Made by a program: the position numbers and the translations under genes. From assembly GCA_017936265.1 (NCBI GenBank), contig JAGBFX010000028.1:1-47008 (forward strand): a stretch of DNA of 47,008 bases, written 5' to 3'. The DNA is from Bacteroidaceae bacterium (GTDB lineage: Bacteria > Bacteroidota > Bacteroidia > Bacteroidales > Bacteroidaceae). This document shows positions 1 to 47,008 of the stretch, one piece after another. Under the pieces are notes generated by a model, which had not been told where the DNA came from, did no database searches, and saw nothing but the letters and a program-made list of their open reading frames with translations. How positions within the stretch are numbered: position 1 is the stretch's first letter; each line of letters opens with the position of its first letter.

Positions 1-215
1 AGCGACGAATGCCGCAGGTATAGATAATGCTGGCAGTAAATGGTCACGCGAAGCACAGACAAAGTTTGTGCCGCGTGGGTTACGGCAAGACAGCATTATC
101 AATGGATCTCTTTTTCATTACAACCGCAAATATTTTGTCAAACCACACCTTTTTGCTACTGACCCCAATATTAAGGGAGACTAAAGCCGCCGTTCTATTG
201 ATAAGATGATTGTGG
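1..215. other. Window edge, no assignable gene
   Basis: No convincing gene is seen here. On the reverse strand a frame starts with ATG at 96 and stays open to the window edge (32 codons, reading through NPRGTNFVCASRD), so it could be the start of a divergent gene cut by the window. A 10-nt inverted repeat (22-31 and 91-100, gataatgctg / cagcattatc) lies across the same stretch and could instead mark a structured RNA. Neither reading is decided by the sequence in view. Confidence 0.2.
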
Positions 216-248
216 TTTGTGTCATCAATTGGACAGTTGCTATATTTG
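216..248 (+). promoter_or_regulatory. Promoter for rnz (Bacteroidetes type)
   Basis: TTTG at 216-219, a 21-nt spacer and TATATTTG at 241-248 match the Bacteroidetes housekeeping promoter TTTG-N19-21-TAnnTTTG. The predicted transcript would begin about 30 nt before the rnz start codon. Confidence 0.6.
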
Positions 249-283
249 CTTTTCTGCATCATTATCCCTAAATTTGCCACATC

Positions 284-1198
284 ATGGAACCATTCGAAGT
301 ACACATACTCGGTTGCGGCTCTGCATTGCCTACTACCCGACACAATGCCAGTTCACAAGTCATAAGGATTGGCAACAAGCTCTTCATGATAGACTGCGGT
401 GAGGGCACACAACTGCAGCTACGCAAAGGGCACATACATTTCTCGTTCATAAACCACATCTTCATATCACACCTTCACGGAGACCACTGCTTCGGACTTA
501 TTGGCATGATTTCCACATTCGCACTGCTCGGCCGCACTGCGCCGTTACACATATATGCCGACCCGAAACTCGAGGAACTGCTACTGCCGCAGCTCGACTT
601 CTTCTGCAAGGGGATGAACTACCCTATTTTCTTCCACCACATAGACGCCGGGAAGCACGAGACAATATTCGAAGACAACACGATAACCGTTGAGACACTG
701 CCACAGAGGCACCGTATACCATGCTGCGGTTTCCTCTTCAAGGAGAAGCCCAAGAAGAGACACCTCATAGGCGACGCCATCAACTACTACAACATACCTA
801 CATACATGCGCCAGGCAATAAAGGATGGCGCAGACTACACGACACCTGAAGGAGAGATTATCCCCAACAGCAGACTGACAAAGGACGCTGACCCTTCACG
901 CAGTTATGCCTACTGCAGTGACACGCTCCCCTGCCCCGAGAACTGCAACATAATAAAGGGCGTAGACCTTCTTTATCATGAGGCCACATTCGCCGAGAGC
1001 GAGAAGAGCCGCGCCGCGACAACGCACCATAGCACAGCGAAAGAAGCCGCCGACATCGCCAGAAGAGCCGAAGCCAAACGGCTGCTCATCGGACACTACT
1101 CATCAAGATACGACGACAGCATCAAGCTCAAGCAGGAGGCTTCCGAGATATTCCCGGAGACAATGTGCGCCGAAGAGGGAGCGATATTCAGCATCTGA
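284..1198 (+). CDS. rnz: Ribonuclease Z
   Basis: tRNA 3'-end endonuclease of the metallo-beta-lactamase superfamily, which trims 3' trailers of precursor tRNAs in the cytoplasm. The 304-aa length is normal for short-form RNase Z. The N-terminus has the family opening HILGCGSALPTTRHNAS. The zinc motif HLHGDHCFGL (HxHxDH) lies near residue 66, an SDT motif (AYCSDTLPC) near 212 and the distal HEATF and HSTAKEA motifs near 232 and 248, where later metal ligands are expected. The ATG at 284 follows a good promoter at 216-248, which supports this start. It is read alone; the sigma-factor gene follows after 57 nt. Confidence 0.95.
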   Translation: MEPFEVHILGCGSALPTTRHNASSQVIRIGNKLFMIDCGEGTQLQLRKGHIHFSFINHIFISHLHGDHCFGLIGMISTFALLGRTAPLHIYADPKLEELLLPQLDFFCKGMNYPIFFHHIDAGKHETIFEDNTITVETLPQRHRIPCCGFLFKEKPKKRHLIGDAINYYNIPTYMRQAIKDGADYTTPEGEIIPNSRLTKDADPSRSYAYCSDTLPCPENCNIIKGVDLLYHEATFAESEKSRAATTHHSTAKEAADIARRAEAKRLLIGHYSSRYDDSIKLKQEASEIFPETMCAEEGAIFSI

Positions 1199-1255
1199 AA
1201 GGGTTCATTAAACCATTCCCGCATTTTCCTGTCAAAATAAAACATAAGACAGAAC

Positions 1256-1810
1256 ATGACAGACAAAAACTATAACGAAGAAGATATCATAGCGCGCCTC
1301 AAGGATGAGAAAGAGCGCGCTGCAGCATTCTCCGTCATAGTCAACAGATACAGCCAGCAGATTTACTGGCATATACGCAGAATGGTACTCTCGCATGATG
1401 ATGCCAATGACCTTGTACAGAACACCTTCATCAAGGCATGGACAAACATCGACAAATTTCGCGGTGACTCTAAGATATCGACATGGCTCTACCGTATCGC
1501 GATAAACGAGACACTCAACTTTCTTGGCAAGAGCAGTAACTACACCGTATCAATCAACAGTCCTGAAGGCGCTATCGCAGAGCAGCTTGAGAGCGACACG
1601 CACTTCAACGGAGAGAGAGCTGACGCACTGCTTCAGGAGGCGATACACCGTCTGCCCGAGAAGCAACGGCTCACATTCAACATGAAATACTACGAGGAGA
1701 TGAAATATGAGGAGATGTCCGAGATTCTGGGTACAAGCGTAGGAGCACTCAAGGCATCGTATCACATTGCAGTAAAGAAAATTGAGGATTATATCAACAG
1801 TCAGGATTAA
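1256..1810 (+). CDS. ECF RNA polymerase sigma factor
   Basis: Sigma-70 family factor of the extracytoplasmic-function (SigW/RpoE-like) type, 184 aa. Region 2 spans about residues 25-95, with NDLVQNTFIKAW and the GDSKISTWLYRIAIN segment typical of promoter -10 recognition. Region 4 spans about 125-180, with LPEKQRLTFNMKYYEEM and a helix-turn-helix ending in GALKASYHIAVKKIE. The next gene encodes a small single-pass membrane protein and the one after it an exported Spy-like protein, a common sigma / membrane anti-sigma / envelope-target layout. This suggests an envelope stress unit. The signal and regulon are not visible. Confidence 0.93.
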   Translation: MTDKNYNEEDIIARLKDEKERAAAFSVIVNRYSQQIYWHIRRMVLSHDDANDLVQNTFIKAWTNIDKFRGDSKISTWLYRIAINETLNFLGKSSNYTVSINSPEGAIAEQLESDTHFNGERADALLQEAIHRLPEKQRLTFNMKYYEEMKYEEMSEILGTSVGALKASYHIAVKKIEDYINSQD

Positions 1811-1855
1811 ACCATTAACGAGGAATAGTATCAAACAGTTGTAAGCAACAGGATT

Positions 1856-2194
1856 ATGAGAATAGAAGAGCATAACAAGAATCCATTCAGCACCCCGACC
1901 GGATATTTCGAGGAGCTGAACACGCGCATCATAGAAGCTACAAGCAAGACTGAGCCCATTGCCAAGAAGAACTTTGTCATAGGCAACTGGAGAAGAGTCC
2001 TCAGCTACGCAGCCATGCTGGCAATTGTAGCGCTCATAGCAGGCGAGCTGATATCGGGAGGCGTAAGGAAGAACGAAGGTCTCGCTACCGTTCAGGAGGA
2101 GATGACCGATGACAATGAGTTCTATGATACCCTACTCGAGAACTACACGATAGATGACTACACATTCTATTGTTGCCTCACAGAATATGAATAA
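1856..2194 (+). CDS. Small membrane protein, possible anti-sigma factor
   Basis: 112-aa protein lying 45 nt after the ECF sigma gene. The N-terminal ~45 residues are polar, with the pattern NPFSTPTGYFEELNTRI, which is common at the start of Bacteroidetes proteins encoded beside ECF sigma factors. One hydrophobic segment (about residues 50-66, VLSYAAMLAIVALIAGEL) is followed by a short acidic C-terminal part. By position and topology (cytoplasmic N-terminus, one membrane helix) it is a plausible anti-sigma factor, but it has no zinc-binding HxxxCxxC motif. The role is inferred from context only. Confidence 0.6.
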   Translation: MRIEEHNKNPFSTPTGYFEELNTRIIEATSKTEPIAKKNFVIGNWRRVLSYAAMLAIVALIAGELISGGVRKNEGLATVQEEMTDDNEFYDTLLENYTIDDYTFYCCLTEYE

Positions 2195-2211
2195 CCAAAA
2201 ATAAGAATACA

Positions 2212-2712
2212 ATGGAGAAGAGATTTTTCAGAAGATTCCTGCTTACGCTTGCATTCATTGCAACTGCGTCACTATCAATTGCACAGGAGAACGCAACCAA
2301 GAGAAGACACTTCTCGCCCGAAGAGTTCCAGGCTAAACAGAGGGAATACATCACGAACAAGGCCGAACTGACACAGGCCGAGGCCGATGCATTCTTCCCG
2401 CTTTTCTTTGAGCTACAGAACAAGAAGTTCGAGCTTGAGCGCAACACACGCAAGGAAATCAGCGTAAGGAAGCATCAGGAGATGAACGAGGAGCAGTGCC
2501 GTACATTCGTGAACAAGATGGCTGAACTGAAGATTGAAATAGCAAAGCTCGAGAAGGAGTATACCGAGAAATACCTGAACGTGCTCCCGGCATGCAAGCT
2601 GATGCGTGTGCAGCATGCCGAGAACTCATTCCAGCGCGACCTGATGAAGAGGATGATGCGCCGCCACGACAATGATGGCAAGAATGGGAACAGAAGAGAA
2701 GCAAAGAGATAA
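2212..2712 (+). CDS. Exported helical protein, Spy/CpxP-like
   Basis: 166-aa protein with a clear signal peptide (MEKRFFRRFLLTLAFIATAS, cleavage likely after SIA at about residue 24) and a mature part that is almost entirely charged helix. The segment beginning ELTQAEADAFFPLFFELQ resembles the LTxxQ-type helical periplasmic proteins (Spy/CpxP), which bind misfolded envelope proteins or metals. It lies 17 nt after the membrane-protein gene and is probably co-transcribed with it and the sigma gene. The basic tail (RRHDNDGKNGNRREAKR) is low complexity. The Spy relationship is inference from length and helix pattern. Confidence 0.55.
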   Translation: MEKRFFRRFLLTLAFIATASLSIAQENATKRRHFSPEEFQAKQREYITNKAELTQAEADAFFPLFFELQNKKFELERNTRKEISVRKHQEMNEEQCRTFVNKMAELKIEIAKLEKEYTEKYLNVLPACKLMRVQHAENSFQRDLMKRMMRRHDNDGKNGNRREAKR

Positions 2713-2722
2713 AAACCAACAC

Positions 2723-2757
2723 AAAAAAATGATGAGCGAAAGCTCATCATTTTTTTT
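2723..2757. terminator. Bidirectional terminator
   Basis: Perfect stem of about 15 bp (aaaaaaatgatgagc / gctcatcattttttt) around a GAAA tetraloop, with A and T tracts on either side. It lies between the convergent sigma operon and mazG and overlaps the mazG stop codon, so it can serve both strands. Confidence 0.85.
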
Positions 2758-3541
2758 AAAGCCCGTTTGATTTCGCCTCATCCCACAGAGCATCCATCTC
2801 GGCAAGTGACATCTCATTGAGCCTCTTGCCCTGCCCGACAGATTGCTCCTCGACATAGTTGAAACGGCGGCGGAACTTTGCATTTGTCAGTTCAAGGGCA
2901 TTGTCGGGGTTTATACCGTTCAGACGTGCAACGTTTACCACGCTGAAGATGAGGTCGCCAAGTTCCTTCTCGCAATTCACTTTGTTACCAGCCTTCATCT
3001 CGGCCTCCACCTCGGCAATCTCCTCATGCAGTTTCTCCCAGGCACCCTCCTTGTCATCCCAGTCAAAACCCACATTGGCGGCCTTCTCCTGCATGCGGAA
3101 TGCTTTTATCAGTGACGGCATAGAACTCGGGACACCGCTCAGGATGCTCTTGTTGCCATCCTTCTCGCTCATTTTCAACAGTTCCCAGTTCTTGCACACC
3201 TCGCCTGCAGTCTCGGCTACGGTCTCGCCGAACACATGCGGATGACGGTATATCAGTTTGTCGCATAAACGGTCACACACGTCTTTCATGTCAAACTGGC
3301 CTTTCTCGCTCGCAATCTTTGCATAGAAAGCGACATGCAGCAGCACATCGCCAAGCTCCTTGCATATATTCTGCGTATCATCGGCGACAATGGCGTCGCA
3401 CAGTTCAAAACACTCTTCAATAGTATTTGGGCGCAGGCTCTGGTTAGTCTGTTTCCTGTCCCAAGGACACTTCTCGCGGAGTTCATCAAGAACATCCAAA
3501 AAGCGGCCGAACGCCGCCATTATCTCTTCTCTGTCATGCAT
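2756..3541 (-). CDS. mazG: Nucleoside triphosphate pyrophosphohydrolase MazG
   Basis: All-alpha NTP pyrophosphatase that hydrolyses (d)NTPs to monophosphates, a house-cleaning enzyme. 261 aa from the ATG at 3541, the usual length for two tandem MazG domains. The first domain starts DVLDELREKCPWDRKQT and has the metal-binding EECFELCDAI and KELGDVLLHVAFY segments. The second has EEIAEVEAEM and KELGDLIFSVVNVARL. An upstream in-frame ATG at 3667 would add 42 residues that look like non-coding sequence and would place the start ahead of the likely promoter, so it was not used. It is convergent with the sigma operon and divergent from valS. Confidence 0.93.
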   Translation of the reverse strand: MHDREEIMAAFGRFLDVLDELREKCPWDRKQTNQSLRPNTIEECFELCDAIVADDTQNICKELGDVLLHVAFYAKIASEKGQFDMKDVCDRLCDKLIYRHPHVFGETVAETAGEVCKNWELLKMSEKDGNKSILSGVPSSMPSLIKAFRMQEKAANVGFDWDDKEGAWEKLHEEIAEVEAEMKAGNKVNCEKELGDLIFSVVNVARLNGINPDNALELTNAKFRRRFNYVEEQSVGQGKRLNEMSLAEMDALWDEAKSNGL

Positions 3542-3562
3542 AGTTATCGGTTTTACGGAATG

Positions 3563-3593
3563 CAAAATTAATCCAAATAAACAAAACACAAAA
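3563..3593 (-). promoter_or_regulatory. Promoter for mazG
   Basis: On the reverse strand, TAATTTTG (3570-3563) fits TAnnTTTG, with TTTTG (3593-3589) about 18 nt upstream. It lies just ahead of the chosen mazG start at 3541. Confidence 0.45.
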
Positions 3594-3675
3594 CGGAGCA
3601 CAAATTTTTGCTGATTCAATGGGCTATTTTCGTATTTTTTTGCCCGCGGAAAATGATTATTTGACAAATAAGAGT

Positions 3676-3683
3676 TAACTTTG
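3676..3683 (+). promoter_or_regulatory. Possible -7 box for valS
   Basis: TAACTTTG fits the TAnnTTTG box about 55 nt before the valS start. No TTG is found at the expected distance upstream; the nearest, at 3661, is too close. Support is therefore partial. Confidence 0.35.
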
Positions 3684-3737
3684 CAAATAGCTTATATTAG
3701 AATAATTGTGTAAATAACAAAATAACTATATAACATT

Positions 3738-6488
3738 ATGAGTTTAGCTACAACTTATATACCATCGGAAGTTGAAGAGAAATGGTATGAATACTGGATG
3801 AAGAACCGTCTGTTCCATTCAGAGCCGGATGAAAGAGAGCCATACACCATTGTAATTCCTCCGCCAAACGTGACAGGTGTGTTGCACATGGGACACATGC
3901 TAAACAACACCATTCAGGATATATTGGTACGCCACGCACGCATGCAAGGCAAGAACGCATGCTGGGTACCCGGTACCGACCACGCATCAATCGCCACAGA
4001 GGCCAAGGTTGTAAAGAAACTTGCCGAGCAGGGCATAAAGAAGAGCGACCTCACACGCGAGGAGTTCCTGAAGCATGCCTGGGAGTGGACCGATGAGCAT
4101 GGCGGCATCATCCTAAAGCAGTTGCGTAAGCTCGGTGCATCATGCGACTGGGACCGTACTTCATTTACAATGGATGAAGTACGCAGCGAAAGTGTAATAA
4201 AGGTATTCTGCGATCTCTACAACAAAGGGCTCATTTACCGCGGACTCCGCATGGTAAACTGGGACCCCAAGGCACAGACTGCTCTGAGCAACGAAGAGGT
4301 TATCTACAAGGAGGAGAAGAGCAAGCTCTACTACCTGAAATATTACGTTGATGAAGCAGCCGGCAGCACTGACGGTGAAGAGGCCGGTGCAGTGACACTC
4401 GGTGCAAACGATGCGTTCGACCCGACAGTCAAGCACCAGATTCTGCACCGCGATGCAAACGGCCGCCGCTATGCAGTGGTTGCTACCACACGTCCCGAGA
4501 CCATCATGGGCGACACCGCAATGTGCATCAACCCCAAGGACCCCAAGAACAGCTGGCTCAATGGCAAGAGAGTCATCGTGCCTCTTGTAAACCGAAGCAT
4601 CCCTGTAATCGAGGACCGCTACGTTGAGATTGAGTTCGGTACAGGCTGTCTCAAGGTCACTCCAGCACACGACACCAACGACTACATGCTCGGAAAGACA
4701 CACAATCTCGAAACAATAGACATCTTCAATGCCGATGCTACCATCAGCGAGGCAGCAGGCATGTATGTGGGCATGGACCGCATGGATGTACGCGCACAGA
4801 TTGTCAAGGACCTTGCGGGCGCAGAGCTCCTTGAGAAGGTCGAGGACTATGAGAACAAGGTGGGTTACAGCGAGCGCAATGCCGACACAGCCGTAGAGCC
4901 ACGCCTCTGCATGCAGTGGTTCCTGCGCATGAAGCACTTTGCAGACATTGCATTGCCACCTGTAATGGAGGACAAGCTGAAATTCTACCCTGCAAAATAC
5001 AAGACAACATACAATAACTGGCTTGCCAATATCCAGGACTGGTGTATAAGCCGCCAGTTGTGGTGGGGACACCGCATCCCGGCATATTTCCTCCCTGTAG
5101 CCGAAGGCGCAGATGAGAAGTATGTTGTTGCAGAGAGCCGCGAAGAGGCACTCGCACTTGCAAAGGCAATTCCCGGTTATGAGAATATCACTGCCGAGGA
5201 GCTGCGTCACGATGAGGATGCTCTCGACACATGGTTCAGCTCATGGCTGTGGCCAATCTCCCTGTTCAACGGCATTCTTGACCCGGGCAACAAGGAGATA
5301 AGCTACTACTACCCCACCAATGACCTGGTTACCGGACCGGACATCATTTTCTTCTGGGTAGCCCGCATGATTATGGCAGGCTATGAGTATCAGGGCGAGA
5401 TGCCTTTCAGGAACGTATATTTCACAGGTATCGTACGTGACAAGCTCGGCCGCAAGATGAGCAAGTCATTGGGCAACAGCCCCGACCCCCTTGACCTCAT
5501 CGCACGCTACGGCGCCGACGGTGTACGCATGGGTATCATGCTCTCTGCTCCTGCCGGCAACGACATCCTCTTCGATGAGAGCCTGTGCGAACAGGGACGT
5601 AACTTCTGCAACAAGATTTGGAATGCCTTCCGTCTTGTAAACGGCTGGAACGTGAGCAGCGATATTGAGCAGCCCGAGAGTTCAAAGCTTGCAATAAAGT
5701 ACTTTGCCGACACACTCGCAAAGGCAGCAGAGCTTCTCGAGGACCAGTTTGGCAAATACCGTCTGAACGAGGCTCTCATGAACGTATACTCACTCTTCTG
5801 GGATGAGTTCTCGGCATGGTACCTCGAGATGATAAAGCCGGCATACGGTTCACCTATCGATGCCGCCACATATGAGGCAACACTCGGTTTCTTCGACAGC
5901 CTCATGCGTCTGCTGCATCCTTTCATGCCGTTCATCACTGAGGAGTTGTGGCAGAGTATCAAGGAGCGCAAGGATGGCGAGAGCATCATGGTACAGAGCG
6001 TGAAGGAGCTTGCCGCAGAGTATGACAATGCGTTCATCGGCAAGATTGCACTGCTCAAGGATGTCATCGGCAACGTACGCGCTATCCGTCAGCAGAAGAA
6101 CCTCTCGCCACGCGAACCGTTGGCACTCCAGATTGTCGGCGAGTCACCCGTTGCGGGCCTCGAGAGCATTCTTACCAAGATGGGTAACCTCTCATCTATC
6201 GACAATGTGGCAACACCTGATGACACAGCAGTGTCGTTCCGTGTAGGCACAACAGAGTTCGCCGTACCTATGGGCTCACTCATCGACAAGGATGCCGAGA
6301 TTGCCAAGATGCAGGAAGAGCTGGCATACCATGAGAAATTCCTTAAGAGCGTTGAGGCGAAACTGAATAACCCCAACTTCGTGAGCAAGGCACCTGAGAA
6401 GATTATCGCCATCGAGCGCAAGAAGCAGGCCGATGCAACCGAGAAGATTGCAATGCTCAAGGAGAGTATACAGAAACTTTCAAAGTAA
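3738..6488 (+). CDS. valS: Valine--tRNA ligase
   Basis: Class I aminoacyl-tRNA synthetase that charges tRNA-Val, 916 aa, the usual bacterial length. The HIGH signature appears as HMGH within [17 protein letters not shown] near residue 47. The CP1 editing domain includes [13 protein letters not shown] near 250. The KMSKS loop is [10 protein letters not shown] near 572. The anticodon-binding domain follows, and the last ~70 residues form the coiled coil typical of ValRS ([20 protein letters not shown]). The start ATG opens [19 protein letters not shown], the conserved N-terminus. Two long reverse-strand open frames within it are codon-bias shadows. Confidence 0.98.
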
Positions 6489-6519
6489 CCTATAACCTCT
6501 AAAATAAAGCAGAGTTTCA

Positions 6520-7443
6520 ATGGACTTCAAGAAGATAAAGGAAATCAAGCTGAACACGACAACAATTCTTGCTGCAGTGTCAGCGCTGTTGCTTGTAGGC
6601 ATAATCATTGTCTCTGTCTTCCTTTTCAACAGCGAGAAGGAGGCCGAGACAATAATGCAGGAGAAACAGGAGATGGAGGAGCTTGTGGCTCTTGAGAAAG
6701 AGGAGATGATGAACGACCTTACCAAGGCGCAGACCGAGTATCAGGAACTTATAGTAAAGATAAACAACGACTCGCTGAAGTTCAAGCTCGAACGTGAGCA
6801 GATGCGCACCCAGGCCCTCATCGAGGAACTTGAGCGTACTAAGGCGACAAGCTATGCCGAGATTGCCCGACTGAAGAAGGAACTGAAGACACTGCGCGAG
6901 GTTCTCAAGGACTACACCCGCCAGATTGCGGAACTCAGCAGCGAGAACGAGTCACTCAAGCAGGAGAACAGCGCCGTAAAGGAGAAATACAAGAAAGCGA
7001 CCAAAGAGATTGATGACCTTTCGACAGAAAGAGAGATACTGAGTGAAAAGGTTTCTCTTGCGTCACAGCTTGACGCCACGGACGTCAAGGTAAGCCTTTT
7101 GCGCAAGAACGGTAGGGAAACAGACAAAATCAAGAAGGCCAAGCAGATAAAGGTAAGCTTTACAATAGCAAAGAACATTACCTCATCAACCGGCAACAAG
7201 ACTGCATATATCAGGTTGCTCCAACCCGACCTCGAGTCGTTGAAGAAGAGCGATTCCAACATGTTCACATATGAGAACCGCAATATCTCATATTCAATGA
7301 AGAAGGAGTTCGAGTTCACCGGCGAGGAGACAAGTCTTGACCTCTACTGGAACATTGAGGAGACGCTACAGGAGGGAGAATACCAGGCCTTCATATTCGT
7401 TGACGGCAACATGATAGGCAAAGGCAGTGCAAAATTTGAATAA
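6520..7443 (+). CDS. Coiled-coil membrane-anchored protein, unknown function
   Basis: 307-aa protein not assigned to a named family. It has a short cytoplasmic N-terminus ([13 protein letters not shown]), one transmembrane helix at about residues 15-35 ([20 protein letters not shown]), then about 150 residues of heptad-rich coiled coil (to about 190). A C-terminal beta-rich domain (about 205-307) starts [18 protein letters not shown] and ends [21 protein letters not shown]-like. Topology predicts an extracytoplasmic rod with a beta head. It is 31 nt after valS and 11 nt before uxs, so probably in the same operon. A link to cell-envelope polysaccharide through uxs is possible but unproven. Confidence 0.8.
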
Positions 7444-7454
7444 GTGAACGGATT

Positions 7455-8402
7455 ATGAAAAGAATACTTGTTACGGGAGGTGCCGGATTTATCGGCTCAC
7501 ACCTATGCGAGCGTCTGCTCAAGGACGGCAACGATGTCATCTGCCTCGACAACTACTTCACAGGCAGCAAGGACAACATACGCCACCTTATAGGCAACGA
7601 CCATTTCGAACTGGTGCGTCACGATGTGACGTTGCCATACACTGCCGAGGTCGATGAGATATACAACCTTGCATGCCCGGCCTCTCCCGTACACTATCAG
7701 CATGACCCGGTAAAGACCATACAGACATGCGTCATAGGCTCTATGAACATGCTGGGCCTTGCAAAGCGAACAGGCGCGAAGATACTCCAGGCATCTACCA
7801 GCGAGGTATACGGCGACCCCAACATCCATCCACAGGTCGAGAGTTATTGGGGCAATGTGAACCCTATCGGCATACGTTCATGCTACGATGAAGGCAAACG
7901 TTGTGCCGAGACACTGTTCATGGACTACCACCGCCAGAATGCGACACGCATAAAGATTATACGCATATTCAACACATACGGTCCACGGATGAGCATGAAT
8001 GACGGACGTGTTGTATCGAATTTCATTGTCCAGGCGCTTCAGGGCAAGGATATCACGATATATGGTGACGGCAAGCAGACACGCAGTTTCCAGTATGTCG
8101 ATGACCTTGTAGAAGGCATGGTAAGGATGATGGAGACTGATGATAGTTTCACAGGCCCTGTAAACATAGGCAACCCGGGAGAGTTCACCATGTTGGAGCT
8201 GGCCGAGAAGGTCATTGAACTGACCGGTTCAGGTTCAAGGATTGTTTTCGAGCCCCTGCCACAGGATGACCCCCGCCAGCGCAAGCCCGACATAACACTC
8301 GCACATGAGAAACTCGGCGGATGGCGACCGGAAATCAAGCTCAATGAAGGATTGGGAAAGACAATCGAATATTTCAGGAGACTGATAGACAGAAACTACT
8401 GA
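7455..8402 (+). CDS. uxs: UDP-glucuronate decarboxylase (UDP-xylose synthase)
   Basis: Extended short-chain dehydrogenase that converts UDP-glucuronate to UDP-xylose with NAD+ for surface glycan synthesis, cytoplasmic. 315 aa. It has the Rossmann motif GGAGFIGSH at residues 8-16, the substrate-binding STSEVYGDP near 115, the catalytic SCYDEGKR (YxxxK) near 144, and the FNTYGPRM and DDLVEGM motifs of the family. The segment [15 protein letters not shown] is characteristic of UXS and separates it from dTDP-glucose dehydratases. It lies 11 nt after the coiled-coil gene and 30 nt before lysS. Confidence 0.93.
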
Positions 8403-8432
8403 TTACAGAAATAATTTAAAACATAATAGAAG

Positions 8433-10160
8433 ATGAATATTTTAGAACTTAGCGAACAGGAAATCGTACGCCGCGAGGCGCTTGCCGAACTGCGCAACAT
8501 GGGCATTGAGCCATACCCCGCAGCAGAATACCCCACAAACGCATTCTCAACAGATATCGTTGCAGAGTTCAAGGATGAGGATGAGCCACGCGAGGTATGT
8601 ATTGCAGGCCGCATGATGAGCCGCCGCATAATGGGTAAGGCGTCATTCATTGAGCTTCAGGACTCAAAGGGACGTATACAGGTATACATTACACGTGATG
8701 ACATCTGTCAGGGCGAGAACAAGGACAACTACAATGTACTTTTCAAGAGACTGCTCGACATCGGTGACTTCGTAGGTATCAAGGGTACAGTGTTCCGCAC
8801 ACAGACAGGCGAGATTACCGTTCACGCCAAGGAACTGACAATCCTTTCGAAGAGCATCCGTCCGCTTCCTATCGTAAAGTATAAGGACGGTGTCGCATAT
8901 GACCGTTTTGAGGACCCCGAGCTGCGCTACCGCCAGCGCTATGTCGACCTTGTTGTGAACGATGATGTTAAGGAAATCTTCATCAAGCGCAACAAAATCT
9001 ACAGTTCAATGCGCGAGTTCTTCAACTCTAAGGGATACATGGAGGTGGAGACACCAGTGCTGCAGTCAATCCCCGGTGGTGCAGCTGCACGTCCGTTCAT
9101 CACACACCATAACGCACTTGATATACCGCTTTACCTGCGTATTGCAAACGAGCTCTATCTGAAGCGCCTCATCGTGGGCGGTTTCGAGGGTGTATATGAG
9201 TTCTCGAAGAACTTCCGCAATGAGGGTATGGACCGCACACACAACCCGGAGTTCACTTGCATGGAGATTTATGTATCGTACAAGGACTACAACTGGATGA
9301 TGTGCTTTACCGAGCAGATGCTCGAGAAGATTGCGCTTGACGTAAACGGCACGACAGATGTCCAGGTGGGCGAGCACACAATCAGCTTCAAGGCTCCTTT
9401 CCGTCGCGTGACAATGCTCGACTCAATCAAGGAGTTCACGGGCTATGACCTCAACGGCAAGAGCGAGGAGGAGATTTTCGCTATATGCAAGGAACTGAAG
9501 ATGGAAGTTGATGAGACAATGGGCAAGGGCAAGCTCATCGATGAGATTTTCGGCGAGTTCTGCGAGGGCAACTACATACAGCCAACATTCATCACAGACT
9601 ACCCCATCGAGATGTCACCGCTCTGCAAGCGTCACCGCAACAACCCCGACCTTACCGAGCGCTTCGAGCTTATGGTAAACGGCAAGGAGCTGTGTAACGC
9701 ATACAGCGAGCTGAACGACCCTATTGACCAGGCAGAACGTTTCCAGGAGCAGTTGCGTCTGAGCGAGAAGGGAGATGATGAGGCAATGTTCATCGACAAG
9801 GACTTTGTACGTGCTCTCGAGTATGGCATGCCTCCTACATCGGGTATGGGCATCGGTATGGACCGTCTTGCAATGCTCATGACAGGACAGACAACCATTC
9901 AGGAGGTACTCTTCTTCCCGCAGATGCGTCCCGAGAAGAAGGTGCCAAAGGACAATGCTGCAGCATTTGCCGAGATTGGCGTTCCCGAGGAGTGGGTACC
10001 TGTACTGCACAAGGCAGGATACAACCTTGTAAACGACCTCAAGGGCGGCAACGCACAGAAAATCCAGATGGAAATAGGCGGCATCAACAAGAAGTTCAAG
10101 CTCGGCTACACCAACCCATCGGTGAATGAAGTTGCAGCATGGATCGAGAAGCTCGGATAA
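8433..10160 (+). CDS. lysS: Lysine--tRNA ligase (class II)
   Basis: Class II synthetase that charges tRNA-Lys, 575 aa. That is about 70 residues longer than E. coli LysS, with a C-terminal extension (residues ~505-575, ending [11 protein letters not shown]) found in Bacteroidetes enzymes. The N-terminal OB-fold anticodon-binding domain covers about 55-165 ([18 protein letters not shown]). Motif 1 is near 170 ([16 protein letters not shown]), motif 2 near 262 ([13 protein letters not shown]) and motif 3 near 475 ([13 protein letters not shown]). The extension contains [18 protein letters not shown], resembling a small helical nucleic-acid-binding tail; that role is inference. Confidence 0.97.
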
Positions 10161-10197
10161 GCCGACATAGACAGCCACATTTATAATAATGCCGCAA

Positions 10198-10226
10198 GGG
10201 AGCGGCCTTGCACAAGAGCCGCTCCC
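10198..10226. other. Stable hairpin between lysS and gpsA
   Basis: gggagcggc / gccgctccc (9 bp) with an inner cttg / caag pairing forms a GC-rich stem-loop in the 90-nt gap. No T tract follows, so it may limit read-through or stabilise the mRNA end rather than act as a standard terminator. Confidence 0.6.
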
Positions 10227-10250
10227 GCGCAGCATACAAAACACTATATT

Positions 10251-11249
10251 ATGGAACTATCGAACAAACAGGTTGCCATCATGGGTGGAGGCAGCTGGGC
10301 TACAGCCATTGCGAAGATAATCCTCAACAATGTAGAGACCATCAACTGGTATATCAGACGTGATGACCGCATTGAGGATTTCAAGCGCCTGGGACACAAC
10401 CCCGCATACCTCTCGGCAGTGAAGTTCGACACTGACAGAATCAATTTCTCGTCGGACATCAACAAGATTGTAAAGGAGAGCGACATCCTGGTATTCGTTA
10501 CCCCGTCGCCCTATCTCAAGAACCACCTCAAGAAGCTGAAAGCCGACCTTGAAGACAAGTTCATCGTAAACGCTATCAAAGGTATCGTTCCCGAGGAGAA
10601 CTTGATTATCTCGGAGTACTTCAACAAGGTATACAAGGTACCTTATGAGAACATTGCAGCCATCGCCGGTCCTTGTCATGCCGAGGAGGTTGCCCTTGAG
10701 CGTCTCTCTTACCTTACCGTAGGCTGTTCAAGCATTGACCACGCGAAGCAATTCGCCAAGAAGCTCGGCAGCAGCTACATAAAGACATCGGTAAGCGATG
10801 ACGTTGTAGGTATCGAATACGGTTCAGTACTCAAGAACATCTATGCAATCGCAGCTGGTATATGCAGCGGTCTGAAGTACGGCGACAATTTCCAGGCTGT
10901 GCTCATGTCGAACGCAGCCATCGAGATGAACCGTTTCCTCAACGTTGTACACCCCATCGAGCGCACCATCAACGACTCGGTATACATGGGCGATCTGCTT
11001 GTTACAGGCTACTCAAAGTTCAGCCGCAACCGTGTATTCGGAAGCATGATAGGCAAGGGCTACTCAGTAAAGAATGCCCAGATAGAAATGGAGATGATTG
11101 CTGAGGGCTACTATGCCGCTAAGTGTATCAAGGAAATCAATGAGCACTACCGCATAAACACACCAATCATCGATGCAGTATACAACATTCTTTATGAGGG
11201 TATTTCACCGGTAATAGAAATCAAGTTGCTGACCGACTCGTTCAAGTAA
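10251..11249 (+). CDS. gpsA: Glycerol-3-phosphate dehydrogenase [NAD(P)+]
   Basis: Makes sn-glycerol 3-phosphate from dihydroxyacetone phosphate for phospholipid synthesis, cytoplasmic. 332 aa. The N-terminal nucleotide-binding motif is IMGGGSWATAIAKI (residues 10-23). AIAGPCHAEEVA near 137 is the substrate-binding motif, with the catalytic lysine in GSVLKNIYAIAAGI near 192-205. The RNRVFG segment near 258 and the conserved C-terminal helical domain are present. It lies 90 nt after lysS behind a hairpin, and an intergenic region with repeats follows. Confidence 0.95.
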   Translation: MELSNKQVAIMGGGSWATAIAKIILNNVETINWYIRRDDRIEDFKRLGHNPAYLSAVKFDTDRINFSSDINKIVKESDILVFVTPSPYLKNHLKKLKADLEDKFIVNAIKGIVPEENLIISEYFNKVYKVPYENIAAIAGPCHAEEVALERLSYLTVGCSSIDHAKQFAKKLGSSYIKTSVSDDVVGIEYGSVLKNIYAIAAGICSGLKYGDNFQAVLMSNAAIEMNRFLNVVHPIERTINDSVYMGDLLVTGYSKFSRNRVFGSMIGKGYSVKNAQIEMEMIAEGYYAAKCIKEINEHYRINTPIIDAVYNILYEGISPVIEIKLLTDSFK

Positions 11250-11506
11250 GCTGTTGATTGCTATTGCGAGAATGTCATTGACTCGTTTTGCAAAACAAAG
11301 TTTTGTCATTCTATATTTGCAAGGTCATTGGCTCGTTCATCCTTTAGCGGCCCGCACGGCATGAGTTTAACCCATGCTGCGTGCGACCAACCGCTAATGA
11401 ACTCGCCGATAACAAAACTAAAGTTTTGCCATTCCGAGTGAGCGCAGCGACGAGGAATCTCAAACTAAAAATAAAGAAGAAGAATTTATCAAAAATATAA
11501 CAGACA
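11250..11506. repeat. Intergenic repeat region with cruciform
   Basis: No gene seen. A long imperfect hairpin spans 11335-11402 (outer arms gttcat...ttagcgg / ccgctaa...tgaac, inner gcacggcatg / catgctgcgtgc). Short palindromes of the type gttttgcaaaac flank it. At 11429-11464 there is a copy of the attccgagtgagcgcagcga...ggaatctca element related to the repeats after pgi. A promoter for pgi must lie here, but no clean consensus was found. Confidence 0.6.
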
Positions 11507-12850
11507 ATGAAGAACATCTCATTAAACATCGACAAGGTAACAGGTTTTGTTACCCGCGAGCAGATTATGGCACTTGAGCCACAGGTTAAGAGAGCACAGC
11601 AGGCTCTTGAGGAAGGTACACTTCCAGGCAATGACTTTCTCGGATGGTTGCACTTGCCATCTTCTATAACACAGGAGCACCTTGATGACCTCAAGGCTAC
11701 GGCAAAGACTCTCCGTGAGAACTGCGAGGTAGTTGTTGTTGCAGGTATCGGCGGCAGCTACCTTGGCGCACGCGCGGTCATCGAGGCTCTCAGCAACAAC
11801 TTCGCTGCACTCCTCGGCGACAACACCAACCCACGTGTCATCTTCGCAGGACACAATATCAGCGAGGACTACCTCTATGAGCTCACCGAGTACCTCAAGG
11901 ACAAGAAGTTCGGTGTCATCAACATCTCCAAGTCAGGTACAACAACAGAGACAGCCCTTGCATTCCGTCTCTTGAAGAAGCAGTGCGAGGAGCAGCGCGG
12001 CAAGGAGACTGCAAGCAAGGTAATAGTTGCCATCACTGACGCTGTTAAGGGCGCTGCACGCATCACAGCTGACAAGGAGGGTTACAAGAGCTTCATCATC
12101 CCCGACAACGTAGGCGGACGTTTCTCTGTACTCACTCCTGTAGGCTTGCTGCCTATCGCAGTTGCAGGCTTCGATATCGAAGCACTTGTAAACGGTGCAC
12201 GTGACATGGAGAAGGGATGCGCTCCCGAAGTACCGTTCGAGGAGAACATTGCCGCAATGTACGCTGCTACACGTAACGCACTTTATGCCGACGGCAAGAA
12301 GATTGAGATTCTCGTGAACTATCAGCCAAAGCTCCACTTCACATCCGAGTGGTGGAAGCAGCTCTACGGCGAGAGCGAGGGTAAGGAGAACAAAGGAATC
12401 TTCCCTGCATCGGTAGACTTCACAACAGACCTCCACTCTATGGGCCAGTGGATTCAGGAGGGCGAGCGCACTATCTTCGAGACAGTACTCTCTATCGAGA
12501 AGCCAAACAGCTCACTCACCGTTCCAAGCGATGAGGAGAACCTTGACGGCCTCAACTTCCTCGCAGGCAAGCACGTTGACGAGGTGAACAAGATGGCAGA
12601 GCTCGGCACACAGCTCGCACACGTTGACGGCGGTGTTCCCAACATGCGTATCTCAATCCCTGAGCTCAACGCATACTATGTAGGCCAGTTGCTCTACTTC
12701 TTCGAGATAGCATGCGGTATCAGCGGCTACATCCTCGGCGTGAACCCGTTCAACCAGCCAGGTGTAGAGGCATACAAGAAGAACATGTTCGCACTCCTTG
12801 ACAAGCCGGGCTACGAGGAAGAGAGCAAGGCAATCCGCGCAAGACTCTGA
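11507..12850 (+). CDS. pgi: Glucose-6-phosphate isomerase
   Basis: Interconverts glucose 6-phosphate and fructose 6-phosphate in glycolysis and gluconeogenesis. 447 aa, the short bacterial form seen in Firmicutes and Bacteroidetes rather than the ~550-aa E. coli form. Motifs seen: [16 protein letters not shown] near residue 81, the sugar-phosphate loop [15 protein letters not shown] near 142, [14 protein letters not shown] near 203 and the C-terminal [14 protein letters not shown] near 420 that carries a catalytic lysine. Intergenic repeat regions lie on both sides, so it is probably a single-gene transcript. Confidence 0.97.
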
Positions 12851-13500
12851 AAAGTTGTCATTCAGAGCATAGCGAAGAGATTTCAAAACAAGCACGCAAA
12901 ACTCTCCCTCTGTTTATAGAGGGAGTACCCGAAGGGGGAGGGAGTTTTGTCTGCGGAAAACCTGTCATCCTGAGCGAAGCGAAGGATCTCAAAGCAAGCG
13001 CGCAAGACTCTCCCTCTGTTTATAGAGGGAGTACCCGCAGGGGGAGGGAGTTTAGTCTGCGAAGAGTCTCAAAAAGCGGAAGAAGAAATATCTCACGTTC
13101 GTTCGATATGACACAGTCCGCGAACCTGTCATCCTGAGCACAGCGAAGGATCTCAAAAAAAACACTATTGGAAAGAGATGTTTCGCTACGCTTAACATGA
13201 CAACACAGTCCGCGAACCTGTCATTCTGAGCGAAGCGAAGAATCTCAATGCAAACTATTGGAAAGAGATGTTTCGCTACGCTCAACATGACAACACAGTC
13301 CGCGAACCTGTCATTCTGAGCGAAGCGAAGAATCTCAATGCAAACCATTGGAAAGAGATGTTTCGCTACGCTCAACATGACAGCAATGTCATCCCGAACG
13401 CAAAGCTGAGGGAACTCAAAAAACGACATTGAGATATCTCACGTTCGTTCGATATGACATAAATGCTAAGATTTAGAAATTTTGGTTCAATATCATTATT
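12851..13500. repeat. Cluster of dispersed palindromic repeats
   Basis: No gene is supported here, although the reverse strand is open because the repeats share a period divisible by three. Two copies of a ~50-nt unit (ctccctctgtttatagaggg with a gggggagggag tail) start near 12901 and 13007. Three tandem copies of a ~90-nt unit start at about 13114, 13206 and 13296. Each contains tgtcattctgagcgaagcg and the near-inverse cgctacgctcaacatgaca, so each can fold on itself. Further degenerate pieces lie at 12855-12895, 12961-12995 and 13382-13460. They look like non-autonomous palindromic elements. Confidence 0.85.
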
Positions 13501-13538
13501 ACCTAAATAATTAACTGAAGAAATTCAGACATTCTTTG

Positions 13539-14270
13539 ATGGATTATACAAAAGCAATAAATGACTATAAGCAACTGCAGGGCCACAGCGCCTTGCAGTT
13601 GCGTGCTGTATTGTTCGATATGGACGGCGTGCTGTTCGACTCAATGCCCTACCATGCCGACGCATGGTCAAAGGTAATGACAGATGCCGGGTTCAACTTC
13701 ACACGCGAGGATGTCTACATGAACGAGGGTCGCACCGGTGCCGACACTATCAACACCGCAAGCATGGCACAATTCGGCAAGCCCGCAACACAGGAGCTCA
13801 TTGACTACCTGTGCAAGGAGAAGTGTAAAATTTTTGACACCAACCCTCCTACCCCACGCATGCAGGGAGCGATAGAACTGGTGCAGAAGGTAAAGGCATG
13901 CGGACTCACTCCCATGATTGTCACCGGCAGCGGCACTCCCGCACTGCTCGACCGTATACAGAGCAACTTCCCTGGCCTCTTCAACGAGAACCACATTGTA
14001 AGCAGTTTCAACGTGAAACGTGGCAAGCCCTACCCCGACCCATATCTGTTGGCTCTGGAAAAGGGCGGCTTCAGGCAGAATGAGGCTATCGTGGTAGAGA
14101 ACGCACCGCTGGGCGTTACGGCAGGCGTTGCAGCCGGACTCTTCACCATAGCAGCCAACACAGGCCCACTGAAGGAAGAGGTGCTCACAAAAGCCGGAGC
14201 AAACCTCGTATTCCCATCGATGCAGGCATTGTGCGACGAATGGGAGAAACTGCTTGAAGCATTGAAGTAA
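13539..14270 (+). CDS. HAD-superfamily hydrolase, beta-phosphoglucomutase-like
   Basis: Haloacid dehalogenase-fold phosphatase or phosphomutase, 243 aa. Motif I is LFDMDGVLFDS (near residues 27-37) with both Asp residues. The cap domain follows (EDVYMNEGRTGADT). Motif II is the VTGSGT loop near 128-133, motif III the lysine of KRGKPYPDPYL near 162-172, and motif IV VVENAPLGV near 185. This layout fits the subgroup of beta-phosphoglucomutase and small sugar-phosphate phosphatases; the substrate cannot be told. The ATG at 13539 is preferred over an in-frame TTG one codon earlier. A strong terminator follows. Confidence 0.88.
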   Translation: MDYTKAINDYKQLQGHSALQLRAVLFDMDGVLFDSMPYHADAWSKVMTDAGFNFTREDVYMNEGRTGADTINTASMAQFGKPATQELIDYLCKEKCKIFDTNPPTPRMQGAIELVQKVKACGLTPMIVTGSGTPALLDRIQSNFPGLFNENHIVSSFNVKRGKPYPDPYLLALEKGGFRQNEAIVVENAPLGVTAGVAAGLFTIAANTGPLKEEVLTKAGANLVFPSMQALCDEWEKLLEALK

Positions 14271-14289
14271 TTCTTTAGAAGCGACTATA

Positions 14290-14335
14290 GACAAATCCCC
14301 CGAAAGTTTCAGCTGAAACTTTCGGGGGATTTGTC
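14290..14335. terminator. Perfect 46-bp palindromic terminator
   Basis: A perfect 23-bp palindrome (arm gacaaatcccccgaaagttt + cag) with no unpaired loop, 20 nt after the HAD stop. The GC-rich core and T-rich ends fit a strong terminator. Confidence 0.8.
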
Positions 14336-14458
14336 TTACATTCACATACTACCCGACATTCATATAAAACATAAAAACACCCGAACAAGACTCTGAAACA
14401 AACATCCATTTGACAAATATCAAATAATTCAGCTAAAATCTGTTTTTTAGCACAAATG

Positions 14459-14492
14459 TTGCTGTGAACAAGAAAGAACCGATATACATTTG
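14459..14492 (+). promoter_or_regulatory. Possible promoter ahead of the small peptides
   Basis: TTG at 14459-14461, a 23-nt gap and TACATTTG at 14485-14492. The -7 box is exact but the spacer is slightly long. It would give a leader of about 165 nt before the first peptide. Confidence 0.4.
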
Positions 14493-14577
14493 CACCAGAA
14501 AAAACAAAACAGGATAACATAAAACAAAGGAAAAGCCATGACAAATGACTACAAAACGACGATTTGAATAAATAAAT

Positions 14578-14838
14578 ATTGGTGATTGCTGTGATAATAA
14601 TATCAAATTGTCAAATAAGGAAAATGAGTATAAACCCCTCTTCGGAGGAACTAAATTTGGAAAGGTATGAAAAAGATTGAAATGTTTTTAAGTACTGTAT
14701 TTGCTAATAATAGTGCAAATTCCAATAAGTGTAACAATATCAACTTTTGGTGTCCAACCGGGATGAATCCGATATTCCACAATCGGATCAAGAATTAACC
14801 AGACTAATGGAACAATAAAACTTAAAGCAATCACCAAT
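14578..14838. repeat. 13-nt inverted repeat flanking first peptide
   Basis: attggtgattgct at 14578-14590 and its exact reverse complement agcaatcaccaat at 14826-14838, 235 nt apart, bracket the first small peptide gene and its leader. Such spacing can mark an invertible segment or a long RNA stem. No recombinase gene is in the window. Confidence 0.5.
14667..14798 (+). CDS. Small peptide with CPTGMxPxFxN motif (copy 1)
   Basis: 43-codon open frame starting MKKIEMFLSTVF and ending FWCPTGMNPIFHNRIKN. I do not recognise the family. It is supported as a gene by the second copy 92 nt downstream: both share an 18-nt start region (aaggtatgaaaaagattg), the MKKI N-terminus, an Asn-rich middle and the motif N(F/Y)xCPTGMxPxFxN near the C-terminus. 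The middle is polar and there is no signal peptide or membrane helix. A conserved Cys-Pro-Thr-Gly-Met core in a ~40-residue peptide could be a modified or secreted peptide precursor, but no maturation enzyme or exporter is adjacent. Confidence 0.55.
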   Translation: MKKIEMFLSTVFANNSANSNKCNNINFWCPTGMNPIFHNRIKN

Positions 14839-14890
14839 TACAATTAGTATTAACCAACTCTTTACATTAAAGAGCTAAACAACTTAAGGT

Positions 14891-15013
14891 ATGAAAAAGA
14901 TTGCAAAAAAGACCAATATGGTTAACAACAACAGTTTGAGAATAAATTACTTGTGCCCCACCGGTATGATCCCCGTATTTTATAATTTTAAGTCAAGCAA
15001 GAAAAGAAAGTAA
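14891..15013 (+). CDS. Small peptide with CPTGMxPxFxN motif (copy 2)
   Basis: 40-codon open frame starting MKKIAKKTNMVNNN, with the core YLCPTGMIPVFYNF and the basic tail KSSKKRK. It is homologous to the peptide at 14667 in its start region and C-terminal motif, while the middle has diverged and is three residues shorter. Differences in the core are conservative (N/I after Met, I/V, H/Y), which suggests selection on the protein. The ending is more basic than copy 1. Function unknown; no family recognised. Confidence 0.55.
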   Translation: MKKIAKKTNMVNNNSLRINYLCPTGMIPVFYNFKSSKKRK

Positions 15014-15097
15014 ATAGGTTTTGGTTTATGTATAGTAAATGTAAGATTTACTTGCAATAGGTAAAAGATTTTAAGGTTAATTATTGTTTGTGGCTTA

Positions 15098-15192
15098 CTA
15101 AAAAGTGATTATTATATGGGATTTGAATATACATGGTTGCTTTAAGTTACACCAAATATCCAAAATCCATATGGTATATACTCACTTTTTAG
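15098..15192. repeat. Long imperfect inverted repeat
   Basis: The ends ctaaaaagtga (15098-15108) and tcactttttag (15182-15192) are exact inverse copies. Pairing continues imperfectly inward (ttattatatgggattt against aaatccatatggtatatac), leaving a loop near 15135-15160. It could be a small palindromic element, a structured leader for the next peptide or a protein-binding site. It lacks the GC core of a terminator. Confidence 0.6.
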
Positions 15193-15257
15193 TTTGCCTT
15201 GATTATCGAGATTAAACAAGTCACCTACATTGTAAAATTGCAAGAACAAATAAAATT

Positions 15258-15413
15258 ATGAAAAAAATCATCTCCTGTAGACCCTACATTTATGGCTTTA
15301 GGAACAATCGCTCAAATGCGGTATATATTTCTGATAACTGCTTTGATGAAAGAGATGCAGTTGATTATGACGATAATGATGACTTTGATGAAGACGATTA
15401 TGATGAAGACTAA
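15258..15413 (+). CDS. Small peptide with acidic tail
   Basis: 51-codon open frame. The first half is MKKIISCRPYIYGFRNNRS, with an early Cys-x-Pro and a FRNN that loosely recalls the CPTGM peptides. The second half is almost wholly Asp/Glu/Tyr (from about residue 33, DAVDYDDNDDFDEDDYDED). It has no signal peptide. It lies on the same strand as the two CPTGM peptides and shares their MKKI start, so it may belong to the same unit. The acidic tail could bind metal ions or mimic nucleic acid; both are speculation. Confidence 0.4.
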   Translation: MKKIISCRPYIYGFRNNRSNAVYISDNCFDERDAVDYDDNDDFDEDDYDED

Positions 15414-15450
15414 AAAATTATATATCCATAGCTTTTAGAATTAGTAGACG

Positions 15451-15483
15451 AAACAGGTCAGGACTCCATATCCTGACCTGTTT
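15451..15483. terminator. Convergent terminator
   Basis: Perfect 13-bp stem aaacaggtcagga / tcctgacctgttt with a 7-nt loop, between the peptide genes and the reverse-strand regulator, whose stop codon it overlaps. A and T runs on the two sides fit use in both directions. Confidence 0.75.
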
Positions 15484-16105
15484 TGATGTTAGTCCTAATA
15501 GTCAATTTGCTCTCTGCATTAGCTATTGACGCACGCACTCTGCTTAACGTTTCCAATGTCATCTGAAGATACGAAGCAATCAATGTCAAAGGTGCTCTTT
15601 TAGTAATTTCAGGAAAATGTTGCTGCAATCTGGCATATCTGTCATTTGCCGACTCGAAACGTAAAATATCAGCCTTTAATTGTGATAACATTAAGGAATT
15701 TTCAAAAAATCTGCGATAAAGATAAGCGATATCACCATTAGTATCAGAAAGTTCCTCCATTATATCACGAGGGATTTCCCATAGAACACTTTTCTCCACA
15801 GCATCCATCATAAGATGTGTCGGCTCACGGTTAAAATAGCTGTCGATACACCAAACAACATCTCTCTCACATGCTAAATGTTCAATCACATCCTTATCGT
15901 GCTTCAGATAATGTTGTCTAACAAGTCCCTTCTCGATATAATACAGGCAATTACAAATATCACCGTCATTTAGGATAACATCACCTTTCTGATATTTTCT
16001 AGGTTGAATAATCTCTGCAAAGAGGCGAATATTCTCCAGCTTTAGTTTGCGATTGGGACAGACTTCCTCTATTATCTGTTTTGCAACATCAAATTGAATA
16101 CTCAT
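15458..16105 (-). CDS. Crp/Fnr-family transcriptional regulator
   Basis: 215-aa regulator. The N-terminal cyclic-nucleotide-binding-type beta roll covers about residues 25-115 (KYQKGDVILNDGDICNCLYYIEKGLVR). A long dimer helix follows, then a winged helix-turn-helix near 165-195 (APLTLIASYLQMTLETLSRV), which matches the Bacteroidetes Crp form LASYLGMTPETLSR. The Fnr iron-sulphur cysteine pattern is not evident, and the ligand is unknown. It is convergent with the small peptides and lies directly after the SusD remnant. Confidence 0.9.
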   Translation of the reverse strand: MSIQFDVAKQIIEEVCPNRKLKLENIRLFAEIIQPRKYQKGDVILNDGDICNCLYYIEKGLVRQHYLKHDKDVIEHLACERDVVWCIDSYFNREPTHLMMDAVEKSVLWEIPRDIMEELSDTNGDIAYLYRRFFENSLMLSQLKADILRFESANDRYARLQQHFPEITKRAPLTLIASYLQMTLETLSRVRASIANAESKLTIRTNIKTGQDMES

Positions 16106-16114
16106 AGGCTCAAT

Positions 16115-16306
16115 TTATTTATATCCAATGTTTTGTTTCAATTTCGGATTCAAATCTATGCTTTTTTGCGGAATAGGAAAATGTAGTATGACCTCTCTTT
16201 TCATCTGACAGTTGAGCTCGCCGGTCGAACGATTTGTGATAAAGTCCAAAATAGAGAAATTACGACCAAATCCATCTTTTAGTATATTCACATAGTAACA
16301 GTGCAA
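16115..16306 (-). pseudogene. Remnant of a SusD/RagB-family gene (C-terminus)
   Basis: The last ~29 codons of this 63-codon frame read KREVILHFPIPQKSIDLN then PKLKQNIGYK and stop. That is the characteristic end of SusD/RagB outer-membrane glycan-binding lipoproteins (PIPxxEIDLNPNLKQNPGY). The preceding ~34 codons do not resemble SusD, and prmC lies immediately upstream, so the rest of the gene (normally 500-600 aa) and its susC partner are gone. It is a deletion scar of a polysaccharide-utilisation locus. The match is from recognition of the conserved tail, not a search. Confidence 0.75.
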
Positions 16307-16453
16307 ATGTAGTCATTTAATCACATAAACAAAAATTATATAAACAGATTCGCGTTGGAAGTCGTAAGATTCAGCACACGACTAATGCCACGTGGTATAT
16401 CGTTTCTCACATATAACCGATGGAACCTGAATATATTTAAAAAGGAGTTTTCA

Positions 16454-16482
16454 TTGTTTTACAATTTAAAGCCCTATCTTTG
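16454..16482 (+). promoter_or_regulatory. Promoter for prmC operon
   Basis: TTG at 16454-16456, an 18-nt spacer and TATCTTTG at 16475-16482 match the Bacteroidetes promoter. The site lies 65 nt before the prmC start chosen at 16547 and inside the longer open frame, which argues against the more upstream starts. Confidence 0.6.
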
Positions 16483-16546
16483 TGGAGATAAATTGTGTAA
16501 TACACAAAAATTGTATCCTAATGGTTTTACAAAACAAATTCACCCG

Positions 16547-17383
16547 ATGATAACCATTGCAAACAGGATAAAAGAAGGACTCACCGACAGTTATCCTGTC
16601 GGGGAAATCACTGCGCTCACACGCATCATTGCAACCGAGATACTCGGCATTCCGCAGATGACATTCTTTCTAAAAGATAATGTAGAACTCACCCATGAGC
16701 AGGAAGCCACTCTTGAAGACGCCATCAAGCGTCTGCAGAAATATGAGCCCATCCAATACATACAGGGCTACAGTGACTTTTGCGGGCTTAGGTTCAAGGT
16801 AACCCCTGCAACCCTTATCCCGCGCCCCGAGACAAGCGAGCTTGTTGAGTGGGTAGCAAGTGAAGCCACCGGCAATGAGAGAATCCTGGACATCGGTACC
16901 GGCAGCGGATGCATAGCTGTGAGCCTTGCAAACAAGTTGCCAGACAGCAAAGTGACAGCGTGGGACATATCAAACGAAGCCCTCGCCGTTGCCACAGAGA
17001 ACAGCCGTAGCAATGGTACAGAAGTTCTCTTTGAGCAGGTAGACATCCTCTCATACCGGCCGGAAGAGAACCTGTTCGACATTATCGTGAGCAACCCGCC
17101 CTACATAAAAGAGAACGAGAAGAGCGCAATGCACAACAACGTGCTCGATTGGGAACCACACACAGCACTGTTCGTTCCCGACAGCGACCCGTTGCTGTTC
17201 TACCGTACGATAGCCAAGAAAGGCTTAACGCTGCTGAAACCAGGAGGCACGCTCTATTTTGAAATCAACCGCGCCCATGGCGGCGAGACAATGGAGATGC
17301 TTGCCAATTTTGGCTACACAGATATTGAGCTTCGTAAGGATTTCGCCGACAACGACAGAATGATTAAAGCCACAAGAGCATGA
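16547..17383 (+). CDS. prmC: Peptide chain release factor N5-glutamine methyltransferase
   Basis: Methylates the GGQ glutamine of release factors RF1/RF2 using S-adenosylmethionine. 278 aa from the ATG at 16547, matching the usual ~280. The N-terminal helical domain includes ALTRIIATEILGI. The link YIQGYSDFCGLRFKV precedes the SAM-binding motif ILDIGTGSGCIAVSLA near 121. The catalytic NPPY motif (IIVSNPPYIKENE) is near 182. An upstream in-frame ATG at 16355 would add 64 residues of unlike composition spanning the promoter, so it was rejected. The stop overlaps the recX start by 4 nt (ATGA). Confidence 0.95.
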   Translation: MITIANRIKEGLTDSYPVGEITALTRIIATEILGIPQMTFFLKDNVELTHEQEATLEDAIKRLQKYEPIQYIQGYSDFCGLRFKVTPATLIPRPETSELVEWVASEATGNERILDIGTGSGCIAVSLANKLPDSKVTAWDISNEALAVATENSRSNGTEVLFEQVDILSYRPEENLFDIIVSNPPYIKENEKSAMHNNVLDWEPHTALFVPDSDPLLFYRTIAKKGLTLLKPGGTLYFEINRAHGGETMEMLANFGYTDIELRKDFADNDRMIKATRA

Positions 17384-17856
17384 AACAACTAACCCCGGGA
17401 GAAGCACTGAACAAGGCCGCAGCATACTGCACGTTGTGCGAAAGATGCATCAGCGAAGTGAGCACAAAGCTTGCTGCATGGGGTGTGCCAGCAGATGAGC
17501 AGCAGAAGATTATTGAGCGCCTTCAACAGGAGGGATTCATTGATGAGGCACGCTACTGCCGCGCTTTTGTCAATGACAAGGTGCGTTTCAACCGTTGGGG
17601 ACGCATAAAGATACGTGCGGCATTGAGCGAAAAGCGTTTGCCGCGCGAACTGGTCAACGAGGCCATTGACAACATCAATGAGGAGGAGTACATGAGTGCT
17701 CTTGCCGAGGTCATTGCAGCCAAACGCAGGGAACTGAAAGGAAAAGATGACTATGCGGCGCAGCAGAAAATAATGCGCTATGCGGCCGGTCGCGGTTATG
17801 AGCCGTCATTGATTATGAAAGCAATAAACTACTGTGGTGATGAAATGGATTTCTGA
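17380..17856 (+). CDS. recX: Regulatory protein RecX
   Basis: Modulator that binds RecA filaments and limits recombinase and coprotease activity. 158 aa, all-helical, with three-helix repeats. The conserved segments IIERLQQEGFIDEARYCRAF and GRIKIRAALSEKRLPRELV are present. It starts within the prmC stop (ATGA overlap) and its end overlaps comF by 17 nt, so the three genes are translationally coupled. Confidence 0.9.
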   Translation: MKQLTPGEALNKAAAYCTLCERCISEVSTKLAAWGVPADEQQKIIERLQQEGFIDEARYCRAFVNDKVRFNRWGRIKIRAALSEKRLPRELVNEAIDNINEEEYMSALAEVIAAKRRELKGKDDYAAQQKIMRYAAGRGYEPSLIMKAINYCGDEMDF

Positions 17857-18529
17857 CCTTATAGACCTGATATTCCCGCGCACATGCCTTGTATGTGGCG
17901 AACTGCTGTCGCCACAGGAGAAGGATATCTGTCTCGATTGCCTTGGCAAATTGCCCAAAATTGAGAAGATTCATCTTGAGGAGATTGAAAAGAGTTTCTG
18001 GGGAAAGATTTCAATAGAACGCGCTACATCTTTCATATACTACCATAAAAGTTCGCCCTACAACAACATCATCCATAACCTTAAGTACAAGAACCGACCA
18101 GAAGCCGGAGAGCGCCTTGCATTCCTTGCAGCTACCGAGATTGCCGAGAGCGGTTTCTTTGACGGGATTGATGCCATTGTCCCCTTGCCGCTCTCAAAGA
18201 AGAAAGAGAGGAAACGCGGCTACAACCAGTGCGACCACATTGCGGAGGGGCTCTCGCGCGCCACAGGTATTCCTGTAATAAAAGGAGCCGTTGCCCGCAC
18301 TACTGCCAACGAGACACAGACACACAAGAACCGCGATGAGCGCTGGAAGAACGTAGAAGGGATTTTCGCGCTTACCGATGCCCAAAAGCTCGAGGGCAAG
18401 CATATACTGCTGATAGATGATATCCTGACTACCGGAGCTACCCTCGCGAGCTGCGCCAAGACAATACAGGATGGATGCGAGTGCAGTATAAGCATTTTTA
18501 CCCTGGCATATACATACAATGGTATATAG
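17840..18529 (+). CDS. comF: ComF-family phosphoribosyltransferase-like protein
   Basis: 230-aa ComF/GntX-type protein. An N-terminal zinc-ribbon is formed by CLVCGELLSPQEKDICLDC (residues ~16-34), followed by a type I phosphoribosyltransferase domain with VPLPLSKKKERKRGYNQ and the PRPP-binding loop HILLIDDILTTGATL near 192-206. In competent bacteria ComF helps single-stranded DNA uptake; its role in Bacteroidetes is not settled. The ATG at 17840 is preferred over in-frame GTG codons just upstream. A strong terminator follows. Confidence 0.88.
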   Translation: MKWISDLIDLIFPRTCLVCGELLSPQEKDICLDCLGKLPKIEKIHLEEIEKSFWGKISIERATSFIYYHKSSPYNNIIHNLKYKNRPEAGERLAFLAATEIAESGFFDGIDAIVPLPLSKKKERKRGYNQCDHIAEGLSRATGIPVIKGAVARTTANETQTHKNRDERWKNVEGIFALTDAQKLEGKHILLIDDILTTGATLASCAKTIQDGCECSISIFTLAYTYNGI

Positions 18530-18563
18530 GAAGCCCATTTGAATTTCAGAAGCGATTTTGCTG

Positions 18564-18613
18564 TATAATAAAAGGAACTGCAGAATAAAAGTTCTGCAGT
18601 TCCTTTTATTATA
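18564..18613. terminator. Bidirectional terminator
   Basis: Perfect stem of about 22 bp (core aataaaaggaactgcagaa / ttctgcagttccttttatt) with loop taaaag, between convergent comF and the P-type ATPase gene. A and T tracts flank the GC part on both sides. Confidence 0.85.
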
Positions 18614-18643
18614 TCTGCCATAGGCAGACAACTCCTTGTCATA

Positions 18644-21406
18644 TTATCTATCTTTTACCTTGTTCCTTATGAACCTTGCCACATCGGCTACAATGAGCAC
18701 AGGCGATGTAATGAGCATTATCAGCCCCCAATCGGCAGGCGAAAGACGCGAAACGCTGAACAGCTGACCCGCGAATGTTACAATAAGCACCTGACCCAAC
18801 ACAATAACAGCCGCTATAAGCAGGAAACCTCCGCTGAATGACTCCTTTACCTTTTGGGGATTACGGAACAGGTCGATGATATCCTGAATGAGGCTACGGT
18901 CGGTATTGAAGTATTTTGCATTGAACAGATTCCAGAACTGCAACATAACGAATGTGGAGAAGAATACAGCGAGCTCGTAGCTGCCCAGATGCTCCTTTAT
19001 CTTCGACATGCTGAAGAAACCTGTCACAAAGAGTTTCAACGAATCAAGGTTCATCAACTGGGATACCTGTGTAATATCCTTGTGCCACAACAGTTGCCAG
19101 AATCCCATAAGCAATACAAAGAAGAACATTCCCACACCTACAATCCTCATCAGCATTGGTTTGTTGAGAATGTGGCTGTTAGGGTCGCGTGGTCTATGGT
19201 AAAGCACCGACTTGTCGGCCGGCAATGATGAGAGAGCCATGGCTGCAAAGGTATCCATGATAAGGTTTACCCATAGCATTTGCGTAACCGTGAGCGGAGA
19301 GTCCGTTCCCATGAAAGCACCGAAAAGCACTATGAGACACGCGCAGACGTTGATTGTCATCTGGAATATGATGAACCTGCGTATGTTCTGATAGAGTGAA
19401 CGGCCCCACATGATAGCCTTGTTTATGCTCGCGAACGAGTTGTCAATTATGGTAATGTCACTCGCCTCCTTTGCACGCGACGTGCCGTCTCCCATTGAAA
19501 GACCGACCTGAGCCTTGCTGAGTGCAGGCGCGTCATTTGTTCCGTCACCTGTCACAGCTACTACCTCGTTGCACTGCTGAAGAAGGGTTACAAGCCTTGC
19601 CTTGTCATTGGGACGCGCACGTGAGAGAATCTTGAAACTGTCGCTGCCGACAAGCGCAAGAGCCTCCTCATCACTCATCGCCTCGAATTCAGGGCCGGTA
19701 ATCCGTTGCGGTTCCTCATCCTCGCCTACGAGACCTATCTGACGGCCAATCTCGTTGGCTGTACCCGGGTTGTCACCAGTCACTATTATTACCCTTACAT
19801 GGGCATTCTCCTTGCACATCCTTATGGCTTCGGGAACATCTTCCCTGACAGGGTCGGCAATACCTACCACACCAAGGAAAATGGTATCATTATGCGCCTC
19901 GACTGCATTACCTTCAGCAGGAATAGGCTGATAGGCAAAGGCGAGGGTACGCATCGCACGTTTCTGGTACCCGGCAAGAGCGTTCTGGACCTCTTCTGTT
20001 GTTCCGTCGCCGGCAATGCGGTCACACATGCCAAGGACGACCTCGGGTGCTCCTTTTATAAAGCGTATGGGCTGCTCATCATTATTCAGGATTACGGTCG
20101 ATATCATCCTTTTTGTCTCGGTGGAGAATGGCTCCTGATGCAGATATACTGCATTGTCACGATAGACATCATAGTCGGGGCCGTTCTTGTGCATCCACTT
20201 TAGCAGAGCTACCTCTGTTGGGTTACCGATTGTGACAATCTCATTGTTCTCGTCCTTTGAGACCTCTGCCGTAGAGTTGACAGCCATGTTTGCCCTTACA
20301 AGTTCAAGTTCCTTGTCGCCACCGAAGAAGCAGGTCTCCATTACAGTCATCTTGTTCTTTGTGAGAGTACCGGTCTTGTCAGTGCATATTACTGTCGCCG
20401 CACCCATTGTCTCACAGGCATGCAGCTTGCGCACAAGGTTCTTCTCTCGCAGCATGCGACGCATGCTCAGTGCAAGACTTACGGTCACGCTCATCGGCAG
20501 GCCCTCGGGCACAGCAACGACAATCAGCGTCACCGCAATCATGATTGATGCCAGGATGAACTCTATGAGATGAATGAACCCGTCATCGACACTGCCCGAA
20601 AGCAGATAATACATCAGACGGCCAACCACTATGAGCACTGCAAACACGAAGCTCACAATCGATATGAACTTGCTGAGCTGGGCAAGCTGCTTGTTGAGAG
20701 GTGTCTCGACGTCGCTGCCCTCATTGACCTTGGCAACGCCCTTGCCCTCCTCGGTATCCATACCTACAGCTGTAACGCGATATACGGCCGTACCCTCAAT
20801 CACGGTGGAACCGCGCAGAAGGAAATTGGAAGCATATGTGGCATCAGGGTCAAAGTTCTCCTCGACGGTTGTCTTTGTGGCGTATGGCTCCCCCGTGAAA
20901 TTGGACTCATCAACACGCAGGGTATTCGACTCTATGAGTTCTCCGTCAGCGGGTATCTCATCGCCGCTCTCGAGTTTCACCACATCGCCGACCACCACAT
21001 CATGTTTTTTAATAAGCAGCATCTGCGAGTGACGCCTGCCCTTTACCATGCGGAACACCTTTACAGGACGGGAATCCTTTACTTTGTTCAGAATCTCGAA
21101 CTCCTTGTTCGCCTTTACTTCGAAAATGAAGGCAACACCTGTAGCCAACAATAGAGCCGAGAGCACTCCTGAAGGTTCAAGGAATATCGACAAATCCTTT
21201 CCCATGCAAGAGTATTCGTATGCCGACACTATCAGCGAAAAGGCGAACACGACAAGAAGTACAATTATTATCGGGTCCTTGAATTTCTGAAGATACTGTT
21301 TCCACAGCGGTTCTTTCTCGGGAGGCGGGATTCTGTTAAGCCCTACTCCGTTCCTTACAGCATCCGATTCGTTGGAAAGGCATTTGAAGTCATTTTTTCT
21401 TTTCAT
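18644..21406 (-). CDS. Calcium-transporting P-type ATPase, PMCA type
   Basis: Inner-membrane P-type (IIB-like) cation pump of 920 aa, predicted to export Ca2+ at the cost of ATP. Seen in order: N-terminal cytosolic part, TM1-2 (PIIIVLLVVFAFSLIVSAY), actuator domain with the FTGEP motif (VDESNFTGEPYATKT, near 170), the TM4 ion site VAVPEGLPMSVTVSL near 303, the phosphorylation motif ICTDKTGTLTKNKMT near 345, the hinge VTGDGTNDAPALSKAQVG near 617, and six C-terminal helices. The VPEGLP motif and length fit the PMCA-type group. A promoter at 21434-21462 lies just upstream. Confidence 0.94.
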   Translation of the reverse strand: MKRKNDFKCLSNESDAVRNGVGLNRIPPPEKEPLWKQYLQKFKDPIIIVLLVVFAFSLIVSAYEYSCMGKDLSIFLEPSGVLSALLLATGVAFIFEVKANKEFEILNKVKDSRPVKVFRMVKGRRHSQMLLIKKHDVVVGDVVKLESGDEIPADGELIESNTLRVDESNFTGEPYATKTTVEENFDPDATYASNFLLRGSTVIEGTAVYRVTAVGMDTEEGKGVAKVNEGSDVETPLNKQLAQLSKFISIVSFVFAVLIVVGRLMYYLLSGSVDDGFIHLIEFILASIMIAVTLIVVAVPEGLPMSVTVSLALSMRRMLREKNLVRKLHACETMGAATVICTDKTGTLTKNKMTVMETCFFGGDKELELVRANMAVNSTAEVSKDENNEIVTIGNPTEVALLKWMHKNGPDYDVYRDNAVYLHQEPFSTETKRMISTVILNNDEQPIRFIKGAPEVVLGMCDRIAGDGTTEEVQNALAGYQKRAMRTLAFAYQPIPAEGNAVEAHNDTIFLGVVGIADPVREDVPEAIRMCKENAHVRVIIVTGDNPGTANEIGRQIGLVGEDEEPQRITGPEFEAMSDEEALALVGSDSFKILSRARPNDKARLVTLLQQCNEVVAVTGDGTNDAPALSKAQVGLSMGDGTSRAKEASDITIIDNSFASINKAIMWGRSLYQNIRRFIIFQMTINVCACLIVLFGAFMGTDSPLTVTQMLWVNLIMDTFAAMALSSLPADKSVLYHRPRDPNSHILNKPMLMRIVGVGMFFFVLLMGFWQLLWHKDITQVSQLMNLDSLKLFVTGFFSMSKIKEHLGSYELAVFFSTFVMLQFWNLFNAKYFNTDRSLIQDIIDLFRNPQKVKESFSGGFLLIAAVIVLGQVLIVTFAGQLFSVSRLSPADWGLIMLITSPVLIVADVARFIRNKVKDR

Positions 21407-21433
21407 TTGCTCCTGAAGCTTATTATTCTGCTA

Positions 21434-21462
21434 CAAAAATATAGACATAAGAAGAACTCCAA
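21434..21462 (-). promoter_or_regulatory. Promoter for the P-type ATPase gene
   Basis: On the reverse strand, TTG (21462-21460), an 18-nt spacer and TATTTTTG (21441-21434), about 28 nt before the start codon. It is next to the hairpin ggtaaaaatccaa / ttggatttttacc (21463-21492), which may end the upstream TerB-like transcript. Confidence 0.5.
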
Positions 21463-21492
21463 GGTAAAAATCCAACCGTTTGGATTTTTACC
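21463..21492 (-). terminator. Hairpin after TerB-like gene
   Basis: Perfect 13-bp stem ggtaaaaatccaa / ttggatttttacc with a CCGT loop, 45 nt after the stop of the reverse-strand gene. No long T run follows the stem on that strand, so termination is probable rather than certain. Confidence 0.5.
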
Positions 21493-21536
21493 GGAATACA
21501 GTTTCACAAAGGAGAAACGATTAAAACGACAAGATA

Positions 21537-23075
21537 TCAATCAACACTGAGCCTGCGCCATAATTCTGTTTCGGGGATTGCGACAGGAGCATCGGTCGAT
21601 GAACGCTGCAGGTAGAAGCAGGCACTGTCAAGCAGCAGAAAATAGCTTTTGGAAACCGAATCGAACTTCACACAATAGTTCTCCTTGCCGGCGAGACCAT
21701 GAATACCTATGAAGACCTTGTTTATATAACTCTTCAGGCTACTACGGTGACGGATAATATTGGCGATATACCCCAGAAAACTGGCGTTTGAAGAGTCCTT
21801 GGTCGAGATGAACTCATATATTGCCATTAGATTGCATATAACCTGTGCCCATTCTGTCCCTTTTGCAGCGAGCAGACGGCATGAACTGAATATATCGAAA
21901 TTCCCGTCAGGCATCAGTTCATAGGCCGCATCACTCTCAAGATAGGCAAGTGCCTGTTCAAAGCACTCCTGAGAGACACCTCGCCTGCCATACCTGAGCA
22001 ACAGCAGATAGAAAGTTTTGGCCTGCGGTGCCGACTCGAACTTCAGTTTCTCATAGCCCAGCTGTTTGAGACAGAAGTCATATCTCCCGTTCATGACCAC
22101 GTCGCTCATGATTGCCGACTCGGAACTTAGATAATCGTACAATATACGGTAATACCCCTCATACGAGAGCAGGCACACCGGAGTTTCAAGCAGTTCCACA
22201 AAATACAGTATACGGCGTTTGAGTTCTGTGGATATGTCAATGCATAGGAAGTCGTTTCCACGCGTCATCCTGCCATCATCATCAAGCATGTAGCTGTCCT
22301 GAATCTTTATCATCAGAAAGGCATTGAACGGGAGCGATGACACATCAATGTTACATCGCGAGCAAACAACCCTGTAGAATGTTTCCGTATCAAGTCCTTT
22401 CAATATGTTGCTAAGGTCGTCGAGTTTGGCCCTGTCTCCGGCAGGAACTATGAACTCCATGGAGCGCCTGAGCAACCGGAACTTGTTCTCGGCTGTCCCT
22501 ACGGCATCCCAATGGCGTCCCAACTCCTCTACCACGGCGGGCAGATAGAACAGTTGCAAGCCCACATCGTTTAGAGCCTTGGTCAACAACAGATTGTCAT
22601 AACGATCGCTGAAGACCATGTGAGCCTCATCGCAATATCTCTTTTCGAGGTAAACGACCTGTCGCGACGTACATTCGGCCTCGCCCCCTGTTGCGGAGAT
22701 GACTGTACTCCACAATAAAGAATCATCCCCAAGCGAGAGTTTGACGGCAGAGAGCAGCATCTTCTCGCGCTCATCAATATCATTGTCGGCACCGACTATC
22801 GACTCAAGCACATCAAGAATCGCCGCCCTACACTCGCTGCTGACATTACGGAGCGAAGCTATCGCCTGCTGCAACGACAGATAGTGTATGAATTCCAGTT
22901 CCTCGGCGGCAATGCCACATGACTGCTGCAGAGCATCAAGCAGAGATACCTCGTTGCTATGTATATACTTATCGGCCTTGACCATATCGACAGCGAGCTT
23001 GAACAACGCCCTTTTCTGGACATTATTCAATTCAGGCATGATGTCGTCAAGTCTTTTTTTCATATCAAGTGGCAT
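21537..23075 (-). CDS. TerB-like domain protein, otherwise unknown
   Basis: 512-aa soluble protein. The N-terminal ~120 residues look like a TerB/DjlA-type all-helical domain: two helical repeats each carry an acidic loop, VKADKYIHSNE near residue 33 and VGADNDIDERE near 93, like the metal-binding aDgxixxxE loops of TerB. The remaining ~390 residues are mostly helical with a few beta segments and no recognised family; GRRGVSQECFEQALAYLESD resembles a helical repeat. No signal peptide. An alternative ATG lies 12 nt downstream (23063). TerB modules often accompany vWA and other stress proteins, and a vWA gene lies at 34.9 kb here. That link is inference. Confidence 0.6.
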   Translation of the reverse strand: MPLDMKKRLDDIMPELNNVQKRALFKLAVDMVKADKYIHSNEVSLLDALQQSCGIAAEELEFIHYLSLQQAIASLRNVSSECRAAILDVLESIVGADNDIDEREKMLLSAVKLSLGDDSLLWSTVISATGGEAECTSRQVVYLEKRYCDEAHMVFSDRYDNLLLTKALNDVGLQLFYLPAVVEELGRHWDAVGTAENKFRLLRRSMEFIVPAGDRAKLDDLSNILKGLDTETFYRVVCSRCNIDVSSLPFNAFLMIKIQDSYMLDDDGRMTRGNDFLCIDISTELKRRILYFVELLETPVCLLSYEGYYRILYDYLSSESAIMSDVVMNGRYDFCLKQLGYEKLKFESAPQAKTFYLLLLRYGRRGVSQECFEQALAYLESDAAYELMPDGNFDIFSSCRLLAAKGTEWAQVICNLMAIYEFISTKDSSNASFLGYIANIIRHRSSLKSYINKVFIGIHGLAGKENYCVKFDSVSKSYFLLLDSACFYLQRSSTDAPVAIPETELWRRLSVD

Positions 23076-23090
23076 TGCAATAACCTATTG

Positions 23091-23120
23091 CAAATATAAC
23101 CTAACAGAATCAAGTGCCAA
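23091..23120 (-). promoter_or_regulatory. Promoter for TerB-like gene
   Basis: On the reverse strand, TTGG (23120-23117), then TATATTTG (23098-23091), with 19 nt between TTG and the -7 box. This is an exact Bacteroidetes promoter 15-30 nt before the possible start codons at 23075 and 23063. Confidence 0.6.
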
Positions 23121-23180
23121 AAAATAGGGAGGCTTTTTTCAACAGCATCCCGGTAAAAAAGAAAAAGAGAAATAATAGGC

Positions 23181-23211
23181 AAAAAAAGAGCCGTGCTTTA
23201 GGGCACGGCTC
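23181..23211 (-). terminator. Terminator of aquaporin gene
   Basis: Reverse-strand stem gagccgtgc / gcacggctc (9 bp, loop about 6 nt) followed by seven T. It starts 21 nt after the aquaporin stop and insulates the TerB-like gene downstream. Confidence 0.85.
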
Positions 23212-23232
23212 CTTAAATGATACGGGCAGAAT

Positions 23233-23913
23233 TTACTTATCACTGCCGATAACCTTCCAGATTCCGGCTGCAAGAAGAGCACCCACAAAAGGTCCCACAA
23301 TGAATATCCACAACTGCTCAAGCGCAGCACCACCCTGGAACAGAGCAGGACCGATAGAGCGTGCAGGGTTAACAGATGTACCGGTGTAACGTATACAAAC
23401 AAGGTGGACAAGCACCAATGAGAGACCGATTGCAAGACCGGCAAAGTTACCTGCGCCCTTCTTGCTGTCAGTGGTACCCAGCACTACAAGAACAAAAATC
23501 ATTGTGAACACAATCTCAGCAACAAGACCGCCTGTAATGCTGACACCGGGCTGGCACGCATTAGCACCTGTTCCGACTACAGCCTCGCCGCTTGTAGAGG
23601 TACACAGATAAAGGATTGCCGCACCTGCAATTGCACCGATAACCTGGAACAGCATGTAGAGGACAGCATCCTTCGAGTTCATGCGACCGCTGACCCATAC
23701 ACCGAGAGTGATGGCAGGATTGATGTGACATCCGCTGATACCACCGATGGCATATGCCATGGCAACTACAGCAAGACCAAACGCCAACGAAGTGCCTACG
23801 ACCGTAGAGGCAAAGGCCGGATCGGCAGAATTACAACCAAGGCTTACGGCAGCACCGCAACCCATGAGCACCAGCACCATTGTGCCGACAGCTTCAGCAA
23901 GATACTTTTTCAT
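23233..23913 (-). CDS. Aquaporin / MIP-family channel
   Basis: Inner-membrane channel of 226 aa for water or small neutral solutes, with six transmembrane helices and two half-helices. The first NPA box is SGCHINPAITLGVWVSGR near residue 62 and the second is GTSVNPARSIGPALFQGG near 177, both intact. The N-terminus MKKYLAEAVGTMVLVLMGCG is the family start. A longer frame opening at 24108 adds 65 residues of poor composition and was rejected. Small residues and Arg after the second NPA favour an AqpZ-like water channel over a glycerol facilitator. Confidence 0.92.
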   Translation of the reverse strand: MKKYLAEAVGTMVLVLMGCGAAVSLGCNSADPAFASTVVGTSLAFGLAVVAMAYAIGGISGCHINPAITLGVWVSGRMNSKDAVLYMLFQVIGAIAGAAILYLCTSTSGEAVVGTGANACQPGVSITGGLVAEIVFTMIFVLVVLGTTDSKKGAGNFAGLAIGLSLVLVHLVCIRYTGTSVNPARSIGPALFQGGAALEQLWIFIVGPFVGALLAAGIWKVIGSDK

Positions 23914-23974
23914 AGCTTGATAATTTAGACTTAGACAATTATACAAAACCGGCATCAACGGATGCCATACTGCG

Positions 23975-23982
23975 CAAACGTA
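23975..23982 (-). promoter_or_regulatory. Possible -7 box for aquaporin
   Basis: Reverse-strand TACGTTTG fits TAnnTTTG about 62 nt before the start codon. The only upstream TTTG (24001-23998) is 15 nt away, short for this class. The rest of the 23914-24185 intergenic stretch shows no gene. Confidence 0.35.
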
Positions 23983-24185
23983 CAAAAAAAGTGAAAACAA
24001 ATAAAAAAAATCATACAAAAAATCAATACAGAGGAGCGATTTGTGCAAATGAGAGTCCAAATAACAAGAATTTTTATCAACCCTGACGGAGAGAGACCCG
24101 ACAAACATCCTTTAACATCAAGTATCCGTGTTGCAAAAGTATTACCGACAACAGCTATTGCTACACTATTTTTTCAGTCACATCA

Positions 24186-24216
24186 TTGTCTGAACGGAAT
24201 AATAATCATATATTTG
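24186..24216 (+). promoter_or_regulatory. Promoter of the accessory locus
   Basis: TTG at 24186-24188, a 20-nt spacer and TATATTTG at 24209-24216: an ideal housekeeping-type promoter about 100 nt before the sigma-like gene. It is the clearest promoter of the 24-44 kb gene series. It implies that the sigma factor itself is made constitutively and is held in check after synthesis. Confidence 0.6.
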
Positions 24217-24318
24217 CGATTGAACCCCGGGGAAACGGAACAACGTTCATAGAATAAGAAAATGTTTTCAGTAGTTTTACATTTCCGACCCCCGAACAGT
24301 ATTACCAGGAAAAACACA

Positions 24319-24903
24319 ATGACCGACAAACAGATAATAGAAGCACTTATAGCACGTGACACGTACGTGACCGAGCAGTTCTTTTTCAGGGACTGCCGGC
24401 CTCTTTTCACAAGTGTCATACGCCAGATTTTCCCGTACTTTGTCGACTATGACGAATTCGTGAACGAATTCTACATATACCTCATGGAGAACGATGCCTA
24501 CAGGCTCAGACAGTTCCAGGGACGCAGCACCATATACCAATGGCTGAAGGTTGTTGCCATACGCTACTTCTTGGCCAAACGCGACAGCATGATAGAAATA
24601 TACCCCAAAGCATCTCTTTCCGATAGCTGCGGGGATGATGCCGGCACTGATGAAGAGCCTGGCATGACAGCCCGCATGGACATTGAGCGTCTACTGGCCC
24701 TCATGAGCAACAAGAGGTACGAATATGTCATAAGAAGAGTTGTCCTGCAGGAAGCCGAGCCGAAAGATGTGGCTATGGAACTGGGGACAAACGTAGCTAA
24801 CTTGTATAACATTAAGAAACGTGCTCTCGAGGCTCTGACCGAGATAGCGCTTAAGGAGATTGGGAAATATGAAAAGAAAACCGGTAAATACCATCTCGGA
24901 TGA
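24319..24903 (+). CDS. Divergent ECF-like sigma factor
   Basis: 194-aa sigma-70-family protein. Region 2 is near residues 15-90 (FVDYDEFVNEFYIYLMEND, then STIYQWLKVVAIRYFLAKR, the -10 recognition and melting helix). Region 4 is near 125-185 (KRYEYVIRRVVLQEAEPKDV and the helix-turn-helix NVANLYNIKKRALEALTEIA). Region 2 is more divergent than in the 1256 sigma factor. The ATG at 24319 is preferred to an in-frame upstream ATG at 24262. Its 3' end overlaps the next gene by 35 nt, so the two are coupled as a sigma / regulator pair. It may drive internal promoters of the locus; no repeated motif was confirmed. Confidence 0.8.
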   Translation: MTDKQIIEALIARDTYVTEQFFFRDCRPLFTSVIRQIFPYFVDYDEFVNEFYIYLMENDAYRLRQFQGRSTIYQWLKVVAIRYFLAKRDSMIEIYPKASLSDSCGDDAGTDEEPGMTARMDIERLLALMSNKRYEYVIRRVVLQEAEPKDVAMELGTNVANLYNIKKRALEALTEIALKEIGKYEKKTGKYHLG

Positions 24904-25987
24904 GGTACTGGCAGCATTCCTCGACGGCAATGCGACAGCACTGGAGAGTCAGGCCATTCTGGACATGATGTCCGAAGATGAAGGATTGAGAGAGCTGTTG
25001 CATATTTCTCAGTCGGTGGATGCAGAACTTGCCGCGTTCCCCCTGGACGCAGCATCAATTCCCATGACAGCCATAGCCGCGTCATGCCCCGAAGAGAACA
25101 TCTGCAGCCTTGAATGTGAGAAATATATCCTCAACCACTTCAATATTGAATTCGATGAACCGTCCCTGCTCAATGAGTCCATCGAGCATGGTTGGCTGAA
25201 CAATGATGGTACGGCCCTGCACAACATCGGACGTCTGCTCGAAAATCACGGCTTGCATGTGACACGCCGTTACAACTGCAGCATCGAGACCATGGCAAAG
25301 GTCATAGCTGAAGGCGAATGTGTAATTGCAGTCGTAGACGGAGGCGAACTGCTCGGAAACAGGGAGGAAGAGTCGTACGAAGAGATATATATGGGAGAGA
25401 TTCCCGACCACACTGTCATTGTGACTTCATGCGACCTTGAGAGCGGAACGGTAACGGTGTCCGACCCCAACTCGCCCAACAGCGAGGATAAATACCCCGT
25501 TGAGCAGTTCATCGATGCATGGAACGATTCAAAGAACTTCATGCTGTCAGCAGCCCCTTACGGATGCAAGGAATATACCCCTACCCCCATAGACATTTCC
25601 GACATTGAGCTTGATGAAGAGCTTGACCGGCTTACTGAGACCATTGCCGAGAATGCACATGAGATATGGGCCCTGAACCGCAAGGCAGACGGATGGAGCT
25701 ACGGCCCGAAACGCGATGACACGCTCAAGCAGACCCCGGACATGGTACCGTACGCGAAACTCCCCGAAAGCGAGAAGAAATATGACCGCGAAATGGCCGT
25801 CAGAACCATAAAGCTGCTGAAGAAACTCGGATACGATATTGTCAAGCACAAAGAGTCAGATAATTCCATAAGCCTTGGTAGACGCATAGATCCGACATTC
25901 GGTTATGACAGACAGATACGTGCATGCTACTCCGCTCTTGATAATGAGACAGAGTTCCCTGACGCATGTGATGAACCGGAATTTTAA
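24869..25987 (+). CDS. Anti-sigma-like / C39-type protease / RyR fusion
   Basis: 372-aa protein with three parts. Residues 1-55 (ISDEVLAAFLDGNATALESQ) resemble the start of cytoplasmic anti-sigma domains but have no zinc cysteines. Residues 72-232 look like a C39-type papain-fold domain: NICSLECEKYILNHF aligns with the DCGPASLAMVL catalytic helix, giving Cys79, with His181 in PDHTVIVTSCD and Asp199 in VTVSDPNSP, so the triad is intact. Residues 243-326 are a RyR domain (AHEIWALNRKADGWSYGP, then DMVPYAKLPESEKKYDR). No signal peptide or membrane helix. It overlaps the sigma gene by 35 nt. Inference: it holds the sigma factor and releases it by self-cleavage when RyR binds a ligand. Confidence 0.75.
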   Translation: MKRKPVNTISDEVLAAFLDGNATALESQAILDMMSEDEGLRELLHISQSVDAELAAFPLDAASIPMTAIAASCPEENICSLECEKYILNHFNIEFDEPSLLNESIEHGWLNNDGTALHNIGRLLENHGLHVTRRYNCSIETMAKVIAEGECVIAVVDGGELLGNREEESYEEIYMGEIPDHTVIVTSCDLESGTVTVSDPNSPNSEDKYPVEQFIDAWNDSKNFMLSAAPYGCKEYTPTPIDISDIELDEELDRLTETIAENAHEIWALNRKADGWSYGPKRDDTLKQTPDMVPYAKLPESEKKYDREMAVRTIKLLKKLGYDIVKHKESDNSISLGRRIDPTFGYDRQIRACYSALDNETEFPDACDEPEF

Positions 25988-26057
25988 CCGGAACCGCCAG
26001 AATGCGAGCAAGCCATGAGACACACTCCAATACGTAATACTTCATTAAGGTACTATT

Positions 26058-28277
26058 ATGTTTCCACCAATATCGGGCATCCTATGTAACGCCAACCCTA
26101 TCAGCAACCTTTTTGCCACATGGCAGGAAGTCACGAATATCGATTTTTATGTCATATACCACTGGCTTGCGATATTCGCATTGCTGTTGGCGGCAACCCT
26201 TTGGCTTCTTTACAGACAGAAATCCACAAGCCTGCTCGGGAGCATATCGAACAACCTCCTTATAGTATCCTCGGGTATATGGCTGTTGGGATTCCTCATA
26301 TACATGATAGGATTCTACAGACCGGGACTGAATTTCCTTTCAGTGATACCGCGGGCTATAATTTCATCGTTCAAGATGTTTGTAGTCTCGAACGACCTTG
26401 CACGAGTTCCGTCTGAGTTACAGAAGGATGACCTCTTCCTGACAATCTTCTCGCTCGTGCATTTCTCGGCAGCCTTCATTACGTTCCTGTTCATTTTCAA
26501 GATGATAGGCTACAAGATTAAGTCATCGCTGAGCATAATCACCCATAAATATTTCAAGGCGAGAGGTAAAGCCGTGCACCTTTTCTGGGGTGTGAACGAA
26601 GCCTCGTTCCTGCTGGCGGAGGACATTGTAAGATGCCACCCCAATGAGACTATCATCTTCATCGACATTGATGAGGAGAGCGACTCCGCATCACAGAAGA
26701 AGGCCACGCTGAGCCATATCACGAACACTATCACGATAAAGGACAGCGAGATAGAACGCCTGAACGCAATAGGAGCACTTGTCGACAACTGTTATAACGG
26801 CCCAGCCGGGGTAAGCAGTTCGCAAGGCAATGACATATTCGGAGTCCTGCACCTGAAGAATATCGGTACCATTATAGAGAAGAGTTGCCGTACCTCATTC
26901 TATTTCCTTTCGAAGAACGAGGCACAGAATATTGTCGGTGCACTGAAGCTACAACAGGACAAGAGGTTGCGCAGAAGCACGGAGAAAGAGAATATAATCT
27001 ATGTACATGCACGCAGGGAGGCCAACAACGAGGTGCTTGACCACTATTCACAGTATGACAGCAAGAAGAAGCTTACCAGAATCAAGATTGTGGATTCGGC
27101 ATACATGTCAATAACAAGCCTCAAGCAGGATATCGGTGCACTGCCTGTAAATTGCGTAGAGATAGACAGCCGCACTGGAACCGTTACCTCGCCCTTTACC
27201 GCAATGATTATCGGGTTCGGCAGCACAGGACAGGAGGCATTCAAGTTCCTATACGAATTCGCGGCATTTATCGGCCCCGACAAGAAGAAAAGCCCGTTCA
27301 AATGCTATGCCATTGATGAGAAGATAAACAACATTGCCGGACTCATCAAGGAGAAGATGCCGGCTATCGGCAAGGATGAACTGGAACTTATTGAGGCGCC
27401 GATGGACTCCGAACCGTTCTGGGACAAAGTACGGGAGATTGCATGTGACCTCAATTATGTTGTCATTGCACTGAGGAACGACTCTGCAGGCCTATCGATG
27501 GCAGTAAACATTTTCAAGCATCTGCTGAAGGTACGCAGCAACAGCGGCAGCAAACTCATGATTATGGTAAGATGCTATGACAACAGCAATGTCAAGCGCA
27601 TGAAAGAGGTCATAAAGAACCTGAATAAGGCTGTAGATGGATATAACGTGGAAATCAGGCTATTCGGCGAAGAGAAGAGGCTCTATTGCTGCAACACCAT
27701 ACTCTCGGACAAGACACTGACCGAGGCAAAGGAGTTCAACAAGGTATACGAGAGCTCCACAATGAATGCCGAGGAACTATGGCAGAAGAGTTTCGGCGAG
27801 GGCGAGAGCGAGAGACTGCAGACCCGGAAGAAGATGTCACGCTACCACGCCATATACGATATCAACCGCCGCATTGCACAGAACATCTCCAACACCCTGC
27901 ACCGACGTACGAAAATGATGCTCATGGGATTGGACAAGGAGACTCCCCAATATGCCGAAAGGTTAGGCGCGCTCCACGATTGTGTCAACTCACGCAAAGA
28001 GGGGACTACAACATACAGATGCAGTGGCGAGGATGCCACACTGCTGATGAACATCGCCATGACAGAGCATGAGCGTTGGATAGCATCGCACAAGCTCATG
28101 GGATATACATACGACAAGGAGAGTGACTTCGTGAAGAAGAAACACAAGTGCATCTGCCCGTGGGATGAGCTCGATGAAGAGACACAGTCATACGACTGCA
28201 ATGTGGTTGACACCACAATTAGGATGGAGTATCAGAATCGAAAGAAGCAATTGGCAGATAAGGAGCCTTCGCTCTAA
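26058..28277 (+). CDS. Membrane protein with two TrkA-N-like domains and RyR-like C-terminus
   Basis: 739-aa protein. Hydrophobic segments at about 32-52, 67-86 and 127-149 (possibly one more near 97-111) form an N-terminal membrane domain. A first Rossmann-like segment follows near 170-215 (KAVHLFWGVNEASFLLAEDI, then ETIIFIDID). A second starts near 380 with AMIIGFGSTGQEAFKFLYEF, a clear GxGxxG nucleotide loop (Gly386, 388, 391). The C-terminus (about 668-722, TEHERWIASHKLMGYTYDKE and CPWDELDEETQSYD) is a divergent RyR repeat. The plan resembles RCK/TrkA-gated channels, so it may sense NAD(H) or another nucleotide at the membrane. No pore signature such as TxGYGD was seen, so transport is not claimed. 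Confidence 0.7.
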   Translation: MFPPISGILCNANPISNLFATWQEVTNIDFYVIYHWLAIFALLLAATLWLLYRQKSTSLLGSISNNLLIVSSGIWLLGFLIYMIGFYRPGLNFLSVIPRAIISSFKMFVVSNDLARVPSELQKDDLFLTIFSLVHFSAAFITFLFIFKMIGYKIKSSLSIITHKYFKARGKAVHLFWGVNEASFLLAEDIVRCHPNETIIFIDIDEESDSASQKKATLSHITNTITIKDSEIERLNAIGALVDNCYNGPAGVSSSQGNDIFGVLHLKNIGTIIEKSCRTSFYFLSKNEAQNIVGALKLQQDKRLRRSTEKENIIYVHARREANNEVLDHYSQYDSKKKLTRIKIVDSAYMSITSLKQDIGALPVNCVEIDSRTGTVTSPFTAMIIGFGSTGQEAFKFLYEFAAFIGPDKKKSPFKCYAIDEKINNIAGLIKEKMPAIGKDELELIEAPMDSEPFWDKVREIACDLNYVVIALRNDSAGLSMAVNIFKHLLKVRSNSGSKLMIMVRCYDNSNVKRMKEVIKNLNKAVDGYNVEIRLFGEEKRLYCCNTILSDKTLTEAKEFNKVYESSTMNAEELWQKSFGEGESERLQTRKKMSRYHAIYDINRRIAQNISNTLHRRTKMMLMGLDKETPQYAERLGALHDCVNSRKEGTTTYRCSGEDATLLMNIAMTEHERWIASHKLMGYTYDKESDFVKKKHKCICPWDELDEETQSYDCNVVDTTIRMEYQNRKKQLADKEPSL

Positions 28278-28302
28278 TTAAAATGAATATAATGTGACAA
28301 TT

Positions 28303-28698
28303 ATGAAAAACATCATCAAGCGTTCTTTTTTCTTAATTTCGGTCATCGCCAATTGTCTGTCGCTGTCTTCATGCAGTCCTGAGCTATGGATGGGTGTTGC
28401 AGAAGGATTAATGGGAATGTCGTCTTATGGTATGTACAACACATCGTACCCATCATCATATGGTTCATCATCGTATGGATCGTATGGTTCATCATCATCT
28501 TCATCATACAGTTCATCATCAAGTAAATGCAGTAGGTGTAACGGGACAGGAAATTGCAAGACATGTGGAGGTAGCGGAAAGGTTTATGATTATGGTCCGG
28601 CCAGCGTAATTTCAAAAGAAAAATACACCCACAACTGCGGAGTTTGTAATGGGACTGGGCGATGTGGTGTCTGTGATGGAAAAGGATACATAAAATAA
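28303..28698 (+). CDS. Lipoprotein with DnaJ-type zinc motifs
   Basis: 131-aa protein. Signal peptide with lipobox LSSC (Cys24) predicts a lipoprotein. A Ser/Tyr/Gly low-complexity linker (about residues 45-80, repeated YGSSSYGSYGSSS) is followed by four CxxCxGxG motifs: CSRCNGTG, CKTCGGSG, CGVCNGTG and CGVCDGKG. That is the full set that binds two zinc ions in DnaJ, but there is no J domain. The ATG at 28303 is used rather than an in-frame GTG at 28294. It is the first gene of the AT-rich cassette. A zinc-finger protein-binding or redox role in the envelope is inferred. Confidence 0.7.
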   Translation: MKNIIKRSFFLISVIANCLSLSSCSPELWMGVAEGLMGMSSYGMYNTSYPSSYGSSSYGSYGSSSSSSYSSSSSKCSRCNGTGNCKTCGGSGKVYDYGPASVISKEKYTHNCGVCNGTGRCGVCDGKGYIK

Positions 28699-28754
28699 GT
28701 AACATTGGGGATTGTTATCAATCCAACAACAGCACAATAGTAATTAATAACATC

Positions 28755-30209
28755 ATGAGCAGGTATGATATTTTCATAAGCTACCGGAGAAGGGAGACTG
28801 CAGACAAAGCAGAACACCTTTTTACTCTTTTCGAACATGAGGGATATAAAGGACGCGTCAGCTTTGATAGAGAAAATCTTGATGGCAGATTTGACATTGA
28901 AATTCTTAATCGATTAGACAATTGTAAAGATTTTATTGTTATTCTTAGTCCTGACACTTTGTCTGCTATTAGATGGGAAGATACCGGGTGGTATAATAGA
29001 TTGGCCTATTGTACTGTTGATGAGTTTCCTAAGATAGAAATGGAGATGAAAAAAGCCGGTAGAATTTTAGACTTTGTTCGATTGGAAATAGCTAGAGCAT
29101 TAGCCAAAGGCAAACATATCATTCCTATAGTACCTATCAATTCCCCGACCTATAATTTCGATGATTTAAAGTTAACTGATGACATATGCTTATTGACAAA
29201 ACAGCATGCAGAAAGGTATCAGGACACGAAAGACTTTCTGTTTAAAGACATTCTTCCGAGAATTGTCAAACGTCTCAAAAGTCATCCCCCAAAACTCATC
29301 TTGACTAAATTTACCCTAACCATAGTATTATCCATTATTCTTATTGCTTGTATGGTCGGATGGATAAAATGGAACAATGAAAAGAATTTTTTTCAAAGTT
29401 GCCGTACGCAATCGGAATTTGAAGAATTTGGTAAAAACGCATATTTCTTTCACTCAGAATGTGCAGATAGTTTATCCTGTTTTAAGACATTGGTTCGAAG
29501 CAATATTCCAATAAATGATGCATTGAATATTGGGGGGAAAGACTCAATACGAGTTTGTTGGAGTGCCGATTGTTCACTAAAACAATTACGCATCCTAAGA
29601 AAAATGATCAATAATATGATGCTTGTAGAAAGTGGGACATTTATAATGGGAAGTAAAAATCCCGTTGGACTGGAAGAATTTGAGAGGCATGTAACCATTG
29701 AAGATGATTATTATATTGGTAAGTTTGAGGTCTCCGAGCTAGAGTGGAATATTATTATGTCAGACTCTGCATTTGGAAGCGATCATTTACCTATTGCAGA
29801 AGTTTCATGGAAGGAAAGTCAGCAATTTGTAAGAAAACTTCAGACGTTAACGGGCTTATTGTTTTCATTGCCTACTGAAATACAATGGGAATATGCCGCA
29901 AAAAAGAATGGTGATTCAGAGTGGATTTATGCCGGTAGCAGTAATTCTGAAGAGGTTGCGAATTATAAGGAATCATCCCAAAACGGAGACATTGAAGAGG
30001 TTGATTCCAGGAAGCCCAATGGGCTTGAACTCTACCACATGTCTGGTAATGTATCGGAATGGTGTTTAGATGGGAACAACAATAGAAAACGCATCAGAGG
30101 AGGTTCGTTTATGAGTTCTTGTGAAGAAATAACAGTTTCATATTCTGATGTGGCATCTATAGATAACAAAAGTAAAACTATAGGTCTTCGATTGGTCCTA
30201 AATCAGTAA
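28755..30209 (+). CDS. TIR-TM-SUMF1/FGE-like signalling protein
   Basis: 484-aa protein. Residues 1-130 are a TIR domain: YDIFISYRRRETADKAEHLF, then FIVILSPDTLSA and LDFVRLEIARALAKGKHIIP. Glu111 sits where the catalytic glutamate of NAD-cleaving TIRs is found. A transmembrane helix at about 184-205 follows basic residues (KRLKSHPPK), predicting a cytoplasmic TIR. The C-terminal part (about 287-484) is a formylglycine-generating-enzyme/SUMF1-like domain (MMLVESGTFIMGS, LPTEIQWEYAAKK, GNVSEWCLDG, IRGGSFMSS, IGLRLV) outside the membrane. Bacterial FGE-like domains often bind rather than modify. It lies 4 nt before the next exported protein gene. Codon use is AT-rich. NADase activity is inferred. 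Confidence 0.85.
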   Translation: MSRYDIFISYRRRETADKAEHLFTLFEHEGYKGRVSFDRENLDGRFDIEILNRLDNCKDFIVILSPDTLSAIRWEDTGWYNRLAYCTVDEFPKIEMEMKKAGRILDFVRLEIARALAKGKHIIPIVPINSPTYNFDDLKLTDDICLLTKQHAERYQDTKDFLFKDILPRIVKRLKSHPPKLILTKFTLTIVLSIILIACMVGWIKWNNEKNFFQSCRTQSEFEEFGKNAYFFHSECADSLSCFKTLVRSNIPINDALNIGGKDSIRVCWSADCSLKQLRILRKMINNMMLVESGTFIMGSKNPVGLEEFERHVTIEDDYYIGKFEVSELEWNIIMSDSAFGSDHLPIAEVSWKESQQFVRKLQTLTGLLFSLPTEIQWEYAAKKNGDSEWIYAGSSNSEEVANYKESSQNGDIEEVDSRKPNGLELYHMSGNVSEWCLDGNNNRKRIRGGSFMSSCEEITVSYSDVASIDNKSKTIGLRLVLNQ

Positions 30210-30213
30210 CAAT

Positions 30214-30861
30214 ATGAGGCGAATAGTACTAATTTCATTTTGTTCCTTGTTTAGCATTATATCTTATGCACAAAGCGAGGACTTTCATAAGGTGTATGAG
30301 GCTTGTAAGCTAGCACAATCATCGATGAGTCTAGGAGAAGGCAGTCAAAACGAAATTGTAGAAGCTGCAAGTTTATTGACATCCTTAAGATGGGCACCAC
30401 TTATTTTACAAGAGTTTGATATCAAACATGAAGCCTCTATGAAAAACCATTTAGTATTTTCTCCAGAATTTTTGAGCGATGTCGCAAAAAAACGTAGCGT
30501 GTATAAACGAGCTAAGGAATATGCCAAGGAACAAATTGCCACACAACGAGGAGGCGATGTAAAACTATGCACAAAATGCATAAAAGGAGAAGGGAAAGTC
30601 ATATATGCCATGCGACATCGAGGTGGAAGTTTTAATGTCGCAGCAGTCGCGGAAGTGAATGGCTTAATAAACTTGAGTGTAATAGTCAAAGACACAAATG
30701 GTAACGAATCCAAACCGTATAAGACAAGTTCTGAGGAATTTAAGGGTGCAAGTTTTCGCAAACTCGAGAATATCCAAGTACCAAAAGGGAATTCCAAGGT
30801 TTACATATCCATTGAAAATAAATCTAAGAAAGACAGAAGTGTAGCAATCATAGTAGAATAA
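30214..30861 (+). CDS. Exported protein of unknown function
   Basis: 215-aa protein with signal peptide MRRIVLISFCSLFSIISYAQ (cleavage after about residue 19). The mature part is helical for ~110 residues (FHKVYEACKLAQSSMSLGEG). It is then beta-rich, with a single CTKC pair near 122 and segments such as LINLSVIVKDTNGNESKPYK and KVYISIENKSKKDRSVAIIV, suggesting a small beta-sandwich. No family recognised. It is packed 4 nt after the TIR-FGE gene and 15 nt before the CHAT gene, so all three probably work together, perhaps as a periplasmic adaptor. Confidence 0.65.
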   Translation: MRRIVLISFCSLFSIISYAQSEDFHKVYEACKLAQSSMSLGEGSQNEIVEAASLLTSLRWAPLILQEFDIKHEASMKNHLVFSPEFLSDVAKKRSVYKRAKEYAKEQIATQRGGDVKLCTKCIKGEGKVIYAMRHRGGSFNVAAVAEVNGLINLSVIVKDTNGNESKPYKTSSEEFKGASFRKLENIQVPKGNSKVYISIENKSKKDRSVAIIVE

Positions 30862-30876
30862 AATAAGTTAAGTAAA

Positions 30877-33636
30877 ATGAGAAGATATCCATTTCTTTTG
30901 ATATTAATATTGCAGGCATCTGTTGCTTTCGCGCAAACAGAGCAAGCTAAGGCAATGTATGCAGAGGCGACAAATGGGAAATTGCCAACAAGTCAATACT
31001 TAAAACGAGATTTCACAAAAGTCGACTCTACTTCCATGCATGATCTGGCAGTATTATTCTATAGAGCAAACGATTATGTGTCAGCTGGTATTTGTTGGGA
31101 AGTTGCATTAAGTAAGGTCAAGAAACATGGTAAAGCATATGAGCAGATTATAAATTGTCTGTCTTCTGTATATTCAGAGGACACTGATCCACAAAAAATA
31201 CAATGGCTCTTACAGGTAATTGAAGAACACAATCAACAAGAACTATTAAAAGAGTGTAATGATTATAAATGTAAGCTTGAACGAGCTCTATATTACATTA
31301 CACAAGGCGATGAAGTGAAAGCTAAAGCCCATATTAAAGAATCTTTAGAGCTATGCGAGAACGAAGAGCAGCGTGTAGAAGTAGAAGAGGCATACGCTAG
31401 AATACTATTTGATATTCATGACTATGAAGGAGCTGCACAATATTATCATTCTGCCGCAAATCGATGGAAAGAACTTGGCAACATTGAGAAGTACATTGAC
31501 GCGATGTATTGGTCTGCACAGAATTATATTATCTCTTCAAAGTATATGGTAGCTGAAGAATATTCACGCATAGCAGCAGACTTGTCTAAGGACAATACAA
31601 CCGAAAATGGGAAAAAGAAATATATTCTCCATCTTGCTTGTTTAGGAGATGCTTTATTCTGTCAGCAAAAATATTCAGAGGCATTAGAAGTATATAAAGA
31701 AGAGTTTGAAATCTGTAAAGAGATAATGCCTGATAGTGAAAAGCACGCTGATGCCCTAGAAGACATTGGCAAAGTACAAGTTCGTTTGAAGCTATTCGAT
31801 GAAGCTAAAGCAAGTTTACAACGGGCATGTGATATTTATAAGTCACTTAGGCTCGACAGCAAATACTCGAATACATATACCGAACTACTAATCTGTTTGC
31901 GTAAAGCAGGAGAAGACAGTGTGGCAGACTCGATGGAGCAAGAAGCCCATAATAAGCGTAAATTGGTATGGGAACGTCTACTTGAAAGCGAATTAAAGAA
32001 TCTATCCACCACGGAAAAATATCTTAGCACTATGGTTTATACGAATTCTTTAAACACCATTGCCGGGAGCTATTATGGTCTCGACCAATATGAAGATGCC
32101 GCACATTATTTTGAACTTTATACAGAGAGCCTTAGAAAGATGCTTCAAGAAAAGTTCCTTCTACTCACTTATGTTGATAGAAAAAGAGTGTGGGATGAAC
32201 AACAACGACATATAGATGACTACCGGTTCAATGTTGCTGCATTGCCAGACTCCGCAACAGATTTAATGCCATTATATGTTCCTGTTTTATACGATATGGA
32301 ACTTATTTCCAAAGGTATCATGCTAAATTCAGTCATTGAATTTGAAAAAGTTTTGGAAAAGAAAGGAGACCGGGATTTGTTGGAAATGTATTATGAAATC
32401 AAAGACAACCAACAACTGATAGAAGAATTACAATCTAAAGTATCTGATGAAAATCTACAAAAGGTACTCGATTTGAAACAAACCAATGCCAGTTTGCAGC
32501 AAAAACTTATGATTAGTTGTGCTACCTATAGTGATTATACTAAATACTTGTCATATACCTGGAGAGATATTCAAGCACAATTAGATAAAGAAGATATAGC
32601 AATTGAATTTACTACCGTTCCATTATCTCCTCTGGATAAAGACAATTACATATTAGCTTTAATACTAACATCTACAGGAGAGCCCACTATGTCTGTCATA
32701 AGTACAAAGGCTATTCTGAACAATATGAAAAGTAAAGAAGACCTATATGACAATAGTCAATATTATAACCTGATATGGGGTTTTATACAGGAACATCTCA
32801 TTGGTAAACAACGTGTATATTTCGCTCCTGACAATAACTTAAGCGATATCGCTATAGAATATTTAAGTGATGGTCAAGAAACATTCTTTGAAAAATATGA
32901 GGTTTATCGCCTATCTTCAACAAAGGAACTTTGCCGAGACTATTCTGAAACAACTGCATCAAAATCTATTACCATATTTGGTGATATTGACTACAATACA
33001 GAGTTGGTTGCAGAAAATAGAGGTGGAATCTCTTTTGGGAAATTAGAGTATGGAAAGGAAGAAATAGATGGAATAAAGTCTTTTATCAATAAGACTTTTA
33101 AGACCACTATTTATGAGGGGAAGAAAGCCACAGAAAAGCAGTTTAGAGAACTATCAAATAGAAATCCGTTGATTCTACATATCTCTTCGCACGGAGAATA
33201 TGATGGGGATGACAGATTAAATGAAACTGATGCAATGGAGAACAGTTTGCTTGCTTTAAGCGGTGCAAATGCCGGTTCGGATGACATTCTTAATGATGGC
33301 ATCATTACAGCCGCAGATGTCGCTATGATGAATCTTCATCAATGTGACATGGCGGTTCTTTCTGCTTGTAATACAGGTATAGGAAGTAAAGGCACTGATG
33401 GGATATTTGGTCTACAGCGAGGTTTCAAAAACGCAGGAGTCCATTCTCTGCTAATGAGTCTAAAGCCGGTATACGATGAAAGTACAGCCAAGCTTATGAT
33501 TGCTTTTTATCAAGGGATGGCACAAGGAAAATCAAAGCGGCAATCTCTTCTTGATGCTCAAAATGCAATCAAAGCAATGGGATATAAAGAAGGAAAGTAT
33601 TGGGCTCCGTTTATTTTGTTGGATGGAATAAAATAA
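30877..33636 (+). CDS. Exported TPR-CHAT caspase-like protease
   Basis: 919-aa protein. A signal peptide (RRYPFLLILILQASVAFA) is followed by tetratricopeptide-type helical repeats over about residues 60-480 (for example LGDALFCQQKYSEALEVYKE and DALEDIGKVQVRLKLFDEAK). The C-terminal ~310 residues are a CHAT domain of the caspase/gingipain clan. The catalytic pair is visible: His772 in LILHISSHGEYDGD and Cys831 in MAVLSACNTGIGSKGTDGIF, with RGFKNAGVHSLLMSLKPVYD after it. The family length of 800-1100 aa fits. Caspase-like CHAT proteases act in bacterial suicide pathways such as the type III-E CRISPR system, but those are cytoplasmic; an exported one beside a transmembrane TIR-FGE is notable. 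Confidence 0.9.
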   Translation: MRRYPFLLILILQASVAFAQTEQAKAMYAEATNGKLPTSQYLKRDFTKVDSTSMHDLAVLFYRANDYVSAGICWEVALSKVKKHGKAYEQIINCLSSVYSEDTDPQKIQWLLQVIEEHNQQELLKECNDYKCKLERALYYITQGDEVKAKAHIKESLELCENEEQRVEVEEAYARILFDIHDYEGAAQYYHSAANRWKELGNIEKYIDAMYWSAQNYIISSKYMVAEEYSRIAADLSKDNTTENGKKKYILHLACLGDALFCQQKYSEALEVYKEEFEICKEIMPDSEKHADALEDIGKVQVRLKLFDEAKASLQRACDIYKSLRLDSKYSNTYTELLICLRKAGEDSVADSMEQEAHNKRKLVWERLLESELKNLSTTEKYLSTMVYTNSLNTIAGSYYGLDQYEDAAHYFELYTESLRKMLQEKFLLLTYVDRKRVWDEQQRHIDDYRFNVAALPDSATDLMPLYVPVLYDMELISKGIMLNSVIEFEKVLEKKGDRDLLEMYYEIKDNQQLIEELQSKVSDENLQKVLDLKQTNASLQQKLMISCATYSDYTKYLSYTWRDIQAQLDKEDIAIEFTTVPLSPLDKDNYILALILTSTGEPTMSVISTKAILNNMKSKEDLYDNSQYYNLIWGFIQEHLIGKQRVYFAPDNNLSDIAIEYLSDGQETFFEKYEVYRLSSTKELCRDYSETTASKSITIFGDIDYNTELVAENRGGISFGKLEYGKEEIDGIKSFINKTFKTTIYEGKKATEKQFRELSNRNPLILHISSHGEYDGDDRLNETDAMENSLLALSGANAGSDDILNDGIITAADVAMMNLHQCDMAVLSACNTGIGSKGTDGIFGLQRGFKNAGVHSLLMSLKPVYDESTAKLMIAFYQGMAQGKSKRQSLLDAQNAIKAMGYKEGKYWAPFILLDGIK

Positions 33637-33866
33637 ACAATATCCTTTATATGGCTATAATTAATGAGAACAAATACTACAATAGAGAAGCTACGCATAT
33701 CGACATCTCTGCGCTTGTTAGAATGTCTTTTCAGATTACGTACCTATCCTGTAATAACTATTGAATATAAATAAAGATGTCAATGAAACAACTATATTTA
33801 ATAGTTTAAAATTCACGCAACAGTAATTCATTTACGGTGTAACTGTAATTTTATAAAAACAATTAT
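33637..33866. other. AT-rich gap after the CHAT gene
   Basis: Intergenic stretch marking the end of the AT-rich cassette. A 37-codon frame (33651-33764, MAIINENKYYNREATHIDIS...) starts 14 nt after the CHAT stop, but nothing supports it as a gene. No promoter consensus or terminator stem was found. Confidence 0.3.
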
Positions 33867-34328
33867 ATGAACATTGAAGAAATAAAGCATCTGTGCATAA
33901 ATAAAGAGCATGAACTGCTGGAGAAACATTTCGGTAACCTTGTGGCGGAAGCTGCACATGAGCAACCCGAGAGTATTGGAGGGTATGACATGGAGCTGCC
34001 ACGGAGGATTGAGAATGAATACAAAGAATTCCTGAGAGAATTATGGAGCGGAATTTCCACCGGAGACGCACGCTCGCTGGATGAAATACTTGAAGAGGTC
34101 AGACTGCGTTCGCTCATGGCTGAAAGCAGCAGAGAGGCCCTGGAACAAGCTCACAAGGATGCGACAGAGCAGACGCTATGGGAGAGGATTACCCACAGTA
34201 ACCATAAGGATGTTACATTCTACAAAGGGCTGCTGGAGGAATATACCAGAGAGAGGCTCTACGGCATAAGACGCGATTTCCTTGAAGAGGCTGCCGGGGA
34301 AGAAATAAAAGGTAAAGTCCGTGAATAG
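33867..34328 (+). CDS. Small helical protein, unknown function
   Basis: 153-aa acidic, almost fully helical cytosolic protein (MNIEEIKHLCINKEHELLEK ... ELPRRIENEYKEFLRELWSG). No signal peptide, membrane helix or known motif. Base composition returns to that of the genes before the AT-rich cassette. It lies 56 nt before the stand-alone RyR gene and may be co-transcribed with it. The family is not recognised; it could be a partner of the RyR protein. Confidence 0.6.
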   Translation: MNIEEIKHLCINKEHELLEKHFGNLVAEAAHEQPESIGGYDMELPRRIENEYKEFLRELWSGISTGDARSLDEILEEVRLRSLMAESSREALEQAHKDATEQTLWERITHSNHKDVTFYKGLLEEYTRERLYGIRRDFLEEAAGEEIKGKVRE

Positions 34329-34384
34329 ATGATAGATTCAACTGCTGGATTTGTTCTATAGATAAAAAAACAAAATTTGGAACA

Positions 34385-34675
34385 ATGAAAAACAGTTATG
34401 TACCGCAACCGGTGGATACAAGTGATATCCAGTTGCCAGAGGAGTTGAATGCATTAGTAGAACAGATGGCCAAGAATGTACATGAGGTATGGGCAAAAGG
34501 ACGCATCAAGGTGGGTTGGACATATGGTCCTGAGCGTTCTGATGAACTGAAACAGAATCCGTGCCTTGTGCCATATGAAGAACTTTCCGATGAAGAGAAA
34601 GAATATGACCGTAGTACTGCGCTTGAGACACTCAAGCTGATAAGCAAGCTTGGGTTCAGGATAACAAAGGAATAA
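34385..34675 (+). CDS. Stand-alone RyR-domain protein
   Basis: 96-aa protein that is one RyR (ryanodine-receptor-type) domain: VDTSDIQLPEELNALVEQMA, NVHEVWAKGRIKVGWTYGPE and LVPYEELSDEEKEYDR. It is closely similar to residues 241-326 of the C39-RyR protein at 24869, including the entry motif (I/V)D(I/T)SDIxLxEEL, so the two are recent paralogues or a split domain copy. RyR domains are thought to bind small ligands or peptides; the bacterial ligand is unknown. A perfect terminator follows at 34689. Confidence 0.85.
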   Translation: MKNSYVPQPVDTSDIQLPEELNALVEQMAKNVHEVWAKGRIKVGWTYGPERSDELKQNPCLVPYEELSDEEKEYDRSTALETLKLISKLGFRITKE

Positions 34676-34688
34676 GCAAGGTAGAGAA

Positions 34689-34740
34689 GAATAGATAAGC
34701 CTTCGGAATCAGATGATAGATTCCGAAGGCTTATCTATTC
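34689..34740 (+). terminator. Strong terminator after RyR gene
   Basis: Perfect 22-bp stem (gaatagataagccttcggaa + tc and its inverse) with an 8-nt loop agatgata, followed by TTTAT. It ends the sigma/RyR transcript block and separates it from the vWA gene. The rest of the 34741-34931 gap holds no gene. Confidence 0.85.
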
Positions 34741-34931
34741 TTTATATATGTGGTTGCAGAGTGTTGCACAGAACAGCTTGGAACAGGTTCCTTCACGGGA
34801 ATAGTCATATCAGCACCACTTTTATAGCACATACGTGATAGATTCAGGCAGTAATCTCTCTCAATATATCAAAATAAAGAGCAAAAAGGAAACTGTACAG
34901 AAAAACATATAATAATTTAAACCTCAGAATT

Positions 34932-35570
34932 ATGAAGACAAGAATTTTCAACCTCATCATCATAGATGAAAGCGGCTCAATGTGGAGCATCAAGGATGAA
35001 GCGATCAACAGTGTCAACGAAACCATCCAGACAATACGCGCAGCACAGGAGAAGCACGAGGAGCAGGAGCATTACGCTACCTTGGTAACCTTCAACAATG
35101 ACGTCAAGAGCATATATGAGTGCGTGCCTGTCGGCGAAGTCAAAGAGTTGAATGATGAAAACTACCACCCCAACTGCAGCACAGCGCTGTACGACGCGAT
35201 GGGAATGTCACTAAACGCTCTGCGCCCCAAGGTTGCCGAAGATGACAAGGTGGTTGTGACCGTTGTAACGGACGGCTATGAGAATGCTTCGAAGGAGTAC
35301 ACCGGCAAGGCCGTGAAGGCACTAATCGATGAGCTGAAAGCGAAAGGCTGGGTGTTCGCATACATAGGAGCGAATCAGGATGTCGAGGCTGTAGCTGCCA
35401 CCATTTCAATTACCAATGTGATGATGTTCGAGGCGACAAGCTCGGGCACTGCCGAGATGAGCAAGAAACTCAGTAGCGCAAGAAGCCGTCTCTTCGACCG
35501 CATGTCATGCAGCAGCTACAGCGCCGAGGAGGCAAACAAGGATTTCTTTGATGAGGATGAGAAACTTTGA
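34932..35570 (+). CDS. von Willebrand factor A domain protein (TerY-like)
   Basis: 212-aa cytosolic protein that is a single vWA fold. The metal-ion-dependent adhesion site is intact: DESGSM (DxSxS, residues 12-16), the threonine in the NCSTALYDAMG segment (residues ~81-91) and the aspartate in VVTVVTDGYENASKEYTGKA (residues ~108-127). The size and lack of signal or membrane segments match TerY-type vWA proteins, which scaffold metal-dependent complexes in tellurite-resistance-like stress systems. It may link to the TerB-like gene at 21.5 kb. It follows a terminator, so it has its own promoter, which was not identified. Confidence 0.85.
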   Translation: MKTRIFNLIIIDESGSMWSIKDEAINSVNETIQTIRAAQEKHEEQEHYATLVTFNNDVKSIYECVPVGEVKELNDENYHPNCSTALYDAMGMSLNALRPKVAEDDKVVVTVVTDGYENASKEYTGKAVKALIDELKAKGWVFAYIGANQDVEAVAATISITNVMMFEATSSGTAEMSKKLSSARSRLFDRMSCSSYSAEEANKDFFDEDEKL

Positions 35571-35653
35571 TACCATAAAAGAGGTGCTATTGCAGCAGTA
35601 ATGTACCTTACAGTAGATATAAACAATAAACAAACAGATAAAACTGAATGACT

Positions 35654-36796
35654 ATGAAACTACTGACTAAAATTTTTCAGGCCTTGCTCGGTGTAGCAGC
35701 ATTGATACTCACAGCTCTGGTGGCTACAGGCCGCCTTACGTTGAAAGGAATACGCAATTGGTGGAGAAAGCGCTCCAAATGGTTGCGCAGAACCATCAAG
35801 GTCATTGCATCGCTTATTTTGCTTGTATGCCTGATAGAGTACGGGTATGACATCTACAAGGAAAACTACGGCCGGAGTTATTGGGATGACAGCACTTTGT
35901 CGGAGAACATAATGATTCATTCCTTCAATGATGAGACCTACCGTCTGTATGACTGCGAGAATGATAAATATCTGACACCCAAGATTGACTGGGTCAGATA
36001 CGGTTCAGACTCAATTGCCGTATACGCATTGAACGGAAAGCGCGGATTCCTCAACCGTTACACGGGAGAGATTATAATCGATGCCGAGAAGAACAGATAC
36101 AGCAAAGCATGGGTATTCTCGGAAGGTGTCGCTGCAGTAATGAAGGATGAGATGATCGGATTCATTGACCCGGACAACCATATTGTAATACCGTTCCAAT
36201 ACCCGAAATGTGATGAGGAGTATTTCGAGACAGATTACCTGTTCCACAACGGATACTGCTGCATGACAAATAGGGAAGGCAGACAGGGAGTCATAGACAA
36301 GAAAGGGAACTGGGTTGTGGCACCGGAATACGGCATGGTTTATGAACCTGCGGGCAACGGCATGCGCATTGTTATCAAGAACGGCAAGTATGGCGTGCTG
36401 GATGCCGATATGAGATTGCTCTACCCTACCGAGTATGATGATATAAGCATTATAGGGGACGGCAACGGCATTGTACTTGCCAAGGAGGGACGCATGTGGC
36501 AAGTGGATGATAAGGGTAATGTTACAAACCCGTTCCTTTTTGACTGCAGCTATTGGCTGGACTGTCCCGAAGGGTACAACGAAGACGGCTGTATCTCGAA
36601 CGGCCTCTCGCGCTATGCAAAATATGAAGTCAAAGGGTGCTATGGTGTCCTTGACCGTTTCACAGGCAAGGCATTGACCCTGGCAATATACAGCGAGATA
36701 AACATGCTCTCGCCCGAAACATTCGAGGTACAGGACCCACACACATATGACTGGCACGTGATTGACAGCAATGGCAACAGAACAAGCCAGCAATGA
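35654..36796 (+). CDS. Membrane-anchored WG-repeat protein
   Basis: About 380-aa protein. Hydrophobic helices at roughly residues 6-26 and 48-65 flank a strongly basic loop (NWWRKRSKWLRRTIK), so the loop should be cytoplasmic and the long C-terminal part outside. The C-terminal ~300 residues carry WG-type beta repeats (GKRGFLNRYTGEIIIDAE, DEMIGFIDPDNHIVIPFQYP, GRQGVIDKKGNWVVAPEYG, GKYGVLDADMRLLYPTEYDD). WG repeats are common in Bacteroidetes surface or periplasmic proteins and may bind ligands. An ATG two codons earlier (35648) is equally possible. It is 83 nt after the vWA gene. Confidence 0.75.
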   Translation: MKLLTKIFQALLGVAALILTALVATGRLTLKGIRNWWRKRSKWLRRTIKVIASLILLVCLIEYGYDIYKENYGRSYWDDSTLSENIMIHSFNDETYRLYDCENDKYLTPKIDWVRYGSDSIAVYALNGKRGFLNRYTGEIIIDAEKNRYSKAWVFSEGVAAVMKDEMIGFIDPDNHIVIPFQYPKCDEEYFETDYLFHNGYCCMTNREGRQGVIDKKGNWVVAPEYGMVYEPAGNGMRIVIKNGKYGVLDADMRLLYPTEYDDISIIGDGNGIVLAKEGRMWQVDDKGNVTNPFLFDCSYWLDCPEGYNEDGCISNGLSRYAKYEVKGCYGVLDRFTGKALTLAIYSEINMLSPETFEVQDPHTYDWHVIDSNGNRTSQQ

Positions 36797-37113
36797 TTAA
36801 ATAAAAGGTTCTTACATATTTCTACTATTAAGAAAGGTGACTCTTACCTTTGTTGTTGATTATTGGACATCAGCAAAAGGCAAGAGTCATATTCTTTTAT
36901 ACTTATACAATAAGATGATTGCAATAAAGGTTTTCGCCTGGTGACCTCCTCACTGCAAATTCATTTGTACATATGAGCGTTATATACCATTAGCGATATT
37001 CATATCTTTTCATCATTTTACAGTAAAATTCATATAAATTAAAATTATTTATTTATTTTTGTCAAAATTGCTTTACACGAACAAGGCATATCAATATAAA
37101 CATATAACAACTA
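36797..37113. other. Intergenic region with terminator-like hairpin and AT-rich promoter zone
   Basis: No gene seen. A near-perfect inverted repeat tgactcttaccttt (36838-36851) / aaaggcaagagtca (36876-36889) has one mismatch and is followed by tattctttta, fitting a terminator for the WG gene. Further on, an A/T-rich stretch contains TATTTTTG (37054-37061), a possible -7 box for the JAB-E1 operon, but no TTG is at the right distance upstream. Confidence 0.5.
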
Positions 37114-38760
37114 ATGAATATGGGATGGTTCAAAAACATGAGCGAACATGTGTATTCAGGCAGACATGGCAGTTCTACATGCTCAAACAAAGAGCGTTTG
37201 GAGAATCCTGCGTCAAAGGCGATAATATACAGAAGTGAAATAGATTATATTTCACGCTGCATCCTTGATTATCCGAATATTGAAACAGGAGGACAACTGT
37301 TCGGTTACTGGACTGCATTGGGTGTACCTGTAGTGATGTACGTCATAGGCCCGGGCCGCAATGCCCAGCACAACCCGACATCGTTCATTCAGGACCAGAG
37401 CTATCTGCAAGAGGTGGGCAAGGAACTGCATCGCATATTCCGTCTGCAGCACATTGGAGAATGGCATTCCCATCATCAGCTTGACCTGGCACAGCCCAGC
37501 GGTGGCGATGTAAATACCATGCAGTACGGAGTCGGGAAACCAGGGTTCCCGAGACTTTTGCTTTGCATTGGCAACTGCACTGCAACGCATACTACTGTAA
37601 ACGCATTCAACTTCCATGAGAGAGACCCGAGGAACTACACTCAGGCACGGTGGGATATTGTGGAGACAGACAGTCCTTACAGGAAACTTGCCGATGAAGA
37701 GTTGAGACGTATGCTCATTCATCCATACACACGACACGCCTCACATGCCGACCTCAACACAAGAAACAGAGCTGCAAATGAGAGCGATAGGACCGTTTCC
37801 CATTGGCTTATGGAAAAGCCCGAGAATGTAGAGATGATGAAAGCCTTCATAAGCAGAATCGAGACTGCGTTCCCCGCCACTCCGGCCAAAGCTGTGATGC
37901 TCCAGTCGGGCGAGCCTGCAATAACGTTCAATGACAGCAAGAATCAGATAAAGCTACCGTATGGATTCCCACACAAAGCACCCGAACTTTACAAACTGGA
38001 TGCTTCGGGACACGAGACTCCGTTTAGTCCAAATGGGAGAGAACCGGTCTGGAATCCATATACACAGGAACTTTTGTCGGCCTTCAATGAATGGGTGGCC
38101 TCAATATTCACCAAAGAGGACTGCGCATGCGGGACACCGGCAGTACAGGATGACACAACGGTTACCCCAAAAGTCCAGGAGGAGCAAGGTGACAATGGTA
38201 TGCAGGTAAAACCTGTCTGCTCAGGACCGGCCACAGTTGTTGAGTCTGCAACAGAAAGCCCGACAACGGCCACCGGCAGCATCATCTCAAAATACAAGGA
38301 GATTCTGAACGAGAAACTGCCCCGGAATGCATGGGCCTGGAACGAGACAGCATGTGGCACAGTCATACACATGTTGGCATTCCCGGCAATCATCAACCAG
38401 CAGGTGATTCTCAGAATGGTCCTAAGGCCTGAACAGCAACCCGAGGTAATGATTGCCAATTGTTTCGTTGATGAATGCATACATGAGTTGCCCGAAGGTT
38501 TTGACTACATGGAGTATTTCAGCCTAGCCGACGGGCTATTCCCACATGCCGCGGTATTCCATGAGAAGATGAGCGCATGGGAGAAATACAAGTCCGTTTA
38601 CCGCTCATATCTCTCATTATGTGTAATACTCGAACAGCATAAGAGGAACATCGACGGCGACAGAGGCGCATACGATGTGCTGAGAAAAATTATCGAAGAT
38701 GAAGAGCTGTTGAGCATAGCATTGAACAGTATTGAAAAAATATGTCTAACTAATAAATAA
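37114..38760 (+). CDS. JAB/JAMM-domain protein of the ubiquitin-like cassette
   Basis: 548-aa protein. The N-terminal ~190 residues are a JAB/MPN metalloprotease domain: Glu57 in IETGGQLFGYW and the zinc motif WHSHHQLDLAQPSGGD with His118, His120 and Asp132. The spacing from His120 to Ser129 has one residue more than the classic HxHx7SxxD. Such domains remove ubiquitin-like modifiers. Residues ~240-330 (PAITFNDSKNQIKLPYGFPH) form a beta-rich segment that may be a degenerate E2/RWD fold; this is uncertain. A variable linker (~330-390, Pro/Thr-rich) leads to a helical C-terminal domain (~395-548) with no known family. It is 7 nt before the E2-like gene. ATGs at 37114 and 37120 are both possible. 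Confidence 0.85.
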   Translation: MNMGWFKNMSEHVYSGRHGSSTCSNKERLENPASKAIIYRSEIDYISRCILDYPNIETGGQLFGYWTALGVPVVMYVIGPGRNAQHNPTSFIQDQSYLQEVGKELHRIFRLQHIGEWHSHHQLDLAQPSGGDVNTMQYGVGKPGFPRLLLCIGNCTATHTTVNAFNFHERDPRNYTQARWDIVETDSPYRKLADEELRRMLIHPYTRHASHADLNTRNRAANESDRTVSHWLMEKPENVEMMKAFISRIETAFPATPAKAVMLQSGEPAITFNDSKNQIKLPYGFPHKAPELYKLDASGHETPFSPNGREPVWNPYTQELLSAFNEWVASIFTKEDCACGTPAVQDDTTVTPKVQEEQGDNGMQVKPVCSGPATVVESATESPTTATGSIISKYKEILNEKLPRNAWAWNETACGTVIHMLAFPAIINQQVILRMVLRPEQQPEVMIANCFVDECIHELPEGFDYMEYFSLADGLFPHAAVFHEKMSAWEKYKSVYRSYLSLCVILEQHKRNIDGDRGAYDVLRKIIEDEELLSIALNSIEKICLTNK

Positions 38761-38767
38761 CCTATTT

Positions 38768-39214
38768 ATGGATAATCAAAGAAGAGCACTTGAAGAGCAA
38801 GTGATTTCACATTACCTCTCCAGTAATGCCTATCAGTTCGGCAATCTTGGAACAAGACGTCCATATCTGCGTATTGCAGCAAGGACAAACTCGGGCAACA
38901 CATATGTTCTTCGCATAGAGATGGAGAACTATCCCAACCAGAAGCCCGACGCATACGTAGAGTGCATGCTCACGGACTGTCACGGGAAACCGATGAATAC
39001 CGCAAGCAGCCCTAACCACACACTCTCTCCACATGCAAACGGCTGGACACAGATATGCCATTACCACCCGAGCGCATGGCGCCCCGACATGTCGTTGTGG
39101 ATGGTGTACGTACGTTGCGTTCTTTGGCTAAATATCTATGAGCAGACCAAAAGGACAGGAAAAGATATGGAATATTATCTCAAGCATATGGGCGAGAACG
39201 GACAAAGAATATAA
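38768..39214 (+). CDS. E2-like ubiquitin-conjugating-fold protein
   Basis: 148-aa protein with an E2 (UBC) pattern: N-terminal helix, beta meander (TYVLRIEMENYPNQKPDAYV, with the YPxxxP signature), then SPHANGWTQICHYHPSAWRP. Here His89-Ala-Asn91 stands in for the E2 HPN motif, Cys97 is the candidate catalytic cysteine and Trp104-Arg-Pro matches the WSP segment. A C-terminal helix closes the fold. The gene sits between the JAB and E1 genes, as in bacterial ubiquitin-like conjugation operons (Bil and CBASS Cap2/Cap3 are characterised relatives of the idea). E2 activity is inferred from motif and position. Confidence 0.75.
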   Translation: MDNQRRALEEQVISHYLSSNAYQFGNLGTRRPYLRIAARTNSGNTYVLRIEMENYPNQKPDAYVECMLTDCHGKPMNTASSPNHTLSPHANGWTQICHYHPSAWRPDMSLWMVYVRCVLWLNIYEQTKRTGKDMEYYLKHMGENGQRI

Positions 39215-39236
39215 TTAACTAAAAAAACAGAATAAT

Positions 39237-39428
39237 ATGTCACAGGAACTTAACCTTGATGCGCTTTCTGAAGCAATGCGCAAACAACAAGAAGGAAACG
39301 GCAACGGCAAGAAGATTGTATGGGACAAGAACACGATGTCATTCAAGGAGTTGGGTACATTCGAGAGAGCCAATGATGAGCAGAGCCCGATCAACGATGT
39401 ATCTACAAGACCTTTCTTTACAAAATAA
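39237..39428 (+). CDS. 63-aa protein between E2 and E1 genes
   Basis: Small acidic/polar protein (MSQELNLDALSEAMRKQQEG ... STRPFFTK). An N-terminal helix is followed by a Gly/Asn linker (GNGNGKK) and a WDKNTMSFKELGTFERANDE segment with little predicted order. It lies 22 nt after the E2-like gene and 8 nt before the E1-like gene, where a modifier is expected. But it is shorter than a beta-grasp ubiquitin fold (~70-75 aa) and ends in PFFTK without a Gly-Gly. It could be a processed or unusual modifier, a substrate tag or an E1/E2 cofactor. Family not recognised. Confidence 0.65.
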   Translation: MSQELNLDALSEAMRKQQEGNGNGKKIVWDKNTMSFKELGTFERANDEQSPINDVSTRPFFTK

Positions 39429-39436
39429 TTCAGGAT

Positions 39437-40693
39437 ATGATTACAGAAGACGATTATAAGAAACAGGTATACTACGTCGATGGAGAACTGCTCGATGATT
39501 TCGTGAAATCGGACAGCACAGCAGTCTCCGGCGTAGGATACGAGTGGGAGAACGAAGGAGTTGTACATCTTCATTTCACTCCAAGGGAGCATGGATTCGG
39601 AACACAGCATATCGTAAGTTTCGCCAAAGAGAACGGCACGCACTCCGACAGCGCTACAATTCTTGTGGATGTAGCCAATGACGGCACTGCCAAGGTGGGC
39701 GATGTTGATGTGACCTGCATTCCCTCTCGCGAGAACCTGTACACCCGCAACAAGGGATTGATTGAACTGGATATTCTCTCTAACAAGAGAGTTCTTATAA
39801 TCGGTCTTGGAAGCGGTGGTTCCCCCATTGCTGTAGAACTGGCAAAAGCTGGTGTCGGACAGTTTGTCCTTGTCGATTTCGACAGGGTTGAGCTGCATAA
39901 CCTCTCACGCCACATCTGCTCGATTGAGGATTTGGGCCGACTGAAGACAGATGCAGTATGCGACGCCATAAAGGGCAAAAACCCTTACGCCGAGGTAATA
40001 AAGCTGCCCATTGACATGAACAAAAACCTCGACATCATGGAAGAGGAGTTCAGAAAGGCGGATATCATTCTGTGCTGTACCGACAACAACAAGTCAAGGT
40101 TCAACACATCGGACTTGCTATTCAAATACAAGAAAGTAGGAATCTTCGGAAGAGCCATTACGCGTGCCGAGGGCGGCGATGTCTTCATTTACCGTCCAGG
40201 AGGCCCTTGCTACTTCTGTCTGCTCGGAAATGACTGGTTCGACCCCACACAGGAGGAGGTAACCAACGAACAGTCGGCACGCAGGTCGGGACAGATTGCG
40301 GCATATGCATCACAGGATGATGTCGAAGCTATTGTACAGGTAGGTCTTGGAGCCGACATCGAGCCAATCAGCAACATGATGGTCAAACTGGCTCTTATGG
40401 AGCTCTCAAGAGGCGCAAATTCCGGTATCTCATCACTTGAGCAGGAGTTCACCATGAACTACTACATATGGGCCAACCGTCGTGAGAGACACTATTCGAA
40501 CTGGGGATGCTTTACCAATTCCGACGGGATGCCGACTATCATGAGGTGGTATGGCATGAACATCACAGCCAATGACGACTGCACCCTTTGCGGCAACAGG
40601 GAGAAACTGGCGGTAGGAGAGAATTTCATGGAGTCTCTACGCGCCATGGGCTCTGATAACCTCGAAGGTCTGGCACTGCCCGAGGAGAATTGA
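39437..40693 (+). CDS. E1-like (ThiF/MoeB family) activating enzyme
   Basis: 418-aa protein. A beta-rich N-terminal extension of about 110 residues precedes the ThiF-type adenylation domain. VLIIGLGSGGSPIAVELAKA holds the ATP-binding GxGxxG (Gly123-125-127). VLVDFDRVELHNLSRHICS is the conserved D-x-D...N-x-x-R segment, and ILCCTDNNKSRF the later Asp loop. Cys pairs PCYFC (near 258) and CTLC (near 382) should bind a structural zinc. The thioester cysteine cannot be assigned from sequence alone. It follows the 63-aa gene by 8 nt. The expected role is to adenylate the C-terminus of a ubiquitin-like protein and pass it to the E2 at 38768. Confidence 0.88.
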   Translation: MITEDDYKKQVYYVDGELLDDFVKSDSTAVSGVGYEWENEGVVHLHFTPREHGFGTQHIVSFAKENGTHSDSATILVDVANDGTAKVGDVDVTCIPSRENLYTRNKGLIELDILSNKRVLIIGLGSGGSPIAVELAKAGVGQFVLVDFDRVELHNLSRHICSIEDLGRLKTDAVCDAIKGKNPYAEVIKLPIDMNKNLDIMEEEFRKADIILCCTDNNKSRFNTSDLLFKYKKVGIFGRAITRAEGGDVFIYRPGGPCYFCLLGNDWFDPTQEEVTNEQSARRSGQIAAYASQDDVEAIVQVGLGADIEPISNMMVKLALMELSRGANSGISSLEQEFTMNYYIWANRRERHYSNWGCFTNSDGMPTIMRWYGMNITANDDCTLCGNREKLAVGENFMESLRAMGSDNLEGLALPEEN

Positions 40694-40768
40694 TGAGGCT
40701 GCTGCCCCACACATGCAGTCCGGTAGTTGTGAGGACTATTTTTGACAATCAGTTATAGAAAAAACAGT

Positions 40769-43033
40769 ATGTTGGATTTTTCAAGATTCAGCCCCGAGGT
40801 TCTGCAAGCGATAGAGACCTCTGCACATATTGCCAAGAACTTCAACTGCAACGAAGTCACGCATTGCCACATGGTTATCGGATTGGCCAATGTTGACGGA
40901 CAGACAGTATGTAATGTCCTTAGGCAGCATGGCTATGATGAGAACCTCACCATGGAGGCTATCGCACAGCACCTGAACACCATCTCCTCGGGCAATCCCA
41001 ATGAAGGAGTCGGTTTCAACGAGGAGCTGCTGAATGCATTCGTTGCAATATCTTCAGGCACACAGAGCGTAACGCTCTTCGGCATGGCACAGGAATTGAT
41101 AGGACGTCCCTCTGCCCTGCTCTCTTCGTGTCTGAAGAGACGGGCAGAGATGCCACAAACAGGCGGCAATAATGTCCCGACAGGGATTCAGACACCAAGA
41201 AACGAAGTGCAGCCAGCACAGGCCACAGCCGAAAATGGCCAGCAGCTGCGTGACTACAACGATGATGACTCCTCTACCGGAGGAACCATCAAGCGGTTCT
41301 GCACCAACATGGTAAGACTTGCCGCTGAGGGCAAGATAAACCATGCGATAGGACGTGATGAGGAGTTGCAGCGAGTGCTTCTGATACTGGCACGCAATAC
41401 CAAGAACAACCCCGTCCTTGTGGGCGAGCCCGGTACCGGCAAGACCGCCATTGCAGAAGAGCTTGCCATGAGACTATACAAAGGAGTTGTACCCGAAGAA
41501 CTTGCCAACCTCAAGCTCTACAGCCTCGACTTCACGACAGTGAAATCCTCGGGTGACGCTGTGGGCGTAATGAAGTCTATACTCGAGGAGGCGACAGCCG
41601 ACCCGAACCTGGTGCTGTTCATCGATGAGATACATATGATAATCAGCGCATGCAACTGCTCGGACAACGACATTGCCAACCTGCTGAAGCCGGCGATGGC
41701 ACGTGGCGACATAAATATCCTTGGAGCAACGACAATCGATGAGTACAAACGTATCGAGAAGGACCCGGCATTCGAAAGACGTTTCCAGAAGGTAATAGTG
41801 GATGAGCCCGACATAGAGTCGGCAATCAAGATAGTGACCGGCGCCAAGGGACGTTTCGAACAGTTCCACGAGGTAACTATCCCCGATGAGGTATGCAAGG
41901 CGGCTGTAACGCTCTCGGCACGCTACATCACAAACCGCAAGCTTCCCGACAAGGCGTTCGATCTGTTGGATGAGGCAGCGGCCAACCTCAGAATCATGGA
42001 GGACGGGCGCGACATCATGGAGGTCAATGACCTGGCTGTGGTTGTGACCGCATGGACCGGTATCCCAGTCGATGCCCTCGATGAGAACGAGACCGAAAAG
42101 CTGAAGAACATTGAGAAGATTCTTCACGAGTCGGTTGTAGGTCAGGAGAGAGCCATAAAGGCAGTATCGGCCGCCATCAAGCGCAACATGCTGGGATTGA
42201 GCGACCCCTCACGACCTATCGGCACATTCCTGTTTCTCGGTACGACCGGAACTGGAAAGACCGAGTTGTGCAAGGCCGTATCGAAGTTCCTCTTCAACGA
42301 CAGGAACGCTATGGTACGCATTGACATGAGTGAATATCAGCAGGAGTATTCTGTATCAAGGCTATTCGGTGCTCCTCCGGGATACGTAGGATACGAGCAG
42401 GGCGGACAGTTGACCGAAGCTGTAAGACGCAAGCCTTTCAGTGTGGTCCTTTTCGATGAGATTGAGAAGGCTCATCCAAAGGTATACGAGACATTGCTGC
42501 AGGTTCTTGATGACGGCCGCATGACCGACGGTCAGGGAAAGGTCGTTGACTTCAAGAACACGCTTATCGTGATGACATCGAACATGGGACAGAGACATAT
42601 ATTCTCGACCATCTGCGGGCACGAACCTACAGAGGATGAGATTGCGACATGTACCGAGAAGGTTGTCAATGAGCTCCGCTCAAGGGTCGCACCCGAGTTC
42701 ATCAACCGCATCGACAACATTGTCATGTTCCTGCCGTTGACCAAGGAGGACTCGGCCAAGATAGCCGAGATAAATCTGAAGAAGGAGCTGAAGAAGTTCA
42801 AGGATATGAAGGTTGAACTGGTCATTGCTCCCGAAGTAACCGGTTACATCGTAGAACGCGGTTACAAGCAGGAGTATGGAGGAAGAGAGATAAAAAGAGC
42901 CATTACCGAGCATATCGTTAACCCGCTGACATCAAAGATTGTCGATGGGACACTGAGCAAGGAAGCACCGATATTGGTATGTTTAACTGATAATATGATA
43001 GAATTCAAGAATGGCACTACCACCAGGATTTGA
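40769..43033 (+). CDS. ClpA-like double AAA+ unfoldase
   Basis: 754-aa class I Hsp100. The Clp-N repeat domain covers about residues 1-150, then a Gln/Thr-rich linker. AAA-1 has Walker A GEPGTGKTAIAEELA near 220 and Walker B LVLFIDEIH; AAA-2 has Walker A LGTTGTGKTELCKA near 489 and Walker B VVLFDEIEKAHPKVYE. No long ClpB/ClpC middle coiled coil is present, so the layout is ClpA-like. In AAA-2, after TSNMGQ, the stretch RHIFSTICGHEPTEDE shows no IGF/IGL-type ClpP-docking loop, so it may act without ClpP. The ATG at 40769 is preferred to an in-frame TTG at 40742. It is 75 nt after the E1 gene, suggesting that modified proteins are unfolded. Confidence 0.92.
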   Translation: MLDFSRFSPEVLQAIETSAHIAKNFNCNEVTHCHMVIGLANVDGQTVCNVLRQHGYDENLTMEAIAQHLNTISSGNPNEGVGFNEELLNAFVAISSGTQSVTLFGMAQELIGRPSALLSSCLKRRAEMPQTGGNNVPTGIQTPRNEVQPAQATAENGQQLRDYNDDDSSTGGTIKRFCTNMVRLAAEGKINHAIGRDEELQRVLLILARNTKNNPVLVGEPGTGKTAIAEELAMRLYKGVVPEELANLKLYSLDFTTVKSSGDAVGVMKSILEEATADPNLVLFIDEIHMIISACNCSDNDIANLLKPAMARGDINILGATTIDEYKRIEKDPAFERRFQKVIVDEPDIESAIKIVTGAKGRFEQFHEVTIPDEVCKAAVTLSARYITNRKLPDKAFDLLDEAAANLRIMEDGRDIMEVNDLAVVVTAWTGIPVDALDENETEKLKNIEKILHESVVGQERAIKAVSAAIKRNMLGLSDPSRPIGTFLFLGTTGTGKTELCKAVSKFLFNDRNAMVRIDMSEYQQEYSVSRLFGAPPGYVGYEQGGQLTEAVRRKPFSVVLFDEIEKAHPKVYETLLQVLDDGRMTDGQGKVVDFKNTLIVMTSNMGQRHIFSTICGHEPTEDEIATCTEKVVNELRSRVAPEFINRIDNIVMFLPLTKEDSAKIAEINLKKELKKFKDMKVELVIAPEVTGYIVERGYKQEYGGREIKRAITEHIVNPLTSKIVDGTLSKEAPILVCLTDNMIEFKNGTTTRI

Positions 43034-43730
43034 CCCCACCAGGATGTCATTCGGGCCTTCAACCCCGGTAATTGGCATTCCAAGGAACAACAGCACATCA
43101 TCAAGCAGCAGCTACAGCAGTTACAGCAGCAACAGGGCATCATTGTGGTCGAGATTCAATTCGGCGGTAGCCGAGATAGGCAACTGGTTCGCCGACCATA
43201 TCGAGAGCGCAATCAGCGTATGCTGCATGCTGGTCATAGGTGCTGTCGCCATAACAGGAATAATATACGTTATTGGAGCATTGATTAGTGAAGGTCTATT
43301 AATGGCTATTATCACAGGTATCATTGCATTCATTATCGGCTACATCTGTGTCGGAATAGGATGGTACGTCATACTGTTTGGCGTGAACATAGTGATGTAC
43401 GGACTAAGAATAATATTCTGGAACGGTTGGACACTGCTTCTGGCCATCGCTCTGTTCATTGGCACATCTGTCAGCAGCTGCGTCCAGGAGAATCACAGAT
43501 ATGTTCCCGAGGAAGTAGTAGAGCAGGTCGACATGACACCGAGAATATACAGATGTATTGCCAGAGCACTCAATGTCAGAAGTGCTCCAAGCACCTTAGG
43601 CACAATCCTCGGTGCCATCAGAGAGGGCGATGAGGTTGAAGTATTGGAGGAGGTAAACGGTTTTGCCCGCATAGAATACAAAGGCAAGAACGGCTATGTA
43701 AGCACCGAATACCTTAAATGGGTACGTTGA
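43011..43730 (+). CDS. Membrane protein with C-terminal SH3-type domain
   Basis: 239-aa protein whose start overlaps the Clp gene end by 23 nt. An N-terminal Ser/Tyr-rich disordered stretch (about residues 28-42) is followed by hydrophobic helices at about 65-90, 93-120 and 123-160 (ITGIIYVIGALISEGLLMAI, TLLLAIALFIGTSVSSC). The C-terminal ~60 residues are a bacterial SH3 domain (IARALNVRSAPSTLGTILGA, GDEVEVLEEVNGFARIEYKG, NGYVSTEYLKWV), the type that binds peptidoglycan or peptides. It may anchor or sense for the E1-E2-Clp unit at the envelope. A perfect terminator follows at 43768. Confidence 0.8.
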   Translation: MALPPGFDPTRMSFGPSTPVIGIPRNNSTSSSSSYSSYSSNRASLWSRFNSAVAEIGNWFADHIESAISVCCMLVIGAVAITGIIYVIGALISEGLLMAIITGIIAFIIGYICVGIGWYVILFGVNIVMYGLRIIFWNGWTLLLAIALFIGTSVSSCVQENHRYVPEEVVEQVDMTPRIYRCIARALNVRSAPSTLGTILGAIREGDEVEVLEEVNGFARIEYKGKNGYVSTEYLKWVR

Positions 43731-43767
43731 CAAGAGCGGAAAATGCGACTCACTGTTATCTATGTAA

Positions 43768-43808
43768 ATATCATAAAAATGGCGGCAATGCCGCCATTTT
43801 TATGATAT
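43768..43808. terminator. Bidirectional terminator
   Basis: Perfect 19-bp stem (atatcataaaaatggcggc / gccgccatttttatgatat) with loop AAT, exactly between convergent genes at 43730 and 43810. A and T tracts flank the GC core on both sides. Confidence 0.9.
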
Positions 43809-43809
43809 A

Positions 43810-45144
43810 TCAATATGCATCGAGCAAATCAATCATCTGCGACCAGTCATCCGTACTGCAAAGCTCATTGTAAGGAACAGTGAGTTCGGTATCTCCCCTG
43901 TCAATCAGCAGTTTAAGAAGAGACTTGGCTATCAGGGCTTCCTCTCTGAGTTCATCGGCAGATGATGATGTGAAAGAAAATCTATGCTCGAAACATACCG
44001 ACTTTACCATTGAGGCTGCCTGACTCCAGAGATTCACTCTCTTGAGTTCACAACATAGGTATCTCTTGGCTTTATACCCCGATGCATAGTCGAACGAAGT
44101 GACTTCCTCGGGATTCGAGTCCAAATAATATCTACGATAGTCATTATTGACTTTAACCACACCGTCCTCCCAAGCCAACTCGACATATTCATCCCCAACC
44201 TCAGTTATCTCGACCACTCCTGAACTGCCCATGTCGAACTTTGCCCCTACGCGGATATCCTCCTCGGTAACATATCGGCTGAATAGCCTTTTGTTCTCCT
44301 TGTCATTCTCATCGACTACGCACATCAGCAGCAGAAGTTCCAGGGAATCGGGATTCTCACGCTCGAGAAGCCTCTTATACTCTATTCCACCGTCAAGTAT
44401 CTCAAGAGCCTTTCCACAGCCGCTCGCAGCCGCCTGTTCAAGAAACTCCTTCAGGCCAGGAACGGCATTCATGAGGTCATCCAATCTGTTTCTTACGACT
44501 ATCTGGGCAAAGTTATCCAACCATACATCGGCATCGGGCAGGTCGGCCGGGGGCAGTGCGCCAAGCAGTTCGACGAAACAGGAATAATCACTTATTATCA
44601 ACGTGTTCCAATTTTTTGAGGCAGATAACCACGCATAGAGAGGGCGTAGAGCCTCGCAGCCATCCAGTATAACCTCATACAGCAGTTTCAGGCACTTCTG
44701 CTTCATCTCCTGGCTGTTCCCGGCACATTGCGGTCTTTCGCTGTGTAGCTGCATCACACAATCCAGTTCCGACAAGATAATATCCCACACATTCAGGCTC
44801 TCATATTTGAATACCATGGAGATTCCCTCCCAACTCAAACATGGATTGTCTATAGCATACTCAGGCGTTTCGACAGTCTCGCCGACAGGTACCGTATACA
44901 CTTTCTCCAACCAATTGATGACAGCCTCATCCCTGGAGACAGCATTTATAGAGCAGGGAGGAAAATCACCAACAAGAGAAAACTCCTTGCCTACCATCCC
45001 GTGAATCTCCCTGTAAGGATAGAACCCCGTAACTCTCGTAGAATTACCTACCGACATATCCCTTGTACTGTGAACGGAAGTAAGCTCAAGACAGCTCATC
45101 ACAAAATCAGGCGAGTGCTCTACTACATTAAAAATGATACCCAT
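43810..45144 (-). CDS. 444-aa protein of unknown function
   Basis: Cytosolic protein with no signal or membrane segment and no family I recognise. The N-terminal ~90 residues are beta-rich (GIIFNVVEHSPDFVMSCLEL ... FSLVGDFPPCSINAV). The middle (~100-270) is helical and repeat-like (NRLDDLMNAVPGLKEFLEQA with SGCGKALEILDGG, ankyrin-like in feel). A beta segment near 300-330 (GAKFDMGSSGVVEITEVGDE) resembles a small SH3/KOW-like barrel, then helices to the end. It is rich in cysteine for a cytosolic protein. A Shine-Dalgarno-like aaaggag precedes its ATG, which is unusual in this genome. It is convergent with the Clp/SH3 operon and may be its regulator or inhibitor by position only. Confidence 0.75.
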   Translation of the reverse strand: MGIIFNVVEHSPDFVMSCLELTSVHSTRDMSVGNSTRVTGFYPYREIHGMVGKEFSLVGDFPPCSINAVSRDEAVINWLEKVYTVPVGETVETPEYAIDNPCLSWEGISMVFKYESLNVWDIILSELDCVMQLHSERPQCAGNSQEMKQKCLKLLYEVILDGCEALRPLYAWLSASKNWNTLIISDYSCFVELLGALPPADLPDADVWLDNFAQIVVRNRLDDLMNAVPGLKEFLEQAAASGCGKALEILDGGIEYKRLLERENPDSLELLLLMCVVDENDKENKRLFSRYVTEEDIRVGAKFDMGSSGVVEITEVGDEYVELAWEDGVVKVNNDYRRYYLDSNPEEVTSFDYASGYKAKRYLCCELKRVNLWSQAASMVKSVCFEHRFSFTSSSADELREEALIAKSLLKLLIDRGDTELTVPYNELCSTDDWSQMIDLLDAY

Positions 45145-45323
45145 AATTCTCCTTTACAATTATTCAACAATATATTTTGACCTGCATAAGACTCATCGGC
45201 AAGCCGTATGGTGCCATTATTGAAAGATGCTCCCCGCCATATCATCCCGGCTATCTCATTGTTTTGCAGCCATAATCGACAAACTACAAAATCGACACAT
45301 TATCCACTGCTATAAGTGTTTAT

Positions 45324-45356
45324 TTTGCGAATATAGAAAAAAAGTTGCTATCTTCG
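45324..45356 (+). promoter_or_regulatory. Promoter for mnmE
   Basis: TTTG at 45324-45327, a 21-nt spacer and TATCTTCG at 45349-45356 (one change from TAnnTTTG). The site lies about 105 nt before the mnmE start, in a 316-nt gap between divergent genes that otherwise holds nothing recognisable. Confidence 0.55.
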
Positions 45357-45460
45357 CAGAAAACAGCAGGAACAATCACCGCACCCGCTGTAAATCATAC
45401 AAAGAAACAGAGAACAGATAAACGATTATACAGGACTAACAATAAACCGGACAGATAAAT

Positions 45461-46879
45461 ATGAGCGACACTATTTGCGCTTTGGCGACGTCGCAGGGCG
45501 GCGCGCTGAATGTGATAAGAGTATCAGGTGAAAAAGCATTCGATATAGTTTCAAGGATATTCGTTCCAAGGAGAGGACCGGGACTGACCGAACGCCGGAG
45601 CCACAGCGCCGTCTTCGGTGACATATGCACCAGCGGAACCGAGGTGCTAGATGAGGCCCTGCTCACCGTCATGCGCGCCCCGAACAGCTACACCGGTGAG
45701 GACACCATAGAGATAAGCTGTCACGCCTCGCCCTACATCACGCAGCAGATAATGATAAGCCTGCTTGACCTCGGCGCACGTCAGGCAGCACCTGGCGAGT
45801 TTACCATGCGCGCCTTCCTCAACGGCAAGATGGACCTGAGCCGTGCCGAAGCTGTTGCCGACCTCATAGCATCCACATCCAAAGCGTCGCACAGACTCGC
45901 CATAAACCAATTGAAGGGCGGCTTCAGCAACGAACTGGGCACGCTACGCGACAAGCTGCTCAGGCTGACATCACTCATTGAGCTAGAGCTTGACTTCAGC
46001 GAGGAAGATGTCGAGTTCGCCGACCGCGGCGAGCTCATGCAACTGTGCAACGAGGTGGAAGGCGTCATATCAAGACTTGCCGACTCGTTCAGCGTAGGCA
46101 ATGCCGTCAAGAACGGCGTTCCCGTTGCCATTGTGGGCGAGACAAATACCGGCAAGAGCACCCTGCTCAATGCACTGCTGCACGAAGAGAGAGCCATCGT
46201 GAGCGACATCTGCGGAACGACACGCGACACAGTCGAAGGCATGATGACACTGAGCGGCGTGACCTTCCGCTTTGTCGACACAGCAGGCCTGCGCGACACA
46301 GATGATGTGATAGAACGCATAGGCATAGAGCGGACACTCGAGCAACTGAGGAAATCATCAATAGCCCTGTGGCTCATAGACTCCACAGCCGGATACGGAC
46401 AGATAGAAGAGACAGCAAGCAGACTGCTACCAGTCTGCACAGGGAAGAAACTCGCTGTCCTTGTCAACAAATGCGATATCATAGACCCTTTGTCACTATC
46501 AAGAGTCATGGAATATGGCAAAGCCATGGTAGAAAAATATGGCAAGGAAACAGAGTGGGACAGCCGTGACCTGTGGGCCATATCGGCACGCCAAGGAACA
46601 AACATGGATAGACTGGAAGAGTTCCTTGTGCGCAGCGCCGCCCTACCCTCCATCTCCACAGGCGACGTGGTTGTGACCAACGTGAGACATTACGAAGCCC
46701 TGGTTCGCGCCCTTGAGAACATCAAGGAAGTGAAACAGAGCCTTGCCAATGGCATCAGCGGCGACCTCGTTAGCGAGCCTCTCCGCGCAGCCATCCGCAA
46801 CCTTTCCGAAATAGTCGGCGAAGTGACCAGCGATGAAGTCCTCGGGAATATATTCGCCAATTTTTGTATCGGCAAGTAA
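45461..46879 (+). CDS. mnmE: tRNA modification GTPase MnmE
   Basis: Together with MnmG it adds the 5-carboxymethylaminomethyl group to wobble uridine 34 of several tRNAs. 472 aa, full length. The N-terminal tetrahydrofolate-binding domain begins DTICALATSQGGALNVIRVSG-like. The G domain has G1 VGETNTGKSTLLNALL near 226, G3 DTAG near 272 and G4 NKCD near 340. The helical domain ends with the conserved FCIGK, with the catalytic cysteine in CxGK. The gene marks the return to housekeeping sequence after the accessory locus. Confidence 0.97.
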   Translation: MSDTICALATSQGGALNVIRVSGEKAFDIVSRIFVPRRGPGLTERRSHSAVFGDICTSGTEVLDEALLTVMRAPNSYTGEDTIEISCHASPYITQQIMISLLDLGARQAAPGEFTMRAFLNGKMDLSRAEAVADLIASTSKASHRLAINQLKGGFSNELGTLRDKLLRLTSLIELELDFSEEDVEFADRGELMQLCNEVEGVISRLADSFSVGNAVKNGVPVAIVGETNTGKSTLLNALLHEERAIVSDICGTTRDTVEGMMTLSGVTFRFVDTAGLRDTDDVIERIGIERTLEQLRKSSIALWLIDSTAGYGQIEETASRLLPVCTGKKLAVLVNKCDIIDPLSLSRVMEYGKAMVEKYGKETEWDSRDLWAISARQGTNMDRLEEFLVRSAALPSISTGDVVVTNVRHYEALVRALENIKEVKQSLANGISGDLVSEPLRAAIRNLSEIVGEVTSDEVLGNIFANFCIGK

Positions 46880-46920
46880 GTTATTGATTATCAAATAGTT
46901 AAATCAATCATAAATGATTA

Positions 46921-46947
46921 ATATAGCACTCTTTACGGGTGCTATAT
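46921..46947 (+). terminator. Hairpin after mnmE
   Basis: atatagcac / gtgctatat (9 bp, 9-nt loop) followed by ttgtttgtg, 42 nt after the mnmE stop: a modest terminator. The remaining bases to 47008 hold no recognisable gene. Confidence 0.55.
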
Positions 46948-47008
46948 TTGTTTGTGTAAGCATCGTTGTTAATCGTTGCTAAGCCTTTTTACGCCTGTTT
47001 TTGTACCT

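Follow-up and report, generated by a model that had tools for sequence, protein, structure and literature searches.

Gene order and predicted enzymes of the operon

The window, which is the whole 47,008-nucleotide stretch of DNA analyzed and derives from a gut-type bacterium, carries the following six open reading frames, all of them located on the forward strand where the first-pass annotation had placed them:

37114..38760, + strand: JAB/JAMM metallopeptidase (Pfam, PADLOC, alignment)
38768..39214, + strand: E2 (UBC)-like enzyme (Cys97, His84, P56/P60, W104, W120)
39237..39428, + strand: proposed modifier of 63 aa, a member of a conserved family, with a helix (by eye), a hairpin and the tail RPFF plus 2 residues
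39437..40693, + strand: E1-like adenylating enzyme of the ThiF/MoeB family, with a ~95-aa N-terminal part and two CxxC pairs
40769 (likely ATG) or 40742 (possible TTG)..43033, + strand: ClpB-type AAA+ protein with two ATPase domains (Pfam, NCBIfam, alignment)
43011..43730, + strand: membrane protein with a C-terminal SH3_3 domain, whose N-terminal stretch PGFDPTRMSFGPS resembles the hairpin of the proposed modifier

From the JAB to the Clp gene the intergenic gaps are 7, 22, 8 and 75 nt (the latter with the ATG start), and the Clp and SH3 genes overlap by 23 nt. A single E1 sequence used as query against genome contigs retrieved no relative, while a five-row E1 alignment retrieved 57 loci, one of which (L081) was rejected as a plain ThiF match, leaving 56 related loci, with eight phyla named in the titles of their records. 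Both E2 and E1 occur at all 56, as does the family of the 63-aa protein, and JAB is found in each of the 52 loci in which the contig extends far enough. The core gene set is JAB (JAMM)–E2–63-aa protein–E1. The upstream island of the window (RyR, TIR-FGE, TPR-CHAT, vWA and WG genes) was rejected as part of the system, given that phmmer, applied to fetched flanks of up to 10 kb per side, found homologs at only 0-4 of the 56 loci.

The JAB protein of the window comprises a JAB/JAMM domain (residues ~37-175) and then a weak RWD/E2-like segment (~222-345), which hhalign paired with the E2 profile at P-values of 1.3e-4 and 2.1e-4 and probabilities of 54% and 46%; when compared with four aligned relatives, only the window protein displays a C-terminal extension. 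Its Pfam match, Prok-JAB, lies below the cut-off, and PADLOC JAB models match with values down to 6e-13. The JAMM metal site follows the pattern E...HxH(x7)S(x2)D, and E57, H118, S119, H120, S129 and D132 do not vary among the 53 proteins aligned, which would place this enzyme among the JAMM/JAB deubiquitinase-like peptidases. For the E2-like protein the most frequent PADLOC model matches 31 of the 56 members (best 3.2e-11), Pfam RWD, Prok-E2_A, Prok-E2_E and UQ_con each match 1-5 of 56 (best 2.5e-4), and the E2 profile found no PDB chain at E<=0.1. Both C97 and H84 are invariant (56/56 rows), in a conserved His...Cys arrangement, and close to C97 only H98 (>=90%) and W104 (invariant) are conserved; the profile matches and the conserved cysteine with its upstream histidine point to a UBC-type E2. 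The E1 matches Pfam ThiF at 2.2e-34, and among the matches of its profile are MoeB (the best, 4e-22), MccB (1.6e-18) and PaaA (4.6e-13). Residues G123, G125 and G128 are kept in 56 of 57 rows, the remaining row being truncated there, and C258, C261, C382 and C385 in all 57. The ThiF profile, the GxGxxG motif, the D, R and K residues and the CxxC pairs, which we take to be zinc ligands as in MoeB, argue for an E1/ThiF-type adenylating enzyme. A canonical thioester-forming cysteine was not found in the E1 alignment, in which no other cysteine column is occupied in more than 40 of 57 rows.

The residues singled out by the first-pass annotation, namely Glu57/His118/His120/Asp132 of the JAMM site, Cys97 of the E2, and the GxGxxG and two Cys pairs of the E1, are thus not chance occurrences. 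The sequences give good support to its view of the locus as an operon for ubiquitin-like conjugation, the PADLOC E2 matches and the retained His...Cys arrangement included.

The small protein family

The first-pass annotation had left out the likely modifier: the 63-aa gene represents a conserved family encoded at every related locus. Its members span ~60 residues, with a probable N-terminal helix (read by eye), a hairpin of consensus LVFNPxTGEF, a variable Gly-rich linker and a C-terminal tail at which conservation peaks. In the window the two conserved segments are:

39312..39353, + strand: predicted beta-hairpin segment of the proposed modifier, KIVWDKNTMSFKEL (column conservation)
39387..39425, + strand: C-terminal tail of the proposed modifier, PINDVSTRPFFTK (column conservation)

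All 58 rows have F or Y at residue 60, and the tail is mostly of the type [DE]GF[AF], with YY or YF also found and RPFF in the window. In all 55 non-fused rows this motif lies 0-5 residues from the stop, in 18 of them exactly at the C-terminus, and over the 57 rows counted its final residue is A in 38, F in 11 and Y in 8, the C-terminal Gly (Gly-Gly) of ubiquitin-like modifiers being found in none. L037 and L049 encode the small protein as a fusion with E1, and L077 encodes it as a tandem pair whose units share their tail, arrangements that may be likened to ubiquitin precursors.

We hypothesize, with a probability of about 0.6, that these genes specify a compact pathway of ubiquitin-like conjugation with the 63-aa protein as its modifier. 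This reading draws on the occurrence of the family at 56/56 loci in the constant company of JAB, E2 and E1, on the tail near the stop, the fusions and the tandem, on the invariant catalytic residues of E2 and JAB, and on the Cap2 precedent in CBASS. Likewise, the distant alphaproteobacterial cluster L088 encodes a 57-aa protein ending in LGGEY beside an E2, along with genes for a ThiF protein and, identified by eye, a JAB-like protein, although the modifier profile missed this 57-aa protein. Against it stand the missing C-terminal Gly-Gly, the loss of two conserved glycines in the window copy (G34 to M and G59 to P), and extra copies in L047 and L029 with a diverged or missing tail.

The fusions are just as compatible with the small protein being a subunit of E1, and more generally it might serve E1, or a complex of E1, E2 and JAB, as a regulatory or docking subunit while another protein is conjugated, as in CBASS, in which the conjugated protein is the CD-NTase. 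The N-terminal fusion to E1 in L037 and L049 fits such a role, as perhaps does the N-terminal part of a Bradyrhizobium plasmid E1 (L087), although its resemblance to the modifier is weak (E=5), and a similar hairpin on downstream proteins suggests a docking element. Nevertheless, we consider a subunit unlikely, since conservation peaks at the tail, with the protein ending 0-5 residues later, L077 holds two units with the same tail, and inspection of the loci, which was not systematic, revealed no other small gene common to them.

A diverged beta-grasp protein in an ordinary Bil/Bub-type system, no longer recognizable by sequence, appears quite improbable. The gene position beside E2 and E1 would suit it, and the window protein has a weak Multi_ubiq match (E=0.02). 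However, this match occurs in 1 of 58 members only, a length of ~60 residues that includes a variable Gly-rich linker is short for such a fold, and the succession of elements judged by eye, helix, hairpin and tail, differs from that of the beta-grasp. A Pfam/NCBIfam scan of the 58 rows gave no convincing family match. Against the PDB, the modifier profile matched designed SAKe proteins (best 1.7e-8, ~20 residues aligned), presumably Kelch-like; kinship with these was rejected and the match read as a common DPxTG hairpin.

Maturation of a RiPP-like peptide, with the small protein as precursor activated by the ThiF enzyme in the manner of MccB or PaaA and cleaved by JAB, would be in line with the E1 profile matches to these two enzymes, even though MoeB scores best. 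It also predicts the radical-SAM-like genes or motifs near 9 of the 56 loci, which to that extent weigh against the modifier; none were seen near the other 47, and an E2 with an invariant cysteine together with a JAB at every testable locus points to protein conjugation, making a RiPP pathway very improbable.

Among 393 genomes of the order to which the window belongs, a strong modifier match (E<1e-10) was obtained in four, the same four that have an E2 match. The phylum search added two genomes with an E2 match, both with the modifier, which appear to be L071 and L077 once more. A search of seven genomes or records, reached via their loci, gave one strong modifier match in each of five genomes, the one already known beside the E1, and none in two plasmid records with distant clusters. 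Viral carriers of the operon were rejected, as viral contigs searched with the E1 alignment yielded no relative; one distant, unannotated record of a phage collection holds an E1-like gene and no convincing modifier match.

The Clp unfoldase and the downstream hairpin proteins

The Clp protein matches Pfam AAA_2 (3.1e-65) and ClpB_D2-small (2.5e-16) and stays below NCBIfam cut-offs (ClpB, 747 of 1232 bits). It has an N-domain, placed by alignment, and two AAA+ domains with the D2 pore loop GYVG. In common with ClpB/ClpA unfoldases it keeps these elements, but the D1 pore-loop aromatic is missing, as is the M domain in its subclade. ClpA and ClpC, which are partners of ClpP, carry an [IL]G[FL] ClpP-docking loop; no such pattern and no obvious ClpP loop were found in the D2 part of the window Clp, and in a survey of 24 Clp proteins (4 unparsed) L050 and L053 contain an IGF that might be such a loop.

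The first-pass annotation had joined this unfoldase to the conjugation genes in a modify-then-unfold pathway. A Clp gene lies downstream of E1 in 23 of the 56 other loci, in addition to the window, and is absent from 33; it does not extend beyond one E1 clade, where Clp accompanies 24 of 33 E1 rows (window included) as opposed to 0 of 23 outside. Clp was therefore rejected as a core component and is regarded as a lineage accessory. A Cdc48-like, modify-then-unfold role is possible, and would be compatible with the lack of an obvious ClpP-docking loop and of the D1 pore aromatic. That Clp is an unrelated neighbor without a role in the pathway seems somewhat doubtful: its restriction to one clade, its absence from 9 of 33 rows within it and the at least 4 gains or losses required on the tree would be expected of such a gene, yet it starts <=40 nt from the E1 end, or overlaps it, in 13 of 23 loci, its D1 pore loop is unlike that of either of the other two Clp-type genes in this genome, and Clp and module occur together under record titles of three phyla.

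The last gene of the operon encodes the SH3 protein (SH3_3, 8.4e-16). Many downstream proteins, often membrane proteins, start with a hairpin similar to that of the modifier, a feature that the first-pass annotation had missed. The strict pattern is not fitted by 30 of 53 first downstream genes, which, together with the 33 loci lacking Clp, counts against the full explanation. A 157-aa protein of L109, which we take to be DUF1987/SiaC-like, has the same hairpin, so that the hairpin alone is not diagnostic.

Proposed pathway and comparison with known systems

In the proposed conjugation pathway JAB would trim residues beyond the tail motif of the modifier, and the exposed C-terminus would be adenylated by E1, whose adenylation residues are conserved. 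Cys97 of the E2 would then accept the modifier; the adenylate might be the direct donor, given that the only invariant cysteines of the E1 are those of its two CxxC pairs. The modifier would be joined to target proteins, from which JAB could remove it, and the downstream hairpin-bearing, often membrane-bound proteins may dock at the modifier-hairpin site, as substrates or receptors. In one E1 clade the added ClpB-type unfoldase might act on tagged complexes by extraction or disassembly, without degrading them. A more specific version, which we put forward tentatively and at well under even odds, comprises a non-beta-grasp, helix-hairpin-tail modifier of ~60 residues, of which tandem and E1-fused precursors exist as well, copies of its hairpin at the N-termini of membrane receptors or effectors, serving as address code, and, in one lineage, a dedicated non-proteolytic ClpB-type segregase, which together would form a bacterial tag-read-unfold pathway evolved apart from ubiquitin. 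Conjugation of the small protein would mean that ubiquitin-type enzymes are not confined to modifiers of a single fold; the pathway, if true, would also provide a bacterial system in which the recognition of a tag is linked to an unfoldase, and would account for a patchily distributed gene family without a name, which at a length of only ~60 codons easily escapes notice.

Type II CBASS, in the passages cited on Cap2/Cap3, combines E1/E2 chemistry with a JAB and C-terminal conjugation of a non-beta-grasp protein (PMC10097602, PMC12355090), Cap2 (E1-E2) acting via the C-terminus of the protein it conjugates, where Gly or Ala is conserved (PMC10097602). It differs in its E1-E2 fusion, here two separate genes, and in conjugating the CD-NTase instead of a dedicated ~60-aa protein; among the matches listed for 10 window proteins scanned, there was none to CD-NTase models. 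Bil (BilABCD) has separate genes for a protein in the Ubl position, E2, JAB and E1, as found here, but the two ubiquitin-like domains of BilA, the CEHH motif of BilB and the Cys domain of BilD, as described in part of PMC11354881, were not seen in the proteins of this operon, and CEHH (C, +6 E, +8 H, +13 H; same source) is not conserved around C97 in the 56 E2 rows. Operon classes 6a-6e of Iyer et al. (2006) unite JAB, E1-like and E2-like genes, as set out in the section devoted to them, which describes no Clp or hairpin proteins (PMC1779556). Class 6d resembles the present operon in its separate E2 and small protein, the latter differing in its conserved C-terminal Gly and beta-grasp pattern, whereas 6a-6c have E1-E2 fusions (PMC1779556). 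Bub (BubCD), of which the part cited of PMC13373217 reports hundreds of operons, was compared by E1 profile only, and its bacterial E1 family match (3.7e-6) is weaker than those of MoeB, ThiF, MccB or Cap2. We would call the operon a putative new variant of bacterial ubiquitin-like conjugation; a literature search, in which subscription papers including those on Bub were thinly covered, found no publication describing this operon together with a small modifier other than ubiquitin. Pupylation also employs a protein modifier of ~60 residues, Pup, which is largely disordered, and differs in its enzymes, with the ligase PafA in place of the E1-E2-JAB set encoded here.

Operon layout, relatives and core enzymes

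The arrangement reported in the first-pass annotation was recovered, with six genes on one strand separated by 7, 22, 8 and 75 nt and ending in a 23-nt overlap:

37114-38760, + strand, JAB peptidase
38768-39214, + strand, E2-like protein
39237-39428, + strand, 63-aa protein, the proposed modifier
39437-40693, + strand, E1
40769-43033, + strand, Clp, with two AAA+ domains (D1 and D2)
43011-43730, + strand, SH3 protein

The 75-nt gap is given by a Clp start at ATG 40769; TTG at 40742 is a possible alternative, but the Clp starts of relatives line up with the ATG. The enzymes of the operon are members of known families: Pfam assigns E1 to ThiF (2.2e-34), Clp to AAA_2 (3.1e-65) and ClpB_D2-small (2.5e-16) and the SH3 protein to SH3_3 (8.4e-16), JAB matches Prok-JAB under the Pfam cut-off and PADLOC JAB at 6e-13, and the 63-aa protein displays a single weak Pfam match, Multi_ubiq at 0.02. 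The window makes up an entire contig (C49) of a genome of 2.4 Mb in 62 contigs, which would belong to Bacteroidales judging by its named relatives.

In an E1 search of 60 relatives a single close operon was found, in genome G013 (57% identity), the remaining matches being partial and nearly all limited to the ThiF part. E2 profiles of two, five and 56 rows matched 4/393 genomes of the order (the window's genome counted), 3/395 of the phylum and 2/44 of the genus, respectively, and therefore the operon is rare and patchy. Searched against a named genome collection, a five-row E1 alignment returned 57 loci, of which 56 (L025-L080) were counted as relatives and L081, a plain ThiF match, was dropped; there are at least 56 relatives from the 80 candidate stretches listed, probably a lower bound. 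Genomes G013, G245, G063, G527 and G714 appear identical to L030, L063, L065, L071 and L077, and G392 is additional. According to their record titles the relatives belong to Bacteroidota, Fibrobacterota, Kiritimatiellota, Spirochaetota, Chlorobiota, Cyanobacteriota and Actinomycetota, with one Desulfovibrionaceae MAG; because most are metagenome bins, the host could be misassigned in a few cases.

E2 is present in 56/56 loci and JAB in 52/56; in the remaining four, where E2 starts within bases 1-291, JAB would fall beyond the end of the locus. By script, the gene order JAB-E2-small protein-E1 is kept in 49/52 loci; the exceptions are two actinobacterial loci (small protein-E1-JAB-E2) and L077, which the script did not cover and which reads JAB-E2-second E2-tandem small protein-E1. 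The motif residues initially noted for these enzymes hold across the relatives: the JAMM residues are invariant in 53/53 JAB proteins, the main adenylation residues of E1 are invariant save in one truncated row, with both CxxC pairs in 57/57, and Cys97 of E2 is one of eight invariant residues (E9, Y46, P56, P60, H84, C97, W104, W120) in a 56-row alignment that excludes the truncated L062 and L067. A PADLOC E2 profile is matched by as many as 31 of the 56 E2 members, Pfam recognizes few of them (RWD 5, Prok-E2_E 2, Prok-E2_A 1, UQ_con 1), and the E2 profile had no match at E<=0.1 among chains of solved structure. The JAB segment following the peptidase weakly resembles the E2 profile (P 1.3e-4 and 2.1e-4, probability 54% and 46%). 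In another genome of the genus (L015, G008:C82, 1-1531) a stand-alone fragment resembling the E1 N-terminus, perhaps a remnant of the operon, lies beside a protein starting with the hairpin MALVFNPRTGMFEER.

The small protein as a candidate modifier

The main new point is a candidate modifier that had earlier been passed over, together with its hairpin code. This small protein (a probable helix, a putative hairpin and a conserved C-terminal tail) is encoded between E2 and E1, or ahead of E1 in two actinobacteria. A profile built from 43 small proteins found a member in 56/56 loci and, outside its seed, the 63-aa protein of the window (2.8e-5), and no convincing family match was obtained for the 58 small-protein rows (best 0.0076 in Pfam and 0.0041 in NCBIfam). 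Lengths range from 56 to 82 aa, with four rows above 70 aa, and depend on the starts we chose (for L032, the last 64 aa of a 162-aa open frame were taken). The best-conserved columns of the 58-row alignment are found in the hairpin (positions 27, 29, 34 and 36) and the tail, where 58/58 rows have F or Y at residue 60, followed by A, F or Y. In 55 rows, two fused rows being excluded and L077 counted by its second unit alone, the tail motif is separated from the stop by 0 (18 rows), 1 (16), 2 (8), 3 (3), 4 (2) or 5 residues (8). The tail type tracks the E1 tree, GFF/GYF marking one nine-row clade, YY/YF a nine-row Barnesiella-Treponema clade and GFA/GYA occurring elsewhere, with the RPFF of the window as the exception.

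Several loci carry other forms. In L037 and L049 an in-frame fusion joins the small protein to E1 and places the tail internally, and L077 encodes two consecutive units each ending in KDGFA. Second copies are found in L047, with a diverged tail, and in L029, with a stop before the tail; L043 and L078 display an additional short tail-like stretch at the N-terminus.

Among 393 genomes of the order, both draws of 393 being taken as identical, the strong matches (<1e-10) fell in exactly the four E2-positive genomes; three of these were already in the profile, and consequently the informative part is the absence in the others. For four weaker matches (L106-L109, 3.5e-5 to 0.006) no stand-alone modifier with an E1 within 3 kb was seen. 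In L106 (G272:C281, 1-2016; E=3.5e-5) the modifier-like stretch lies mid-protein among parts that by eye are Ig-like, vWA-like and OmpA-like.

E1 enzymes require a free C-terminus, which JAMM peptidases are able to expose or release and which E2 cysteines carry, and ubiquitin itself is produced as tandem and fused precursors. Judged by sequence, the small gene next to E2 and E1 looks like a modifier gene: it is short, its product ends in a conserved tail, and tandem and fused forms of it occur. The two CxxC pairs are the only invariant cysteines of E1, the next column reaching 40/57, which suggests that the E2 cysteine would attack the adenylate directly. In CBASS, enzymes of this kind act on a protein that has no beta-grasp fold and carries Gly or Ala at its C-terminus (PMC10097602).

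Hairpin-bearing downstream proteins and Clp

The pattern [YF][ND]xx[TS]Gx[FLWMI] occurs within the first 40 residues of the first post-core gene (Clp skipped, within 3.3 kb) in 23/53 loci, compared with 6/220 other downstream genes, all further along the same clusters in L029, L030, L038 and L048, and 0/483 other genes. The pattern was picked after viewing examples and 30/53 first genes fail it, some as near variants (such as L032 and several of L055-L061). Among 43 hand-collected proteins bearing the hairpin or a variant, 13 contain SH3_3 and 27 have a membrane segment, as judged by a rough hydropathy criterion. In the window the SH3 protein begins FDPTRMSF and the modifier holds WDKNTMSF; both share MSF and both have lost the usual glycine. 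Hairpins of cognate pairs resemble each other more closely than those of shuffled pairs (mean 26.7 versus 23.0 +/- 1.4, with 28/10,000 shuffles as high; 26 pairs, two dropped, hand-chosen pieces, kinship uncorrected). We read the hairpin as a putative docking element common to the modifier and the downstream proteins, and possibly as an address for conjugation; a DPxTG hairpin is also found in unrelated proteins, and hence the shared hairpin is a lead and no proof.

The first-pass annotation had described a ubiquitin-conjugation-like operon coupled to a ClpA-type unfoldase. The conjugation reading is supported by sequence, whereas the Clp reading is only partly borne out: Clp accompanies E1 in the window and in 23/56 loci (less than 700 nt downstream in 22, 3.8 kb in one) but is missing from the other 33, among which L041, L065, L067, L071, L072 and L077 have less than 3 kb of downstream sequence. 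In an E1 tree of 56 rows, which omits the frameshifted L051, the 24 rows with Clp all fall in a single 33-row clade alongside nine Clp-less rows, with 0/23 outside, a distribution that needs at least four gains or losses. The D1 pore loop is devoid of the KY[RK]G aromatic in 20/20 parsed proteins (24 total; pattern-based), while it is retained in the two further Clp-type genes that the window's genome carries (AKYKGEFE, TKYRGQFE). D2 retains GYVG or GYIG in 24/24, and the window's subclade (7/8 parsed) has a shorter D1 loop and no M domain. A ClpP gene is present elsewhere in the window's genome, and no obvious ClpP docking loop was found in the window's Clp. We infer from these features that Clp would act in remodelling, not degradation.

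Known systems and neighbouring clusters

The operon was compared with Bil, CBASS and Iyer classes 6a-6e. It differs from Bil in having neither a BilA-like match nor the CEHH spacing, and from CBASS in that no CD-NTase match was found in the proteins scanned and E1 and E2 are unfused; it fits none of the Iyer classes as described in section 14 of PMC1779556.

Two distant clusters were observed on alphaproteobacterial plasmids. In L088 (Mesorhizobium, 3808-8714) a 57-aa protein, helix-hairpin by eye and ending LGGEY, adjoins an annotated E2; the cluster also holds a ThiF gene, a patatin gene and two kinds of gene identified by eye, JAB-like and metallo-beta-lactamase-like. This one example hints at a wider occurrence of a small protein beside E2, and a second family of small modifiers is possible; the modifier profile gives no match to the 57-aa protein, and a plasmid search with the L088 E2 returned only L088 itself. 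In L087 (Bradyrhizobium barranii, 4002-10372) a Mov34/MPN-E2-like-ThiF cluster is followed by dsDNA-nuclease-domain and TIR genes, and its E1 may carry a modifier-like segment fused at the N-terminus (weak, E=5).

Radical-SAM-like proteins are found downstream of E1 in L030, L055, L057, L060 and L061, five each in the last two, and the corresponding cysteine motif occurs near 9/56 loci. Near the operon, L014 (810-3676, G013, the same locus as L030) encodes two extra proteins that have a Clp-type N-domain and lack ATPase domains; one contains a hydrophobic segment and Cys-rich repeats, and the other has a hairpin-like end.

Upstream of the operon, on the same strand, the window holds an island (24262-36796) of C39-RyR, TIR-FGE, TPR-CHAT, small RyR, vWA and WG-repeat genes, together with a sigma-like protein (by eye), a TrkA-like (by eye)-RyR protein and a Cys-rich DnaJ-like protein. 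It looks like a separate conflict-type cluster, and homologs of its genes lie near just 0-4 of the 56 related operons. Two short tandem arrays (12849-13382; periods 106 and 90, 2-3 copies) directly follow an ORF ending at 12850.
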